This document shows, piece by piece, positions 1 to 64,000 of a stretch of 64,000 nt of DNA. Each line of letters starts with the position of its first letter. Position 1 is the first letter of the stretch. Source of the DNA: Fuerstiella marisgermanici. Its GTDB lineage: Bacteria > Planctomycetota > Planctomycetia > Planctomycetales > Planctomycetaceae. Position numbers and translations under genes: made by a program. The notes beneath the pieces are model-generated. The model saw only the letters and a program-made list of their open reading frames with translations. It was not told the origin of the DNA and did not search any database. The stretch covers positions 5,022,001 through 5,086,000 of the forward strand of contig NZ_CP017641.1 of the NCBI RefSeq assembly GCF_001983935.1, read 5' to 3'.

Positions 1-1
1 C

Positions 2-1366
2 ATTGCGATTCTGGAATCTGAGCAGATCACTTACGAACTGAACTATTCCGGATCCGCCATCTCTGTCCCCCGCAGCAGCCTGAACGTCGCTCGAGTCGCT
101 TTGCAGGATGTCTGGGAGCCAACCGTCGATGACGGAGCCGGTATGTCGGGCGCGTTTCCCGGCTCGCCACGCGAAGAAGACGAACGCCGACGTCGGCAAC
201 TGGAGACTCGAATCGCTCAAACGCTGAGCAGAATCCATGGCGTTCGATCGGCCACCGTGCATATCAGCCAGCCAAGTCCATCGCCGTTTGTGAATGAACA
301 AACGCCATCCACAGCCAGCATCATCGTCGACCCGACGTCTGCGGGATCGATCACGATGGCAGTCGCTGAAGGAATCATTTCCACAGTTGCGCGAGCGGTC
401 GAAGGTCTTGCACCAGACAAAATCACGTTAATGGACACAGCCGGACGGCAATTCAATGCGGCGGACGGTATCGGTTCCACGATGGATGGTCAGTTTGATT
501 ATCAGCAACGAGTAGAGTTGCGGCTGGCGTCCAAAGCGGAATCCATGCTGGGCATGCTGCTGGGACACGGCAAGGCGGTTGTGCGAGTCTCTGCCGATAT
601 CGACTTCCGCGAAACCACACGTACAGATCGAAAACTCGACCCGGACAGCAAGGTCAAACGAACGGAGACGATCGAAACGGTTTCTCAGACGGGCGGCGTG
701 ACTCCCAATGGAGAAGTCGGCGTGAACCCAAATATCCAGGTGCCAAACTTTGATGGCGACGAAGGCGTAAGCTACAAAAAAGAACTGATCTCAGCGGACT
801 ACGACAACGCCAGCACAGAAGAAATCGTCCGCGACATTCCCGGAAAGATCACCCGGCTAACCATCGCCGCCATTGTCGACGTCGCACCTCCGGCCGCTGA
901 TCCTGCGGCCGCCGATGACGCAGCCGCCGCGCCAACGCCAAATTTTGATGCGGCTCAGATCGAGGCGATCGTAAAACAGGCGGTCGGTTTCGACGAAGTG
1001 CGCGGCGACGAAATCCAGGTGATGACGGCCGACCTGACTTCAGGTCTTCCAGCCGATGAAATCCCCGGCGTGATGGCGATGTGGAATGAATACGAACCAA
1101 TGATTCAAACGGTTGGCATGGGCCTGATTGCCACCATGGCGTTTTTGATGGGCTTCCTGCTGCTGCGAAAAATGAAGCCAGTGGTCGTCACCGAAACGGC
1201 GACGGAACAACAACTGTCGCTGGATGAAGTGCGACACATGGCCGCGTTGTCCGAACAGGCAAAAAGTAACCCTGAAGTGGCGGCGAAGATTCTTTCGGCG
1301 TGGTTGGGCGAAGACGAAGAAGATCTGGAAGCCGAGCTGAAACAAGGAGACAAACGGGCGGCGTAA
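2..1366 (+). CDS. fliF: Flagellar M-ring protein FliF, C-terminal part (5' end outside window)
   Basis: The reading frame is open from base 2, so the start codon lies left of the window. FliF forms the MS ring of the flagellar basal body in the inner membrane. The visible part shows the end of the N-terminal YscJ/FliF domain, then the FliF C-terminal domain (repeated D/N-rich periplasmic stretch, bases about 480-880), a transmembrane segment encoded near 1090-1160 (followed by RKMKP), and an acidic C-terminal tail with the DEVRHMAALSEQAKSNPE-type helix that docks onto FliG. The next gene is fliG, which supports the assignment. An unusually long 280-bp gap separates the two. Confidence 0.95.
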   Translation: MAILESEQITYELNYSGSAISVPRSSLNVARVALQDVWEPTVDDGAGMSGAFPGSPREEDERRRRQLETRIAQTLSRIHGVRSATVHISQPSPSPFVNEQTPSTASIIVDPTSAGSITMAVAEGIISTVARAVEGLAPDKITLMDTAGRQFNAADGIGSTMDGQFDYQQRVELRLASKAESMLGMLLGHGKAVVRVSADIDFRETTRTDRKLDPDSKVKRTETIETVSQTGGVTPNGEVGVNPNIQVPNFDGDEGVSYKKELISADYDNASTEEIVRDIPGKITRLTIAAIVDVAPPAADPAAADDAAAAPTPNFDAAQIEAIVKQAVGFDEVRGDEIQVMTADLTSGLPADEIPGVMAMWNEYEPMIQTVGMGLIATMAFLMGFLLLRKMKPVVVTETATEQQLSLDEVRHMAALSEQAKSNPEVAAKILSAWLGEDEEDLEAELKQGDKRAA

Positions 1367-1646
1367 GCAATCGAAGATTCGAGTTCCGGGAATGTGGTGT
1401 CGGCTGTTGTTGGCCCACCAGCAGGCAACACTTCCCGGTTCTCGCTTCGGTTTAGCAGGGCATAGTGCCTCTCAGCTGGAGTCGGGTGGCCAGTGTTGGA
1501 CTTAGCAAAGCGAAGGTAACCCCGGAGGTTCGATCTTTCCTCGTTCCAACCAGGACCACACACCTCGCGCCCAATTCCACAACGACCTATTTAGCAATTT
1601 AACCAAACATCCCAAGCACTGATACAACCCGTAGACCCGAACATCC
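1367..1646. other. 280-bp non-coding gap inside the fli operon
   Basis: No credible gene is seen between fliF and fliG, whereas the rest of this operon is tightly packed or overlapping. The stretch is GC-rich and contains several short inverted motifs, but no hairpin followed by a T run and no clear promoter. It could be a dispersed intergenic repeat or a regulated operon break; the sequence alone does not decide. Confidence 0.4.
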
Positions 1647-2606
1647 GTGACTGACCGACAAACGCAAACTGCGGAACTGCTGAAACTACTGGGCGAAGAC
1701 ACCGCTCAGGCAGTCCTCTCACACCTGCGCCCGGAACTGGCGAAGTCGATTCGGACTCAAATGGAAAGCCCGGAAGCCAAACAACTCAAGCTGCGACAGA
1801 AACGCGAACTGCTTAAGGATTTCGAATGGTTCTTCGACTTCGCGTTGCAGGCCAAACCGGCTGCAGGACTGAAAGTCTTTTCCGGCGAAGACGAAGAAGC
1901 GGATCACAAGGCCGAGTCCAAACAGCCGGAAGGTGAGGTCCGACTGACCGGTGACCCGATGGTTGACCTCGGGCGACTAAGCATCTTTCAGTTGGCTGGA
2001 GCTTTGGAATCCGAACAACCGCGGACCGTCGCCATCCTGTTGAACAACGTACCGCCGGAATTGGCAGCCAATGTGTTGAGTTACTTTCCTGAAGAACACC
2101 GTCAACTCGTGGCCAAACAGCTTTCTAAAGAACAGGACGCCCCGCAGGTCCTGGTTGAACGAATCGCTCGCGCCACCGTACAGCGCGGTGCCACGCTGCC
2201 GGCGGATCCGCCCGATCGACGTGACCACCTGGATCGGCTGGGTGAAGTGATGCGTGAAGTGCCGAAGTCGTATCGCAAAGACATGATGGCGGCAATCGAA
2301 GAAGAGGATGCAGAGTTGAGTGCCGCGCTGCTGAAGAAACTCTATCGGTTCGACGACATCGCAGGATTGGAGCCACACATCGTGCAGCAGATTCTGGGCG
2401 AAGTGGACGGCACAACGTTGACAACAGCCATGTTTCAGGCCGACCAGAATGTTCTGGACACGATTCTCGGCAACCTGTCTCGTCGAGCACGTGGGACAAT
2501 TGAAGAAGAACTTCAATTCCAGACTCGCGTCCCGGAAGCACAAGTCACGGCGGCACGTGAAGCCGTCGCGGAAATTATTGCGAAGATTGATCAGGAAGGT
2601 GAATAG
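1647..2606 (+). CDS. fliG: Flagellar motor switch protein FliG
   Basis: FliG sits on the cytoplasmic face of the MS ring and transmits stator torque to the rotor. The 319-residue length is near the usual 330. A GTG start is used. A middle-domain motif related to EHPQ is seen as SEQPRTVAILLNN, followed by the FliG C-terminal domain with RFDDIAGLEPHIVQQIL and NLSRRARGTIEEEL, which correspond to the conserved torque helix region of the family. The N-terminal third is more divergent. Its position between fliF and fliH is canonical. Confidence 0.93.
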   Translation: MTDRQTQTAELLKLLGEDTAQAVLSHLRPELAKSIRTQMESPEAKQLKLRQKRELLKDFEWFFDFALQAKPAAGLKVFSGEDEEADHKAESKQPEGEVRLTGDPMVDLGRLSIFQLAGALESEQPRTVAILLNNVPPELAANVLSYFPEEHRQLVAKQLSKEQDAPQVLVERIARATVQRGATLPADPPDRRDHLDRLGEVMREVPKSYRKDMMAAIEEEDAELSAALLKKLYRFDDIAGLEPHIVQQILGEVDGTTLTTAMFQADQNVLDTILGNLSRRARGTIEEELQFQTRVPEAQVTAAREAVAEIIAKIDQEGE

Positions 2607-2640
2607 CCGCGGCTGGGTCTTTCAGTCCTAACCAACAAAC

Positions 2641-2652
2641 GAAAGGAGGCGT
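2641..2652 (+). promoter_or_regulatory. Strong Shine-Dalgarno site for fliH
   Basis: AAAGGAGG lies about 8 bases before the fliH ATG at 2657. It is the best ribosome-binding site seen in the flagellar operon. Confidence 0.7.
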
Positions 2653-2656
2653 AACA

Positions 2657-3307
2657 ATGTCAATTCAATTGCTGCTGAATCGCTCGCCTTCGGTCGTGCG
2701 AGTTTCTGCATGTTATGACACGAAGACAGGCCCACCGCAGCCGAAAGCTTCTCCGCAGGAGGAAGCCGCTGCGGCCGCTCAACTGGAACAACAACTGGAA
2801 TACATGCGGCAACTGTTGAACGAAGTCGGTGTCGCCGTCGAAGACCTTCAGCAACAGCACCGCCAGTCGATCACGGAAATGCAGCAGGCCACGGTCGAAC
2901 TTTCTGTCGTCGCGGCATCATGGATTGTCGGTGCTGCCATTGATGCCGACATGTTTGCGGTCGACGATCTGGTGGCGGCGATGGTCGACAAGCTGCACAA
3001 GGAACAACCGATAAGGGTGTTTTTAAACCCCGAAGACGCCGCACTGCTGAACCACCTGCGCAGCAGTTCAGACGCGGAAGACTTTGCGAATGCTGATGTC
3101 GAGTTTCTGCCGGAAGCAGAACTGGCTCGGGGAATTGTGCGAGCCGAATCGGCTCGCAGCACACTGATGACGGACATGGATGACCGGCTGGCGGATATCC
3201 GCCGGATCTGGATGGAGAACCTCAATGACACTCAGACTGAACGTCGAGCAGATGACCCGGCTGGCCGGGGATTCCGCCGCTTTCCGGAACGTCGGCACAC
3301 TGCGTAG
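2657..3307 (+). CDS. fliH: FliH-like flagellar assembly protein
   Basis: FliH is the peripheral regulator of the FliI export ATPase (stator-stalk homologue). The 216-residue product has an alanine/glutamine-rich helical N-terminal region (about residues 30-80) and a globular C-terminal half resembling the FliH/V-ATPase E domain (ALLNHLRSS and VEFLPEAELARGIVRAESA). The family is poorly conserved, so the call rests on this organisation plus its position between fliG and fliI. The 3' end overlaps the start of fliI by 83 bases, an unusually long overlap. Confidence 0.82.
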   Translation: MSIQLLLNRSPSVVRVSACYDTKTGPPQPKASPQEEAAAAAQLEQQLEYMRQLLNEVGVAVEDLQQQHRQSITEMQQATVELSVVAASWIVGAAIDADMFAVDDLVAAMVDKLHKEQPIRVFLNPEDAALLNHLRSSSDAEDFANADVEFLPEAELARGIVRAESARSTLMTDMDDRLADIRRIWMENLNDTQTERRADDPAGRGFRRFPERRHTA

Positions 3308-4547
3308 CGCGCGAGGACTGTTGCGCGCATCGCTGCCGGCTTCGGTTGGCGAGGCGTGTCGGTTGCGGTTGCCCAGCGGTGAAGATCTTACGGCAGAAGT
3401 GGTCGGATTTGATGATCGTGAATCTCAATTAATGTGCTTCGATAGCCAGACAGGGCTGCGTCCTGGCCTGGAAATCATGGCGATGGGGAGACGCCGTTCG
3501 GTGCCGGTCGGACGCCAGCTATTGGGCCGAGTGATCGATGGTGTCGGCCGCCCCGTCGACGGGAAAGGCCCGGTTCGCTGCCTTGCCTCTCGTTCCGAAG
3601 AGGCGACCGTTCCCGCCGCCATGGAACGCGTTCGCATCAGCCAACCGCTGACAACCGGGCAGCGCGTCATCGATGGATTGATCAGCATTGGTCGAGGCCA
3701 ACGCATCGGATTGTTTGCGGGCAGTGGCGTCGGGAAAAGCACATTGATGGGGGAAATTGCGAAGGGCGCAAATGCAGACGTTAACGTAATATGCTTGGTC
3801 GGTGAACGTGGCCGGGAAGTGCGGCCCTTTATCGAAGATTGCCTGGGCGTTGAAGGAATGAAACGCTCGGTAGTGGTTGTTGCAACTTCGGATCAAACGC
3901 CGCTGATCAGAATCAAAGCTGTGTTGACGGCTGTCACCATCGCTGAAAGTTTTCGTGACGAAGGCAAGGACGTGCTATTCTTTTTGGACAGCGTCACGCG
4001 GCTCGCGATGGCTCAACGAGAACTTGGATTGCTACTGGACGAACCGCCCGGCAGTCGAGGCTATCCGCCTTCTGTGCTGTCGCTGATGGCCAACGTTCTG
4101 GAACGACTTGGTGCCGGTAGTACGGGAACAATCACCGGGCTGATTACTGTGCTTGTGGAAGGAGACGACATGGACGAACCGATCGCCGATGCGGCTCGTT
4201 CAATTTTGGATGGACACATTGTGCTGTCGAGAAAGTTGGCGACCGCAGGCCACTTTCCGGCCGTCGACGCGTTGGAAAGCATCAGCCGATTATTTCGCGA
4301 CATCACCGGCAACGAACACCAAACGTACGCGGGCAAGGTCAGAAACATCATGGCCACCTATCGCGAAATGGAGGATCTGATCCAGATCGGTGCCTATCAG
4401 AAAGGGACGTCGCCGAAGGTCGATCGAGCCATCCAGCTAATGCCTGCCGTGAAGATGTATCTTCAGCAGCAGGTGGGTGAACAAACATCATGGCAGGATA
4501 CAGAACAACAATTGAAATCACTGGCCGAAGCATGGCCGTTTGACTGA
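3225..4547 (+). CDS. fliI: Flagellum-specific export ATPase FliI
   Basis: FliI is the hexameric ATPase of the flagellar type III export apparatus, related to F1 beta. The P-loop AGSGVGKST is at residues 165-173, the Walker B region reads DVLFFLDSVTR, and the FliI-typical DEPPGSRGYPPSVLSLM follows. The start was placed at ATG 3225 because GGAG precedes it and the protein then has 440 residues, close to the family norm. A start at 3180 would add 15 residues without family support. Even the next in-frame ATG (3252) would leave an overlap with fliH. Confidence 0.95.
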   Translation: MTLRLNVEQMTRLAGDSAAFRNVGTLRSARGLLRASLPASVGEACRLRLPSGEDLTAEVVGFDDRESQLMCFDSQTGLRPGLEIMAMGRRRSVPVGRQLLGRVIDGVGRPVDGKGPVRCLASRSEEATVPAAMERVRISQPLTTGQRVIDGLISIGRGQRIGLFAGSGVGKSTLMGEIAKGANADVNVICLVGERGREVRPFIEDCLGVEGMKRSVVVVATSDQTPLIRIKAVLTAVTIAESFRDEGKDVLFFLDSVTRLAMAQRELGLLLDEPPGSRGYPPSVLSLMANVLERLGAGSTGTITGLITVLVEGDDMDEPIADAARSILDGHIVLSRKLATAGHFPAVDALESISRLFRDITGNEHQTYAGKVRNIMATYREMEDLIQIGAYQKGTSPKVDRAIQLMPAVKMYLQQQVGEQTSWQDTEQQLKSLAEAWPFD

Positions 4548-4554
4548 CCAAATC

Positions 4555-5043
4555 ATGAAACGCTTTCAATCACGAATCGAATCACTGCGCCGCGTCCGCC
4601 AGCAAGCCGAACAACTGGCCCGGCTCACAGCCGCCGTGCGCCAGGGTGAGAAGGCCGCAGCAACGCAAAAGGCCGATCAACTTTCACTGCACATTGAAGA
4701 CTTGCTGCAGCAGGGGACCACAGAACTGGCGCGAGGCAACACGGCCGTGATTCAGGCACTTTCGGCGACAACACGTCGCGCCCAGAACAAACTGGCGGCA
4801 GCGCAAGTTGAGGTCCAGCAGGCAGACGAGCGATTGGTTCAGGCGGTTCAGGAAGTGGCCGCCGCGAAGTCTGAAGTTCAAATCGCGCACAAGCATCGAG
4901 CCAAAGAATTTGCGGAACACCGGCGGCAGACACTAGTGGACGAAGAGAACGTTCGACAGGAAAACAACGGACGCCGATTTGCGAGTAATGCCACGAAACG
5001 AACGGCGGCTCGCGAAACGTCGAAAACTGAGGTGGCACGATGA
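4555..5043 (+). CDS. fliJ: FliJ-like flagellar export protein
   Basis: FliJ is the coiled-coil central stalk/chaperone-escort protein of the export ATPase. The 162-residue product is almost wholly helical, rich in Gln, Ala, Glu and Arg, with heptad-like spacing and few aromatics. It starts MKRFQSRIESLRRVR, resembling the F-x-x-LeuxxLLxxR opening of the family. The ATG at 4555 is preferred to the TTG at 4540, which lies inside fliI. It overlaps the next gene by ATGA. The call rests on shape and position directly after fliI. Confidence 0.8.
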   Translation: MKRFQSRIESLRRVRQQAEQLARLTAAVRQGEKAAATQKADQLSLHIEDLLQQGTTELARGNTAVIQALSATTRRAQNKLAAAQVEVQQADERLVQAVQEVAAAKSEVQIAHKHRAKEFAEHRRQTLVDEENVRQENNGRRFASNATKRTAARETSKTEVAR

Positions 5044-5837
5044 AGAAACTGTTGATGATCGGTATCTACGGTCTGCTGATACTGGGCCTGTCCGCTGGCG
5101 GAACTTTATATCTGCGGCAACAGGAAGCAGCCAAGGAGACAGCCGCAAAACAAACTCCGGACGCCCTGCCAGAATCAGCGGCAGACCTGACGGCAGAAGT
5201 CGATGTCACTCAACCGCTGCCACCGTCCAATGACGTTGAACTGCCAGTGGCAGTGCGGCCAGGTGAAATGAGCGTCGAAGAAATCGTTAAGTACGGCCTC
5301 GGTCTTAAAGATCGCGAAGCCGCGATTCGCAAGCGAGAAGAAGCACTGCGCCGCACAGAAACTCAGCATCGCATGGTGCTGGCCGACATCACCGGTGAAC
5401 AGCGCGAAGTCGAAGGCCTGGTCGCGCAGGCCAGAGACCAGCGGATGGCAGCAGAACAATTTGCGGCTCAAGCACAGAAGGAACGCCTGAAGTCGGCTGC
5501 CCTGCTTAAGGAAGTGGAAGAACGAAAACAGAAGATTGAAATGGAACGGCAAAAAGCCGGTTCGAAGCCAAGTGCTGATCCCGGTTCGAACATGGAAGTC
5601 AACCGGGAAGCCAATGTGAAAGAAATGGTGGCCGTGTTTGAAGGGATGAGTCCCGAATCCGCCTCTGCCGTGATTAAGGAGTACGCGAACGGCGGCAAGA
5701 TGGAAATGGCCGTTGAGATCCTTGCCAAAATGGAAGAGCGTAAGGCGTCTTCCATACTTGATGCGATCAAGGACGAAAAACTGAACAGCGAGTTGCTGGC
5801 CAAATTTCTGGAACTGAAGAAGCCAATTCGACTGTAG
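5040..5837 (+). CDS. MotE-like membrane-anchored coiled-coil protein
   Basis: The 265-residue protein has one transmembrane segment (about residues 5-25), a charged coiled-coil middle (about 85-185) and a C-terminal domain (about 195-260) with the MgtE-N/MotE-type sequence MSPESASAVIKEY and ILAKMEERKASSILD. In other bacteria MotE (about 200-240 residues) is a chaperone needed for MotC/stator function or sits in this same operon position after fliJ. The role as a motor chaperone is inferred from domain and context. Start and fliJ stop overlap (ATGA). Confidence 0.75.
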   Translation: MKKLLMIGIYGLLILGLSAGGTLYLRQQEAAKETAAKQTPDALPESAADLTAEVDVTQPLPPSNDVELPVAVRPGEMSVEEIVKYGLGLKDREAAIRKREEALRRTETQHRMVLADITGEQREVEGLVAQARDQRMAAEQFAAQAQKERLKSAALLKEVEERKQKIEMERQKAGSKPSADPGSNMEVNREANVKEMVAVFEGMSPESASAVIKEYANGGKMEMAVEILAKMEERKASSILDAIKDEKLNSELLAKFLELKKPIRL

Positions 5838-5848
5838 AGGACAAACAC

Positions 5849-6118
5849 ATGGATACTCTTGAAGTCGTGGAAATCGGCCGGGACCTACTCGTCACCGCAA
5901 TGTGGCTGGCGGGACCGCCCGTGTTTATCAGTCTGCTTGTCGGTCTGATGGTGAGCATTTTCCAAACGATCACCAGCGTGCAGGAGCAGACACTTTCCTT
6001 CGCACCGCGCATCGTGGCTGTGGGATTGGTCATCGTTTTGGCATTGCCGTGGATGTTAACTTTGACGTCTGCCTTCACCATGAGAATGGTGGAACGCATG
6101 GCGCTGGTGACTCATTAA
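5849..6118 (+). CDS. fliQ: Flagellar export gate protein FliQ
   Basis: The 89-residue protein has two hydrophobic helices (about residues 15-40 and 52-76), the size and topology of FliQ, part of the FliPQR export gate. The conserved stretch GPPVFISLLVGLMVSIFQ and the following TSVQEQTLSFAPRI are diagnostic. It lies 11 bases after the MotE-like gene and 2 bases before fliR. fliP, usually directly upstream, is absent from this operon. Confidence 0.95.
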   Translation: MDTLEVVEIGRDLLVTAMWLAGPPVFISLLVGLMVSIFQTITSVQEQTLSFAPRIVAVGLVIVLALPWMLTLTSAFTMRMVERMALVTH

Positions 6119-6120
6119 AC

Positions 6121-6894
6121 ATGTTTGAATCATTCATCATAGCCAGCGCGTTGGTGCTGTTTCGTTGTGCGGCGTTTGTGGCGTTTCTGCCACCGGTCGC
6201 CGGGCGAAGCATTCCCAACACCGTCAAAATCGGCCTCGCGGTCGCGTTGACGGTCGTGCTTGCGCCGCGTTTTGCTGGTGCATCGGCCATCGGCCTGATG
6301 GCAACGGTTCACGGCAAAGGCGCGTGGCTATGGCTGTCCTGGCTGGCGGTTCGCGAAACGATGCTGGGTATCGCACTGGCGTGGCTGTTCGGCCTGTGTC
6401 TCGTGCCGGTTCGAATCGCTGGCGCATGGATCGCTCAGGAGATGGGACTGACGATGGCTCAGATTTCATCGGCGACCGACAACCAGCAATCGAACATCAT
6501 TTCGCAGGGCTTTGAGGCAATCGGTGTGTTGATGTTCTTCGGACTGAATCTGCACCACGCGATGTTTGTGGTGCTGGGTAGTTCGTTTGCGTCTCGCCCG
6601 GCCGCAGCTGCGTGGTCGATGCCAACGTGGGACGCTGTGATGTACGCAATCACCAAAGTTGAACACCAGGGATTTCTGATCATTGCCCCAATCGGAATTC
6701 TGATGTTCGTTGTCACGATGACGCTGTTAGTCACGATGAGAACTGCACCGCAATTTAACTTCATGACATACGGCATGACGCTGCGACTTGCAGTTGGCCT
6801 GGCAGGGATGATTCTGTTTTTCCCGGACGTTTGTTCCGCGATGCAGCACTTTCTGAATCAGGTGAATACAGAAAGTTGGGTGGCTCATGGCTGA
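6121..6894 (+). CDS. fliR: Flagellar export gate protein FliR
   Basis: FliR is a multi-spanning inner-membrane component of the export gate. The 257-residue protein has several hydrophobic helices and the family stretch WIAQEMGLTMAQISSATDNQ and FGLNLHHAMFVVL. The start was placed at ATG 6121 right after the fliQ stop, because a longer upstream frame would merely run antiparallel to fliQ in another phase. Its end overlaps flhB by 8 bases, suggesting translational coupling. Confidence 0.94.
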   Translation: MFESFIIASALVLFRCAAFVAFLPPVAGRSIPNTVKIGLAVALTVVLAPRFAGASAIGLMATVHGKGAWLWLSWLAVRETMLGIALAWLFGLCLVPVRIAGAWIAQEMGLTMAQISSATDNQQSNIISQGFEAIGVLMFFGLNLHHAMFVVLGSSFASRPAAAAWSMPTWDAVMYAITKVEHQGFLIIAPIGILMFVVTMTLLVTMRTAPQFNFMTYGMTLRLAVGLAGMILFFPDVCSAMQHFLNQVNTESWVAHG

Positions 6895-7948
6895 GAACGC
6901 CAATGAAGGCACAGAAGCTCCAACACAACGCCGACGCGAAGAAGCGAGGAAGGACGGACAGGTTGTATCCAGTCCCGACGTCGCCGCCACGTTTGCGGTG
7001 CTCGCTGGTTGCATGTTCATGATGTGGTCCGGCGGCATGCTGGCACAGCGGCTGATGCAGGCATTTCGAACATGGTTTCGAGACGCGCCATCAGGCGACT
7101 GGACCAACATGCACACTCAACTAGGCGCACGATGGTTAAGCGTGGAGCTGCTTAGCAACTGCGGGGCATTGGTCGCACTGTTGATGGGCGTGGGACTGGT
7201 GATTGGGTTCGCTCAGGTCGGCTTCCTGATTTCGTGGAAACCCATGGAACTGGACATTCAGAAACTGTCGCCCATCAAAGGCTGGCAGCGGTTGTTCTCA
7301 ATTGATTCTGCCATCAAAGGCGGCCTCGGAATCGCCAAAGTGTTTCTGCTGTTGCTCGTGAGTTGTGCGATTATCTGGTTCCGGCGGGGCGAGCTTTCGT
7401 CAACGAACTTCGGTTCTGTTGGCAGCCTGTTTTCGTTTGCCTGGGATCTTGGCCTGACGATCTGTCTGACGCTGGCGATGATGTCTTTTTCTCTGGCGGC
7501 TGTCGACTACATCACGCGTTGGCTGCGGCAGGAACACAAACTGAAGATGACGCATCAGGAAATTAAGCAGGAACAAAAGAACGAACTCGGCGATCCAACC
7601 ATCAAAGCCGCCGTTCGACGCAAGCAGCGTGAAGCACTCAAAAATCAGTCAGTGGCTGACGTTCCCGACGCGACTGTGATCCTCACGAACCCGACGCACT
7701 ACGCCGTCGCCCTGAAGTACGAAGCCGGAAAAATGACGGCTCCGAAACTGGTGGCCAAAGGAGCGGGCTCGTTTGCATTTAATATCATCGAAATTGCAAA
7801 AGAAAACCGCGTGCCCGTGATTCAACGGCCACCACTGACTCGTGCAATTTTTCGAAGCGTAAAGGTCGGGCAGGAAATCCCCGAGCAGTTCTTCCGAGCG
7901 GTCGCGGAAATTCTGGGTCAGGTCTACCGAGCGAAACGAAGGAGCTAA
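6887..7948 (+). CDS. flhB: Flagellar export switch protein FlhB
   Basis: FlhB controls substrate specificity of the flagellar export apparatus. The N-terminus carries the family signature TEAPTQRRREEARKDGQV, four hydrophobic helices follow, then the cytoplasmic domain with the self-cleavage motif NPTH at residues 268-271, so autocleavage between N and P is expected. At 353 residues the length is normal. It is followed after 1 base by motA. Confidence 0.97.
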   Translation: MAENANEGTEAPTQRRREEARKDGQVVSSPDVAATFAVLAGCMFMMWSGGMLAQRLMQAFRTWFRDAPSGDWTNMHTQLGARWLSVELLSNCGALVALLMGVGLVIGFAQVGFLISWKPMELDIQKLSPIKGWQRLFSIDSAIKGGLGIAKVFLLLLVSCAIIWFRRGELSSTNFGSVGSLFSFAWDLGLTICLTLAMMSFSLAAVDYITRWLRQEHKLKMTHQEIKQEQKNELGDPTIKAAVRRKQREALKNQSVADVPDATVILTNPTHYAVALKYEAGKMTAPKLVAKGAGSFAFNIIEIAKENRVPVIQRPPLTRAIFRSVKVGQEIPEQFFRAVAEILGQVYRAKRRS

Positions 7949-7949
7949 C

Positions 7950-8723
7950 ATGGACATTTCAACAATCATCGGACTCGTCATGGCCATCGGACTTGTCCTC
8001 GGCTCCATTATGATGGGCGGCGGCCTGGGCGACTTCATCGACGTGCCGTCGCTGATGATCACGGTCGGAGGTTCGATTGCCGCCGTCCTGATTAACTTTC
8101 AATTGAAGGTTGCGATGGGTGCGGCAAACGTTGTGAAGAAGTGCTTTTTGGTCAAGGTGCAGACTCCCGACGAAGTGATTTCGCAGTTCCGCGAATTCGC
8201 CACCACTGCTCGGCGAGACGGCCTACTGGCCCTGGAAGGGGAAGTCGAAAACATCGACGACGACTTCCTGAAACGCGGCCTCGAACAGGTTGTCGGCGGC
8301 ACGTCCAAAGAAGATCTTTCGGTCGCGCTGGAAACCGAAGTGGCCGCAATCATGACTCGTCACAGCAATGGCAAAAAGATCGTCGATGCGGTCGCAGCGG
8401 CAGCTCCGGCGTTTGGCATGATCGGAACGTTGATCGGTCTTGTGCAGATGTTGAAGTCGCTGGACGACCCGAGTCAAATCGGTGGCGGTATGGCGGTCGC
8501 TCTGCTGACAACGCTGTACGGAGCGGTGATCGCCAACATGTTCTGCATTCCGCTGGCCGGCAAACTTGAGGTTCGCAGCCAGGAAGAACTGATGATTCGA
8601 GAGCTAATGATTGCAGGCCTTGTCTCGCTGGTTGAAGGCCAGGCTCCACGAGCTTTGGAAGAACGACTGCTGGCTTATCTTTCGCCCAAGAGCCGTGAGA
8701 CGGCCACTCAACAGGCAGCTTAA
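7950..8723 (+). CDS. motA: Flagellar motor stator protein MotA/PomA
   Basis: MotA forms the ring of the ion-driven stator around the MotB dimer. The 257-residue protein has the four-helix layout: two N-terminal helices (IGLVMAIGLVLGSIMMGGG and ITVGGSIAAVLINFQ), a cytoplasmic loop with RHSNGKKIVDA, then APAFGMIGTLIGLVQML and TTLYGAVIANMFCIPLAGKLEVRSQEE. The length and motifs resemble the PomA/short MotA branch; coupling ion cannot be decided from this alone. A GGAG site precedes the start. Confidence 0.95.
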   Translation: MDISTIIGLVMAIGLVLGSIMMGGGLGDFIDVPSLMITVGGSIAAVLINFQLKVAMGAANVVKKCFLVKVQTPDEVISQFREFATTARRDGLLALEGEVENIDDDFLKRGLEQVVGGTSKEDLSVALETEVAAIMTRHSNGKKIVDAVAAAAPAFGMIGTLIGLVQMLKSLDDPSQIGGGMAVALLTTLYGAVIANMFCIPLAGKLEVRSQEELMIRELMIAGLVSLVEGQAPRALEERLLAYLSPKSRETATQQAA

Positions 8724-8737
8724 ACAGGAACCAGACC

Positions 8738-9412
8738 ATGGCAAAAAAAAGCTGCTGCCCGGAACCAACTGGTGACATCCCGCCGTGGTTCATGACGTAC
8801 AGCGACGTGATCACTCTGCTGATGACGTTCTTCATTCTGCTGTTGACATTTGCAACCAACGAACCGGAATTCTTTGCGAAGGTGAAGGTGGTTTCTTTTG
8901 GAGGCGGCGGATCAACAGGGGTCGCGGGGGATTCGACAAAGCTGCTGGACAACGATGCGATCGTGCTACGCGAACGGCCAAACAGTGCGGCGATTTCAAT
9001 TCGAGGTTCAGAGACTCCGCCGGTCCATGAAAACCCGGCCCTTCAATCAGTGTCACGCGGATTGAAGTCCTTAGAGAACACGGACGCATTGGCCGACGCC
9101 AGTCGCGTGCGAATTGAGACTCTTTTGGCGATTGTCCAGGACGATAAAGGTGAGATCACAACGCAAGGAGTGACTCAGCTTCGTATGCTGGCAAAGCAGC
9201 TAAAGTCGCAGCCGTTGGTCTGCCAAATTCTGGTTTCCGACCCGGACCTTGCTGAATTTGCGGTGACGATGGCTGCAATCCTGACCGACGAAGATGGTCT
9301 TGGCATCGTGCCGGGCCGCGTCCCTGGGCGAGTCGCCGTGGGGGTTGTCGATCCATCGATCGTTGCGTCAGGACGAATTGTTTATCGCTTGAGTCGTTCG
9401 GAAGCCAGATGA
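8738..9412 (+). CDS. MotB-like stator protein, first copy, divergent C-terminus
   Basis: The 224-residue protein starts with a short cytoplasmic segment including the CCPEP motif and then PPWFMTYSDVITLLMTFF, one transmembrane helix with the ion-binding aspartate at D23, as in MotB. After the helix the usual MotB plug and OmpA-like peptidoglycan-binding domain should follow (total about 260-310 residues). Here the remaining about 175 residues lack the recognisable NxxLSxxRAxxV motif of that domain. It may be a degenerate OmpA-like fold. Follows motA by 14 bases. Confidence 0.8.
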   Translation: MAKKSCCPEPTGDIPPWFMTYSDVITLLMTFFILLLTFATNEPEFFAKVKVVSFGGGGSTGVAGDSTKLLDNDAIVLRERPNSAAISIRGSETPPVHENPALQSVSRGLKSLENTDALADASRVRIETLLAIVQDDKGEITTQGVTQLRMLAKQLKSQPLVCQILVSDPDLAEFAVTMAAILTDEDGLGIVPGRVPGRVAVGVVDPSIVASGRIVYRLSRSEAR

Positions 9413-9432
9413 AGATTGGGTTGAGATAAGTC

Positions 9433-10185
9433 ATGGCAAGATGCAAAGAAAACTGCCCTTCCGGACCGAACAACGGTTACTTGATTTCGTTCGGCGACAC
9501 CATGACCGCGCTGCTGGCGTTTTTCATCGTGCTAAATTCGCTGGCCGAAGAACAAACCGGTGCCAATATGCATTCCGGCACGGGTTCGTTCATGAAATCC
9601 GTGGATAAATTCGGGCTGCAGGGGAAAGTAAAAAGTGGCCTATCAGCTCAGGCGTTTCAGCTAAACGCAATTGCCCCCAAGTACATTGTAGGCGACGACC
9701 GCCCACCCGAACGAGGCGCGACCGGGCCGGACGACGATGGCGATAATGGACGGATCATCGACCGGACCAAAGACGACTACAACCGGTTTCTGCAGAGCTT
9801 GAGGCAAGTCAATAACCTTTCGCAGGATACTGACGTGGCCGGCGAAGTCAGCTTTGATGTGATGGAAAAATTCCCACCTTCGTCGGCTGGCACGCTAATC
9901 AATGCAGAACTAAAAGCTGCGTTAAACGGGGTCGCCCCGATGTTACGACGGAACGACTACGCTGTGGAAATTGTCGTCTGGACGCCTACGCCGTCGCAAT
10001 CCGCATGGAGTCGGTCGTTGGGGATCGCTCAACGACTGCATCGCGAAGCCGTCAATCTGCTTCGTCTACCGCCCAACCAGTCAGCGCGCGTGACGTCTGT
10101 CGCGCAACCGTGGATTTCGAAAACAGTAAAACGCCCCAAAGTCTCGGTCACTCTTAGACGTATTCAGCCCCCGCAGGGAAACTAA
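9433..10185 (+). CDS. MotB-like stator protein, second copy, divergent C-terminus
   Basis: The 250-residue product has N-terminal CKENCPSGP, then ISFGDTMTALLAFFIVLNSLA with the predicted proton/sodium-binding aspartate D22 at the membrane. The periplasmic part has a possible remnant of an OmpA-like fold (ALNGVAPMLRRNDYAVEIVVW, then SRSLGIAQRLHREAV at the place of the family's LSxxRAxxV helix). It differs strongly from the preceding MotB-like protein except for the membrane helix. Two such genes after one motA suggest a hetero-oligomeric stator B subunit or alternative stators (inference). Confidence 0.78.
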   Translation: MARCKENCPSGPNNGYLISFGDTMTALLAFFIVLNSLAEEQTGANMHSGTGSFMKSVDKFGLQGKVKSGLSAQAFQLNAIAPKYIVGDDRPPERGATGPDDDGDNGRIIDRTKDDYNRFLQSLRQVNNLSQDTDVAGEVSFDVMEKFPPSSAGTLINAELKAALNGVAPMLRRNDYAVEIVVWTPTPSQSAWSRSLGIAQRLHREAVNLLRLPPNQSARVTSVAQPWISKTVKRPKVSVTLRRIQPPQGN

Positions 10186-10196
10186 CAGCCATTGAG

Positions 10197-10222
10197 ACGC
10201 GAGCAATAAGTTCTACTCGCGT
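10197..10222. terminator. Hairpin between convergent operons
   Basis: A perfect 7-bp inverted repeat, ACGCGAG at 10197-10203 and CTCGCGT at 10216-10222, lies between the end of the flagellar operon and the convergent cysteine desulfurase gene. No T run follows on either strand, so an intrinsic terminator is doubtful. Confidence 0.3.
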
Positions 10223-10247
10223 ACGTGACATCCGTGTGTCGGTGCAA

Positions 10248-11444
10248 CTAAACAGCGAACGATTGGGCGATCTCGTTGACGGCAGACACTGCGGCGTTGA
10301 TGTGTTGATCAGTCGTGAACGGGCCAACGCTGAAACGAAGCGTCCCACCTGACGCCGCTGTGCCCAAAACTTCGTGCACCAGCGGCGCACAATGCAGGCC
10401 GGCTCGACATTGGATGCCAAATGATTGCTCGACAATCGTCGCCGCTTCTCGGCTGTCGAGATTTTTAATCGTAAAACTGGCGATACCAGTATTGATGCTC
10501 CCTCCGTTGTGACCGTAAACACTCACGCCGCAAATTTCCTGCAGCACTGTGGCGAGGCGTTCCGTCTGCTCGGTCGCTCTTCGATGCAGATCTTCGATTC
10601 CGTTTTCCAGCAGCCATTCGGTGGCCGCGTTCAACCCCGCCAGCCCCGGTGCGTTCATATTGCCGCTCTCGAACTTCGTCGGCATGTCGACCGGCTGTTC
10701 GATGGATTCGCTCGCCGTACCGGTACCGCCGCTGCGAGTTGCCACAATGTCGCCGTCGAGGCCATCGCGCACGTACAGAATGCCGGTGCCAAGCGGGCCG
10801 AGCAGGCCTTTGTGTCCGGCAGCAGCCAGCAGGTCGACCTTCACATCGCGGACACTGAAGGGAAGATGCCCCACGGTTTGAGCTGCGTCCAACAGCAGGA
10901 GTGCTCCGTGCTTATGCGCGAGAGCCGCAACTTCAGCGACAGGTTGAACGACGCCCGTCACATTGGAAGCATGGTTCAAGACGACAAGCCGCGTTGGCTG
11001 TCGACTCAGTTCCTCGGCAAGCTGATTTACGTTGACCAAACCGCTTTCAGGATCGAAGTCAACTTGAGCGACATCCACGTTATGCGAAGAACGTAGCTGG
11101 TGCAGCGGTCGCAGGACTGAGTTGTGTTCCAGCTTCGTGGTGACAACTCGGTCGCCATGGCGAAGTACTCCGCGCAGCAGCAGGTTCAGGCTGTCGGTGC
11201 AGTTGAAGGTAAAAGCGATGCGGTCCGACGATTCGGCATCCAGAATTTTGGCGAGGCGCTGACGACATTGACCGACCACTCTCGTGACGGAATCGCTGGC
11301 AGAATGAGAACCACGCCCGATGGCCGCTCCATTGTGCCGCATGTACTTGTCGACGGCGTCGTAAACGCTGTTCGGTTTCGGAAAACTTGTCGCGGCGTTG
11401 TCCAGATAGATCGAACCTTCCGCTGGCATTGCGGGGTCAGGCAT
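10248..11444 (-). CDS. Cysteine desulfurase-like class V aminotransferase
   Basis: A PLP enzyme of the NifS/SufS/IscS superfamily that probably removes sulfur from cysteine. The 398-residue protein has [12 protein letters not shown] at the N-terminus, an aspartate for PLP at D186 in LLLLDAAQT, the Schiff-base lysine K212 in AAAGHKG, and the candidate catalytic cysteine C352 in RAGLHCAP. The overall sequence resembles the family-protein group (TIGR01977-like) rather than housekeeping IscS. Its start overlaps the stop of the upstream LeuA-like gene by 8 bases, so the two are likely co-translated. Confidence 0.88.
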
Positions 11445-12672
11445 CGCGGCATTCCTTCAGCAATTCGATCAGTCGTGTGTCGTCGATCACGGTGCCTTTC
11501 GGTTGTCTCTTGATCTGCGCGACCACATGCGCCGCGTCAGCTTCAGTATGAGGCAGGTTGAGTTGCCGCAGTCGATGGGCGATCGCTTTTCCACCGCTGT
11601 GACGACCGAGCACCAACTGAATACCGTCTGCCCCGACCGCTTCCGGGCGAAACGGGAGATAGGTGTCCGGATTCTTAAGCAGCCCGTCCTGATGAATGCC
11701 AGCTTCCGTGGCGAACACATTGCTGCCACCAATCGGCTTCATTTTTGGAATCGCGATGCCGGTTAATTCTGCGACAAGTTGGCACAGCGGGGCCAGTTTT
11801 GTGGTGTCGATGCGGAACGAACGTTTGTATTGGTCAGCGTTCATAGCCAGTGCCATCACAACTTCTTCCAACGCCGCATTGCCGGCCCGCTCACCAATGC
11901 CGTTGACGGTACACTGCACAACGTTGCCTCCGTGTTGAATGGCCGCCAACGTGTTTGCCACAGCGAGGCCAAGATCGTTGTGAAAGTGAACCGCTAACAA
12001 GACCTTATCGATGTTCGGTACGCGGTCATGAATGGCTTTGATGAAGTCGGCAGTCTTCTCTGGCGTAAGAATGCCAACGGTATCCGGAAAGCCGATCGTG
12101 GTCGCTCCAGCATCGATCGCTTCTTTGTAACATTCGCACAAAAAGTCCACTTCTGTGCGACTGGCGTCTTCCGGGCTGAAGGCGACAATTTGAAAAGCGT
12201 TGTTGGCGTAAGAAATCGAATCGGCGATGATTTTGAGAACTTCGGTCTTCGATTTCTGCAGCTTGTGATCGCGATGCAGTGGGCTGGTGCCACAAAAAAG
12301 GCTGACGCCGCGTTTGCGCATCGGGTTGCCGTCGAGTGCTCGGGCTGCGGCATCGATATCCGAATTCACCGTGCGGCACAGCGCAGTCAGCACGGGGCCC
12401 TTTACAACGCCCACCATTTTTTGAATGGCGACAACATCCGCTTCGGACGACGCCGGGAAGCCCGCGTCCAGCGAATGAACTCCGGCCGCTTCCAGTGCCA
12501 ATGCGATCTCAAGTTTTTCGTCCGGTTCCAACGTTGCACCCGGCATTTGTTCGCCGTCGCGCAGCGTGGTATCGCTAAAAAGGACCGCGCCGGACCGCTT
12601 GTGATGCCGAATCACGGCGTCTCGAACGGTGCCGCGAATTTGCGAACGCACGTTTTGCAGGAAGTTGGACAT
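11437..12672 (-). CDS. 2-isopropylmalate/homocitrate synthase-family protein (short form)
   Basis: An acyl-CoA-condensing enzyme of the LeuA/NifV superfamily. With the start at ATG 12672 it has 411 residues. Motifs: DTTLRDGEQ at 34-42, SPEDASRT at 166-173, the metal site HFHND at 229-233, and [10 protein letters not shown] just after. The usual LeuA C-terminal allosteric domain (total over 500 residues) is missing, so feedback inhibition by leucine is not expected. The substrate (2-ketoisovalerate, 2-oxoglutarate or other) cannot be told from sequence. The longer in-frame start at 12735 adds 21 residues without family support. Confidence 0.85.
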
Positions 12673-13053
12673 ACGGGCGTAGGTTATCGTGGCGAGAACT
12701 GAGGGGAAAGGGGACGGCAGCCCCCAAACCAACAAAGCAAACGCAGTCGGTGCTCAGCCGAAACTCAAGTCGGCCCCGTCACACCACCGCTATGGCGACC
12801 AACGTTGGCGAGTACCGACCGACCTGCGGAGCCAGCGAAAGCACTTCTAACTTGCACCTCGCCCACCCTGCGCCGCACGATATTCCGGCAATGCTGCGGA
12901 TCGGCCGAGCTTTTCATCAAACGTGGCGCTGGTTTTCGTCGTAGTCTTGTGGCGGCCGTGTCATGTGGCAAGAATGCGGCAGTGGGCGCTGGTGCCCGTA
13001 GATTTCGACTTCAGAACATATTGCGTAACTTAGGTGCAGAGACACAACCAGAC
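12673..13053. other. 381-bp divergent intergenic region
   Basis: Separates the LeuA-like gene (minus) from the cyclophilin gene (plus) and must hold promoters for both. A plus-strand frame is open here in phase with the cyclophilin, but it has no signal peptide or family similarity, so it is not taken as coding. No clear sigma-70 boxes were identified. Confidence 0.4.
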
Positions 13054-13860
13054 ATGAAACACTTTCTACACCATTCGTTCTCGTTGAGCGTGCTGACCAT
13101 CGGTATGCTGGTACTCGTCGGATGCGACGACGGAAACAATTCGGCAAGCGTGCCGCCAGTCAAGAACGCTCTTGATCAAATGCGGGCATTGGACGAAGCC
13201 GCGGAGTTGGCGGCACGGTCAGCGAGAGGCAAATCACGAGTCGGCCAGGGGGCGGTCGCACCCGCGAAAGACGTTCCTCAGGAGGGAACTTTTGAAGTGG
13301 AGTTCGATACCACCGTCGGCAAATTTACGGTGCAGGTGAATCGCGAATGGGCACCGCGGGGAGCTCACCGGTTCTACCGACTGGTGAAGGACGGTTTCTA
13401 TAACGAGGCGGGATTCTTTCGAGTTGTGCCGGGATTTATGGTGCAGTTTGGGATTGCTGGCAATCCAGAACAGCATGCAAAGTGGAGCGCCAATATCGTG
13501 GATGACCCGGTCAAGAAAAGCAACACGCGCGGATACGTGACATTCGCCAAGACGGGTGCCCCGAATTCGCGTACGTCGCAAATCTTCATCAACTACGATG
13601 ATAACTCGAGGCTGGACAGCGACGGCTTTGCGCCGTTTGGCAAAGTCACGAAAGGCATGGAGGTCGTCGACCGGATCAACTCAGTGTACAGCGAACAACC
13701 GGATCAAATGCGGCTGGAATCCGAGGGCAACGATTACCTTCAAGCGGACTTTCCAGGGCTGGACTATGTGACGGAGGCTCGAATTGTCGTGGACGATCTG
13801 GCTGAAGAAACGCAGGCCGACGAAGGCAGTTCCGACGATGCCAGCGATGACACCGAATAG
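13054..13860 (+). CDS. Cyclophilin-type peptidyl-prolyl isomerase lipoprotein
   Basis: A proline cis-trans isomerase exported and lipid-anchored. The start at ATG 13054 gives 268 residues with a signal peptide and lipobox LVGC (cysteine about residue 25). A linker to about residue 75 precedes the cyclophilin domain. Active-site residues appear in FFRVVPGFMVQFG (Arg, Phe and Gln of the cyclophilin site), followed by GYVTFAKTGAPNSRTSQIFI and FAPFGKVTKGMEVVD. The tail is acidic. It probably assists folding of exported proteins in the periplasm. Confidence 0.92.
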   Translation: MKHFLHHSFSLSVLTIGMLVLVGCDDGNNSASVPPVKNALDQMRALDEAAELAARSARGKSRVGQGAVAPAKDVPQEGTFEVEFDTTVGKFTVQVNREWAPRGAHRFYRLVKDGFYNEAGFFRVVPGFMVQFGIAGNPEQHAKWSANIVDDPVKKSNTRGYVTFAKTGAPNSRTSQIFINYDDNSRLDSDGFAPFGKVTKGMEVVDRINSVYSEQPDQMRLESEGNDYLQADFPGLDYVTEARIVVDDLAEETQADEGSSDDASDDTE

Positions 13861-13901
13861 AAACCGCATCCTCACCAAAGCAGCAACAGCGGAGCAACGT
13901 G

Positions 13902-14978
13902 ATGGGTGGCGGCCCGAACAATGACGACAGCGCCCCGGACTTCAGTTTCCTGGGCGACGACGGCGCGAAATCGCTGAGTGACGACACCTTAGCGGCGAGC
14001 AGTCAACCGGTTTTCCAACAGGAGGACTCGGGCGAGAATCCGCCAGCACCAAAGAAAAAGAAGTTGCGCAAGCCCGTCGCACGGAAGGTCACAGGGAATT
14101 CCGACGCCTCACGCAAGGCTGCTCAACCCGGCAGTTCATCCGCGCCGAAAACGTCTACCAAAGCTGCGTCTCAACCAGCAGACAATGCAGCAACAGAAAC
14201 CGAGTCGGCAATCGGCAACGTCGTACCTCAAAAATGGTTTGCCGCCATTGCTGGGTATGCCATTGCATTAACGCTGCTGTTCCTGGTTTTTTGGCTGACG
14301 GGGCGTCTGTCGTTGTCAGGCAATCATCAACTGGAAAGTTTGCCTGACATCAAACCGCTTTCGAAAGGCGAATTTCAGAGCGTTCCCGGTGATGCGTCAT
14401 TGCCACCGGGGCACGAGCTGAAGCTGGGCGAATCTCAGCGATTCGGAGACATTATCATCACGCCAACTCGAGTCACGCGCGATGTGGTGATGGTGGCCAG
14501 TGCCACTCGTGCCGGTGAACCGCCTGAACAGCGTACACAAGCCCCCGTGCTGAAGCTGTGGTTTGAGGTGAAAAACGTGAGCCACACGACAGCATTCGCG
14601 CCTTGGGATGTGGGCTTGATGTGTCACCGCAGCCCGGAATACGGAAACGACGAAACAACTCTCGCGAATTCCTGGCTCCGCCTGGCGCCTTCAGGCGGCG
14701 GTGCGGAAGGGGTTCGCGTGTTGAACTACCTGCACCCGCCCGGCAGTCCATTTGCCCTGATTGATCAGAACAGCGGGCAGGTGTTACAGCCAGGTGAAAC
14801 CGTCACAACGTTCGTCGCGTGTGCGGAAGAGATCCAGCAGCTATTCGGCGACGACATGAACGAACTTCGCTGGCGTTTGCAACTTCGCAAGGGCGTGAAT
14901 CAGTCCAGTGGCAACGGAGTCACCACGCTGGTGGACGTCACCTTTGATGCAGCTCAAGTGCAAACCGGCGACGCGTAG
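13902..14978 (+). CDS. Hypothetical single-pass membrane protein
   Basis: Not recognised as a named family. The 358-residue product has a polar N-terminal region with a lysine-rich patch KKKKLRKPVARK, then one transmembrane helix at about residues 112-133, then a C-terminal domain of about 200 residues with beta-rich character (GDIIITPTRVTRDVVMVAS, VLKLWFEVKNVS, TTFVACAEE) that resembles an extracytoplasmic DUF4352-like sandwich in pattern only. ATG 13902 is preferred to GTG 13899, because GGAG lies 7 bases upstream. A good terminator follows directly. Confidence 0.65.
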   Translation: MGGGPNNDDSAPDFSFLGDDGAKSLSDDTLAASSQPVFQQEDSGENPPAPKKKKLRKPVARKVTGNSDASRKAAQPGSSSAPKTSTKAASQPADNAATETESAIGNVVPQKWFAAIAGYAIALTLLFLVFWLTGRLSLSGNHQLESLPDIKPLSKGEFQSVPGDASLPPGHELKLGESQRFGDIIITPTRVTRDVVMVASATRAGEPPEQRTQAPVLKLWFEVKNVSHTTAFAPWDVGLMCHRSPEYGNDETTLANSWLRLAPSGGGAEGVRVLNYLHPPGSPFALIDQNSGQVLQPGETVTTFVACAEEIQQLFGDDMNELRWRLQLRKGVNQSSGNGVTTLVDVTFDAAQVQTGDA

Positions 14979-15002
14979 TCGCAAGTTGTTCATTAAAAAG
15001 GA

Positions 15003-15038
15003 GGCCGGGCTTCCTGGTAAAGCCGGGCCATTTTTTTT
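15003..15038 (+). terminator. Rho-independent terminator
   Basis: A 10-bp stem with one G-G mismatch (GGCCGGGCTT against AAGCCGGGCC), a loop of about 7 bases, and then eight T residues. It follows the gene ending at 14978. Confidence 0.85.
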
Positions 15039-15114
15039 GCGGAGCAGTCGACGGACGACAGCTGTTCAGACCGGCTGCACCAAATCGCTTCAAGAGCCGT
15101 TGCCGTCATCCCTG

Positions 15115-16938
15115 TTACGGGATGATGAAGATCAGCCCAGTCACGGCACCCGCCTGTACGGCGGCGGCTTTCCATGACCATTCCGGAAAGTACGCATCCG
15201 ACGCAAACGAATGACAGGTCGGACAGTCCGGCAAAGCTCGCACGCAGTCGCGAGGATGGTCTACCGTCGTCAGGTATGGCGTCAATGCGATCATCGTTGT
15301 GAAGTGAACGGCGGAACTAAGCGTCGTCAGGCAAGCCTTGGTTTGGCCGCAGCGTTCCAGATTGGGATCTTCGAAGTACAGCGGGTTGTGGTAAAAGTTG
15401 TGAGTGTTGCGGGGAGCTCGACGCAGCCCGTAGCCCGCCGTGAAGTAGTAGCCAGGCGCATCCAGTTCCAGAAATGAGCAGGCCAGGTTTTCCGGTCGCT
15501 TCAATGCGCCACCTTCATCGGCGTCGGCATCACGAGGCAATTTCGGAGGACTGGTGCTGACGCCGCCTGCCTGAATAGAGTTAATCGGCTGGAACAATCC
15601 AGACACACTGTCGCCGCCTGTCGTGGGGCAATCCTGTTCCGATGGAATCTGATAGACCTTTGCTTCTGCCTGTATTGGCGACGCCGGACGGTAGCCAGAT
15701 GTATTCGGAGCGTAGGCCATCATACGGCGAGCCATCTGCTGTCGATAGCCAGTGCGGGTTGCAACCGGCGGTCCTTGCAACAGCCCGTGCAGATCGCCGA
15801 CGTACGTTCCACTCGCTGGTTCAACTTCTGGCTCGCCGGCGGCGAGGTCCAGCATTGAACCATTCGTCATGATCCAGTCCGACTGAGTCCCGAGCAACTG
15901 CTTCAGGTCGGTGACATAGTTCCCTTGCTTTGCTTCCGGTGCGTCATCGCTGACCAAACCCTGCAGCTCATCCATAAATGATCCCGTCGCGGCAACGGAC
16001 GAAGCCGCATCTTCATTGGCGGACTTCAAACCCGGCTGTCCTGTCCCAAACAGGTCCTGAGGTTCTCGCATGTTGCTGTCGGTGGCGACAGCTTCCTGCG
16101 GACGAACTCCCAGAAACGGCGATTGCTGCACTGAGAACTTCGGAGCACTCATTTTTTGATCACCCATCGTTCGTGAATAGGCGACGGTTTTGACCGCAGC
16201 AAGTTCGGCCGCTTTGAATTCTTCGGCTTCTGCAGACGACACGACGGGTGGAGCTGGCTGAGGAATTGGTGCCGGGAAGGACGGCCCGGTTACCACAACG
16301 GGCTGCCCGGTCGACAGGGGCTTAGCGGCGCTGGACGACTTCACCACAGATCGCTTTGCCACCATAGGAGTTGACTTGGCAGAGGTGGACCGAGAAGCCG
16401 TTTGGGGTTCGGCAGGTAAATTGGCGACCGAGCTTTTTTTCTCTTGCGCCCCGGAAGTGCTGCGGTGAGCGACGGAGCCTGATGCGGCGTCTGACCGTTT
16501 CGCGACAGACAACGATGGCTTGGAGACGCGGGACGGGCTGAAAGATGGCTCACAAACTTTTTGAGCACCTTCAGATCTCGCACGGTAAACATATTCTGCA
16601 ATGCGGACACTTGGGGCGAGAAGACCGGGCACGCCATTCTGGCGAACTGTCGGCTCTGGCATGGCATCCGCTTTGTTGCAGGATTCCGACGGAGCGGTTT
16701 TGCCGCTACAACGCTTTTGGTCGCCGGCGGATGCTGCGAAGTCGACAGAATCGGCGGGTTGTGTTTTGGCAACAGACCCCGCAACTCGCTGTGTTTTTCC
16801 GCTGGTAGCGGCCGGAACGCCGGATTGAGCAGCAATTGCTGGCTTTCGGGTCGTTCGCCAGCCATCCTTTGCCATTCCCTGCGCTGATGTCCAGCAAAGG
16901 GCAACGCCGGCAAGCAGAACCATCCGTGACGTGTTCAT
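15115..16938 (-). CDS. Secreted low-complexity protein with planctomycete C-terminal domain
   Basis: Function unknown. The 607-residue product has an N-terminal signal peptide (cleavage near AQGMA), then about 450 residues rich in Ser, Ala, Lys and Pro without clear fold, and a C-terminal region (about 490-607) with conserved-looking aromatic and cysteine residues: YGLRRAPRN, NPLYFEDPNLERCGQ, AVHFTTMIALTPY, and four cysteines in DCVRALPDCPTCHS. A comparable yFEDPNLErCG...PY..C tail is, from memory, frequent in secreted planctomycete proteins. The C-terminus ends in a hydrophobic helix. AGGAAG before the start supports the initiation site. Confidence 0.65.
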   Translation of the reverse strand: MNTSRMVLLAGVALCWTSAQGMAKDGWRTTRKPAIAAQSGVPAATSGKTQRVAGSVAKTQPADSVDFAASAGDQKRCSGKTAPSESCNKADAMPEPTVRQNGVPGLLAPSVRIAEYVYRARSEGAQKVCEPSFSPSRVSKPSLSVAKRSDAASGSVAHRSTSGAQEKKSSVANLPAEPQTASRSTSAKSTPMVAKRSVVKSSSAAKPLSTGQPVVVTGPSFPAPIPQPAPPVVSSAEAEEFKAAELAAVKTVAYSRTMGDQKMSAPKFSVQQSPFLGVRPQEAVATDSNMREPQDLFGTGQPGLKSANEDAASSVAATGSFMDELQGLVSDDAPEAKQGNYVTDLKQLLGTQSDWIMTNGSMLDLAAGEPEVEPASGTYVGDLHGLLQGPPVATRTGYRQQMARRMMAYAPNTSGYRPASPIQAEAKVYQIPSEQDCPTTGGDSVSGLFQPINSIQAGGVSTSPPKLPRDADADEGGALKRPENLACSFLELDAPGYYFTAGYGLRRAPRNTHNFYHNPLYFEDPNLERCGQTKACLTTLSSAVHFTTMIALTPYLTTVDHPRDCVRALPDCPTCHSFASDAYFPEWSWKAAAVQAGAVTGLIFIIP

Positions 16939-17293
16939 ATTTACAGCTTCCTGCAGAATTCCCGTGAGAATCGCGTCGTGCGAGACTGCACCACTTGTGG
17001 TTTCGGGATTTGGTGGCTGCGGAAATGCGATAAACCTGTTTCGGAACGTGTTTCGACCGGTATCATTTGGAAGTTAGGCAAAATAAAAGTTCTATCCTCT
17101 GCAGGCGTTAGAACCCGCAGAGTTCCACATCGTGGCTGTAAGATCCAACTTCTTTATCTACATCTCATCACCGGGTTAATGAGCATAGCCATCATTCCGA
17201 TGATTATGCAGAGGGATTCTGCGCGGACGTTGCGCACTCCCGGTGACTCGTTGCCCGCCAGCTCGGGCGGCTTCTGTTAGGAATTATGTACAA
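16939..17293. other. 355-bp divergent intergenic region
   Basis: Lies between the minus-strand secreted protein and the giant plus-strand surface protein. It must contain their promoters. A short hairpin CTGCAGG/CCCGCAG-like is seen near 17099-17119. A plus-strand frame starting at 17243 is open but lacks a signal or Shine-Dalgarno, so the giant gene is started at 17294. Confidence 0.4.
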
Positions 17294-20200
17294 ATGACCA
17301 GTTCGTCATTCGTTGATCGCATCCGCCGCCTGTTTTCCAACGAGAAGAAGTCTGAGATAAAGAAACGCCAACGATATCTTCGACTAACGCAATTGGAAGA
17401 CCGCCGCGTGCTGAATGGTGCGCTCAGCGCGCTGGGCATTGACCTGACCGGTCTTGAGACGCTGACGGTGGAAGACGGCGGCGTTACCGATGTGGGTGAC
17501 GGCTCCGTCACCAATGTCACCCAGACGGTCACGTTGACTCTGGCCGAAGGCACCTGGGCAGATATCAGTGGCCTTAGTAACACACTGTACAACCTGGAAT
17601 CCGGTGGTCAGGTTTTACGCGTCGATGAAACCGTATTGCAGGATGGCGGGTTTGCCGTCGACAGCCTGACAAATGCACTACACATCACCGGCGATGAAAT
17701 GAACCAAACGGTGAACCTTGATCTGGAGGGCGTGGACTTCGTCCCCACTGGCGGTCTGGAATTTTCCGGAAGCGTCAGAAACCTGGCCGGTGACGACGTT
17801 GCTGACAACGATACGCTTACGATCTCTGGTTACGACGTGACGACGTTAACGGTGACTCATTTGGCTGAGGTGGACGGAGCTGGAGATCCGACCACCTCGG
17901 AGAGCGGAGAAGTTGATTTGGACGGCGAAGTGATTCGGTTCAACGAAATCGAACCACTGGCTCTGGGCGGCGATGCCGTCAATATGATTATCAATCTTCC
18001 GGCGGGGGCTGACGCCACTGTGACGTTAAGTGACGACGGTACAGCCAACGACAACGTTTCGCAACTTGATGGAGCCTTCGAGGTCACCGCGTTCACAAAT
18101 CCGACAGCGTCGTTGACGATCAACGACGGCACGGGCGCCAAGGTGATTACGGTTAACGGCATGGACGGGTCTTTCAATGCCAACCTTTCAATTTTGGAGG
18201 ATGACCCAGCCGGTTCGGAGGATAACACGGTCGTTTTCGCTTCTGCTTTGGACACCAACGGAGGCGACCTGACCGTCGAAGCATACGACATCAATGTGAA
18301 CGCTCCGATCGCAACGGACGGCGGCTCTGTAGACTTCGACGCAACCAACGACATCACCAGTAACGCCGCTGGCGATATTACCACGTCAGGAGCTATCGCA
18401 GACGTCGATTCCGGAGCAGTGACAATGGATGCCGGTCGCGACGTTACGCTACTGGGCGACATCACGACTGATGGTTTCGACAACGTCGGACTTGAAGACA
18501 GCGCTGCCGGCGATGTCACGATCACAACCGTAAACGGAAACATCACGACGGCGGATATTAGTGCCGTAGGCGGCGATACCGTGCCAATCGCAAGCATGGG
18601 AGAAGGCGGTCTAATTACGCTCGACGCCAATGATGCGGCCATTGATCTGACGTTTGACCCGAATTCGGCTGTCAATCTGGGTACAGATGAACTGACGTGG
18701 CTCGATCATGGACTGACAACTGGCGAACTGGTCGACTACGACAACGGCGGCGGCGCGGACATCACCGGGTTGACATCGGGGCAGACATACGTGGCAATCG
18801 TCGTCGACGCCGACACGATTCAGTTAGCGCTAAACGCTGCAGACGCAACTGGGGAGACTGCAATTGACCTGATTGCAGTCGGAGCAGGAGTCACGCATAC
18901 GCTTAGTACGCGCCGTGCGGACATAATTGTCGACGGGACAATCAGCACATCCACCGAAGTGGCTGCCAATCCCATGAAGGTGGATATTGATGCGGACCGC
19001 GATGTGCATATCAATCATGCTGTCACGACTCATGGCGGCAGTGTTGATGTGGATGCGGGACGCGATATTACAAGTGCAGCTGCCGGAAGCATCACAACAA
19101 CGGGGGATAAGAGCGACGAGAACAGCGGCAATGTGACAATGGATACCGGACGTAGCATCGACCTGGCCGGTTTTATTGACACCAGTGGAATTGACGTGGT
19201 TAGCAGTCCCGATGTTTTGCTGGCTGGCGAAGGCGGCGACATTACATTGGCGACAGTCGCCGGCAACATTACAACTCAGGCCACAGCCACACTGGATGCC
19301 CGCGGCGGTGATGCCGACGATCCGGTTGACGGCGTTCCCGATGACGAAGGCGGCATCATTACATTGGATGCCAATAACAGCGCCGCGCCGTTGACGTTTG
19401 ATCCGGGGGCAGCAGTGAATCTCGCCACTGAAGAGATCATGTGGCCCGCCCACGGTTTGTCCACCGGCGCCTCTGTGCAGTACGACAGCAATGCCGGCAC
19501 AGATATCGCTCCATTGGTCAATGGCACGACGTATTTTGCGATTGTCGTGGATGGCAATACCATTCAACTGGCAGCTTCAGAGTCTGACGCCGCCACCGGC
19601 ACAGCCATCGATCTGACGTCCGCTGGTGCCGGCGCTGAACACATCCTGTTCCCAATTGGCGATGTCACGGTAGGAGCGGCGGTTGATACGTCAACAGAAT
19701 TGGCGGCAACCAACGTTCACATTCAAGCTCACCGCGATGCAAACATTAATGCGCCGATCACAACTCGCGGAGGATTTGTTGATATCGATGCCGGCCGAGA
19801 TATTCGCAGCGACGCTGCCGGCGACATCGACACACAGGCGGATAAAACGGCAGAACACAGCGGTGAAGTTACACTGGATGCCGAACGCAACGTTAATCTT
19901 TTGGGCGACATTACAACCGACGGATTTATCAACAAGGTAGTGGTCGGCAGCAACGCAGGCGATGTGACAATCAGAACCATAGATGGCGACATCACCACAG
20001 CCGCGATTAGTGCTATCGGCGGCGAAACGGACCCTGTTGACAATATGGGGGAAGGTGGGCTTGTTACTCTGGACGCCAACGATGGCGACGGATCGGGGAC
20101 CGATGGTGACGTGACGACGTCGGGTTCCATCAGCACTTCGACGGAATTGGGTGCGAACCCTGTGAAGGTTGATATTGATGCGGATCGTGACGTGCACATC

Positions 20201-23200
20201 AATCAGATGATCACCACACTCGGCGGCAGCGTGGACGTTGACGCTGGACGTGATGTCACCACACTCGACGACGGCGGCGTCACCCACAACGGCGACATCA
20301 CAACCACAGGCGACAAGATCGACGAAGACAGCGGTGACGTCACCATCCTTGCCGGAAACAACGTGAATCTCGCCGCCAACATCGACACCAGCGGGCTCGA
20401 TAACGCCACCGATGCACTCGACAGCGATGCCGGGACCGTCACGATCACTGCAACCGCCGGAGACATCGAAATCACCGACGGGGACAACGACGGAAACACG
20501 CTCGCCATCGACGGAATCGGAGGAGCAACCACCGATCCTACCATCATGGGCGAAGGGGCCCTCGTCACACTCAATGCGATCGCCGGAAGCGTGACCGTTG
20601 ACGAAGCCATTGCCACTTCCACCGAACTGGCCGACACCGTTAAAGTGGACATCGACGCGGACACCGACATCACCCTCTCTGAAGAAATCACCACACTCGG
20701 CGGAGACGTCGACATCAATGCAGGCGGAAATGTCACCACGCTCGATGACGGTGGAACGACCCACAACGGCGACATCACAACCACCGGCGACAAGATCGAC
20801 GAAGACAGCGGCGACGTCACCATCCTTGCCGGAAACAACGTGAATCTCGCCGCCAACATCGACACCAGCGGGCTCGATAACGCCATCGATGCACTCGACA
20901 GCGATGCCGGGACCGTCACGGTCACAGCAACCGCCGGAGACATCGAAATCACCGACGGGGACAACGACGGAAACACGCTCGCCATCGACGGAATCGGAGG
21001 AGCAACCACCGATCCTAGCATCATGGGCGAAGGGGCCCTCGTCACACTCAATGCGATCGCCGGAAGCGTGACCGTTGACGAAGCCATTGCCACTTCCACC
21101 GAACTGGCCGACACCGTTAAAGTGGACATCGACGCGGACACCGACATCACCCTCTCTGAAGAAATCACCACACTCGGCGGAGACGTCGACATCAATGCAG
21201 GCGGAAATGTCACCACGCTCGATGACGGTGGAACGACCCACAACGGCGACATCACAACCACCGGCGACAAGATCGACGAAGACAGCGGCGACGTCACCAT
21301 CCTTGCCGGAAACAACGTGAATCTCGCCGCCAACATCGACACCAGCGGGCTCGATAACGCCACCGATGCACTCGACAGCGATGCCGGGACCGTCACGATC
21401 ACTGCAACCGCCGGAGACATCGAAATCACCGACGGGGACAACGACGGAAACACGCTCGCCATCGACGGAATCGGAGGAGCAACCACCGATCCTACCATCA
21501 TGGGCGAAGGGGCCCTCGTCACACTCAATGCGATCGCCGGAAGCGTGACCGTTGACGAAGCCATTGCCACTTCCACCGAACTGGCCGACACCGTTAAAGT
21601 GGACATCGACGCGGACACCGACATCACCCTCTCTGAAGAAATCACCACACTCGGCGGAGACGTCGACATCAATGCCGGCGGAAATGTCACCACGCTCGAT
21701 GATGGCGGAACGACCCACAACGGCGACATCACAACCACAGGCGACAAGATCGACGAAGACAGCGGTGACGTCACCATCCTTGCCGGAAACAACGTGAATC
21801 TCGCCGCCAATATCGACACCAGCGGGCTCGATAACGCCACCGATGCACTCGACAGCGATGCCGGGACCGTCACGATCACTGCAACCGCCGGAGACATCGA
21901 AATCACCGACGGGGACAACGACGGAAACACGCTCGCCATCGACGGAATCGGAGGAGCCACCACCGATCCTACCATCATGGGCGAAGGGGCCCTCGTCACA
22001 CTCAATGCGATCGCCGGAAGCGTGACCGTTGACGAAGCCATTGCCACTTCCACCGAACTGGCCGACACCGTTAAAGTGGACATCGACGCGGACACCGACA
22101 TCACCCTCTCTGAAGAAATCACCACACTCGGCGGAGACGTCGACATCAATGCCGGCGGAAATGTCACCACGCTCGATGATGGCGGAACGACCCACAACGG
22201 CGACATCACAACCACAGGCGACAAGATCGACGAAGACAGCGGTGACGTCACCATCCTTGCCGGAAACAACGTGAATCTCGCCGCCAATATCGACACCAGC
22301 GGGCTCGATAACGCCACCGATGCACTCGACAGCGATGCCGGGACCGTCACGATCACTGCAACCGCCGGAGACATCGAAATCACCGACGGGGACAACGACG
22401 GAAACACGCTCGCCATCGACGGAATCGGAGGAGCCACCACCGATCCTACCATCATGGGCGAAGGGGCCCTCGTCACACTCAATGCGATCGCCGGAAGCGT
22501 GACCGTTGACGAAGCCATTGCCACTTCCACCGAACTGGCCGACACCGTTAAAGTGGACATCGACGCGGACACCGACATCACCCTCTCTGAAGAAATCACC
22601 ACACTCGGCGGAGACGTCGACATCAATGCCGGCGGAAATGTCACCACGCTCGATGATGGCGGAACGACCCACAACGGCGACATCACAACCACAGGCGACA
22701 AGATCGACGAAGACAGCGGTGACGTCACCATCCTTGCCGGAAACAACGTGAATCTCGCCGCCAATATCGACACCAGCGGGCTCGATAACGCCACCGATGC
22801 ACTCGACAGCGATGCCGGGACCGTCACGATCACTGCAACCGCCGGAGACATCGAAATCACCGACGGGGACAACGACGGAAACACGCTCGCCATCGACGGA
22901 ATCGGAGGAGCAACCACCGATCCTACCATCATGGGCGAAGGGGCCCTCGTCACACTCAATGCGATCGCCGGAAGCGTGACCGTTGACGAAGCCATTGCCA
23001 CTTCCACCGAACTGGCCGACACCGTTAAAGTGGACATCGACGCGGACACCGACATCACCCTCTCTGAAGAAATCACCACACTCGGCGGAGACGTCGACAT
23101 CAATGCCGGCGGAAATGTCACCACGCTCGATGATGGCGGAACGACCCACAACGGCGACATCACAACCACAGGCGACAAGATCGACGAAGACAGCGGTGAC

Positions 23201-26200
23201 GTCACCATCCTTGCCGGAAACAACGTGAATCTCGCCGCCAATATCGACACCAGCGGGCTCGATAACGCCACCGATGCACTCGACAGCGATGCCGGGACCG
23301 TCACGATCACTGCAACCGCCGGAGACATCGAAATCACCGACGGGGACAACGACGGAAACACGCTCGCCATCGACGGAATCGGAGGAGCAACCACCGATCC
23401 TACCATCATGGGCGAAGGGGCCCTCGTCACACTCAATGCGATCGCCGGAAGCGTGACCGTTGACGAAGCCATTGCCACTTCCACCGAACTGGCCGACACC
23501 GTTAAAGTGGACATCGACGCGGACACCGACATCACCCTCTCTGAAGAAATCACCACACTCGGCGGAGACGTCGACATCAATGCCGGCGGAAATGTCACCA
23601 CGCTCGATGATGGCGGAACGACCCACAACGGCGACATCACAACCACAGGCGACAAGATCGACGAAGACAGCGGCGACGTCACCATCCTTGCCGGAAACAA
23701 CGTGAATCTCGCCGCCAATATCGACACCAGCGGGCTCGATAACGCCACCGATGCACTCGACAGCGATGCCGGCACCGTCACGGTCACTGCAACCGCCGGA
23801 GACATCGAAATCACCGACGGAGACAACGACGGAAACACGCTCGCCATCGACGGAATCGGAGGAGCCACCACCGATCCTACCATCATGGGCGAAGGGGCCC
23901 TCGTCACACTCAATGCGATCGCCGGAAGCGTGACCGTTGACGAAGCCATTGCCACTTCCACCGAACTGGCCGACACCGTTAAAGTGGACATCGACGCGGA
24001 CACCGACATCACCCTCTCTGAAGAAATCACCACACTCGGCGGAGACGTCGACATCAATGCCGGCGGAAATGTCACCACGCTCGATGACGGTGGAACGACC
24101 CACAACGGCGACATCACAACCACAGGCGACAAGATCGACGAAGACAGCGGTGACGTCACCATCCTTGCCGGAAACAACGTGAATCTCGCCGCCAATATCG
24201 ACACCAGCGGGCTCGATAACGCCACCGATGCACTCGACAGCGATGCCGGCACCGTCACGGTCACTGCAACCGCCGGAGACATCGAAATCACCGACGGAGA
24301 CAACGACGGAAACACGCTCGCCATCGACGGAATCGGAGGAGCCACCACCGATCCTACCATCATGGGCGAAGGGGCCCTCGTCACACTCAATGCGATCGCC
24401 GGAAGCGTGACCGTTGACGAAGCCATTGCCACTTCCACCGAACTGGCCGACACCGTTAAAGTGGACATCGACGCGGACACCGACATCACCCTCTCTGAAG
24501 AAATCACCACACTCGGCGGAGACGTCGACATCAATGCCGGCGGAAATGTCACCACGCTCGATGATGGCGGAACGACCCACAACGGCGACATCACAACCAC
24601 AGGCGACAAGATCGACGAAGACAGCGGCGACGTCACCATCCTTGCCGGAAACAACGTGAATCTCGCCGCCAATATCGACACCAGCGGGCTCGATAACGCC
24701 ACCGATGCACTCGACAGCGATGCCGGGACCGTCACGATCACTGCAACCGCCGGAGACATCGAAATCACCGACGGGGACAACGACGGAAACACGCTCGCCA
24801 TCGACGGAATCGGAGGAGCAACCACCGATCCTACCATCATGGGCGAAGGGGCCCTCGTCACACTCAATGCGATCGCCGGAAGCGTGACCGTTGACGAAGC
24901 CATTGCCACTTCCACCGAACTGGCCGACACCGTTAAAGTGGACATCGACGCGGACACCGACATCACCCTCTCTGAAGAAATCACCACACTCGGCGGAGAC
25001 GTCGACATCAATGCCGGCGGAAATGTCACCACGCTCGATGATGGCGGAACGACCCACAACGGCGACATCACAACCACAGGCGACAAGATCGACGAAGACA
25101 GCGGTGACGTCACCATCCTTGCCGGAAACAACGTGAATCTCGCCGCCAATATCGACACCAGCGGACTCGATAATGCCACCGGCGTTCTTGATAGCGATGG
25201 TGGAGACGTGACGATTATGGCTGGCACCTTAATTACGACAGGTCACCTCAATACATCCGGCGGTGATGTCGCCGTGGCCACAGGCGGCGACGCAGGCCAG
25301 ATCACATTTAATGCGGGCACAACGATCACCGTCAATGGCAACCTGACTGCCGCAGGTGGAAGTGCAGATCCCACTGGTGTGCGAGGTGACGGAACGGCAA
25401 TTGACTTCGACGCTCCTGTACTGATTGATGCGATTACTAATCCTCAGTTCGTTGGTGAGGCACCAACGATTACGACAAGCGGCGATACTTCAGGCGCAGT
25501 GACATTTAATTCAACTGTCGACGGTGTCGTGGCCGGAGCGAACGATTTTGTTATCGTAGCGGGCGCAACGGATACCCCGCCAACCACAACCTTTGGAGAT
25601 ATCACCTTTAACGCGGCTGTGGGAGCAACCACTCAACTGGGTGACGTTTCGATCGATACCGTGAACGATCTGAACATCAACTCTACGGTTGACGCCACCA
25701 GCCTGACACAGCTTTCCGGAACGGGCAACACCACATTTGTTGATGATGTGACTACTGATGCGGGCATCGATACGCCGGTTGGCATTTTCAATGGCTCGAG
25801 TGGCGTAAATGCCGGAACAGATCAGATCACGATCATCGGGCACGGGCTGACAACCGGCGACTCTGTCGTATATCGCGATGGTGGCGGAACGACTGTTCCA
25901 GGGCTGGTTTCCGGGCAAACCTATATTGCCATTGTTGATAACGCCAACACACTTCGATTAGCCGTCCACCACGCAAACGCTGGTAGCGGAACGGCCGTCG
26001 ACATTACAGGTGCGGGCGTTGGAGCATTCCATGATGTAACCAAAATTGCGGTGTCGGCGAACACCGCTGGTACCATTACAGTGCTGGAAGACATTAACAC
26101 TGAAGCCGGGCTGACAGACGCCGGTACAGCGGCCACCGGTGAGCAGATTATCCTGTCGGGGAATATTGTCTCGATTTCGGCGGGATCAGAAATCTCAACC

Positions 26201-27607
26201 GCAACCGCTGCAGGGCCTACCGCCTCCAATGCTTACACGGCAACTGGAGATTCGGTCAGCATCTCCGGCACCACCGGTGTTGCATTTGGTATCGGGGCCG
26301 AAGTCATTACGGACGGCGGCCTTGCGAATACTTTCGCCGTCACCTTACCGCCCGGCTTTATTGCTGCGGTTGCTGGCGCGGATGGCGTGCCTTTCGGTAT
26401 GGGCGGAAACGAGTTTTTGTACGCATACGACGTGATTCTGGGAGCGACCGGTGAAATCAACATGCAGGTTCACATTGACTGGCGTGACCCTTCAAACGGC
26501 GACATCGCACCGACGAGTGAAGCAGGGATCTTCAATACCCTGACTTCTGATCGCTATCAGACTTTCACGATTGGCGATGGCGGCCAGCTACTTCGGATTG
26601 GCCATGTTTACGACGACTTGACTGACCTTGGCCCATTTTCAACCGCAAACCTTGTGAAGTTCTTCGCAGATTTCTCACTCAGCCACCACGACTCCATCAA
26701 TGTGGATTCCGTGAATATCCTGCAATCGACGACCGACGACCCGGCGACCGGAACCTTCAATCCATTTGACCGGACAAATCTGCCTCCTGCGGATGCAAAC
26801 TTCACGTCACCAGGTTCGCCGGACGAAGCTGCTGACAACTTGGACCTCCACTTCGAAACCGGTTTGTTCGAGGTTATTATTCAAACCCCTCCCCGATTCG
26901 TGATTCAACCGGATCCACCACCGCCCGAACCACCGGCCGCACCTGCACCGGCACCACCTGTTGCTCCGGCGAAGCCTGTGTTTGTGGCGGCTGTGATCCC
27001 CGAAGAAGCTCCGTTGACTTCGTATTCGACTCAGTCGGAAGACTACTTCGAACTGCGGCGAAACAAGAGTACGGAACCTGTTGAAGGTTACGAGCATATT
27101 GATGACGACATCGGCTGGAAGCTGCTTCAGCCAAAACGCCTGAAAGAATGGGTCGTCAACCAGGACCTGAACGGTAGCAACTTCGAATTGTGGCTGATCA
27201 CGACCAAGGTCAGAAACGGTCAGGACGTGACCTTCGAACGTCCGGTGCTGAAGTTCGACGTTGTGGACCAGCAACCATTCCCGATGACGGAAGAATTGCC
27301 AGCGAATCTTGAGCTGCCCGAATTGCGACTCGAACGTCTGGACGTGGACGAAAACGGCAACATCATCGAAGGCGATCCGCCAGCGGAGCCTGATACGGAT
27401 TCTGTCGAAAACATTGAAGGCGAAAGCAGCCTGATCATTCCGGAACAGGATTCCATGAGCCAATTGAAAACGAGTTCCGACGCGACCGCCCGGTCGGCCA
27501 TCGCCGGATTGGCGGTTTCCGGAGTGTTGGCGGCCAAACATCGCGGGCGGCCGCATTCGGGCACAACCTCGCCACTCGCTCGCGTCCTGAACGGCCTGCG
27601 GAAGTAA
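17294..27607 (+). CDS. Giant surface protein with tandem repeats (planctomycete extracellular motif)
   Basis: A 3,437-residue predicted extracellular adhesin or matrix protein; function inferred. Residues about 1-40 carry a basic stretch and LTQLEDRRVLNGA, a variant of the planctomycete N-terminal export motif (LExRxLL type). Then come imperfect beta-helix-like repeats with GDITTxG, VTLDAxRxVxL and DIDADRD patterns, and 10.3 copies of a 159-residue repeat (residues 989-2578 for the ten whole copies). A third beta module, a proline-rich hinge near 26,900 (PPPPEPPAAPAPAPP), and a C-terminal region follow; it ends in a weakly hydrophobic, then basic, tail that might be an anchor. Many D-x-D-x-D spacings suggest calcium binding. 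The ATG at 17294 was chosen as start. Confidence 0.85.
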   Translation: MTSSSFVDRIRRLFSNEKKSEIKKRQRYLRLTQLEDRRVLNGALSALGIDLTGLETLTVEDGGVTDVGDGSVTNVTQTVTLTLAEGTWADISGLSNTLYNLESGGQVLRVDETVLQDGGFAVDSLTNALHITGDEMNQTVNLDLEGVDFVPTGGLEFSGSVRNLAGDDVADNDTLTISGYDVTTLTVTHLAEVDGAGDPTTSESGEVDLDGEVIRFNEIEPLALGGDAVNMIINLPAGADATVTLSDDGTANDNVSQLDGAFEVTAFTNPTASLTINDGTGAKVITVNGMDGSFNANLSILEDDPAGSEDNTVVFASALDTNGGDLTVEAYDINVNAPIATDGGSVDFDATNDITSNAAGDITTSGAIADVDSGAVTMDAGRDVTLLGDITTDGFDNVGLEDSAAGDVTITTVNGNITTADISAVGGDTVPIASMGEGGLITLDANDAAIDLTFDPNSAVNLGTDELTWLDHGLTTGELVDYDNGGGADITGLTSGQTYVAIVVDADTIQLALNAADATGETAIDLIAVGAGVTHTLSTRRADIIVDGTISTSTEVAANPMKVDIDADRDVHINHAVTTHGGSVDVDAGRDITSAAAGSITTTGDKSDENSGNVTMDTGRSIDLAGFIDTSGIDVVSSPDVLLAGEGGDITLATVAGNITTQATATLDARGGDADDPVDGVPDDEGGIITLDANNSAAPLTFDPGAAVNLATEEIMWPAHGLSTGASVQYDSNAGTDIAPLVNGTTYFAIVVDGNTIQLAASESDAATGTAIDLTSAGAGAEHILFPIGDVTVGAAVDTSTELAATNVHIQAHRDANINAPITTRGGFVDIDAGRDIRSDAAGDIDTQADKTAEHSGEVTLDAERNVNLLGDITTDGFINKVVVGSNAGDVTIRTIDGDITTAAISAIGGETDPVDNMGEGGLVTLDANDGDGSGTDGDVTTSGSISTSTELGANPVKVDIDADRDVHINQMITTLGGSVDVDAGRDVTTLDDGGVTHNGDITTTGDKIDEDSGDVTILAGNNVNLAANIDTSGLDNATDALDSDAGTVTITATAGDIEITDGDNDGNTLAIDGIGGATTDPTIMGEGALVTLNAIAGSVTVDEAIATSTELADTVKVDIDADTDITLSEEITTLGGDVDINAGGNVTTLDDGGTTHNGDITTTGDKIDEDSGDVTILAGNNVNLAANIDTSGLDNAIDALDSDAGTVTVTATAGDIEITDGDNDGNTLAIDGIGGATTDPSIMGEGALVTLNAIAGSVTVDEAIATSTELADTVKVDIDADTDITLSEEITTLGGDVDINAGGNVTTLDDGGTTHNGDITTTGDKIDEDSGDVTILAGNNVNLAANIDTSGLDNATDALDSDAGTVTITATAGDIEITDGDNDGNTLAIDGIGGATTDPTIMGEGALVTLNAIAGSVTVDEAIATSTELADTVKVDIDADTDITLSEEITTLGGDVDINAGGNVTTLDDGGTTHNGDITTTGDKIDEDSGDVTILAGNNVNLAANIDTSGLDNATDALDSDAGTVTITATAGDIEITDGDNDGNTLAIDGIGGATTDPTIMGEGALVTLNAIAGSVTVDEAIATSTELADTVKVDIDADTDITLSEEITTLGGDVDINAGGNVTTLDDGGTTHNGDITTTGDKIDEDSGDVTILAGNNVNLAANIDTSGLDNATDALDSDAGTVTITATAGDIEITDGDNDGNTLAIDGIGGATTDPTIMGEGALVTLNAIAGSVTVDEAIATSTELADTVKVDIDADTDITLSEEITTLGGDVDINAGGNVTTLDDGGTTHNGDITTTGDKIDEDSGDVTILAGNNVNLAANIDTSGLDNATDALDSDAGTVTITATAGDIEITDGDNDGNTLAIDGIGGATTDPTIMGEGALVTLNAIAGSVTVDEAIATSTELADTVKVDIDADTDITLSEEITTLGGDVDINAGGNVTTLDDGGTTHNGDITTTGDKIDEDSGDVTILAGNNVNLAANIDTSGLDNATDALDSDAGTVTITATAGDIEITDGDNDGNTLAIDGIGGATTDPTIMGEGALVTLNAIAGSVTVDEAIATSTELADTVKVDIDADTDITLSEEITTLGGDVDINAGGNVTTLDDGGTTHNGDITTTGDKIDEDSGDVTILAGNNVNLAANIDTSGLDNATDALDSDAGTVTVTATAGDIEITDGDNDGNTLAIDGIGGATTDPTIMGEGALVTLNAIAGSVTVDEAIATSTELADTVKVDIDADTDITLSEEITTLGGDVDINAGGNVTTLDDGGTTHNGDITTTGDKIDEDSGDVTILAGNNVNLAANIDTSGLDNATDALDSDAGTVTVTATAGDIEITDGDNDGNTLAIDGIGGATTDPTIMGEGALVTLNAIAGSVTVDEAIATSTELADTVKVDIDADTDITLSEEITTLGGDVDINAGGNVTTLDDGGTTHNGDITTTGDKIDEDSGDVTILAGNNVNLAANIDTSGLDNATDALDSDAGTVTITATAGDIEITDGDNDGNTLAIDGIGGATTDPTIMGEGALVTLNAIAGSVTVDEAIATSTELADTVKVDIDADTDITLSEEITTLGGDVDINAGGNVTTLDDGGTTHNGDITTTGDKIDEDSGDVTILAGNNVNLAANIDTSGLDNATGVLDSDGGDVTIMAGTLITTGHLNTSGGDVAVATGGDAGQITFNAGTTITVNGNLTAAGGSADPTGVRGDGTAIDFDAPVLIDAITNPQFVGEAPTITTSGDTSGAVTFNSTVDGVVAGANDFVIVAGATDTPPTTTFGDITFNAAVGATTQLGDVSIDTVNDLNINSTVDATSLTQLSGTGNTTFVDDVTTDAGIDTPVGIFNGSSGVNAGTDQITIIGHGLTTGDSVVYRDGGGTTVPGLVSGQTYIAIVDNANTLRLAVHHANAGSGTAVDITGAGVGAFHDVTKIAVSANTAGTITVLEDINTEAGLTDAGTAATGEQIILSGNIVSISAGSEISTATAAGPTASNAYTATGDSVSISGTTGVAFGIGAEVITDGGLANTFAVTLPPGFIAAVAGADGVPFGMGGNEFLYAYDVILGATGEINMQVHIDWRDPSNGDIAPTSEAGIFNTLTSDRYQTFTIGDGGQLLRIGHVYDDLTDLGPFSTANLVKFFADFSLSHHDSINVDSVNILQSTTDDPATGTFNPFDRTNLPPADANFTSPGSPDEAADNLDLHFETGLFEVIIQTPPRFVIQPDPPPPEPPAAPAPAPPVAPAKPVFVAAVIPEEAPLTSYSTQSEDYFELRRNKSTEPVEGYEHIDDDIGWKLLQPKRLKEWVVNQDLNGSNFELWLITTKVRNGQDVTFERPVLKFDVVDQQPFPMTEELPANLELPELRLERLDVDENGNIIEGDPPAEPDTDSVENIEGESSLIIPEQDSMSQLKTSSDATARSAIAGLAVSGVLAAKHRGRPHSGTTSPLARVLNGLRK
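20258..25180 (+). repeat. Tandem array of 477-bp repeats (10 whole copies plus a partial)
   Basis: Ten consecutive units of exactly 477 bp (159 codons) start at 20258 and end at 25027. A partial eleventh runs to about 25180 and then diverges. Units differ only at a handful of positions, mostly silent. Units 4 and 5 share all marker bases seen, as do 6 and 7; units 8 and 9 share a distinct set. This pattern implies recent duplication in blocks or gene conversion. The period is a multiple of three, so the frame is always kept. Confidence 0.97.
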
Positions 27608-27792
27608 GAAACGCCTATGGCGGTCCAGACACGGGAAATTCGATGCCTAAAGCCTCGGCTTCGTGGTAAAGTATCGGGCGGGACAGCCTGTTTTCCCACA
27701 GAAAAGGGCGTTCACGCGATGCCGGAAAATCCGGCGTTCGACATGGATGATCGTCGTCACTTTCAAAACCTGTAAACCCCGGATTGCCGGCT

Positions 27793-30700
27793 ATGAGTAA
27801 GTCACAACGCGGCGGAAACCGCCCCTCCAAAAGCAGCAGTGCTCACGGAACCCTTCTTCCAGGATCGGCAAACCCCGGGGCCAGCGACAAAACCCAATCA
27901 ACGGTTGAGGCTGAACCGCAGGCGACGGCATCGCCTTCAACGGCGTCAGGGACCGACCGACCTGCCGTCTATGATACCCAGGCAGCTCCGCCGATCGCCC
28001 GCCAATCACCGCCACAGCCCGGGTCGCATGCTGCGCAGTCAGAATCAAGACCGTCAGCCGCCCCTCGAAAGTTGCCATCGCAGCAGGATCTGCGAGCCGT
28101 CACTGCCACGCAGGTACCACCCGCAAGCGGCGCCGGCGTCATCGGCAAAATGACGCGGGCCCATTCCAAATCTGTGTCGTTCCCGGATCTCGACAACATC
28201 ACGGAACCGGAAGGCTTTGCCACAGCGCCGGACGATGACTCCAATGTCGAAAACAAGGCACAAAGCGAAGGCGGCGCCGAAGGGAAAACGGTTCAGCAGC
28301 GATCGCGTCGACGAGTGCCAGGCAAGAGTACCTGGAACCTGCGGATCAAGCAGCGTGGCGTGGCAGGACATATCTCCGGGATCATTAATGAGATCCCACT
28401 GGATCCCAGCAAAGCCACCGGGCTGCAGTCAGCACTCACGGTTGACAATTCGGCGGCAGAATACGACATCATCGATGAACTCGGCGCAGGCAACATGGGC
28501 ATCGTTTATCGAGCTCGCCAGACGTCATTGAATCGTGAGCTGGCGATCAAGACGCTGAAGCCGGATTCGACCAACGCCGAATATGATCAGGCCATGTTCG
28601 TTTCGGAAGCCGTCGTCACGGCGAACCTCGTTCATCCGAACATTGTGCCCATCCATGACCTTGGCCGCACAGAAGACGGCAAGTTGTTTTATTCGATGAA
28701 ACAGGTCAACGGCATTCCGTGGCAGAACACCATTCGGGAAAATTCGGCGGAAGCGAATCTTGAAATCTTCCTGAAAGTCTGCGACGCCGTAGCTTACGCT
28801 CATTCGCGAGGCGTCGTGAATCGCGATTTGAAGCCGGAGAATGTAATCGTCGGCAGCTATGGCGAAGTGATTGTGCTGGACTGGGGACTGGCCATCACCA
28901 CGTCGGCCTTCGCAAAAAAAGACAGCGTGATTGTCGACTTCCGAGGCGGCGGGGGAACTCCGGCCTACATGGCTCCGGAGCTTCTTGATGAAGACGTCAG
29001 CCGAGTCGGGCCGCACAGCGACATCTATCTTCTTGGCGCGATTCTGTTCGAACTGCTTGAGGGGATTCAGCCACATTGCCTGCGGAAAATGTGGGACAGC
29101 GACGATCCGGAAGAACAGATGAACATCGTTCTATGGGCCGTCATGCAAAACGAAATCGAACCTGACGTGCAAAACGATGGTGAACTCATGCAGATCGCCC
29201 TCAAAGCCATGTCGACTCAGCCCGAAGATCGCTATGACACGGTGGAAGAGTTGCAGGAAGCGATTCGTGAATACCGCATCACGGGCCGCGCGGAAGAATT
29301 GATGCTGAAAGTCGAACAGAAAGGAACGTCAACTTACACCGAATACCAAAGTGCCGTCGCGCTGTACGAAGAAGCGTTGCGTAAGTGGCCCAGCAACCGA
29401 CGAGCTCAGGATGGAAACAAAAAGGCTCGCCTGGCGTATGCCGAGCTGGCTCAAAAGAAAGGTGACATTGACCTCGGCCTGCAGGTTATCCCCAGCGACG
29501 AAGATCGCCGGTTTCAGACGGTGCGTAAAAAGCTGAAACGGACGAAGCGGACGCGTTCAATCATTAGAGCGACATGGAGCTTGTTGCTGGTCTCTGCGAT
29601 CGGACTGTCTGCATTCCTGCTGCTCACGCAAGCGGAGCTGCGAAATGGGCGGACCGCATTGGCACAGCAGGAAATTGAGCTCGACCAAAAGACAAAACTT
29701 GCCGCAAAGAAAACTGCAGAAGCGAAAGCAGCCACGGAGGTTGCCACAGCGAAGACTGAGGAAGCAAACGAAGCAGAGGCAAGAATCTTAGCTGCGAAAG
29801 CGGATTTGGATAAGGCAATGCTTGCCCTGCAGGAAGCAAAGCAGACAAACCTGGACCTTGCGCATGAAATTGGCATAAAGAAAAAAGAACTTGATACAAA
29901 GACGAAAGAAGCGGAGACAGCTACCAAAGCCGCGGAAGACGCAAGGACCCAGCTTGAAGCAGAAACTCGCGCCGCTATCGCCGCCAAGGCTGAAGCCGAG
30001 GAAGCTAAAAAACTGACCATTATCGCGAGGTTCGATGGGCTCACCGAGCGAATCAACGCGATGATCAGTATTCGTGACTACGGCCGAGTATCTAAGTGGG
30101 CACTCGAAGCCGAAAAACTTGGCGAACGCCACGATTTCATTGGCGAAGAAAAAATCGAGGCCATCAAGAAACAGCGACTGCATGCAATTGAGGCAATGAC
30201 CGGACATTCTGCAATACAGAGGCCTGGACATATTGAACACGCCATTATCAGCCGCAATGGCACAACGCTGGTGACCGACACTCGAGACGAAAACGCGCCT
30301 CGTGACGCCAAACTGATGGTATTTCGAGATCGCAAACTTGCAGACTTAGCACCTTCGCACGGCCTACCTCTCAAATTCACGGGCCGCAAAGTTCGGGACC
30401 TTTCGGTTTCCAGCAGCGGCGATGTCATTTGCGTTGTGGACGATCAAAGCATTCACGTCTGGCAATGGAACGGAACCAATTACCATGCCGTCAATGTCAC
30501 ACAACCGACCGAGATCAAGCAGAAAGGACTGAAACTAGAGCAGGGCCTGGTGAGTGACGATGGTCTGCACGTGTTTGTGATCGCACGGAATAGGTTTACA
30601 CACGTACTTGCGTGGTCGCTGCAGGACAACTCGGGCCAACATCAAGCGACAGTACAACTTGAAATCGAAGATGATGACTTTAATGGTGTTCGGGATGCGG

Positions 30701-33693
30701 TCCTGCCACCGGACAAATCGGTGCTGATTGTCGCCCTGGGCGACGGCAGCTGCCGAGCCATCCCCCTGAAATGTGATGGTGCCAACGTGCAGATAGCTGG
30801 CCGAGTACCGGGCAACGTCATCGGCTCCGATTTCCCAGCTCTCAGTGGCCTTGACGATCTTGGGACACAGGATGAAGGCGGTCGAAACGGGCGGTTCCAG
30901 CCGCGAACCCTTTCGTTGTCACGCGACGGCTCAGAGCTCGTGTTGACTGAAGGCAATCGTTTCTTTGTCGTGCCGCAAAACAAAAATGCAAGGGCCGATG
31001 AGTTTCCTTATCGCAGTCCGAAACAACTGGCTGGTTTCGCCACGACCACATGCAATCACGATGGCATAATTCGCGCGATGGATGTCTCTAAGGATGGCCA
31101 GACCGTAATAACCGCCCAGGGAAAATTCATCCAGGTGTGGAAGAAACGCGGCAATGCATTCACACTTGCTGAAATCCCTGGCTTGCTCATCGAGAAGTAT
31201 GTCGCCGGCCATAGCCATTCCATCAGCACACTTGCGTTCGAAGGGACGTCGTCAAATTACATTCTGTCCGTAGGTCAGGACAATGTTGTGCGACGCTGGA
31301 ATCTGGACGAGTATGAAAATTACGTCGCCGGCTTCGAACAGATGATGGACGAACTGGAAGCGCTTGCTGACCCAGACCTAAGCGTGTCGCGATCGGCACC
31401 AGGCGTACGAGTGCCGCACGAAAACCGCAAGCCAAGTCGCTATATCCTGACGTCCGGTCCGCAGCCGCCGAATCAACTGCTGGCGAGTCAGCAGCCACCT
31501 CAAATTAGACCGCCGTCAAACGCCAAGCGGTTTCGTCAGGCACGTCACGTGTATTCTGCTGAATTCAGCAACGATGATTCTCGACTAGTCGTCGGAGCCG
31601 ACGACTTGGCAGCCCATTCGTTTAACAGCGTAACGGCCGAGCAAACGTTGAGTGCTCACATGCTGCTGCCGCGTGACCCGTTTTTCGCGCCGGAACGCAA
31701 CAACTTCCTGGAAGGTCACGTTCCGGAAATTGTGTCGATGACATTTCTACCGCCCGATGGCAAACAGCTGCTGACGCTGGACTACTTCGGATCGATCAGT
31801 GTCTGGGATGCCTTCGATGATGAAAATGGCATCGGTTACGAACTATCGCGACCGCTGCCCAGTGAGCCGGTCAACCAGGCGGCACCTGGGCAACCGTATG
31901 AAGTCGAAGATTCGTATTGCGACGTCGCCGTGTCTCCCGACGGCAAGTATGTGATTGCTGGCGGAGTGCGCAACGACGGCAACACAAATATGCGGGAATC
32001 AAAAGACGAATACTTCGCGGCACTGTGGAAGGTCGACGACTTCATGAAATCGGCCACACCTGGGCCGTATCGGGAACTACGCGATGTTCATGACTGGCGC
32101 ATCACGGCCGCCGCATTTTCACCGGATGGCACGAAAGTCATCACTGCCGGGCGACGAGGCAGGTTCGCATTGTGGGATTTTGAGAACAACAAAGTGTTGG
32201 CCATGGCTGAGGGCGGGCATGGTTCGGACGGCGTGTCAGGAGTGTTCTTCGTTTCGGACGACACCATGATTTCTGCCGGATTCGATGGGAATGTCTTCCG
32301 CTGGTCGATCGACGGCGACAAGCTGATCCCAACCGCAATCCAGCGAGACACAAACCAATCGGCCGTGCCGGACTACATCATTCGCATGCGTCCCTCACCC
32401 GACCGCAGCCAATTCATCACGTCTGATCTGACCAAGGATCCCAAAACCGGCGTCTATCTACTGAAACTCAACTCCTGGTCTTCGCAGGATGGCTGGCAGG
32501 CGACCCTGCCAGTTGATATCGAAGCTCCGTTAAATGACCTGGGGAGCCCCTACCGACACGACATTTCCTGGGCAGACGACAGTAAGCAGGTATTGTTTGT
32601 CCATGACAAGAAGCTGCTGATACTGGACAGCGACGGATGGAAAGTCCAAGAAGGTCTGCAGTTGCCTGCCACCGAATCCGCCATCCGCGGTGCCTTTGCC
32701 CCGCTTGTGGAGAACGAACTGCGAATTGCCACCTTTGATGGCCGGTTCGCGAGTTTATGGAACGTGATGAATGGGGACTTAATCACGCGGTTTCGTTCAC
32801 ACCTGTCCAGCGTGCGAGCCGGCTTTTCGTCCGACAGGCGTTTTGTTGTGACAGCCAGCGATTCGATTCGAGTTTTCAATTCTGACGAGTCGAGCCCCGA
32901 TCATGGACGGCCGCTACTTCGGCTCTCACAGGATGCCACAGGACACACGCTGCCTGCTGACGCCGCTTTCAGCCCGATTGACGGCGACTATCGCTTTGCC
33001 AGTATCGACGCGGCTGGCACGATTAGCTTGTGGGACTGGGGGCCGGGAATGCAGCCGCCCAAAACGCCCGTGTTTAAGATCAGGCCTGATGATATTGATG
33101 CCGACGCCGCTCGCACCCTGGCGAATTCGCTTTGCTGGAGCGACGACGGGCAACTGTTAGCGTCGACGCATTCCGGAAAAGTGCGACTCTGGAAAGTGCA
33201 GGGCGACACCCTTCAGCCGGTTCCATTAGCGCTGCCGGAAAAATTGTATCCGGAAGATCTCACGATCGATGATATTGATTTTTCCTCCAACGGCCAGTTG
33301 CTGGTGGCGGGCGGCGTGTATGACCGAAACGCTTATGGCCTGATCTGGAAAATCGCAAATGGAGCGGCGTCGCCCGTGGCTGAAATTGATGCGGAGGACC
33401 GCCACGAAGGCATTCGCGGCATCACGGCTATTGTTATCAACGACGTGACCAACGAAGTGGTTTCCGGTGGTGCCGATTCTCGGCTTCAACGTTGGCAGAT
33501 CGGTGGTACCGATAATGACGAGCTAACCGTATTGCCTTGGATTGGGGAACGTGAAGGCCGCGGCCCGAACAGCGAGGACAGGTTCACCAATCCTCACAGC
33601 AGCGCAATTACCTCGCTGGATACAGCCGCCGACGGACGGTTTGTATCAACCGACGAAGACGGCTGGATCGTCATTTGGCCGTCACAGCGGTGA
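27793..33693 (+). CDS. Transmembrane Ser/Thr protein kinase with WD40-type sensor region
   Basis: A 1,966-residue Hanks-type kinase. Disordered, proline/serine-rich N-terminus to about residue 220; kinase domain about 224-500 with glycine loop LGAGNMGIVYRA, ATP-binding K253, catalytic loop NRDLKPENV (D345) and DWG at 363-365, then PAYMAPE. Thus the HRD histidine is Asn, and DFG is DWG. A tetratricopeptide-like stretch follows, a transmembrane helix at about 592-615, an Ala/Glu/Lys coiled coil to about 750, and about 1,200 residues of degenerate WD40 repeats. The start is ATG 27793 (not TTG 27784). It lies 186 bases after the giant surface gene on the same strand. Substrate unknown. Confidence 0.9.
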   Translation: MSKSQRGGNRPSKSSSAHGTLLPGSANPGASDKTQSTVEAEPQATASPSTASGTDRPAVYDTQAAPPIARQSPPQPGSHAAQSESRPSAAPRKLPSQQDLRAVTATQVPPASGAGVIGKMTRAHSKSVSFPDLDNITEPEGFATAPDDDSNVENKAQSEGGAEGKTVQQRSRRRVPGKSTWNLRIKQRGVAGHISGIINEIPLDPSKATGLQSALTVDNSAAEYDIIDELGAGNMGIVYRARQTSLNRELAIKTLKPDSTNAEYDQAMFVSEAVVTANLVHPNIVPIHDLGRTEDGKLFYSMKQVNGIPWQNTIRENSAEANLEIFLKVCDAVAYAHSRGVVNRDLKPENVIVGSYGEVIVLDWGLAITTSAFAKKDSVIVDFRGGGGTPAYMAPELLDEDVSRVGPHSDIYLLGAILFELLEGIQPHCLRKMWDSDDPEEQMNIVLWAVMQNEIEPDVQNDGELMQIALKAMSTQPEDRYDTVEELQEAIREYRITGRAEELMLKVEQKGTSTYTEYQSAVALYEEALRKWPSNRRAQDGNKKARLAYAELAQKKGDIDLGLQVIPSDEDRRFQTVRKKLKRTKRTRSIIRATWSLLLVSAIGLSAFLLLTQAELRNGRTALAQQEIELDQKTKLAAKKTAEAKAATEVATAKTEEANEAEARILAAKADLDKAMLALQEAKQTNLDLAHEIGIKKKELDTKTKEAETATKAAEDARTQLEAETRAAIAAKAEAEEAKKLTIIARFDGLTERINAMISIRDYGRVSKWALEAEKLGERHDFIGEEKIEAIKKQRLHAIEAMTGHSAIQRPGHIEHAIISRNGTTLVTDTRDENAPRDAKLMVFRDRKLADLAPSHGLPLKFTGRKVRDLSVSSSGDVICVVDDQSIHVWQWNGTNYHAVNVTQPTEIKQKGLKLEQGLVSDDGLHVFVIARNRFTHVLAWSLQDNSGQHQATVQLEIEDDDFNGVRDAVLPPDKSVLIVALGDGSCRAIPLKCDGANVQIAGRVPGNVIGSDFPALSGLDDLGTQDEGGRNGRFQPRTLSLSRDGSELVLTEGNRFFVVPQNKNARADEFPYRSPKQLAGFATTTCNHDGIIRAMDVSKDGQTVITAQGKFIQVWKKRGNAFTLAEIPGLLIEKYVAGHSHSISTLAFEGTSSNYILSVGQDNVVRRWNLDEYENYVAGFEQMMDELEALADPDLSVSRSAPGVRVPHENRKPSRYILTSGPQPPNQLLASQQPPQIRPPSNAKRFRQARHVYSAEFSNDDSRLVVGADDLAAHSFNSVTAEQTLSAHMLLPRDPFFAPERNNFLEGHVPEIVSMTFLPPDGKQLLTLDYFGSISVWDAFDDENGIGYELSRPLPSEPVNQAAPGQPYEVEDSYCDVAVSPDGKYVIAGGVRNDGNTNMRESKDEYFAALWKVDDFMKSATPGPYRELRDVHDWRITAAAFSPDGTKVITAGRRGRFALWDFENNKVLAMAEGGHGSDGVSGVFFVSDDTMISAGFDGNVFRWSIDGDKLIPTAIQRDTNQSAVPDYIIRMRPSPDRSQFITSDLTKDPKTGVYLLKLNSWSSQDGWQATLPVDIEAPLNDLGSPYRHDISWADDSKQVLFVHDKKLLILDSDGWKVQEGLQLPATESAIRGAFAPLVENELRIATFDGRFASLWNVMNGDLITRFRSHLSSVRAGFSSDRRFVVTASDSIRVFNSDESSPDHGRPLLRLSQDATGHTLPADAAFSPIDGDYRFASIDAAGTISLWDWGPGMQPPKTPVFKIRPDDIDADAARTLANSLCWSDDGQLLASTHSGKVRLWKVQGDTLQPVPLALPEKLYPEDLTIDDIDFSSNGQLLVAGGVYDRNAYGLIWKIANGAASPVAEIDAEDRHEGIRGITAIVINDVTNEVVSGGADSRLQRWQIGGTDNDELTVLPWIGEREGRGPNSEDRFTNPHSSAITSLDTAADGRFVSTDEDGWIVIWPSQR

Positions 33694-33892
33694 TCAATCG
33701 CTAAACTTCCCGACAACTGCAGATTCGCCAGCGTTTCGCTGTTCCGACGCAAATCACGTTTGCTGCAGAAGTGTGCGTTTCGTCGACGAAGATCTGAGAG
33801 ACGGCGATTGCTGCCGATTTCCGGTTTGTAGAAAACCTAACTATCCCGCCCGCTTTTCGGCAGGTCAGATCCTTTCTCTCAGGAACAGTTCA

Positions 33893-34630
33893 ATGATGTC
33901 CAGACACCTTCAGGCTGCCGCAATCCTGGCCATGATTGCAACCGGTCCACATTCAATCGCCGATGAGTTCGGTCATGTGGCTCCCGGCACGGTGATTAGC
34001 TCAGGTACGGTCATTGACCACGGCACTGTGATTAATTACGGCGGATGCGGCAGTACTGCCTGTGGGACAGTGGGTTGCGGTACGGTCAGCTGTGGCCCGT
34101 GTGCTGGCGGCGGCTGTCAAACAGGCTGCTCGACATGTGGCGGATTCGACGGCTGTTCGATGTGTGGATTTGGTGACGGCTTCGGTGGCGAAGGGATTGA
34201 CATCGACAGTCTGACAATCGAATCACAGTCGAAGAAGCTGTACGAGTCCCTGCAGGCACAGCTTATTTTCATCATGCCTGAAGATGCAGACCTGTACCTT
34301 TCGAATCAGCGAATGATGACTTTGGGCGCGAAGCGAACTTTTAACATACCCGTTAACGACCAGAAGCGAGTCTACAAATACGAAATCAAAGTCGACGTCG
34401 TTCGTGGCGGCAAGAAATACTACAAGAAGCAAAAGATCGAAACCCTGCGAGCTGGGGCGATTCTGGAAATCGCTGTTGTGGCTCCAAAGATCGAAGAAGG
34501 TGAAGATCCGGTCATCGTCCTCGCCGCCGCCGTCAAGGCTCCCGGCGGACCACCGGCCGATGAGGAAGGTGACAAGGACAAAGCAGACGAACCAGCCGCT
34601 GACGACGAAAGTCCTGTAGCCGCTCGATAG
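33893..34630 (+). CDS. Cysteine-rich secreted protein with TIGR03000-type domain
   Basis: Function unknown. With the start at ATG 33893 the protein has 245 residues and a signal peptide ending near IADEF. Residues about 45-90 are Gly/Cys-rich with repeated CGTVxCG and CxxC motifs (13 or so cysteines). The next about 100 residues match the planctomycete TIGR03000 pattern: IFIMPEDADLYLSNQRM then RTFNIPV and YKYEIKVDVVRGGKKYYKKQKIE. The tail is Asp/Glu-rich. The long upstream frame from 33542 overlaps the kinase gene and is not used. Position suggests surface or cell-wall association. Confidence 0.75.
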   Translation: MMSRHLQAAAILAMIATGPHSIADEFGHVAPGTVISSGTVIDHGTVINYGGCGSTACGTVGCGTVSCGPCAGGGCQTGCSTCGGFDGCSMCGFGDGFGGEGIDIDSLTIESQSKKLYESLQAQLIFIMPEDADLYLSNQRMMTLGAKRTFNIPVNDQKRVYKYEIKVDVVRGGKKYYKKQKIETLRAGAILEIAVVAPKIEEGEDPVIVLAAAVKAPGGPPADEEGDKDKADEPAADDESPVAAR

Positions 34631-35656
34631 TCGAACGATGCGGCGCCAGTTGGCGGGCGACGACTTCCGCCGCGTTCACGTGACAGTCTCAAGTTTGTGG
34701 TTGAGTTGCCAATGCTCGACTCAAGGGTTTTCGATAGCGAACTGTCGGCCAATTCCCTTTTGAGGCTGGCCGGTTACCCTGAAAACGCTGTGGCATGCCG
34801 ATTGCGATTCGAAACTGAATCGGTCGGCTTCGCACGGGACAGTCGGCACGCTCCGTTCCAACCCGGTTGTGCTGAACCAGACACATTGCTGCGGTGTGAA
34901 AATCAGCTCGATCACTTCAGGAGTAGCTCTTCCTTCGCGCCCGCGCGGACCTGTAGTTGTGACATGGCTAACGCCTACTCACTGCGAATAGTCTCTCCAC
35001 GCAAGACGAGAGCCCGACAACGACCTGCCACCCTTCATTGACATTGGCCGGGTATTGGGTGCCGGACCTGAAGATCGTCGCTGGATGCGGTTAGACTTGA
35101 AGACTTACGGCCGCTGGAACCGCACGCGGGCACGTCGCCTTAGCGGCCCGGATCAACTCCGCGTGGAATCGCGGCGTGCCGTTTAAACAAGCGGGCGGCC
35201 ACTTGAGCAGTTTACTTTTTGTTGTGGACGATTTGGGCTCGTGGCAAACAGCATTGATAGTACGAAACGCTTGTTCCGCGGCCACAAGTCAGCGTAACAC
35301 GCTGTACCACTTGGCAGAAGCCATTGCGAAGCTGCTGAACGCTCGCGAAGACACAGTCCCGCTGCCGCTGCAAGGACCGTCACCGCCGGATCAATCGCCC
35401 CCATCAGCTGGCAGAGCGACAGGTTCGTGAGCCTTCCCGGCAAGATTGCCGACTACGACCTTCAGCTATAACGCCCAACCAGATTGCGGGGCAGCCGGCG
35501 TGAATCGCCTGCGTTTATCAGGTGGCCTACGAATAAATTGGATTTCAATTCATCGGTGCGACGTCGCATTGTGGAACAGAACTTCGTAGCCTTTAGACTC
35601 CTCAACCTGCAAGAGAAACTCCAACATTCCCGTCCGCCGCTGAAAGCACAGCTTCG
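34631..35656. other. 1.0-kb stretch with no recognisable gene
   Basis: Short frames on both strands here (for example 35176-35430 plus and 35183-35443 minus) show no family motif, signal peptide or ribosome-binding site. It may hold the promoter of the sulfatase, a decayed gene, or an RNA; no terminator hairpin is evident. Confidence 0.5.
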
Positions 35657-37195
35657 ATGAAAACTAACTTCTGTACTTTATTGGCTCTTATCATTGGCGT
35701 TCTAACCTCACACCGTTGTTCGGCAGAAACGCCCAACATCGTTGTCATCATGGCCGACGATTTGGGATACGGTGATGTGTCCTGTTATGGAGCGACCGAG
35801 CTGCAGACACCGCACATTGATCAGTTGGCAAAAGAAGGGGTGCGGTTCACAAATGGCTATTGTTCGGCGTCAACCTGCACGCCAACTCGCTACTCACTGC
35901 TGACGGGAACTTATGCCTTTCGCGGTGAACGAACGGGAATTGCGCCGCCGAATTCTCCGGCGATCATTCAGCCCGGAACAGAAACGGTGGCGTCGTTGTT
36001 GAAGAAGGCGGGCTATGCCACGGGCGTAGTTGGAAAGTGGCACTTGGGACTCGGCGGTCCCGGCGGGCCGGACTGGAATGGTGACCTGAAGCCCGGGCCG
36101 CTGGAGATCGGCTTTGACACTTGCTTTCTATTGCCGACGACAAACGACCGAGTGCCTCAGGTCTATGTTCACGACCATCGCGTGCCGAACCTCGACCCAG
36201 CCGATCCGTTGTGGGTAGGGCAGAAGAAGCCGAGTCCCGATCATCCCACCGGGAAAACTCATCGCGACACGCTCAAGATGGATTGGTCGCACGGACACAA
36301 TTCCACCATTCACAATGGCATCAGCCGAATCGGGTTCTACACGGGCGGCCATGCGGCACGTTTTCGAGACGAAGATCTGGCGGATAAGTGGGTCGAAAAA
36401 TCCAATGAGTTCATGGAAGCTCACAAGGATGAACCGTTCTTTCTGTTCTTCAGCAGCCACGACATTCACGTACCGCGCATGCCACATGAACGTTTCCAGG
36501 GCAAAACGAAACTCGGCTTTCGAGGTGACGCGATCGTGGAACTGGATTGGTGCGTGGGTGAGGTCATGAAGACACTCGACCGACTGAGCCTCGCCGAAAA
36601 GACGTTGGTCGTATTCTGTTCAGACAATGGCCCCGTACTGGACGATGGCTACAAGGATGGAGCGATCGAAAAGAATGGTAGCCACCGAGCAGCCGGGCCG
36701 TTTTCCGGCGGCAAGTACAGCGTGTACGAGGGTGGAACCCGCACACCGTTTGTTACTCGCTGGATAGGGCGTATCAAACCGGGAGTCAGCGACGAAATGG
36801 TGTGTACCATTGACCTCGCAGCCAGTCTTGCTGCACTGACCAAACAACCATTGCCGAACGACGCGTGCCTGGACAGTTTCGATGTGTCAGGTGCATTGCT
36901 GGGTCAAGCATCGGCGAAAGGTCGCGATCACCTTGTCCAACAGGACAACGGAAGCCGTGGCACGTTCGGTCTGCGATCAGGCAAGTGGAAGCTGCACCGC
37001 TATCAGAATAAGACAGCTCGCAATGTTCGTGTCGAGCAGGAACTGGCGAACACCAAAGTACCGATGCACCAGCTGTTTGACCTGTCGGAAGATGAGGCTG
37101 AAAAGCAAAACGTGCTGGACGAACATCCGCAAGTGGCGGCCAGGCTACAAAAGCAACTGGACGCGATTATTGAGAACGGTCGCAGCCGGGACTGA
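35657..37195 (+). CDS. Sulfatase (arylsulfatase family, S1)
   Basis: Hydrolyses sulfate esters, probably from sulfated polysaccharides, after export. The 512-residue protein has a signal peptide (to about residue 23), metal-binding D34-D35 in MADDLGYGD, and the sulfatase signature CTPTR with C74 as the residue converted to formylglycine. Downstream motifs VVGKWHLGLGG, HDIHVPRMPH and FCSDNGPV are typical of the S1 family. The start is ATG 35657. It is convergent with zwf, ending 20 bases from it. Substrate cannot be named from sequence. Confidence 0.93.
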   Translation: MKTNFCTLLALIIGVLTSHRCSAETPNIVVIMADDLGYGDVSCYGATELQTPHIDQLAKEGVRFTNGYCSASTCTPTRYSLLTGTYAFRGERTGIAPPNSPAIIQPGTETVASLLKKAGYATGVVGKWHLGLGGPGGPDWNGDLKPGPLEIGFDTCFLLPTTNDRVPQVYVHDHRVPNLDPADPLWVGQKKPSPDHPTGKTHRDTLKMDWSHGHNSTIHNGISRIGFYTGGHAARFRDEDLADKWVEKSNEFMEAHKDEPFFLFFSSHDIHVPRMPHERFQGKTKLGFRGDAIVELDWCVGEVMKTLDRLSLAEKTLVVFCSDNGPVLDDGYKDGAIEKNGSHRAAGPFSGGKYSVYEGGTRTPFVTRWIGRIKPGVSDEMVCTIDLAASLAALTKQPLPNDACLDSFDVSGALLGQASAKGRDHLVQQDNGSRGTFGLRSGKWKLHRYQNKTARNVRVEQELANTKVPMHQLFDLSEDEAEKQNVLDEHPQVAARLQKQLDAIIENGRSRD

Positions 37196-37215
37196 GCAAC
37201 TCCCGGTCAGCGGCT

Positions 37216-38757
37216 TCACACTTTCGGTTGTCGCCAGCTTCGACCGGTGTTGGACAGCAGTCGATCTGCTGCGGCCGGGCCCCAGGTTCCGGAGGGGTAA
37301 AATTCCAGGCCGGAACCGGTCGTTTCCCAGTGCTGCAGGACGGGTTCGACAAACTTCCATGCGGCCAACAGTTCGTCGCTGCGAGTAAACAACGTCGAAT
37401 CTCCGCGGATAACATCCAGCAACAGGCGTTCGTAGGCTTCCGGCAGTTGTTCGGAAAAATGATCTTCGTAATCGAACTCCATCGCGACGGGCTGCACATG
37501 ATACTGCATGCCGGGCCGCTTAGTTGAGAACCTAAGAAAAATAGACTCCTGTGGCTGGATCCGGAGAACGAGTTCGTTTGGGCGAGCTTCCACGATGTCG
37601 CATAGGTTTCCGTCGCATTCGACCGTGCTGAACAGGTTCAACGGCGGGTGCTTAAACTGGAAGGCGATCTCTGTGACTCGTTGAGGCAACCGCTTCCCGG
37701 TTCGCAGATAGAAAGGAACTCCGGCCCACCGCCAGTTGTCAATTTCCACATGCATGCCGACATACGTTTCGCGATTCGACCCCGAGGGAACTCGTTCTTC
37801 TTCGCGATACGCCAACGCCGGTTGCTTATCGACAAGGCCGTCCGAATATTGACCTCGAATCGCCCATGACTTGAGTGAACCGTCGGACCCCGGCCGCAGA
37901 GCCTGAAGTACTTTCATTTTTTCGTCGCGGATTTCGCGAGCCTGAAACAGCGCGGGAGGGTCCATCGCGACCAGGCACAGCAGCTGCAACACATGGTTCT
38001 GCAGCACATCGCGCAAGGCGCCTGATGTGTCATAGTAGGCGCCTCGACCGCCTTCCATACCGATCGATTCCGCCACCGTGATCTGGACGTTGTCGACATG
38101 GTTGCGGTTTAGCAGCGGTTCGAAAAATGTGTTCCCGAAACGGAACAGCAATATGTTCTGCACCGTTTCCTTACCCAGATAGTGATCGATTCGGTAGATC
38201 TGTTCTTCGTGCAGAAAATTACGCAGCTGCTCATTCAACACTTCTGCGGATTTCAGATCGTGCCCGAATGGCTTCTCCACGACAACTCGCAAACGGTCGC
38301 GATGCTTGCGGAGTTCCGGAATCATGCCGGCCGAATTCAGGCCTCGCACAGCATCGTCAAACAGAGCTGGAGCGGTCGCGAGGTAGACGACTCGCGGCGA
38401 ATCCGCTTTCGTCCCCAACTGCTGTTCCAGTGCCTTTGCCGATTCATGTAAGGACGCGTAATCGGCTTCTGTACTGATGTCGACCTTGCGATAGAACAGT
38501 TGCTTCGCGAACGTGTCCCATGCGGCTGCGGTATCTTTGTCATCGTTGCCCTTGAGCGCAGATTCACGCAGTTCGTTGCGGAACTGTTCGTCAGTTTTAT
38601 CTCGTCGAGCCACCCCAATCACCGGACTGCGTTCGTTGAGAAAACCCTTCTGCGAAAGCTTAAACAACGCGGGAATCAGCTTTCTCGCCGTCAGGTCTCC
38701 GGACGCACCGAAAATCAGAATCGTGTTGTCACCTGTCGATAAAAATGCTTCAGCCAT
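37216..38757 (-). CDS. zwf: Glucose-6-phosphate 1-dehydrogenase
   Basis: Catalyses NADP-dependent oxidation of glucose-6-phosphate to 6-phosphogluconolactone, the entry step of the oxidative pentose-phosphate route. The 513 residues match the family length. The nucleotide-binding signature IFGASGDLTARKLIPALF is near the N-terminus and the active-site motif RIDHYLGKETVQN is in the middle. Start ATG 38757. The downstream gene is convergent. Confidence 0.96.
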   Translation of the reverse strand: MAEAFLSTGDNTILIFGASGDLTARKLIPALFKLSQKGFLNERSPVIGVARRDKTDEQFRNELRESALKGNDDKDTAAAWDTFAKQLFYRKVDISTEADYASLHESAKALEQQLGTKADSPRVVYLATAPALFDDAVRGLNSAGMIPELRKHRDRLRVVVEKPFGHDLKSAEVLNEQLRNFLHEEQIYRIDHYLGKETVQNILLFRFGNTFFEPLLNRNHVDNVQITVAESIGMEGGRGAYYDTSGALRDVLQNHVLQLLCLVAMDPPALFQAREIRDEKMKVLQALRPGSDGSLKSWAIRGQYSDGLVDKQPALAYREEERVPSGSNRETYVGMHVEIDNWRWAGVPFYLRTGKRLPQRVTEIAFQFKHPPLNLFSTVECDGNLCDIVEARPNELVLRIQPQESIFLRFSTKRPGMQYHVQPVAMEFDYEDHFSEQLPEAYERLLLDVIRGDSTLFTRSDELLAAWKFVEPVLQHWETTGSGLEFYPSGTWGPAAADRLLSNTGRSWRQPKV

Positions 38758-38882
38758 TCGTCTTCCTCGGAATTTGGTATGATCCCTGATGTGTCTGAGC
38801 GGGAAGGCTATCGGCTTGCCAACGTCGTTGCTACCGGACTTAAAACGTAGTTAGAGGTTTTAGACCGAAGAAGCGGGAATCT

Positions 38883-39407
38883 ATGAAGATCGGAATCATG
38901 GCGGACATCCACGACAACGTGGACAACCTGCGTCACGCCATCGGCCTGTTTAACGCTCTTAACTGCAGGCTGATTCTGCTGGCTGGTGATCTGGTGTCGC
39001 CACTGGTGGTGCCTTCCATGCGAAAGCTGACAGGCCGTGTCATCGCCTGTTTCGGCGACAACGACGGTAACAAGCCCGGCATCATCGGCGGCATGAAAAT
39101 TGTTGGAACGCTGGGCCACGGGCCGATGTGCCACCAGACCAGCGACGGCCTGAAGATCGTGATGGCTCACCAGTTGAACGAACTACGCGACTGCCTGGGC
39201 GATGCCGACGTCGCCGTGTTCGCTCACACGCATCGCCCCAGCATTGTGGAAGACAAGCATGGGCGAGTCTTCATCAATCCAGGTGAAGTAGGCGGCTGGA
39301 TGTTTCGTAAGCCGAGTGTCGTCGTGCTGGATTCGCAGACTCGAAAGGCAGAACTGCATCACCTGCCCGAAATGCCGCCGGGCGTTTTCATTCCGGAACC
39401 AGGGTAA
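38883..39407 (+). CDS. YfcE/MJ0936-type metallophosphoesterase
   Basis: A small metal-dependent phosphodiesterase, 174 residues. Metal-site motifs are visible: MADIHDN at residues 6-12 with D8 and H10, LLAGDLVSP, FGDNDG, and AHTHRP near the C-terminus, with INPGE after it, the usual ending of the family. The second histidine motif, usually HG, appears as AHQL. It is convergent with the DUF1552 gene, the stops being 4 bases apart. Substrate unknown. Confidence 0.9.
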   Translation: MKIGIMADIHDNVDNLRHAIGLFNALNCRLILLAGDLVSPLVVPSMRKLTGRVIACFGDNDGNKPGIIGGMKIVGTLGHGPMCHQTSDGLKIVMAHQLNELRDCLGDADVAVFAHTHRPSIVEDKHGRVFINPGEVGGWMFRKPSVVVLDSQTRKAELHHLPEMPPGVFIPEPG

Positions 39408-39411
39408 GACG

Positions 39412-40728
39412 CTACGTCAGGATCAGCGGCCCGTCCGAACAGAATTCCTTCTTGCCGAAGGATTCGACGTGATGGCCAAAGCCGTGAGCGATCGACATCA
39501 GCATGCGGTTGTGAGGCACCTTCGGAAACTGCAGCGAGCGGCCCATCTTGTAGTCCAGTCCTCCGCCGACCATCACGAATGGAATATTGTCCAGTGTGTG
39601 GTTGTTGCCCTGACCAAGTTCGTTGCCCCACAAGATCAGAGTGTTGTCCAGCAGTGAACCGTTGCCGCCGGGTTCCGGCGTTTCCGCCAAACGCTTCGTC
39701 AGATACGCAAGCTGCTCGCAGTACCACGTGTTGATCTTCGTCAGCTTGTCGTGAGCTTCCTTGTTGCTGTCTGGTTCGTGAGACAGCGTGTGGTGAGCTT
39801 CGTCGATGCCCAGCCATGTCATCTTCGGCTGCCCTACGCTGTTTGTGATCTGGTAAGTCGCTACACGCGCGAAGTCATTGGCAAAGCTGTTCACCAGCAG
39901 GTCCGTCTGCATTTTGGCGATCTGCGGAATATTGTCGTTCTCTTCTTTCACGCCTGGTTCCAGTTCCGGAACCGCATGATTCAGTTCTCTGTCGTCGCCC
40001 GACTTCAGTTGCTGTTCCATCGAACGCACAAACTGAGTGTGTTCTTCCAGCAGCTGACGGTCTTCTTTTCCGATCACTTTGCTCAGCCGCTGCAGGTCTT
40101 CCTGCACGTCGTCCAGAATGCTGGTCAGATGCTTGCGGTCCTTCATCTGGCCGTACAGTTTTTTGAACATCTGGTATGGGTCGTCAATCGGAGCGATTGG
40201 CTTGTTCGGCCCTGCGTAGCTCATGCGAGTCCACGTGTCGGCTCGATCCGGCACCATTACGCCAAATTCCAGTGAACCGAACCGCGTGCGAGTTTCTTCT
40301 TTCGACTGCAGAAAATTGCGCAGCTCCTGGTCGATCGAAATTCCACTGGCCCAGCCGGCGGGGGTGTCAGAACCGCCTTGAATGTTCCCGGGATACAGTT
40401 CGATGCCAGTCAGCATGCAGCCCATGCCGCGCATGTGGCGGTCGCCATCGCCCTGAAGTTTGTCGCAGACGCCCTTCATCACCAGCATGCGGTCTTTGTA
40501 TTCCGCCATCGGCTGGAGAATCGGCTTGAGATCGAAGTCGTCGCCGCTGCCTTCTTTGTCCGGCCAGAAGTCCCACGGAACGGTTCCGTTGGGGCTGAAC
40601 ATCACAACCAGTCGCTGCTTGCGAGCTGCCGCAGACGCCGGCGCGGCAAAGCTGCTGAGGTTGCTGATGAACGGCAAGGTAGCGGAGGCGAGACCAAGCT
40701 GTTTCAGAAATTCTCGTCGGTTGTTCAT
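39412..40728 (-). CDS. DUF1552 family exported protein
   Basis: The 438-residue protein begins [21 protein letters not shown] (shown in two parts: [10 protein letters not shown] and [10 protein letters not shown]), a twin-arginine-like signal. The remaining sequence matches the DUF1552 family of planctomycetes, with [30 protein letters not shown] and [16 protein letters not shown]-like parts. It lies 141 bases downstream of the DUF1592-type gene on the same strand, the usual pairing in planctomycetes. Role unknown; an exported redox or oxidase partner is inferred. The ATG at 40728 is the family start. Confidence 0.9.
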
Positions 40729-40869
40729 GATGGTGACTTCATGTGAAGGTGGAAAGTCGTTTGGATCAATGCACTGCAGGCCATTTGCTGCAGATTTGGC
40801 TGTCGCGAATTCGAATTTAACGAACAGCCCTAACGAACAGCCCTGATGACTTGTTTTACCGTTTTGCAG

Positions 40870-43170
40870 CTAACCGTCCGTCGCCCCGGAATTTGTCGGT
40901 GGCTGCGAATAGCCTGCCGACCTTACAGCAATTTCGACCATTAACTTTTTCATGTCGAATTCGTGTTCTGCGAAATAGTTGGCCAGTTGGTCAATTGTAT
41001 CCGGGCCATAGGCCAGTATCGGCTGTTGGACCATGTGGTGGAACAGTTGACGGGCAAAAGAACGGTGAGTTTCGTGACTTTTGACCAGGAATTCAGCTAA
41101 TTCCGTCGCCCCAACAAATTCCACGCTTTCTCCTGACCTCGGCCGATATCCGCCCGACGCATCGATCGGTTTTCCTTTTTCTTCTTCTCGAAAACGTCCG
41201 ACGGCGTCAAACTGTTCGAGCGGAAAGCCGAGTGCGTTGATCATTTTGTGACAATTAAAGCACATTGTCGGGCTGGTCTGCCGACTGGTCCTTTCCCGAG
41301 TCGTCAGGTCCGGCTCCAAATCCGGCGGGACCGGCGCGACCGAATCCGGCGGCGGCTTGAGGGCTCGCCCCAAAATCCCGCGTGATAAAAACACGCCTCG
41401 GTGAATCGGCGAACTGGCATTGTGATACGCCAAACCGCTTAACATAAACGGGTGCGACGTGATGCCGGACCTGTGATTCGGTTCGAAGGCCACCTTTTGA
41501 AAACCGTCTTCCGGCGGCTTTGGCGCCTTGTAGAATTCGGCCATCCGTTCGTTCATCCACGTGTCTTTTGTGGTAAGCAGAATGCGGAAGCCGTCGTCAG
41601 AATCGGCCGCTTCTTCCAGTAACAGCTCCAGCGACGTCCTCATGTCGGACACCAGTTCCGGTGTAAAGTCCGGATACAGTTCTGAATCCTTGCCGACTTC
41701 TTCCAGCCGTTCAAGATTCATCCACACGCGCAGAAATTCCTGCAGCCGTACCTTGCCCCGGTAGGAACTCAACAACCGCCACGCCTGGTCTCGCAACCCC
41801 TTGTCGTCTTTGATCCAGCCTTTGCTCGCGGCCTGCAACAGGTTGCTATCGGGAATAGAATCCATCAGCGCAAACGACAGTCGTGACGCCTGTGTAAACA
41901 AATCCTGCTCGCCGGTAACTTCGCGATACAGGAAGCGAGGCGATTTCAGAATCGCCAGCAGCGAACGACGCACTGCATCGTCCGTGTGTTTTGCAGATTC
42001 GAATTGAGCTGCCACGTAAGTCTGCTTTTCAGCGTCGGAAACCGGTCGACGGAAGGCTCGGTAAGCGAACGTTTCGCAGAATTCACGCAGCTTCTTCGTG
42101 CGGTCCTCGTCACTGTCATCCTTCTTCAGTTTGGCCATCGATGGCAGCAGCGTGAAAAACCTGTCGACGGCTTCAATCGCCGCGAAGGTTGTGGCTTCGT
42201 CCCATTCCTGTGACACCGACGTGCCTCGAATGTAGCCGTCGCTGCGATCGTCCGGTGGAAACGAAGCTTCCACAACAACCACTTCCGGCGTAGTTTGAGG
42301 CGACAGATGCCGCGCGGGAATTGGTTGGTCGACACCGTGAGGCGGTTTCCACCACAGGCCGACGGATGCTGTTTTTTCCTTGAAGGTAAACCATTCCAGT
42401 TTCAGCGGATACAACCGGCCCGCCAACAGAAAGCGTGAGCCGCGATATTCCGTGTCGTAACCAGACTTGACCCACGCATCAATCAGAGGCGTGTCTTTAC
42501 CGTTGACGTACAGTCGAGCTCCGTTTTCGGTTTTCACAACAAAGTCATACCAACCAGTTTCGTCAACAAGCAGCGAACCTTCCCAGTGAATCGAAAACTC
42601 TTCGTTCTTCGGAATCTTCTCCTTGTCCGGCGTCGCTTCTCCAAACTGAAAGTCGATGACCGGATCAATCCGCTCGAACGCTTTGTCTTTGTGACGGAAA
42701 TGACGTGAAGTGTAATATCGAGCCGCCAGGCCCTGTTTATCATCAGGCTGGTTGAACCACGCAAAGCTCTCGCCCAGATCCGCGATTGCGTTGCGGTATT
42801 GCGATACCGTCAGGCGGCTGAGTTTCCGGCGAGGCGGGTTGATGCGTGCCTGAGCTTCCGGTGAATAGAACGCTTGCTGCATCCATTCAGCCACGGCTTT
42901 GGCATCGTCACCGGTACACAATTCCGGTTCGCCTTCCGGCATGGCCTTGTCGATGTATTCGGCAAGATCGATCGTGGGCTGATCGCCAAACAGGGCTTCC
43001 GGGTAGGTGTCTGAAGTCCCTTCGCCCTTCGCGCCATGGCAGCTGGCGCATTGGTCCGCAAAGACCTTCGCGCCACGCTGTTGAGTGGCGTCGTCAGACA
43101 CCACCTGTGTGCAGAACGGGGGCGCTAACAGCAGCAGAATGCCGAGGATTTTGCAAAAAGGTACGCGCAT
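40870..43170 (-). CDS. DUF1587/DUF1592/DUF1588/DUF1585 cytochrome-type protein with PA14 domain
   Basis: A predicted exported haem protein, 766 residues from ATG 43170 (start chosen for its signal peptide MRVPFCKILGILLLLAPPFC). Order: a cytochrome c-type CASCH site near residue 43, DUF1587 (RRKLSRLTVSQYRNAI), a PA14-like beta domain of about 150 residues (SIHWEGSLLVDETGWYDFVVK), then DUF1592, DUF1588 and DUF1585 regions with a second CFNCH motif. A longer upstream in-frame start (43263) lacks a signal peptide. The pairing with DUF1552 is usual for planctomycetes; the electron path and substrate are unknown. Confidence 0.9.
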   Translation of the reverse strand: MRVPFCKILGILLLLAPPFCTQVVSDDATQQRGAKVFADQCASCHGAKGEGTSDTYPEALFGDQPTIDLAEYIDKAMPEGEPELCTGDDAKAVAEWMQQAFYSPEAQARINPPRRKLSRLTVSQYRNAIADLGESFAWFNQPDDKQGLAARYYTSRHFRHKDKAFERIDPVIDFQFGEATPDKEKIPKNEEFSIHWEGSLLVDETGWYDFVVKTENGARLYVNGKDTPLIDAWVKSGYDTEYRGSRFLLAGRLYPLKLEWFTFKEKTASVGLWWKPPHGVDQPIPARHLSPQTTPEVVVVEASFPPDDRSDGYIRGTSVSQEWDEATTFAAIEAVDRFFTLLPSMAKLKKDDSDEDRTKKLREFCETFAYRAFRRPVSDAEKQTYVAAQFESAKHTDDAVRRSLLAILKSPRFLYREVTGEQDLFTQASRLSFALMDSIPDSNLLQAASKGWIKDDKGLRDQAWRLLSSYRGKVRLQEFLRVWMNLERLEEVGKDSELYPDFTPELVSDMRTSLELLLEEAADSDDGFRILLTTKDTWMNERMAEFYKAPKPPEDGFQKVAFEPNHRSGITSHPFMLSGLAYHNASSPIHRGVFLSRGILGRALKPPPDSVAPVPPDLEPDLTTRERTSRQTSPTMCFNCHKMINALGFPLEQFDAVGRFREEEKGKPIDASGGYRPRSGESVEFVGATELAEFLVKSHETHRSFARQLFHHMVQQPILAYGPDTIDQLANYFAEHEFDMKKLMVEIAVRSAGYSQPPTNSGATDG

Positions 43171-43379
43171 GAAAATTCGTTGTATGGGTGCGGAAGGTGG
43201 GTGAAATTGGGCCGCAGGAAGGAAGTGTATTGTACCACGTGGATTTTCCGTTCCAACGAGCAACTGTGTTGTATCGCGAAGGATGCCGGGTTTTGAAGAT
43301 CTGGCAAAAAGTCGCCTTCTGAGTTACCCTCATGTTGTGTCGCGTCTTTCGCAATGTGCCGTTTTTGGGAATTTGAGCC

Positions 43380-45872
43380 GTGGTAACGCAACTTACGACT
43401 TCGCGTTTAAGACTGCTGCTTAGCGGCTTGCTGTGCCTCGCGATCAGCTCAAAAGCGTCCGCGTTTCAGCCAGGAGTCGCGAAACCGGTTTCAGACGTCG
43501 AACTGCGGGAACGCATCGTTCGAGCCATGAGAGACGGCTGCGCCTACCTGAAAGCTCGGCAGAAGCCGAATGGATCATGGACCGCCGGTCCGGGTGCTCG
43601 CTGGGGCGACACGCCGGTCGGAAACACGTCTGTCGCGATTCTGGCGTTGATCAACAACGACTTCCCCGTCGATTCCGAACCAATCCGCCGCGGACTGTCC
43701 TACCTGCGTTCGCTGCCTCCCGATCAACCCGGCGACCGGTATGCCGTCTACGAAGCGTCGCTAATGATCATGGCCCTGTGCGCCGTCGACGACATGCGGA
43801 TGGATCGCGACCGCATCACGCGGCTGGTGCGAGCGATGGAGGCGACTCAAAGCACAGACCAACACAGCAGCGGAATGTGGGGCTACAAGCTGGTTGGCCG
43901 CGGCATCGATCGACCGGGGTCCAACAGCGAAGACAACAGTAATAGCCAGTACGCAATCCTGGCTCTGCGAGATGCAGCCTATGTGGGAATTGAAATCGAT
44001 CAGGACATTTGGAAGCGAGCTCACGAGCACTGGCTGAATGCTCAACTGCCCAATGGCGCGTGGGCCTACAGAAACGATCAGAAAGAAGCACGCGGCAGTA
44101 TGACGGCCGCCGGACTTTCCACGCTGGCCATCACCAGCCGCATGCTGCAGGAAGACAACGATGTCGATCCGGACGGCAAACCCGACTGCTGCGTACCTCA
44201 CCCCCCCGCCGAAGCCTTCGAAAAGGGACGTCGCTGGCTGGGGCAGAACAATGTGTTTTCGGTGAACGCAAATCCCGGCAACCCAAACTGGCACTACTAC
44301 TATTTGTACGGCCTTGAGCGAGCCGGTCGACTCGGCAACGTGCGATTCTTCGGCAAGTACGACTGGTACCGCGCGGGAGCTCGCTATTTGGTGACCGCTC
44401 AAAAAGGTGACGGAAGCTGGAACGATCGATCAACGCCTGACCCAACGCTCAGCACCGCCTTCGCGCTGCTTTTTTTGTCGAAGGGGCTGTCGCGAGTTGT
44501 TGTGAACAAACTGGACTACATTTCAGAAGGCGACAAAGAAGAAGTCGAAGGCGACTGGAACAGACACCCGCTGGACGTGCCCAACCTGATCGAAAAAGTC
44601 GACGGACTGGAAGGCTGGCCGCCACGTTTAACCAGTCAGGTGCTCGCCCTGAAACGCCTGAACGAAGACAACGCGGTGTCCGACATGAATCAGGCGCCCG
44701 TGCTGTACATCAGCGGCAAAGACGCCCTTCAACTGACCGATCAACATGTGAAATGGATTCGCGAATACATTGATGAAGGTGGCTTTGTGTTCGCCGTCGC
44801 CAATTGCCAGGGAGGCAGCTTTGACACCGGTTTTCGTCAGCTAGTGGAACGCATGTTTCCGGACGGCGATGCTTCGCTACAGCGGCTTCAAAGTGACCAT
44901 CCCGTGTACCGCAGCGAGTATGCGTTTCCGAATGCGGAAGCCGTCGAACTGTACGGCGTCGATTTCGGCTGCCGTACGGCCATCATCTATTCGCCGGAAG
45001 ATCTCGGCTGCTTGTGGCAGAAATGGATGAAGTACGATCCACCCGGTCGAAATCCTGGCCTGCCGCCACGAATCGAACGAGCCACCCGAATCGGCATCAA
45101 TGTGCTGGCCTATGCCACCGGTCGTGAACCTCCCGTCAAGCTGAATGAAGATCGCAAATCGGGCAAAGGCCGTAAGTCGCAGATTGAACGCGGGCTGACA
45201 GAAATCGCTCAACTGCGACACAGCGGAGGCTGGGACACGGCTCCCAAGGCTTTAGGAAACCTGCTGGAAGCCCTCAGTGAAACGGTCGGCATGGGCGTGT
45301 CTCCTCAGCGCCGGACGATCCCCATCACGCTGGACGAACTGCGCCGGTTTCCGCTGGTCTACATGCACGGCCGATACGGCTTTCGACTGTCGCAACAGGA
45401 ACGCGACGCGCTACGAGACTACCTCAGTCGCGGCCCAGTGCTGATTGCCGACGCCTGCTGCGGCGCGCCACGTTTTGACCGCAGTTTTCGCGATTTGATG
45501 AGTCAGATCTTCCCCGAACATCCGCTGCAACCGATCCCTGTCGACCACGAATTGTATTCGGATGCAATTGGTCACCAAATCGATCAGGTGAAGCTGCGCA
45601 AGCTGGTCCCAGCCGGTGTCGGCGAATCACTCGAATCTCGCACGGAGACCACGCCGCCAATTCTGGAAGGGATCGAGATCGACGGCCGCTACGTCGTCAT
45701 TTACAGCCGCTACGACATTAGCTGTGCTCTGGAAAACCAGGCATCGCTCGCCTGCGACGGCTACGTTGAAAAAGACGCGATGCGACTGGCCGTAAATATC
45801 GTCCTGTACGCAATGCTGCAGGACGTTAGCTGGAAAGCCGTGCTGGAAGGATCACCTTCGCCCACGCCATAA
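43380..45872 (+). CDS. Terpenoid-cyclase-like toroid with two DUF4159 domains
   Basis: An 830-residue exported protein, function unknown. After a signal peptide (residues 1-29) the first part, about 40-390, shows the alpha-toroid repeat pattern (LKARQKPNGSWTAGPG, NTSVAILALI, AILALRDAAYVGIEID, LNAQLPNGAWAYR, YLVTAQKGDGSWNDRS). DUF4159-like domains follow: one at about 430-590 (APVLYISGKDALQLTDQHVKW) and another at about 645-820 (FPLVYMHGRYGFRLSQQER). DUF4159 is related to class I glutamine-amidotransferase-type folds in pattern (established only as a domain of unknown function). GTG is the start. It is divergent from the DUF1592 gene. Confidence 0.82.
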   Translation: MVTQLTTSRLRLLLSGLLCLAISSKASAFQPGVAKPVSDVELRERIVRAMRDGCAYLKARQKPNGSWTAGPGARWGDTPVGNTSVAILALINNDFPVDSEPIRRGLSYLRSLPPDQPGDRYAVYEASLMIMALCAVDDMRMDRDRITRLVRAMEATQSTDQHSSGMWGYKLVGRGIDRPGSNSEDNSNSQYAILALRDAAYVGIEIDQDIWKRAHEHWLNAQLPNGAWAYRNDQKEARGSMTAAGLSTLAITSRMLQEDNDVDPDGKPDCCVPHPPAEAFEKGRRWLGQNNVFSVNANPGNPNWHYYYLYGLERAGRLGNVRFFGKYDWYRAGARYLVTAQKGDGSWNDRSTPDPTLSTAFALLFLSKGLSRVVVNKLDYISEGDKEEVEGDWNRHPLDVPNLIEKVDGLEGWPPRLTSQVLALKRLNEDNAVSDMNQAPVLYISGKDALQLTDQHVKWIREYIDEGGFVFAVANCQGGSFDTGFRQLVERMFPDGDASLQRLQSDHPVYRSEYAFPNAEAVELYGVDFGCRTAIIYSPEDLGCLWQKWMKYDPPGRNPGLPPRIERATRIGINVLAYATGREPPVKLNEDRKSGKGRKSQIERGLTEIAQLRHSGGWDTAPKALGNLLEALSETVGMGVSPQRRTIPITLDELRRFPLVYMHGRYGFRLSQQERDALRDYLSRGPVLIADACCGAPRFDRSFRDLMSQIFPEHPLQPIPVDHELYSDAIGHQIDQVKLRKLVPAGVGESLESRTETTPPILEGIEIDGRYVVIYSRYDISCALENQASLACDGYVEKDAMRLAVNIVLYAMLQDVSWKAVLEGSPSPTP

Positions 45873-45876
45873 AACG

Positions 45877-46191
45877 TCAGACGTCAATCCCGACATCCCA
45901 CCGCGACATCCGACACGGGTCACTACTGACTTCAAACCGACGGCAGGCATCCGGCCGCAGATCGTAGTGGCGACAAACTCGCAGCGTCTCATCAAACCAA
46001 ACACAGGCCACAAGGTCAAAGTGTTCGTCAGCCGCTATTCGTGCACGGATCAGTTGCAACAATGCGTCAGGCACGTCCTTCGCGGCTTCTTCGCCCGGCT
46101 CAAACGGAGGCACCGGCGTCCGCATACAACACGCTCCGCAGTTGTCGCACGATTCAATGATTGGTAGGTTGCCGGACTGCATGGAAGTCAT
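45877..46191 (-). CDS. YkgJ-type cysteine-cluster protein
   Basis: A 104-residue soluble protein with the N-terminal CDNCGACC (CxxCxxCC) motif and further cysteines in CVWFDETLRVCRHYDLRPDACRRFEV, with the His/Cys spacing typical of the zinc- or iron-binding YkgJ family. Cellular role unknown. It is convergent with the DUF4159 gene, with only 4 bases between stops. Confidence 0.82.
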   Translation of the reverse strand: MTSMQSGNLPIIESCDNCGACCMRTPVPPFEPGEEAAKDVPDALLQLIRARIAADEHFDLVACVWFDETLRVCRHYDLRPDACRRFEVSSDPCRMSRWDVGIDV

Positions 46192-46278
46192 CGTAGCGGA
46201 AATTGCTGGGTTTCCCCATTCTGCAGGGAACTAACTCCACGTGAACAGTGGCACGTTTGCTTCTTGAGAAAGACAACC

Positions 46279-46854
46279 ATGGCACGCGATCTGCAAGCGT
46301 TGAAAGCTGACCGCAATCTTTGGTACGGTTTCCTCCGTTGGAGTTATCCGCGTGAGTTACGGCACTCACCGAAACTTGCACAGGCGGCATTTGAGGCGAT
46401 CGAATACTGGCACGGCAAGCCAACATCGAAACGTGACGAACGTCAAGGCGGGGCGATCGACGGGGCGCTAACCGCCATTGATGTCTTCATCAGTTACAAC
46501 CCGGACACGGCGTACCAGGCGTGTCGCCGTGTCGGTGGCTACTTTGCGAGCCCCAATATCAATTCAGCGTTTGGAGCGATTCGCAGGTTTGAGTATCGCG
46601 GCTTTTCGCGTTACACCATTTTTGTCGCCGACCAGTTGATCGCCGTGGCGACATGGGACAATCCAACCCAGTCCCCCGTAGAAATGACTCTGCGTGGAAT
46701 CGCGTTTCGATCCCTGTTTAAACTGGACCCACAGTACAAGTACTGGCCACAATTGCGTCGTGCGCGAGACGAGTGTGTCCACGGCCTGCTCACGTGGCAA
46801 GGCAAGGACGAACGAAGCCAACTTCTCGCTGCTCAAATTACCCGTTACCTATGA
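46279..46854 (+). CDS. Hypothetical protein
   Basis: Not recognised. A 191-residue soluble protein, rich in Arg and aromatic residues, with no signal peptide or membrane helix. Motifs include DRNLWYGFLRWSYPREL, AIDGALTAIDVFISYNPDTAY and FKLDPQYKYWPQLRRAR. ATG 46279 is chosen over TTG 46264 because GAGAAAG precedes it. The following gene starts 72 bases downstream on the same strand, so a small two-gene unit is possible. Confidence 0.6.
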   Translation: MARDLQALKADRNLWYGFLRWSYPRELRHSPKLAQAAFEAIEYWHGKPTSKRDERQGGAIDGALTAIDVFISYNPDTAYQACRRVGGYFASPNINSAFGAIRRFEYRGFSRYTIFVADQLIAVATWDNPTQSPVEMTLRGIAFRSLFKLDPQYKYWPQLRRARDECVHGLLTWQGKDERSQLLAAQITRYL

Positions 46855-46926
46855 CTGGTGGGCGGCAAGTGTGAATTCGGGGCTGGTCCTCGGCTGTGGT
46901 TCGCATCTCGTGCAAAGTAAGAATAC

Positions 46927-47655
46927 ATGTCTTCCAACCCCTATGCGCCACCAAAGATGGTTGAGGACGAGGTCCCGCAGGTCCCGACAACGCGAGCCGG
47001 ACTCGCGGCACTGATTCGGTCGTTTCTTGATGGGGAAATTAAAGCGTTAGATTTCGACGATCGGCTCGATGCGTTCCGCTCGGCAAACGATCCCGTGATG
47101 GAACATGTGGCGTATGCATCGTGGTTTCACTACGACGATTTTGTCGATCACTATGCGTGCCTGTCGAAGCAGGAATGGGACTATTTCCAACGACTGCTGC
47201 TGATGCTGGATTCTGACTGCACAATTGAAGTTACCAGCCGAAGAATCTGGTCGGTGCGACAACTTGTGGCGGCGGTCGCGCTGTGCGGCTTTCTGTACCT
47301 TGCCGTTCAGGCAGGGTGGGGCAAGCATCTTTCGATACTGGCTGTGCCGTTCGGAGTCATTTCAATTTTGCTGGCGTATCTCCACCGCCATGAAGACTCG
47401 GCTGGTGATCCGTACGAGTCAATCATCTACCCATTTGCCACGCTGTCGGATCTGGAAACGGCGTACCGTTCCGCCGTGTTCCGGAAGACTCAATACCCCA
47501 AACATCGTCCGGCACACAGAATCCGGTCTCCGTTCATGGACAAATTTCACTCACTGTATCTGCACGTCATCTGGCTGATATTTTCACCAATCGTGCTGCT
47601 GTTCCAGGCGTTTCCGCAGAACGACAGCCGGACGACCGCGCGGGTTGTTCGATGA
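46927..47655 (+). CDS. Hypothetical membrane protein with NPYAPP N-terminus
   Basis: Not a named family. The 242-residue protein begins MSSNPYAPPKM, a motif common at the N-terminus of small planctomycete membrane proteins. A soluble acidic segment (about residues 20-100) follows, then hydrophobic stretches near 105-122, 128-145 and 210-228, so two to three membrane helices. It is 72 bases after the preceding hypothetical gene. Function unknown. Confidence 0.6.
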   Translation: MSSNPYAPPKMVEDEVPQVPTTRAGLAALIRSFLDGEIKALDFDDRLDAFRSANDPVMEHVAYASWFHYDDFVDHYACLSKQEWDYFQRLLLMLDSDCTIEVTSRRIWSVRQLVAAVALCGFLYLAVQAGWGKHLSILAVPFGVISILLAYLHRHEDSAGDPYESIIYPFATLSDLETAYRSAVFRKTQYPKHRPAHRIRSPFMDKFHSLYLHVIWLIFSPIVLLFQAFPQNDSRTTARVVR

Positions 47656-47697
47656 GGCAAGCAGCAGACTGATTCCTCGCTAATTCGCGGCACGCGT

Positions 47698-47726
47698 TTG
47701 ACAGGTCGCCGGTCAAACATTATTCA
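47698..47726 (+). promoter_or_regulatory. Candidate sigma-70-type promoter
   Basis: TTGACA at 47698-47703, then 17 bases, then TATTCA at 47721-47726, 62 bases before the dehydrogenase ATG at 47789. The -35 is perfect; the -10 matches only 3 of 6 bases of the consensus. Confidence 0.3.
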
Positions 47727-47788
47727 GACTCGCCGCACCCTCGCTTTTAGCTTTGGAATGTTTTGAGTTGGAATAAGGAATCGAAAGT

Positions 47789-48715
47789 ATGTCTGCGCGC
47801 GTGATTACGCCAGGGGAAACACGAATCGGATGGATTGGTACCGGAGTCATGGGGGCCAGCATGTGCGGGCATCTGATCGACGCTGGCTTCCAGGCCACTG
47901 TCTACTCGCGGACAAAATCGAAGGCTCAAGCACTGTTGGACAAAGGAGCCGCCTGGGCCGACACGCCGAAGGCCGTTGCCGAAAATTCTGACGTGATCTT
48001 TTCCATCGTCGGATTTCCTCACGACGTCCGCAGCGTGTTGCTTGGCGAAGACGGAGCTCTTGCCGGCGCGTCTTCCGGCAGCATCCTGGTCGACATGACA
48101 ACCAGCCAGCCATCCCTCGCCGTCGAAATCTACGAAGCAGCCAAAGCCAAAAACGTCGCCAGCGTCGACGCACCAGTTTCCGGCGGCGACGTTGGGGCAA
48201 AGAACGCCGCTCTGTCGATCATGATTGGCGGCGATGCCGATGTTGTGGACGCATTGAACCCATGCTGGGAAGCGATGGGCAAGACAATCGTTCACCAGGG
48301 GCCTGCCGGAGCGGGGCAGCACGCGAAGATGGTGAACCAGATTTTGATCTCCACGGGGATGATCGGCATCTGCGAAGCTTTGCTGTACGGTCACAAAGCC
48401 GGACTCGATTTGAATACGGTCTTGCAGTCCGTGTCGAGCGGTGCGGCAGGAAGCTGGTCGCTGTCAAACCTCGGCCCTCGCATCATCGACAACAACTTCG
48501 ATCCCGGCTTCTTCGTGGAACACTTCATCAAAGACATGGGCATCGCGTTGGAAGAATCCAAACGCATGGGCTTGAGCATGCCGGGGCTGGCTCTCGGTCA
48601 CCAGCTATACATGGCCGTCCAGGCTCAGGGCCACGGCCGCAAGGGAACTCACGCCCTGCAGTTGGCGCTGGCGACCATTTCAAACGTCGACTGGACGGGC
48701 CGCGAAAAGGCGTAG
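47789..48715 (+). CDS. 3-hydroxyisobutyrate dehydrogenase-family oxidoreductase
   Basis: An NAD(P)-dependent beta-hydroxyacid dehydrogenase of 308 residues. The Rossmann signature [13 protein letters not shown] is at about 10-22; [12 protein letters not shown] follows; the catalytic-lysine region appears as [11 protein letters not shown]. Good AAGGAA Shine-Dalgarno precedes the ATG. The substrate (3-hydroxyisobutyrate, tartronate semialdehyde or another) is not determined. It converges on the cytochrome-type gene at 48756. Confidence 0.9.
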
Positions 48716-48755
48716 CGGTGGTTGAAGCGAATGGCACTGAAGCGCGTCCTGGGCT

Positions 48756-51700
48756 TCAGTCCACAAACAGGAACTCGTTGGAACAGAATAATATCTGAGC
48801 CACCTGGGCCAACGGATTTAGCCTATCAGCGGCATTGTTTGGGAAGTCAGCGGCGGAATCCCAGGCAACTGCGTCCCCGCTTTCGGCGCCGTTCACTTCT
48901 GTAATTGTGGCTTTCCACTCGTACTGATCGCTGTTCAACACCTGATCGATGTCGACGACAAAATCGAGCGTTTCGCCTTTTGTCACCGAAAGCGTGTCTG
49001 TGTTGAGTTCCGCTGATGACTGATGCACCTTGGCACGTCCAAGTTCCGCCGCTCGGGAACTGACCACGAAGCCTCGCACACCATCACCCGCCGCCACATC
49101 GTGACGCAATGTCGATTGAATACGAACCGTCATGTCGCGCGGAGCCGTCCAGCGACGGACGGCCGCGACGTCTCGCGTGTTGCCTGGATGACCGCCCGTT
49201 GCCGATAACTGGACCCAGCCGAGTTTCGGGTCGGGCCACGCCGGTCCGCCCTGCCATGATTCGCCAGTGAAGTGTGGCAATGGTTGAAAGTTTTCAACCG
49301 CGTGAGTGTCTTCGTTGTACTTGCCATAGCCGTAGCTCCAGTCTGCCGTTGTCAGTCGGACGGCGGTCGTTTCCTTTGCCGCACCGGCAACTACTGCCAA
49401 TGCATCACTCAATTCCGATTCAGACGGAGTTCGCTGCAGGACGCGGCCGAACATTTCCGTAATCGCGTCGCGCGGCGAAACGTCTTCGCCACAGACACTT
49501 GCCAGCTGCCGAGCTCGATCCAGCACCAGCGGATGGTTCATAAAAAACAGCGCCTGCTGGGGCACGGTCGTCTGGCTACGTTTGGGCGTGTGTAGGTCCG
49601 GGTTGGCGAAGTCAAACACACGCAGAATTGCGGGCAGAAACTGACGATCGACCAGCCCGTACAGCGTGCGGCGCTTGTTGGTTTCATCCTTGAACAAATC
49701 GATCGGCTTTCCACCGACCTCCAAATCCAGTTCGCCGGTCGCGGCCAGCATCGAATCGCGAAATTGTTCGAACGTCAAACGCTGCGGATTCATTCGCCAC
49801 AGAAGGCGGTTGCCCGGATCAACTTTGAAGGCGCGCTCGCGATCCTCCGCAATCGGTGGCCCGAAAGTCGACTGGCGGAACGTGGCCGAAGTCACAATCC
49901 GTCGGTGCAATTTTTTCAGACTCCAGCCATCAGCCACAAAGCGGCTCGTCAGCCAGTCCAGCAACTCCGGATGCGACGGCGCCTCGGCTCGCAAACCAAA
50001 ATCGCTGGGTGTCGCCACCAGACCACTTCCAAAATGATGCGCCCAGATTCGATTCACGATCACTCGAGCGGTCAGCGGATTCGCTTCGTCAATAATCTTT
50101 TCCGCCAACTCCCTGCGACCGCTGCCCGACAGAAACGGCTGCCGGTCCGGTGGCGACAACACCGTCAAAAAGCGACGGGGCACGTCATCGCCCTTGGTCA
50201 AAATGTTGCCACGGCGAAAGATTCTGGGTTCGGCTGGTGTCTCTCGATCTTTCAGAATGACGGCGTAGCCAGGCGGTTGAGCGGGACCAATGACCCAGCG
50301 GTCCACGTCGCCCTGCAGCTTCCACAATTGAGTGCACGTGGCACTTTCGAAAAACGTCTCTGTATGAACGATCGGTTCGTCGGGCACTTCACATGGCGAA
50401 TGTGCGCCGTACATGACCGATCGAATTTGCTCTGCCGCCTTATCATCTAACTGCACCGGAGCGGCTTCATTTGCCTTTGCAGCCGCCGCAAGTCGTTCTG
50501 TCCATTCTGCGTCCACCGCCGTAAACAGATCGCCGTAGCGGTCGACGACTTCCGCGAAACTCCGCGGTGGCGACTGGAACACGGCGGCAACTTTAGGATT
50601 AATTTCTTCAGCCGCAACCTTCTGAATCGAGTCAAAAACAGCGGGCGATTTTTCTGCGAAGTCCTCCGATGACAGTTGAGCAAACTGATGCCATGGCACG
50701 AAGATCGGATCGCGTTTGTGATTCGCATTCCGCAGATACGCTTCCCAGCGACGCACGAAGGCGGGCAGCAGGTCAGACGTCTGGAAAATCTGGTCGAACC
50801 CGTTTGGCGGATACTTGTGCAGTTCTGTTTGAGCGAACAGGTAGTCACGAATTCGGCTGCGGGCTCGGCGCGATGATTCTTCGCGGCTGGCCTGCATTTT
50901 GTCACGCAGCTTGGCCTCGCGTTTTTTCAGCTCGGCTTCGAACTCATCGTCACGATCCTTCGTATCCAGTCGCACCATGTCCTCTTCGCAACTATCGAAG
51001 ACGCCGTACAACGAATAGTAGTCGGCGGTGGGGATCGGGTCGTACTTGTGATCATGACACCTCGCGCAACTCACCGTGAGCCCCAGTGTGCCGCGAGTTA
51101 CGACGTCGATTCTGTCGTCGATGATGTCTCGGTTCACGCCCAAAAACCGTCGCCCGATAGTCAGAAAGCCCATTGCCGCGAGGTCGTCCGTTCGCTTGTC
51201 GGGAACCTGATCGGCCGCCAGTTGCAACATCAGAAAGCGATCGTACGGCATGTCTTCGTTCAATGCGTCGACCACCCAGTCTCGGTACCGCCACGCATGC
51301 ACCCAAAAGCGTTCTTCCCGTGCGTACACGTAGCCCTTCGTGTCGGAATATCGAGCCACATCCAGCCAGTGCCGAGCCCACTGTTCGCCATACTGCGGCG
51401 ACGCCAGATACTGTTCCACAAGTTTGCGGTAGGCATCGGGAGACTCGTCTGCCACATAAGCCTCGACCGCCGCTGATGTCGGGGGCAGACCAGTCAGGGT
51501 GTACGACAAGCGACGGATCAGCGTGCGACGGTCTGCTTCCGGCGACGGCGACAAGCCGCCCTGGCCAAGTTTGCGAAGGACGAAGGCATCAATAGGATTG
51601 AGCGAATCGACGGCGGCGAATTCCTTCGGTACGTCTGGCACCCGGGGATCAGCGACCGGTTGAAAAGCCCAATGTTCTTTCGCCCGCGATTCAGCCGACG

Positions 51701-52154
51701 ATAGCAACCGAGCGTCAGCTGCGGGCCACGGCATGCCGATTTCCACCCACTTTCGCAGCGCTGCCACCTGAGCATCGCTAAGCGGTTCTTCGGGCGGCAT
51801 CTCCAAACCGTCCGTCCGATTGACCGCCTTCAAAAGCAGACTTTCCACTTGACCAGCCACAGCGGCCGGGCCGGAATCGCCTCCCTTTAGCAACGCTGCT
51901 TTCGAATCAAGCCGCAGGCCGCCGTTCCGTTCTCCGGCGCCATGACACGCGAGACAGTGTTCCACCAGGATCGGCCGGATGTCGGTTTCGAAGAAGCGTT
52001 CGCCATCATCATCTGCCATCGCGGTCTGGTCGAATTTGGCGGCAAAGCACACAGTGATTATCAGCAGTATCGTGCTGCCGGGAACTCGGAGGCGGCCGCA
52101 AACCGCCCTGAACAAATCGGGTTGCAGTTGTTTTTGAATGGCGACACGTTGCAT
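48756..52154 (-). CDS. PSCyt1/DUF1549/DUF1553 cytochrome-type protein
   Basis: A large exported protein of planctomycetes, 1,132 residues. It starts with a basic segment and hydrophobic signal helix (about 20-45), then a PSCyt1 domain with the haem-binding site CLACHG near residue 70, then DUF1549 (about 150-370; contains WARHWLDVARYSDTKG and CARCHDHKYDPI), and DUF1553 (from about 680; VNRIWAHHFGSGLV). A C-terminal beta-sandwich tail of about 180 residues follows. In this family a DUF1501 protein is usually the neighbour; here it is about 2.3 kb downstream in coordinates (54436). Function unknown, likely redox or hydrolytic. Confidence 0.92.
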   Translation of the reverse strand: MQRVAIQKQLQPDLFRAVCGRLRVPGSTILLIITVCFAAKFDQTAMADDDGERFFETDIRPILVEHCLACHGAGERNGGLRLDSKAALLKGGDSGPAAVAGQVESLLLKAVNRTDGLEMPPEEPLSDAQVAALRKWVEIGMPWPAADARLLSSAESRAKEHWAFQPVADPRVPDVPKEFAAVDSLNPIDAFVLRKLGQGGLSPSPEADRRTLIRRLSYTLTGLPPTSAAVEAYVADESPDAYRKLVEQYLASPQYGEQWARHWLDVARYSDTKGYVYAREERFWVHAWRYRDWVVDALNEDMPYDRFLMLQLAADQVPDKRTDDLAAMGFLTIGRRFLGVNRDIIDDRIDVVTRGTLGLTVSCARCHDHKYDPIPTADYYSLYGVFDSCEEDMVRLDTKDRDDEFEAELKKREAKLRDKMQASREESSRRARSRIRDYLFAQTELHKYPPNGFDQIFQTSDLLPAFVRRWEAYLRNANHKRDPIFVPWHQFAQLSSEDFAEKSPAVFDSIQKVAAEEINPKVAAVFQSPPRSFAEVVDRYGDLFTAVDAEWTERLAAAAKANEAAPVQLDDKAAEQIRSVMYGAHSPCEVPDEPIVHTETFFESATCTQLWKLQGDVDRWVIGPAQPPGYAVILKDRETPAEPRIFRRGNILTKGDDVPRRFLTVLSPPDRQPFLSGSGRRELAEKIIDEANPLTARVIVNRIWAHHFGSGLVATPSDFGLRAEAPSHPELLDWLTSRFVADGWSLKKLHRRIVTSATFRQSTFGPPIAEDRERAFKVDPGNRLLWRMNPQRLTFEQFRDSMLAATGELDLEVGGKPIDLFKDETNKRRTLYGLVDRQFLPAILRVFDFANPDLHTPKRSQTTVPQQALFFMNHPLVLDRARQLASVCGEDVSPRDAITEMFGRVLQRTPSESELSDALAVVAGAAKETTAVRLTTADWSYGYGKYNEDTHAVENFQPLPHFTGESWQGGPAWPDPKLGWVQLSATGGHPGNTRDVAAVRRWTAPRDMTVRIQSTLRHDVAAGDGVRGFVVSSRAAELGRAKVHQSSAELNTDTLSVTKGETLDFVVDIDQVLNSDQYEWKATITEVNGAESGDAVAWDSAADFPNNAADRLNPLAQVAQILFCSNEFLFVD

Positions 52155-52343
52155 CTGCTACGGACCTCTCGGTTCGGCTGAGGTGTTGTGTCGCCGCTGA
52201 GGGAAGGAATGGGCTGCGGCGACGCAGGAAGGTACATCTTTTGTACTCGTTGACGTGCGGGAATGCCAGTTTCAAACGCTATCATGTATCATCGTCAAGC
52301 ATCACGACGCCCCCTGGACCTTCAATAACTGCCGGACCAAACC

Positions 52344-53417
52344 ATGGACGACCTCTTCAAGTCCAAACCTTTCGAAACGCTGTTGTCCACACTGCGCGAT
52401 CTGCAGCTGGACGATTCGGTAGATTCGTGGCCCAGTGAGCAACTGGCCGCGATGACCAGGGCAGGAGTCATGGCGTGGGATGTGCCAGTTGAGGACGGCG
52501 GAGTCGACCTTGCGGCCGTCGATCAACTGGAGGGCCTACGACTACTGTCATCCGCGTGCCTGGTTTCCACATTCGTGCTGACTCAACGCAGTGCAGCGGT
52601 ACGACGAATCGCGACGTCACCCAATTCTGCGGCGCGGCAGGAACTGCTACCTCGCTTGTTGTCCGGTGAGATCTTCGCAACGGTTGGCATTTCGCATCTG
52701 TCAACGTCCGGGCAGCACTTGCAAACGCCACTTGTTCAAGCAGAAGTCGCCAGCGACGGATACGTGCTAAACGGAACGGTGCCGTGGACCACCGGAGCCA
52801 CCATGGCGGACAACCTCATCACAGGTGGCACACTTCCCGATGGACGGCAAATCCTGGTGGCATTGCCGACTGATCGAGAAGGCCTGGACGTCCAGTCGCC
52901 GGTAACTCTAATGGCGTTGAATGCTTCTCAAACCGGTGCCGCCAAGCTAACCAACGTCGCCGTCCAACCAAGCGACGTGCTGCACGGCCCGGTCGAAGGC
53001 GTCATGAAACAGGGAACCGGCGGCGGAGCAGGGTCCCTCGGCACCTCAGCACTGGCCATCGGCGCTACAGCGGGAGTTTTGCGAAACCTGAAGGCAGAAG
53101 CAGAACGCCGGCCGGATCTGCACGAATATCTCAGCCCACTGCAGGCAGATTGCGCCCAGCTCACCGACGACCTGCGACTGGCCGCAGCGGGCAACCACCC
53201 GGCCGGTGCGGCAGGGGCTGAGCAATTACGCAGACGGGCGAATTCACTGGTTCTGCGCTCGGCTCAAACATGGTTGGCGGCGACGAAAGGAGCGGGTTAC
53301 GTCGCCGGGCATCCGGCCGAACGAGCGGTCCGAGAAAGCATGTTCTTTCTCGTCTGGTCGTGCCCTCAACCGGTCCTCGCGGCAAATCTGCGAGAGCTCG
53401 CCTGCGTCGCGGGGTGA
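52344..53417 (+). CDS. Acyl-CoA dehydrogenase-like protein (short form)
   Basis: A 357-residue flavoprotein of the acyl-CoA dehydrogenase fold, slightly short compared with the usual 380-400. FAD-contact regions resemble the family: AWDVPVEDGGVDLAAVDQL, ISHLSTSGQHLQTPLVQAE and a C-terminal helical bundle with YVAGHPAERAVRES. The catalytic glutamate region cannot be located with certainty. A relation to the DszC/hydroxylase-type branch is possible. The gene is divergent from the cytochrome-type gene, sharing a 189-bp promoter region. Confidence 0.8.
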   Translation: MDDLFKSKPFETLLSTLRDLQLDDSVDSWPSEQLAAMTRAGVMAWDVPVEDGGVDLAAVDQLEGLRLLSSACLVSTFVLTQRSAAVRRIATSPNSAARQELLPRLLSGEIFATVGISHLSTSGQHLQTPLVQAEVASDGYVLNGTVPWTTGATMADNLITGGTLPDGRQILVALPTDREGLDVQSPVTLMALNASQTGAAKLTNVAVQPSDVLHGPVEGVMKQGTGGGAGSLGTSALAIGATAGVLRNLKAEAERRPDLHEYLSPLQADCAQLTDDLRLAAAGNHPAGAAGAEQLRRRANSLVLRSAQTWLAATKGAGYVAGHPAERAVRESMFFLVWSCPQPVLAANLRELACVAG

Positions 53418-53760
53418 TTCTGAACCAGCCACGCGTTTTTTGTGTCCGAAGCCGCAGGCACAGTCGCCACCGAATGTGTTGAGGGCGGTTTTCGTGCAGA
53501 TCCACTCATCAGAAGCCCGCCAACATCCGCCCGAAGCCCGCCGATGCTGGCATTTGCTCCAGTCACAAACGAAAAGCGAACGCATTCCGTCGATTTTCTC
53601 GGACCACGGCCCGCTCCGACGTAGAAAAATACAAATTTCTTTGTATGGTTCGTCGGACACGAAAGCCGATACAACCGGCTGAGTGAGTGCGTCGCCAGCC
53701 AGCTTTGAACGTCCTGCGTCATTTCGCCGGAATTCAACAGTGAAAAAGCAAGCACAACAA
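53418..53760. other. 343-bp region before tRNA, no gene seen
   Basis: Open frames here are continuations of antisense or shifted phases with no signal of coding. A short internal near-repeat GAAGCCCGCC occurs twice within about 30 bases near 53,513-53,545. Confidence 0.4.
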
Positions 53761-53834
53761 GCACCTGTAGCTCAACTGGATAGAGCACCGGACTACGAAT
53801 CCGGAGGTTATAGGTTCGAATCCTATCAGGTGTA
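53761..53834 (+). tRNA. tRNA-Arg (anticodon ACG)
   Basis: A 74-base cloverleaf: acceptor GCACCTG pairing with CAGGTGT (G-U at the first pair), D arm with TAGCTCAACTGGATAGAGC, anticodon loop CTACGAA giving ACG, and TTCGAAT T loop on stem ATAGG/CCTAT. The 3' CCA is not encoded, so it is added enzymatically. ACG is expected to be deaminated to ICG and to read CGU, CGC and CGA. Confidence 0.96.
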
Positions 53835-53875
53835 CTTGGTTCTAAAGTAATTCGATCAAAGCTTTGAGCTTACGA

Positions 53876-53908
53876 AGCTCCTCAACAACCAGTTGAGGAG
53901 CTTTTTTT
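53876..53908 (+). terminator. Rho-independent terminator of the tRNA
   Basis: A perfect 11-bp stem, AGCTCCTCAAC with GTTGAGGAGCT, a 5-base loop and seven T residues, 42 bases after the tRNA end. Confidence 0.93.
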
Positions 53909-54435
53909 ATTTCCCAGCATCGTTCCCGTGCTTATGCGGCAAGACGGTTGGAGACTTTCCGCTTTCGCCGATTTTCGCTGGCCGCGTCCTAAGCTGAATG
54001 CCGGTGGGCAGCGCCGCGATTCGCCAGAGTTCAATCTGCGAACGGCGTGCCGTTTAGCAGTTTGAGCACTGCCCACAAATTCACCGCCCAGTGCCAATCC
54101 GCTGCCATGGGTCGTTTGATGCACGCGGGGTATTGATCGCCATTCAAGAGTCGCTACCGGGCTGAACGTATATGAGTGCTCAACCTCTGCAGGCATCTGG
54201 TGAACAGTGTTGGTTGAAGCGGGCAGTTGATAATCGAGGGGATCCAACCTCGGCACAGGAATGCGGGACGACGACGGGCCAGTGCAGTTCAAGTGATAGT
54301 CACTCGAATGGCGGTTGCTGTCGCAAGGCCGCTTTGAAGCCAACACACTTGCATTCCCCTGTTCAATGGTTCAGATTGGTGACCACGGTTTCGTTGTGTG
54401 AACTTTCAACTTAAGAACTCGCTGGGGATGCGTTC
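53909..54435. other. 527-bp region with no convincing gene
   Basis: A minus-strand frame (53882-54346) could encode 154 residues but overlaps the terminator, has no Shine-Dalgarno and no family motif. It is more likely noncoding and holds the promoter of the DUF1501 gene. Confidence 0.45.
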
Positions 54436-55830
54436 GTGCTTGCCATTTCCTGTTTCAATCCCGAACGCAGTTCCCGATCGCTCGCCAACTGCCAGGGCGT
54501 GCAGCGTCGGACCATGTTGCGAGCCGGTGCGCTAGGCGCATTTGGGTTGTCGATGCCGAGTGTGCAACGCCTTCATGCCGAAGCCGGAACGCCGGACAAT
54601 GGCAAGTCGGTGATTCTGCTGTGGCTGGATGGCGGGCCCAGCCAACTGGAAACCTATGATCCCAAGCCCGATGCTCCGAGCGAATATCGAGGCCCGTGGG
54701 GCGACCTGCAGACGAACGTTCCCGGCATCAACTTTTCTTCAATGTTGCCGCTGCACGCGAAGCACGCCGACAAAATGTGCGTGCTGCGTTCTGTCCACCA
54801 CGACACCGGAGATCACTTCGCCGCTGGCCACTGGATGCTGACAGGACGATTCGGAGCAACGGCAGCAAACAAGCAGTCAACATCGCCATCGGTTGGTTCG
54901 TGTGTCGCAAAACTAAAACCAGCGACTCAACCGGGAATGCCGAATTACGTGGGGCTGCCCGCGGCGCACGCAATCTACAGATATCCGGGCTACATGGGCT
55001 CAGCGTATCTGGGACCTGGCTACGACCCGTTTCAGGTCAACATGAAGCAGAAGTACATGTCGGCCGTTTACAAAGCGCCGATTCAGAATCCACCGTTTCT
55101 GGAAAGTATGTCCGGCGAAGCATCGCGTTCGAATACGCGTATGAGTCTACTCAAATCGCTGGACGGGATTGATCGCGCAATCGATCAGTCCGGGATGATG
55201 GCATCGATGGATGGCTTTCAACAAAAAGCCGTTGACATGTTATTAAAAGGATCAGCTCGCAAGGCGTTTGACATTGATCAGGAATCCGCCGCGACTCGAG
55301 ATCGCTACGGTCGCGGACCATGGGGACACTACACGTTGATGGCTCGACGAATGGTGGAATCAGGCGTCCGATTCGTCACCGTCGATATGCCTCACTGGGA
55401 TACTCATTCCCGCATCAAGGTCGGGATGGAAACTCGTTTGCCGTATCTGGACATGGCAGTCGATGGCCTGATGACAGATTTGGCAGAACGCAATCTGCTG
55501 GATGACGTGCTGGTTGTGATCATGGGAGAATTCGGGCGCACTCCACGGCTGAACTCAGGCCAGGCCGGTATTCCGATTCCTGGTCGAGATCACTGGGGCA
55601 GTGCGATGAGCGTCGTCATGGCGGGCGGTGGTTTGCGAATGGGGCAGGCGGTCGGAGCAACCAGCAGCAAAGCCGAACATCCCATCAGCAGTCCTCAACG
55701 CCCCGACGATGTGCTGGCCACGATTTACCACGTGCTGGGTATCGATTACCGCCACATTAGCTTCAACGACTATTCCGGCCGTCCGGTTCCCATGCTGGAC
55801 AACGGCACTCCAATTGCCGAAGTCATTTGA
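54436..55830 (+). CDS. DUF1501 family exported protein (Tat signal)
   Basis: The 464-residue protein has a twin-arginine-like export signal, RRTMLRAGALGAFGLS, at about residues 24-40. DUF1501 features follow: ILLWLDGGPSQLETYDPKP, HHDTGDHFAAGHWMLTGR and VVIMGEFGRTPRLN near the end. DUF1501 proteins are sulfatase-like alkaline-phosphatase-superfamily relatives of unknown role, normally linked to DUF1549/1553 proteins. A GTG start is assumed; a start at ATG 54514 would remove the first twenty-odd residues, including part of the signal. Confidence 0.88.
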   Translation: MLAISCFNPERSSRSLANCQGVQRRTMLRAGALGAFGLSMPSVQRLHAEAGTPDNGKSVILLWLDGGPSQLETYDPKPDAPSEYRGPWGDLQTNVPGINFSSMLPLHAKHADKMCVLRSVHHDTGDHFAAGHWMLTGRFGATAANKQSTSPSVGSCVAKLKPATQPGMPNYVGLPAAHAIYRYPGYMGSAYLGPGYDPFQVNMKQKYMSAVYKAPIQNPPFLESMSGEASRSNTRMSLLKSLDGIDRAIDQSGMMASMDGFQQKAVDMLLKGSARKAFDIDQESAATRDRYGRGPWGHYTLMARRMVESGVRFVTVDMPHWDTHSRIKVGMETRLPYLDMAVDGLMTDLAERNLLDDVLVVIMGEFGRTPRLNSGQAGIPIPGRDHWGSAMSVVMAGGGLRMGQAVGATSSKAEHPISSPQRPDDVLATIYHVLGIDYRHISFNDYSGRPVPMLDNGTPIAEVI

Positions 55831-55960
55831 TCAGGTGACGGCCGGAAAGACTGCCCAAAAGCAGAATCATTTCGCTATGGTCTGCCGCCATCATCCCGCA
55901 GCCTAATGCTCCGAATTCCTCAATTGCTCCCACCTTCCATTTGTACACGAACCACAAACA

Positions 55961-57424
55961 ATGAAACGCCTGAATTCGCCTTGTCAGTTCGGACTGCTAC
56001 TTGCACTGGCACTCGGTGCCTTACCTTATCTTCTAACCGGTGAACTCGCGGCCGCTGATCCGCCGAAGCACGTACTGCGGGCGGGTGCGTATGCGATGGA
56101 TATTACGCCCACGAAATTTCCTGTAAGTTCGTCCGGGAGCATGACGCACCGGACAGCGGACAAAGCTCACGATCCGCTGCACGCTCGCTGTCTTGTGCTG
56201 GATAACGGTGACACGAAGATCGCACTGGTCACTTGCGACAGTTGCATGATTCCGCGCGAAATTTACGACGCCGCGAAGCAACTGGCCTCGAAATCGACCG
56301 GCATTCCCACCGACCACATCCTGTGTTCCGCCACGCACACTCACACGGCTGTCTCGGCGGCACCGACGTTCCAAAGCCTCGTCCAGGAAGACTACCTCGA
56401 CTTTCTCACCCAGCGAATTGCCGACAGCATTGTGAAAGCCCACTCGCAACTGGAACCGGCGAAAGTCGGCTGGGCAATCGGAAACAACCCGAAACAGGTA
56501 TTCAATCGCCGCTGGTTTCTGCGTTCCGGAACACCAATTGTAGATCCCTTCGGCAACGGCACAGATACGGTCAGGATGAACCCGCCGCCGAACAGCAAGA
56601 TGTTGCTGCAGCCGTCGGGCCCGGTCGACCCGGAAATCCCAATCCTCGCTGTTCAGGCAGTCGGCGGTCGCCCAATCGCATTGTGGGCGAACTACTCACT
56701 TCACTACGTTGGTGGTGTGCCATCGAAGTCGTTGTCGGCGGATTACTTTGGTGAGTTCGCCCGACAGTTCGCGAAACTGATCGATGCGGACAAATCCAAA
56801 CCCGCCTTCGTCGCCGCGATGACCAATGGGACGAGCGGTAATATCAACAACACCAATTTTTTTGAAGGACGAATTCGTCACCCACCCTTCGAACAGATTC
56901 GGCGAGTGGCCGAAGACGTAGCCGCCTCAGCACATGTGGCGTATCAGCGAATCGAATACCAGGACTGGGTCCCATTGAAAATGCGCGAGACCGAGATCGA
57001 ACTTGGCGTTCGCCGACCAGACGAGGCGGAATTGGCTCGCGCTACAATGCTGATTAAGGAAGCCGGACCAGGCCCCTGGACGGACCGAAGTTTGATCTAT
57101 GCCAACGAGACGATGGATATGGCGAAATACCCTGCCACAGTTCAAATGAAGCTGCAGGCGATTCGCATTGGTGAACTCGGAATCGTCAGTAGTCCGTGCG
57201 AAACGTTTGTCGAAACCGGATTGGCGATCAAGAAGCTGAGTCCATTGAAGCCGACCTTCACCATTGAGTTGGCCAACGGTTACAACGGCTACCTGCCAAC
57301 AGTCGAGCACCACGCATTGGGCGGCTATGAAACGTGGCGAGCCAAATCGAGTTATCTGGAGGTCGACGCTGAGCCGAAGATACGCGAAACATTGCTAAAA
57401 CTACTTGATGAGGTGGCAAAATAA
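55961..57424 (+). CDS. Neutral/alkaline ceramidase-like exported protein
   Basis: A 487-residue protein with signal peptide to about residue 32. Sequence elements of the neutral/alkaline non-lysosomal ceramidase family are visible: RAGAYAMDITPTKF, DPLHARCLVLD, and the zinc-site-like ILCSATHTHTA (THTHTA) near residue 125. LWANYSLHYVGGV and MTNGTSGNINN follow. Such planctomycete paralogs are often annotated only by this fold, so ceramide as substrate is not shown. It is separated from the next gene by 2 bases and probably co-transcribed. Confidence 0.82.
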   Translation: MKRLNSPCQFGLLLALALGALPYLLTGELAAADPPKHVLRAGAYAMDITPTKFPVSSSGSMTHRTADKAHDPLHARCLVLDNGDTKIALVTCDSCMIPREIYDAAKQLASKSTGIPTDHILCSATHTHTAVSAAPTFQSLVQEDYLDFLTQRIADSIVKAHSQLEPAKVGWAIGNNPKQVFNRRWFLRSGTPIVDPFGNGTDTVRMNPPPNSKMLLQPSGPVDPEIPILAVQAVGGRPIALWANYSLHYVGGVPSKSLSADYFGEFARQFAKLIDADKSKPAFVAAMTNGTSGNINNTNFFEGRIRHPPFEQIRRVAEDVAASAHVAYQRIEYQDWVPLKMRETEIELGVRRPDEAELARATMLIKEAGPGPWTDRSLIYANETMDMAKYPATVQMKLQAIRIGELGIVSSPCETFVETGLAIKKLSPLKPTFTIELANGYNGYLPTVEHHALGGYETWRAKSSYLEVDAEPKIRETLLKLLDEVAK

Positions 57425-57426
57425 CC

Positions 57427-58746
57427 ATGACGACACATTCATTAAGCCGCCGAGAACTGCTCCGCAATGCGGCGTTGATTGGTGCTGGAGTTTGCGTTTC
57501 CGGGAACACGGCGACGGCACTCAGTACCTCCCCAAACGAGAAACTGAACATCGCCTGCGTTGGACTCGGAAACCAGGGGAAAGCCAATCTGGGGCTGGTG
57601 AAGAGCCAGAACATCGTTGCACTGTGCGACGTTGACGATGATCGAACGGCAATGTTTGGCCCCAGGTTCCCCAAGGCCAGACGGTTTGCCGATTTCCGCC
57701 TGATGCTCGACAAAATGAGCAAGGAAATCGACGCGGTCGTTGTCACCACGCCCAACCATTCTCACGCGACGATCGCGATCGCGGCGATGAAATCCGGCAT
57801 ACACTGTTACTGCGAAAAGCCGCTTGCACATTCGATTCACGAAGTGCGCGAGATGCAGCGGGTTGCAACAGAGCAGAACGTTGTCAGCCAGATGGGAACG
57901 CAAAATCACGCGGGGACGAACTATCGCCGCGTCGTTGAACTGGTGCAGTCCGGTGCGATCGGCCCGGTAAGGAAAGTTCACATTTGGTTCGGCCGTCCCG
58001 GCGGCTGGAGACGGTACAAGCATCTGGTTGATCGGCCAACTGAAAAGACTGCTGTCCCTGAAAACCTTAACTGGGATCTGTGGGTCGGTCCGGCGGGGAT
58101 GCAGAACTTCCATCCGGTTTATCATCCACACGACTGGCATTATTGGTGGGATTTCGGAAACGGAACGCTCGGCAACATGGCCTGTCATTATCTGGATCTG
58201 GTTTATTGGTCGCTCAATCTATCGCACCCGACCGCCGTCGAAACGGTGGGGCCCGCCGTTCATCCGGATTCGACGCCGTTCTGGCTTGAATGCCATTGGG
58301 AGTTCCCCAAACGACAGGCAATGCCGCCGGTCGAAATTGTCTGGCACCACGGGCGCGGCTGTCCAAAGCAGGTCACGGATCTCGGCGTCCCCGCAGCAGA
58401 CGTTGGCGTTTTGTTTGTCGGCGACGACGGCATGCTGATGGCGGACTACAACAAACGCACACTGTTGCCGGAAGAACGCTTCAGCGAATTCAAGCCACCG
58501 GAACCCGCGATCGCCGAATCAATCGGTTGCCACCGTCGTGAATGGTTCGAAGCGTGCAAAGGAAACGGTCATGCGTTGTGCCACTTCGACTACGCCGGGC
58601 CGCTGACGGAAACCGTTCTCTTAGGAAACATCGCTTACCGAATTGGAGGCCGAATCGAGTGGGATTCCAAACGAATGATGGCAACCAACACAAAGCAGGT
58701 CGACCGCTATCTGAGCCGCGAGTACCGCAAAGGTTGGACACTATGA
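57427..58746 (+). CDS. Gfo/Idh/MocA family oxidoreductase (Tat-exported)
   Basis: An NAD(P)-binding sugar or inositol-type oxidoreductase of 439 residues. It begins with a twin-arginine signal SRRELLRNAALIGAG, then a Rossmann dinucleotide motif ACVGLGNQG at about residues 43-51, and the conserved lysine in CEKPLAHS near residue 125. The C-terminal beta-sheet domain contains WHYWWDFGNGTLGNMACHYLDL. Tat export indicates periplasmic action with bound cofactor. ATGA overlap with the next gene suggests coupling. Confidence 0.92.
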   Translation: MTTHSLSRRELLRNAALIGAGVCVSGNTATALSTSPNEKLNIACVGLGNQGKANLGLVKSQNIVALCDVDDDRTAMFGPRFPKARRFADFRLMLDKMSKEIDAVVVTTPNHSHATIAIAAMKSGIHCYCEKPLAHSIHEVREMQRVATEQNVVSQMGTQNHAGTNYRRVVELVQSGAIGPVRKVHIWFGRPGGWRRYKHLVDRPTEKTAVPENLNWDLWVGPAGMQNFHPVYHPHDWHYWWDFGNGTLGNMACHYLDLVYWSLNLSHPTAVETVGPAVHPDSTPFWLECHWEFPKRQAMPPVEIVWHHGRGCPKQVTDLGVPAADVGVLFVGDDGMLMADYNKRTLLPEERFSEFKPPEPAIAESIGCHRREWFEACKGNGHALCHFDYAGPLTETVLLGNIAYRIGGRIEWDSKRMMATNTKQVDRYLSREYRKGWTL

Positions 58747-59975
58747 TAACACTCACAACACGACTTCTCCTAAGCCTTGTGCTTGCCTTGCTCTTGATTC
58801 CAACGGCACATGCCGCCGACGAGGTCACTCTGGAAGTGTCGGCAGGCGATAGCGCTTACGAGAATGTCGTTGTGGAAGCCGCGTTGCCAGCGGCACTGGC
58901 GAATGAAAATCATTTTGAGCTCACGCAAATTGATACGGGCAAAAGCGTTTCTGTTCAGGTCGACCGTCATAGCGGTGAACCGAAACTCGTTTGGATCATG
59001 CGAGGCAAACTGGATGCAAACACAGTTCGCCGATATCACCTGACGGCCGCCGGTAAACCTTCACAGCCGAAGCAGGTTTCCGTCACCAAAGACGGGAAGC
59101 ATCTGCTGGTGAAGGTCGGTGACAAGCCAGTGTTTCGCTACAACCATGCCACCGTACCGTCACGTGATGCAAAGCATCCCTACTACGCTCGCAGCGGCTA
59201 TATTCACCCGCTGTACAATCCCTCCGGACAGATCGTCACAGACGATTTCAATCCTGATCACGCGCACCAGCACGGGATCATGCTGGCGTGGAGAAAGATG
59301 ACCTTTGATGGTCGGGAGACTAACGGCTGGGACCAACAGGCCGAGTTAGGGAAAGTAGAACACGCACAGCTGGAAGCATTCGGCGGCGGCCCGGTGTTTG
59401 GCTATTTCAAGGCTCGGTTGCGTCACGTAGACATGACCGCCCCCGATGGACCGACGCCCGTGCTCGACGAAACATGGGCCGTACGCGTATACGCCTTCGA
59501 CGACGCTTTTAAGTTCGACATTACGTCAACGCAAACTTGTGCCTCCGCACAGCCAGTTTCGATCAACAAGATCCACTACGGAGGAATGACGATTCGCGGA
59601 CACGCCGACTGGCATGAACACGGCAACTTTGATTACCTAACCAGTGAAGGCAAATCAAAGGCGGACGGAAACCAGACACGCCCTCGCTGGGCTGATCTCT
59701 TCGGCCCACTTGCCGGTCAAACAACCGGGACGCTGATCATGGATCACAAAGATAACTTCCGATTTCCTCAGCCCGTTCGTCTACATCCGACGATGCCCTA
59801 TTTCTGTTTCACACCGGCGTCGCTTGAATCATTCACAATCGAACCAGGCACGCCGTACATCTCACGCTACAGGTTCTACGTCCACGATGGAGAACTCAGC
59901 GCGCCGACGGCCGACCGACTGTGGCACCAGTATTCGCAATCGCCCAAAGTTCAGGTCGCGAAGTCCGGCCTGTGA
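58743..59975 (+). CDS. PmoA/DUF6807-type exported protein
   Basis: A 410-residue protein with a signal peptide (to about residue 23, TAHAA) and the planctomycete PmoA/DUF6807 family pattern: HPLYNPSGQIVTDDFNPDHAHQHGIMLAW, here split as HPLYNPSGQIV and DDFNPDHAHQHG, and HYGGMTIRGHADWHE. The name PmoA refers to a weak family label; no methane-monooxygenase relation is implied. Histidine-rich motifs suggest metal or sugar binding. Start at 58743 because ATGA overlaps the preceding stop; longer frame at 58542 lies antiparallel in another phase to the preceding gene. Confidence 0.85.
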   Translation: MITLTTRLLLSLVLALLLIPTAHAADEVTLEVSAGDSAYENVVVEAALPAALANENHFELTQIDTGKSVSVQVDRHSGEPKLVWIMRGKLDANTVRRYHLTAAGKPSQPKQVSVTKDGKHLLVKVGDKPVFRYNHATVPSRDAKHPYYARSGYIHPLYNPSGQIVTDDFNPDHAHQHGIMLAWRKMTFDGRETNGWDQQAELGKVEHAQLEAFGGGPVFGYFKARLRHVDMTAPDGPTPVLDETWAVRVYAFDDAFKFDITSTQTCASAQPVSINKIHYGGMTIRGHADWHEHGNFDYLTSEGKSKADGNQTRPRWADLFGPLAGQTTGTLIMDHKDNFRFPQPVRLHPTMPYFCFTPASLESFTIEPGTPYISRYRFYVHDGELSAPTADRLWHQYSQSPKVQVAKSGL

Positions 59976-60079
59976 CGCTCAAATTCGTGTCGCAACGCAC
60001 CTTCCCCAAAGCTGATCGTCTGGGAATCACGATAGAAACTCAGCGCTCAGTCCCGCCAATCTGCGTTTAGGAATCAATC

Positions 60080-61321
60080 ATGCATCGTCTCTGTCATCTT
60101 GTCGCGTTGGCCTGGACGCTTTCATTTACGGCCGTCGTTTTCGCTGACGAAAAGTCGGCCGATCTGCAGATCGTTTCAATCTCCAAAGAGACGCTGTGGA
60201 GTAATCGCAGCGGAGAGGGCAAGACGTGGTTCCATCCGCGAGCGTGTGTCCTGCCGCGCGGGGACGGGCAGAATGTGGTGCTGATGAATCTGCAGGAGAT
60301 CGGTGGATCAGACTACTTTGGTCCCGTTCACTGGTCAGAATCTCACGACCTGGGCAAGACGTGGAGTGACCCACAACCGATCGCTGCGTTTGGCAGAGAC
60401 CCGGTCGCGGGACGGGATGATAGTCTGACGGCCGGCGTTTGCGATGTGACGCCTCAGTATCATCCACAAACTGAATCCGTAATCGCGATGGGGCACGTGG
60501 TGTTCTACAAGGGAGCCTACTTTGCCCGAAAAGAACAGCTCGCCCGCTACCCCGTCTATTCAATTCGCAGCAAAGACGGAACATGGTCAGAACGAAAGAT
60601 TTTGGAATGGGATGACCCTCGTGGCGCTCACATCTACACCAACAACTGCGGACAACGCGTGGTCCTTCCGGACGGAACGGTGCAGATGTCGTTCACGTTC
60701 GGGCCAGAAGAAACCAACCGCATGGTGGCCGGAGTCCGCGCAGGATTCGATGGCAGCGAAATGCGGATTCAGGATGTCGGCCCGCCGATCCACAATGCCA
60801 AAGGCCGCGGTCTGCTGGAACCCAGCGTGACGCAATTCGACGGCAAATTTTGGATGACGATGCGTGCCGAAGACGATCGTGGCTACGTGAGTGTTAGTGA
60901 CGATGGACTGAACTGGGGTGAAAAAAAGCCGTGGACCTGGCAGGACGGAACACCGCTGGATATGTCGAGTACTCAACAACACTGGCTGACTCACAGCGAC
61001 GGCCTGTTTCTGGTTTACACTCGCAAAGATAAATCCAATGCGAACGTCATTCGCTGGCGGTCGCCACTATGGGTCGCAAAAGTCGATCCGAAAACACGTC
61101 AGCTGATCAAGGAAACCGAAAAGATTGTGCTACCAGTTGTAGGCGACGGCGTGAACGATCCTGACAAGGTCGCGTTGATGGGAAACTTCAACGTGACCAA
61201 CGTCAGCCCGGAAGAATCGTGGGTAACGGTCGGAGAATGGATGCCTCGCAACGGCTACAAAGGCGACGTCCTGCTGGCCAGAATTCGCTGGTCGCGTGCC
61301 AATAAATTGCCTCTGTGGTAA
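60080..61321 (+). CDS. Sialidase/BNR-repeat exported glycosidase-like protein
   Basis: A 413-residue exported protein with a signal peptide (to about residue 21) and a six-bladed-propeller pattern. Asp boxes are visible as SHDLGKTWSDPQ (about 85-96) and SVSDDGLNWGEKKPW. The family covers exo-alpha-sialidases and related BNR-repeat proteins; catalytic Arg/Tyr residues were not assigned, so activity on sialic acid is not shown. AGGA lies about 6 bases before the ATG. It follows the PmoA-like gene by 104 bases. Confidence 0.82.
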   Translation: MHRLCHLVALAWTLSFTAVVFADEKSADLQIVSISKETLWSNRSGEGKTWFHPRACVLPRGDGQNVVLMNLQEIGGSDYFGPVHWSESHDLGKTWSDPQPIAAFGRDPVAGRDDSLTAGVCDVTPQYHPQTESVIAMGHVVFYKGAYFARKEQLARYPVYSIRSKDGTWSERKILEWDDPRGAHIYTNNCGQRVVLPDGTVQMSFTFGPEETNRMVAGVRAGFDGSEMRIQDVGPPIHNAKGRGLLEPSVTQFDGKFWMTMRAEDDRGYVSVSDDGLNWGEKKPWTWQDGTPLDMSSTQQHWLTHSDGLFLVYTRKDKSNANVIRWRSPLWVAKVDPKTRQLIKETEKIVLPVVGDGVNDPDKVALMGNFNVTNVSPEESWVTVGEWMPRNGYKGDVLLARIRWSRANKLPLW

Positions 61322-61326
61322 CCCAG

Positions 61327-61388
61327 CGTCTCGCATGGCGCATTCGTTGAATTGTCAGCCGGACTGAATGCAACCACTGCGCGAGACG
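61327..61388. other. Long-loop inverted repeat between convergent genes
   Basis: CGTCTCGC at 61327-61334 pairs with GCGAGACG at 61381-61388. Within it CATTC (61341-61345) pairs with GAATG (61366-61370). No T run is present. It could act as a processing or attenuation structure for the convergent transcripts. Confidence 0.35.
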
Positions 61389-61414
61389 ATTGGTCAGGAT
61401 AAGACTAATTGCGC

Positions 61415-62278
61415 TCACTCGGCAGCCAAGTGTTTTACAAACCAGTCCACCATCGCTTCGGTTGCCTTCTGCGCATCTTCGCCGCCGAACCCGTGACCAG
61501 CTTCCGGAAACTCAATCAGCTTGCTGGTCACCTTAGCTTCCTCAAAAGCCTTTTGAATATTGCGGCTGTGAAAGATTGGCACAAGATCATCTTTCGCACC
61601 GGCCAGCAGCAGCGTTGGGGCGTCGTCCGACGTGACGTGCAGCAGCGGAGAATCCGGCTCAGCCGTTTTCTGATCAATGTCCAACGCTGGAAAACGTTCG
61701 TAAGCCGGAAGGCGATCCGGAGCATCCTTCGCCGCAACTCGCAGGTCCGTCGGAGCCACATAGGCGACCACAGCCTGGACTCGATCACTGACTTTCAGCA
61801 CGGGGTCTTTCGCTTTGGGGTCCCCGTCGTCTGACGCCGTTCCGAGCATCAAAGACAAGTGGCCGCCTGCACTCATACCAAACACGCCGATGCGATCGGG
61901 ATCAATTTTAAATCGTTCCGCATTCAGGCGAATGAACCGCACACTGCGGCGGACATCTGCGACAGCTTCTGAAATCGAAAATTTTGGACTGCTGCCGTGA
62001 CGAACGGCAAATACGGTGAACCCTTTGTCCGTCAGCGGTTTCATCCTGTGCTGCAACTGTTCCGGAGGCGACCAACGGGAGTACCACCCACCGCTCACCA
62101 TAAACAACACCGCTGCACCGTTGGCTTCTTCGGTCGGCGCAAACACATCAAACGTGGTGGCCAGACCGAATTTGTGACCGTAGACGACATCCGGAACGAT
62201 ACGAATGTCTTCAGCCGCGACCTGGGAAGTCGGGAACAACGACAAGCCAATGATTGCCAAAGCCAGCGAACGCAGCAT
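61415..62278 (-). CDS. Alpha/beta hydrolase (BD-FAE/xylan-esterase-like)
   Basis: A 287-residue exported hydrolase with a signal peptide (to about residue 22). The nucleophile serine lies in GMSAGGHLSLM, the acid in DDLVPI, and the histidine in EAGHGFGGE. An HGG-type oxyanion motif appears as VSGGWYSRW. Similar enzymes remove acetyl or feruloyl groups from polysaccharides; the substrate here is inferred from neighbours. It is convergent with the sialidase-like gene, 93 bases apart. Start ATG 62278. Confidence 0.87.
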   Translation of the reverse strand: MLRSLALAIIGLSLFPTSQVAAEDIRIVPDVVYGHKFGLATTFDVFAPTEEANGAAVLFMVSGGWYSRWSPPEQLQHRMKPLTDKGFTVFAVRHGSSPKFSISEAVADVRRSVRFIRLNAERFKIDPDRIGVFGMSAGGHLSLMLGTASDDGDPKAKDPVLKVSDRVQAVVAYVAPTDLRVAAKDAPDRLPAYERFPALDIDQKTAEPDSPLLHVTSDDAPTLLLAGAKDDLVPIFHSRNIQKAFEEAKVTSKLIEFPEAGHGFGGEDAQKATEAMVDWFVKHLAAE

Positions 62279-62572
62279 GATACTATCCCTTCGGGTTTAG
62301 ATGGTGGGTAACCGTCAATCGACAACTTTGTCTGGCGTCAGATTATACAGTGGCCGGTAAGCTATGCATCTCACGATGCCGCCGGGCTGACGATTTAACG
62401 CAACAGCGAGCGACAGTTGCGCCCAAGCGAGAACCGCGAATTCCTTCACACACGAGCCTCCGGATTGATACCCAGCAACTGAGCAATCTACGACTGGTGG
62501 CGTCGCCCGTTCAATCAGCTGCCCACCAAACACCTTGCGCCAGTTCGTTGAGCCACGGTGAAGGTATCTTTT

Positions 62573-64000
62573 TCAGGCGTCGACGCGGATGCCTTTGTGT
62601 AGATACCCTTTGGAAGTTGCCGCAAAACCAGCCGCCAGCAGTGGCGCCGATAATGGTGAAGCCGACGGAGATTTGCCGTCGATCTTAGTCAGCAACAACG
62701 ACTTTCCGGGCTTCGCAATATCAGCGACAGCTTTGGCCAGGAATTCAGCATCGGCTTCGCGCTGAGAGTCGTCGATCGTGCAGAACGAAATCAACTGCCC
62801 GCGCGTGCGACTCAGATACCCGATCAGCCGTCCGTCCAGCACAATGACTTTTGCTCCGGCCACTCGCTGAGGACGCGATGATTCGGACGTTTCGGGCCAC
62901 GACAAAGCGTTGCCCCATGGGCTGGCCGGGTCGGTCGCCGCCAACACGACCGACTTTGGATCGCCTTCCTTTGATCGATACGAACGCAGTTGATCTTCGG
63001 CTCCTGGCGACGCGAACTGAGCGGCCCCTAAACCGGCGACGAAGTATCCGCGACGCACTTTGCCCGCTTCTTCCATCGCCTTCAAGACGGGATACAAACC
63101 GGCAAATCCGCCCGCCACTTCTTCGCGAGCCAACATTTCTTTCGTGAGCACACCGTGCCGTTCCACTAACTGAGCGGCGATCGCCATTTGACGTTCGGTC
63201 GTCGTCGGTGCTGGCGTCTCTGAAGGTTGCGGTGACAATTCGACCGTTGGCAGCAGCGTCCAACGCCCTTCTGAACCTTGTAGCCGATTTTGCCGTCGTG
63301 ACCGGAAACCACGCATGTGTCGTCGTTCGCTGCGTTTATTGCCGGACGCGGAAGCTCGCAACGAACGCAGCGGCGTGAGCGTGTCGTTTGTCAGTTCACC
63401 AGCCCACACCATCTGCCACAGAACCTGCAACAGATCATTCGGGAACTCGCGAACAGCTTCAGTAATCTGCTCAAAAAACAATCCGCCCCGATCTCGCAAC
63501 AACACTCGAATGCTCTCAGCAGTGTCGCCCTCAACGGTCTGCGAAAACGGGGCGAGCGTTCTGTAATGATCCACCAGAAACAGCCCGATCCGGCCATCGC
63601 TGCTGCCTGTGCTGTCGAAGCCTCGCCAAATAATTTCGCGTTGAACGCATAGTTCATCAAGGTCCGCCGTGCGAAACCCCTGCACTCTCGCGGGCAGAAT
63701 TTCGTTTTCCAAAGTCGATGCTGGTAGTGGTGCTCCCTGCAGTTGTTCGACCACATCCAGCAGCCCATCCAGACCGCGTCTTGGCCTGGTGATGCCGTGC
63801 CAGTCCGGTAGAAAACGAGCCAATGCATCTGGTTCAACCGGCTCCACCTCTTTGCGAAGCGCGGCAAGGCTGCGGCGTTTCAACATCCGCAGCACGTTCG
63901 AGTCACACCATTCCTGCCCGCTGCGACCGGGCCGAAATTCGCCCTCAACAATGCGCTCACGTTCGACCAACTGAGTCAACGCTGACAGCACCGGAGCAAC
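62573..64000 (-). CDS. Lhr-type DEAD/DEAH helicase, C-terminal part (5' end outside window)
   Basis: The frame is open to the right edge, so only the C-terminal about 475 residues are seen. The sequence matches the Lhr C-terminal extension: the winged-helix and DEAD/H-associated regions, with ILPARVQGFRTADLDELC, FLVDHYRTLAPFSQ, RGGLFFEQITEAVREFPND, WAGELTNDTLTPLRSL and the terminal part with KGYLHKGIRVDA. Walker A and B would lie in the missing N-terminal half. Lhr proteins are 3'-5' DNA/RNA translocases of repair. Probably monocistronic; upstream neighbour unknown. Confidence 0.85.
   Translation of the reverse strand, partial: VAPVLSALTQLVERERIVEGEFRPGRSGQEWCDSNVLRMLKRRSLAALRKEVEPVEPDALARFLPDWHGITRPRRGLDGLLDVVEQLQGAPLPASTLENEILPARVQGFRTADLDELCVQREIIWRGFDSTGSSDGRIGLFLVDHYRTLAPFSQTVEGDTAESIRVLLRDRGGLFFEQITEAVREFPNDLLQVLWQMVWAGELTNDTLTPLRSLRASASGNKRSERRHMRGFRSRRQNRLQGSEGRWTLLPTVELSPQPSETPAPTTTERQMAIAAQLVERHGVLTKEMLAREEVAGGFAGLYPVLKAMEEAGKVRRGYFVAGLGAAQFASPGAEDQLRSYRSKEGDPKSVVLAATDPASPWGNALSWPETSESSRPQRVAGAKVIVLDGRLIGYLSRTRGQLISFCTIDDSQREADAEFLAKAVADIAKPGKSLLLTKIDGKSPSASPLSAPLLAAGFAATSKGYLHKGIRVDA

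Follow-up and report, generated by a model that had tools for sequence, protein, structure and literature searches.

The window, a 64-kb stretch of DNA from Fuerstiella marisgermanici, contains on its plus strand a giant open reading frame (ORF) with an array of near-identical repeats, followed on the same strand by a gene for a protein kinase with WD40 repeats. The features of the two genes are as follows, with the basis for each in brackets.

17243..27607, plus strand: giant ORF, 3,454 codons from the first GTG (ORF list, translation)
17294..17473, plus strand: N-terminal segment with the LExRRVLNG motif (translation, comparison with the G006 relative)
18400..20281, plus strand, approximate limits: diverged modules of the same kind as the repeat unit (self-comparison and protein matches)
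20282..25181, plus strand: near-identical array of 477-bp (159-aa) units, 10.27 copies (Tandem Repeats Finder, lag comparison, copy comparison)
20687..22117, plus strand: three units that were modelled, predicted as an all-beta solenoid with mean pLDDT 80.6 and pTM 0.86 (structure prediction)
26165..27604, plus strand: conserved C-terminal domain, at whose end a short hydrophobic segment is followed by a basic tail (family search)
27784..33693, plus strand: Ser/Thr protein kinase domain, hydrophobic segment and WD40 repeats, 1969 aa (Pfam, sequence)

Tandem Repeats Finder, ORF analysis and comparison of the copies confirmed the ten near-identical 477-bp repeats that had been noticed in a preliminary description, and the period, equal to 159 codons, is in frame within the ORF at 17,243–27,607. 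Of the span given there, 20258–25180, the end was right within 1 base and the start was 24 bases too early, the true start being 20,282. Tandem Repeats Finder itself reported 20,210–25,181, with a period of 477, 10.4 copies, 98% matches and 0% indels; by lag comparison, the ~120 bases 5′ of 20,282 are a diverged version of the corresponding part of the unit. The units are rich in Asp. Only one other tandem array, with a 13-bp period, was found in the window (Tandem Repeats Finder, periods up to 500), and in 20 stretches of 20 kb from the same genome (400 kb, 2,500 bases of which were masked), arrays with a period of at least 30 reached no more than 2.3 copies.

Some other signals were set aside. 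Two minus-strand ORFs that run antisense over the array (19691–25057 and 20203–25227, 1,788 and 1,674 aa) were judged to be by-products of the period, since it is divisible by three and those frames are without stops. Minus-strand terminator-like sites numbered 16 vs 11.5 (SD 3.0) in shuffled sequences and were discounted because ten of them, one per copy, are a single sequence repeated. Promoter-like sites showed no excess (4, with 4.5 expected). The G+C content of the window averages 56.5%.

The likelier start of the giant ORF is an ATG at 17,294, chosen by eye against the N terminus of the relative in G006, described below. Its LExRRVLNG motif resembles what we take to be the planctomycete LEPR-XLL signal, and the N-terminal segment had no NCBIfam match at E 0.01. 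Upstream of the array, a protein query of two units has matches of 33–42% identity in three stretches. Near the 5′ side, related stretches form two pairs, one with 70% identity over 224 nt and the other with 76% over 131 nt, in agreement with the earlier remark that the flanking repeats are strongly diverged. For the C-terminal domain (480 residues), the predicted model is poor (mean pLDDT 35.5), with residues ~291–370 reaching ~64–81. No Pfam adhesin or secretion domain was found in the giant protein at E 0.01. Matches to Band_7, DUF6888 and ADAMTS_spacer1 over the repeats passed the curated Pfam cut-offs as whole-protein sums, with no single stretch doing so, and in our judgement these are summed weak chance matches.

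When the ten complete copies are compared in pairs, they differ at 0–12 positions per 477 bases (mean 4.96, or 1.04%), and two sets of neighbors, copies 4 and 5 and copies 6 and 7, are identical. The near-identity of the copies at silent sites, also pointed out in the preliminary description, holds, yet the few differences that are present are mostly silent: over all copies, 15 columns vary and 12 of these are synonymous. Random changes would be expected to give a synonymous share of 25–29%, and even against a deliberately high 35%, the binomial p is 0.0005. Since the differences are mostly synonymous and the frame is intact, the protein sequence has evidently been subject to selection.

Have the copies exchanged sequence? 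The 13 biallelic columns in the ten complete copies give 78 pairs of sites, 25 of which fail the four-gamete test; Rm is 4, corresponding to at least four exchange events (Hudson-Kaplan). In recombination-free simulations, incompatible pairs averaged 0.07 with a maximum of 13, and none of 20,000 runs reached 25. Although the null model (coalescent trees with 16 mutations) is simple and ignores out-of-register duplication, such duplication is itself exchange. The copies have therefore recombined with one another. Low divergence, identical neighbors and the shuffling of variants between copies support the suggestion, made from the first inspection, of recent expansion or homogenization.

This particular unit appears not to be conserved across the taxonomic family. 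At E 0.001, it was found in at least 2 of 170 family genomes (a lower bound, with up to 13 candidates scored per genome), namely its own and G006, a genome of the same genus in which the unit is 57% identical. The G006 gene is in two pieces, with its N terminus on contig C337 and its last 1,197 residues on C179, where a kinase gene follows; we infer that the pieces are one gene. Its visible repeats are modules of the same kind, 77–90% alike in DNA over 163–283 bases, and a near-identical array is absent from the visible part of the gene. The break between the pieces was not taken to indicate that an array was left unresolved, as the repeat at the edge is only 89.6% alike over 163 bases. A search of genome contigs yielded no relative when the repeat unit was the query; the same kind of search with the C-terminal alignment gave one named record, CAJWGB010000179.1, from an uncultured Planctomycetaceae MAG.

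The C-terminal domain is shared by a family of genes. In a single-sequence search (up to nine candidates scored per genome, 35 rows merged into 33 loci), it was present in at least 29 of the 170 family genomes, and a 13-row profile (up to four candidates per genome) found it in at least 41 genomes of a class-wide sample of 397, including 7 of the 8 genomes of the genus. Eleven of the 41 lie outside the taxonomic family and match at E 1e-17 to 1e-33. In-frame arrays with a period of 200 or more occur at no fewer than 7 of the 33 loci, the window included, many of the genes being cut by contig ends. The six other arrays are listed here with period, copies and matches.

G147 (L120 3–1591, contig G147:C139): 399 bp, 4.0 copies, 94%; the contig starts inside the array (Tandem Repeats Finder)
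G007: 273 bp, 2.2 copies, 92%; near the contig start
G006, second locus: 348 bp, 2.1 copies, 78%
G004: 216 bp, 3.7 copies, 77%
G136: periods of 213, 426 and 639 bp, 74%
G050: 222 bp, 11.0 copies, 67%

In uniformity, the array in the window exceeds all six. For G147, an ungapped lag comparison gives 319 mismatches in 1,190 positions, which we ascribe to a 3-base indel that is visible in the translation, and the 94% value is used instead; by eye, the unit of this array reads unlike that of the window.

Could the array be a neutral accident, the recent expansion of a slippage-prone stretch in a giant gene under weak constraint, with a copy number that has no function? That the unit was not found in 168 of the 170 family genomes, among the candidates scored, would fit, and the arrays of relatives use other units, which would follow if amplification can affect any stretch. 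However, 12 of the 15 variable columns are synonymous and the frame is intact, which argues for selection on the protein, and in-frame arrays recur within one gene family. We therefore regard a functionless expansion as unlikely, though worth keeping in mind, and favor a stalk that was lengthened and kept uniform by recombination.

The proposal of a stalk draws on the three-unit model, which is based on an alignment of six sequences taken from the window and a single relative, three of the six being almost the same. Foldseek gave 275 matches to the PDB at E 10 with this model, the best having an E of 0.006 and none reaching 0.001, and nearly all of the 50 listed among these 275 are β-solenoids. 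VIA-align placed two EtpA structures first and third, namely the secretion domain (8cpk; Z 25.0, rmsd 3.4, 293 aligned) and EtpA 8vbb (Z 23.2, rmsd 3.7, 343 aligned); the second-ranked CsgA has a Z of 24.5 but a larger rmsd of 8.2. A PDB sequence search with a profile of the repeat returned chance-level matches only (FGFR3, E 0.44 and 0.97). From the model, we predict that the units fold as a parallel β-helix, with the adhesin EtpA the nearest structure. The model's strand list, read by eye, has about five rungs per 159-residue unit. As a β-helix rises 0.48 nm per rung, each unit would contribute ~2.4 nm, and ten units would form a rod of roughly 25 nm.

The predicted fold, near that of a secreted adhesin, and the N-terminal motif make a surface location plausible and suggest that the giant protein is exported. 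We take EtpA to be a two-partner-secreted adhesin of the filamentous haemagglutinin type. The predicted fold of the repeats resembles such adhesins, EtpA ranking first and third, whereas the C-terminal domain is different and a kinase gene is the neighbor. Since no TPS or haemagglutination-activity domain was found in the giant protein (Pfam and NCBIfam, E 0.01), we do not apply the label of two-partner-secreted adhesin (TpsA) despite the similar-looking fold.

It is also conceivable that every unit can bind a ligand such as calcium or a polysaccharide and that copy number tunes avidity, not length. Many of the 50 VIA-align rows are polysaccharide-acting β-helices by title, a Ca-dependent β-helical antifreeze protein is also matched (Z 20.1, rmsd 3.1, 282 aligned), and Asp-rich units would suit this role. 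However, a shared fold is no proof of function and no binding site was identified, and we consider binding by each unit rather improbable as the explanation of the array, although it is compatible with the one that we favor. An assembly artefact, in which the reads did not span the array and the true copy number differs, could account for copies that are 100% identical, but it is very unlikely given that the array is 4.9 kb in a single contig of 8,920,478 bases, that most copies have their own combinations of variants and that the frame is unbroken.

If the repeats form a rod-like stalk, what is the role of the neighboring kinase? Pfam matches within 27,784–33,693 are to a protein kinase domain at E 8e-34 and to WD40 repeats at E 3e-30, and one hydrophobic segment between the two parts, judged by eye, is apparently membrane spanning. 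For planctomycete kinase-WD40 proteins, the available text of PMC11032199 predicts the kinase to be in the cytoplasm and the WD40 repeats in the periplasm. The WD40 part of the kinase in the window probably lies outside the cytoplasm.

Twenty-nine of the 33 loci that have the C-terminal domain, the window included, encode a relative of this kinase directly 3′ in the same orientation, with 180–1,620 bases between the match to the domain and the match to the kinase. The kinase frame has 1,890–2,169 codons at 16 loci, and several other loci show only its beginning. The window's own genome contributes two of the 29 pairs, which are ~70 kb apart. The second of these (L088, G000:C1:4959500–4979400) is a diverged giant-protein/kinase pair in which the frame of the first protein has 1094 codons. 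At three loci without a kinase relative found (in G138, G122 and G129), the contig ends within 1.1 kb downstream, and the G122 and G129 sequences are weak members that were missed on re-search. In G123, no kinase was detected as far as the contig end. A different large gene follows there (L117 4079 onward, G123:C481), with a 1,331-codon frame and an LEERVVLA motif. An extra locus obtained with the class-wide profile, on G003:C107, is also followed by a kinase match in the same orientation. The kinase query has at least 62 matches in its own genome (61 of 134 candidates scored), and from this number we estimate that a chance neighbor would be present within 2 kb on one strand at ~1–2% of loci. 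In our search of the literature on giant genes, repeats, WD40 kinases, LEPR-XLL and planctomycetes, which covered few subscription journals, no account of the pair was found.

We think it likely that the locus specifies a rod-like envelope protein, with a stalk that is lengthened and kept uniform by recombination, and a kinase that reads its state. The giant protein, which is probably exported, would be a rod-shaped β-helix with the array as its central stalk. The copy number of the array would have grown via recombination between out-of-register copies, by unequal crossover or slippage; exchange between copies would keep the units alike, while selection would purge most amino-acid changes. 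The protein would probably serve in attachment or in the structure of the envelope, and the kinase would sense the state of that structure; we infer both a function in adhesion and a coupling of the kinase to the giant protein. Strains are predicted to differ in the length of the array; the genomes compared here represent each species once. A broader possibility, which we advance tentatively and consider less than even, is that the two genes constitute a conserved planctomycete envelope system, in which a giant β-helix rod with the shared C-terminal domain, or whatever this rod binds, is sensed by the outer WD40 propellers of a transmembrane Ser/Thr kinase, and that lineages re-set the length by amplifying different units.

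By itself, the array is a further example of the known high-identity repeat arrays. Periscope Proteins (SasG, Rib and Sgo_0707, with Esp and CdrA also named) were detected with a threshold of more than 50 residues that are at least 80% identical (PMC8201768, available text), and the 159-aa units, with a mean DNA difference of 1.04%, lie within it. As in the proteins described there, the tandem repeats are very alike in DNA, the stalk is predicted to be elongated and the protein is predicted to be exported. However, the Periscope Proteins that have structures consist of tandem folded domains (PMC8201768), while a continuous β-helix is predicted for the window protein, which also differs in being planctomycete, in having no recognized wall anchor and in having a kinase gene next to it. 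In the available main text of PMC8201768, neither "Planctomyc" nor "solenoid" occurs.

In the portion of PMC5177795 that was accessible, giant genes are those above a 5-kb threshold, more than 90% encode surface proteins or PKS/NRPS, "kinase" occurs 0 times and "repeat" once. The planctomycete gene in the window, at 10.4 kb, is giant by that threshold and is below the limits of 5,000 residues and 15 kb given in the accessible parts of PMC11573180 and PMC8303584, respectively. With the planctomycete Ser/Thr kinases that have WD40 arrays (PMC11032199), the window kinase shares the order of kinase then WD40; unlike those kinases as described in the text available, its gene adjoins that of a giant β-helix protein, and "giant" and "neighbor" each occur 0 times in that main text. 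In Rhodopirellula baltica, RB11766, which is beside the giant gene RB11769, was suggested as its possible regulator (PMC2754498, available text). RB11766 is termed a hypothetical protein there, and its likeness to the window lies in the idea of a neighboring regulator.

What is new here is the recurrent pairing of giant protein and kinase and the presence of different arrays in one gene family. High-identity arrays are familiar mainly as a means of tuning the length of surface proteins in host-colonizing bacteria. An array in a giant protein, predicted to be a β-helix, of an environmental planctomycete, within a gene family whose lineages amplify different units, offers a natural experiment on the evolution of long β-helices, and the recurrent kinase neighbor is a first handle on the role of one group of planctomycete giant genes.

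Elsewhere in the window, a FliG gene is present at 1647–2606, and the neighboring genes on the same strand may form a flagellar cluster. Cytochrome-type planctomycete proteins with PSCyt/PSD domains are encoded on the minus strand at 40870–43263 and 48756–52154.
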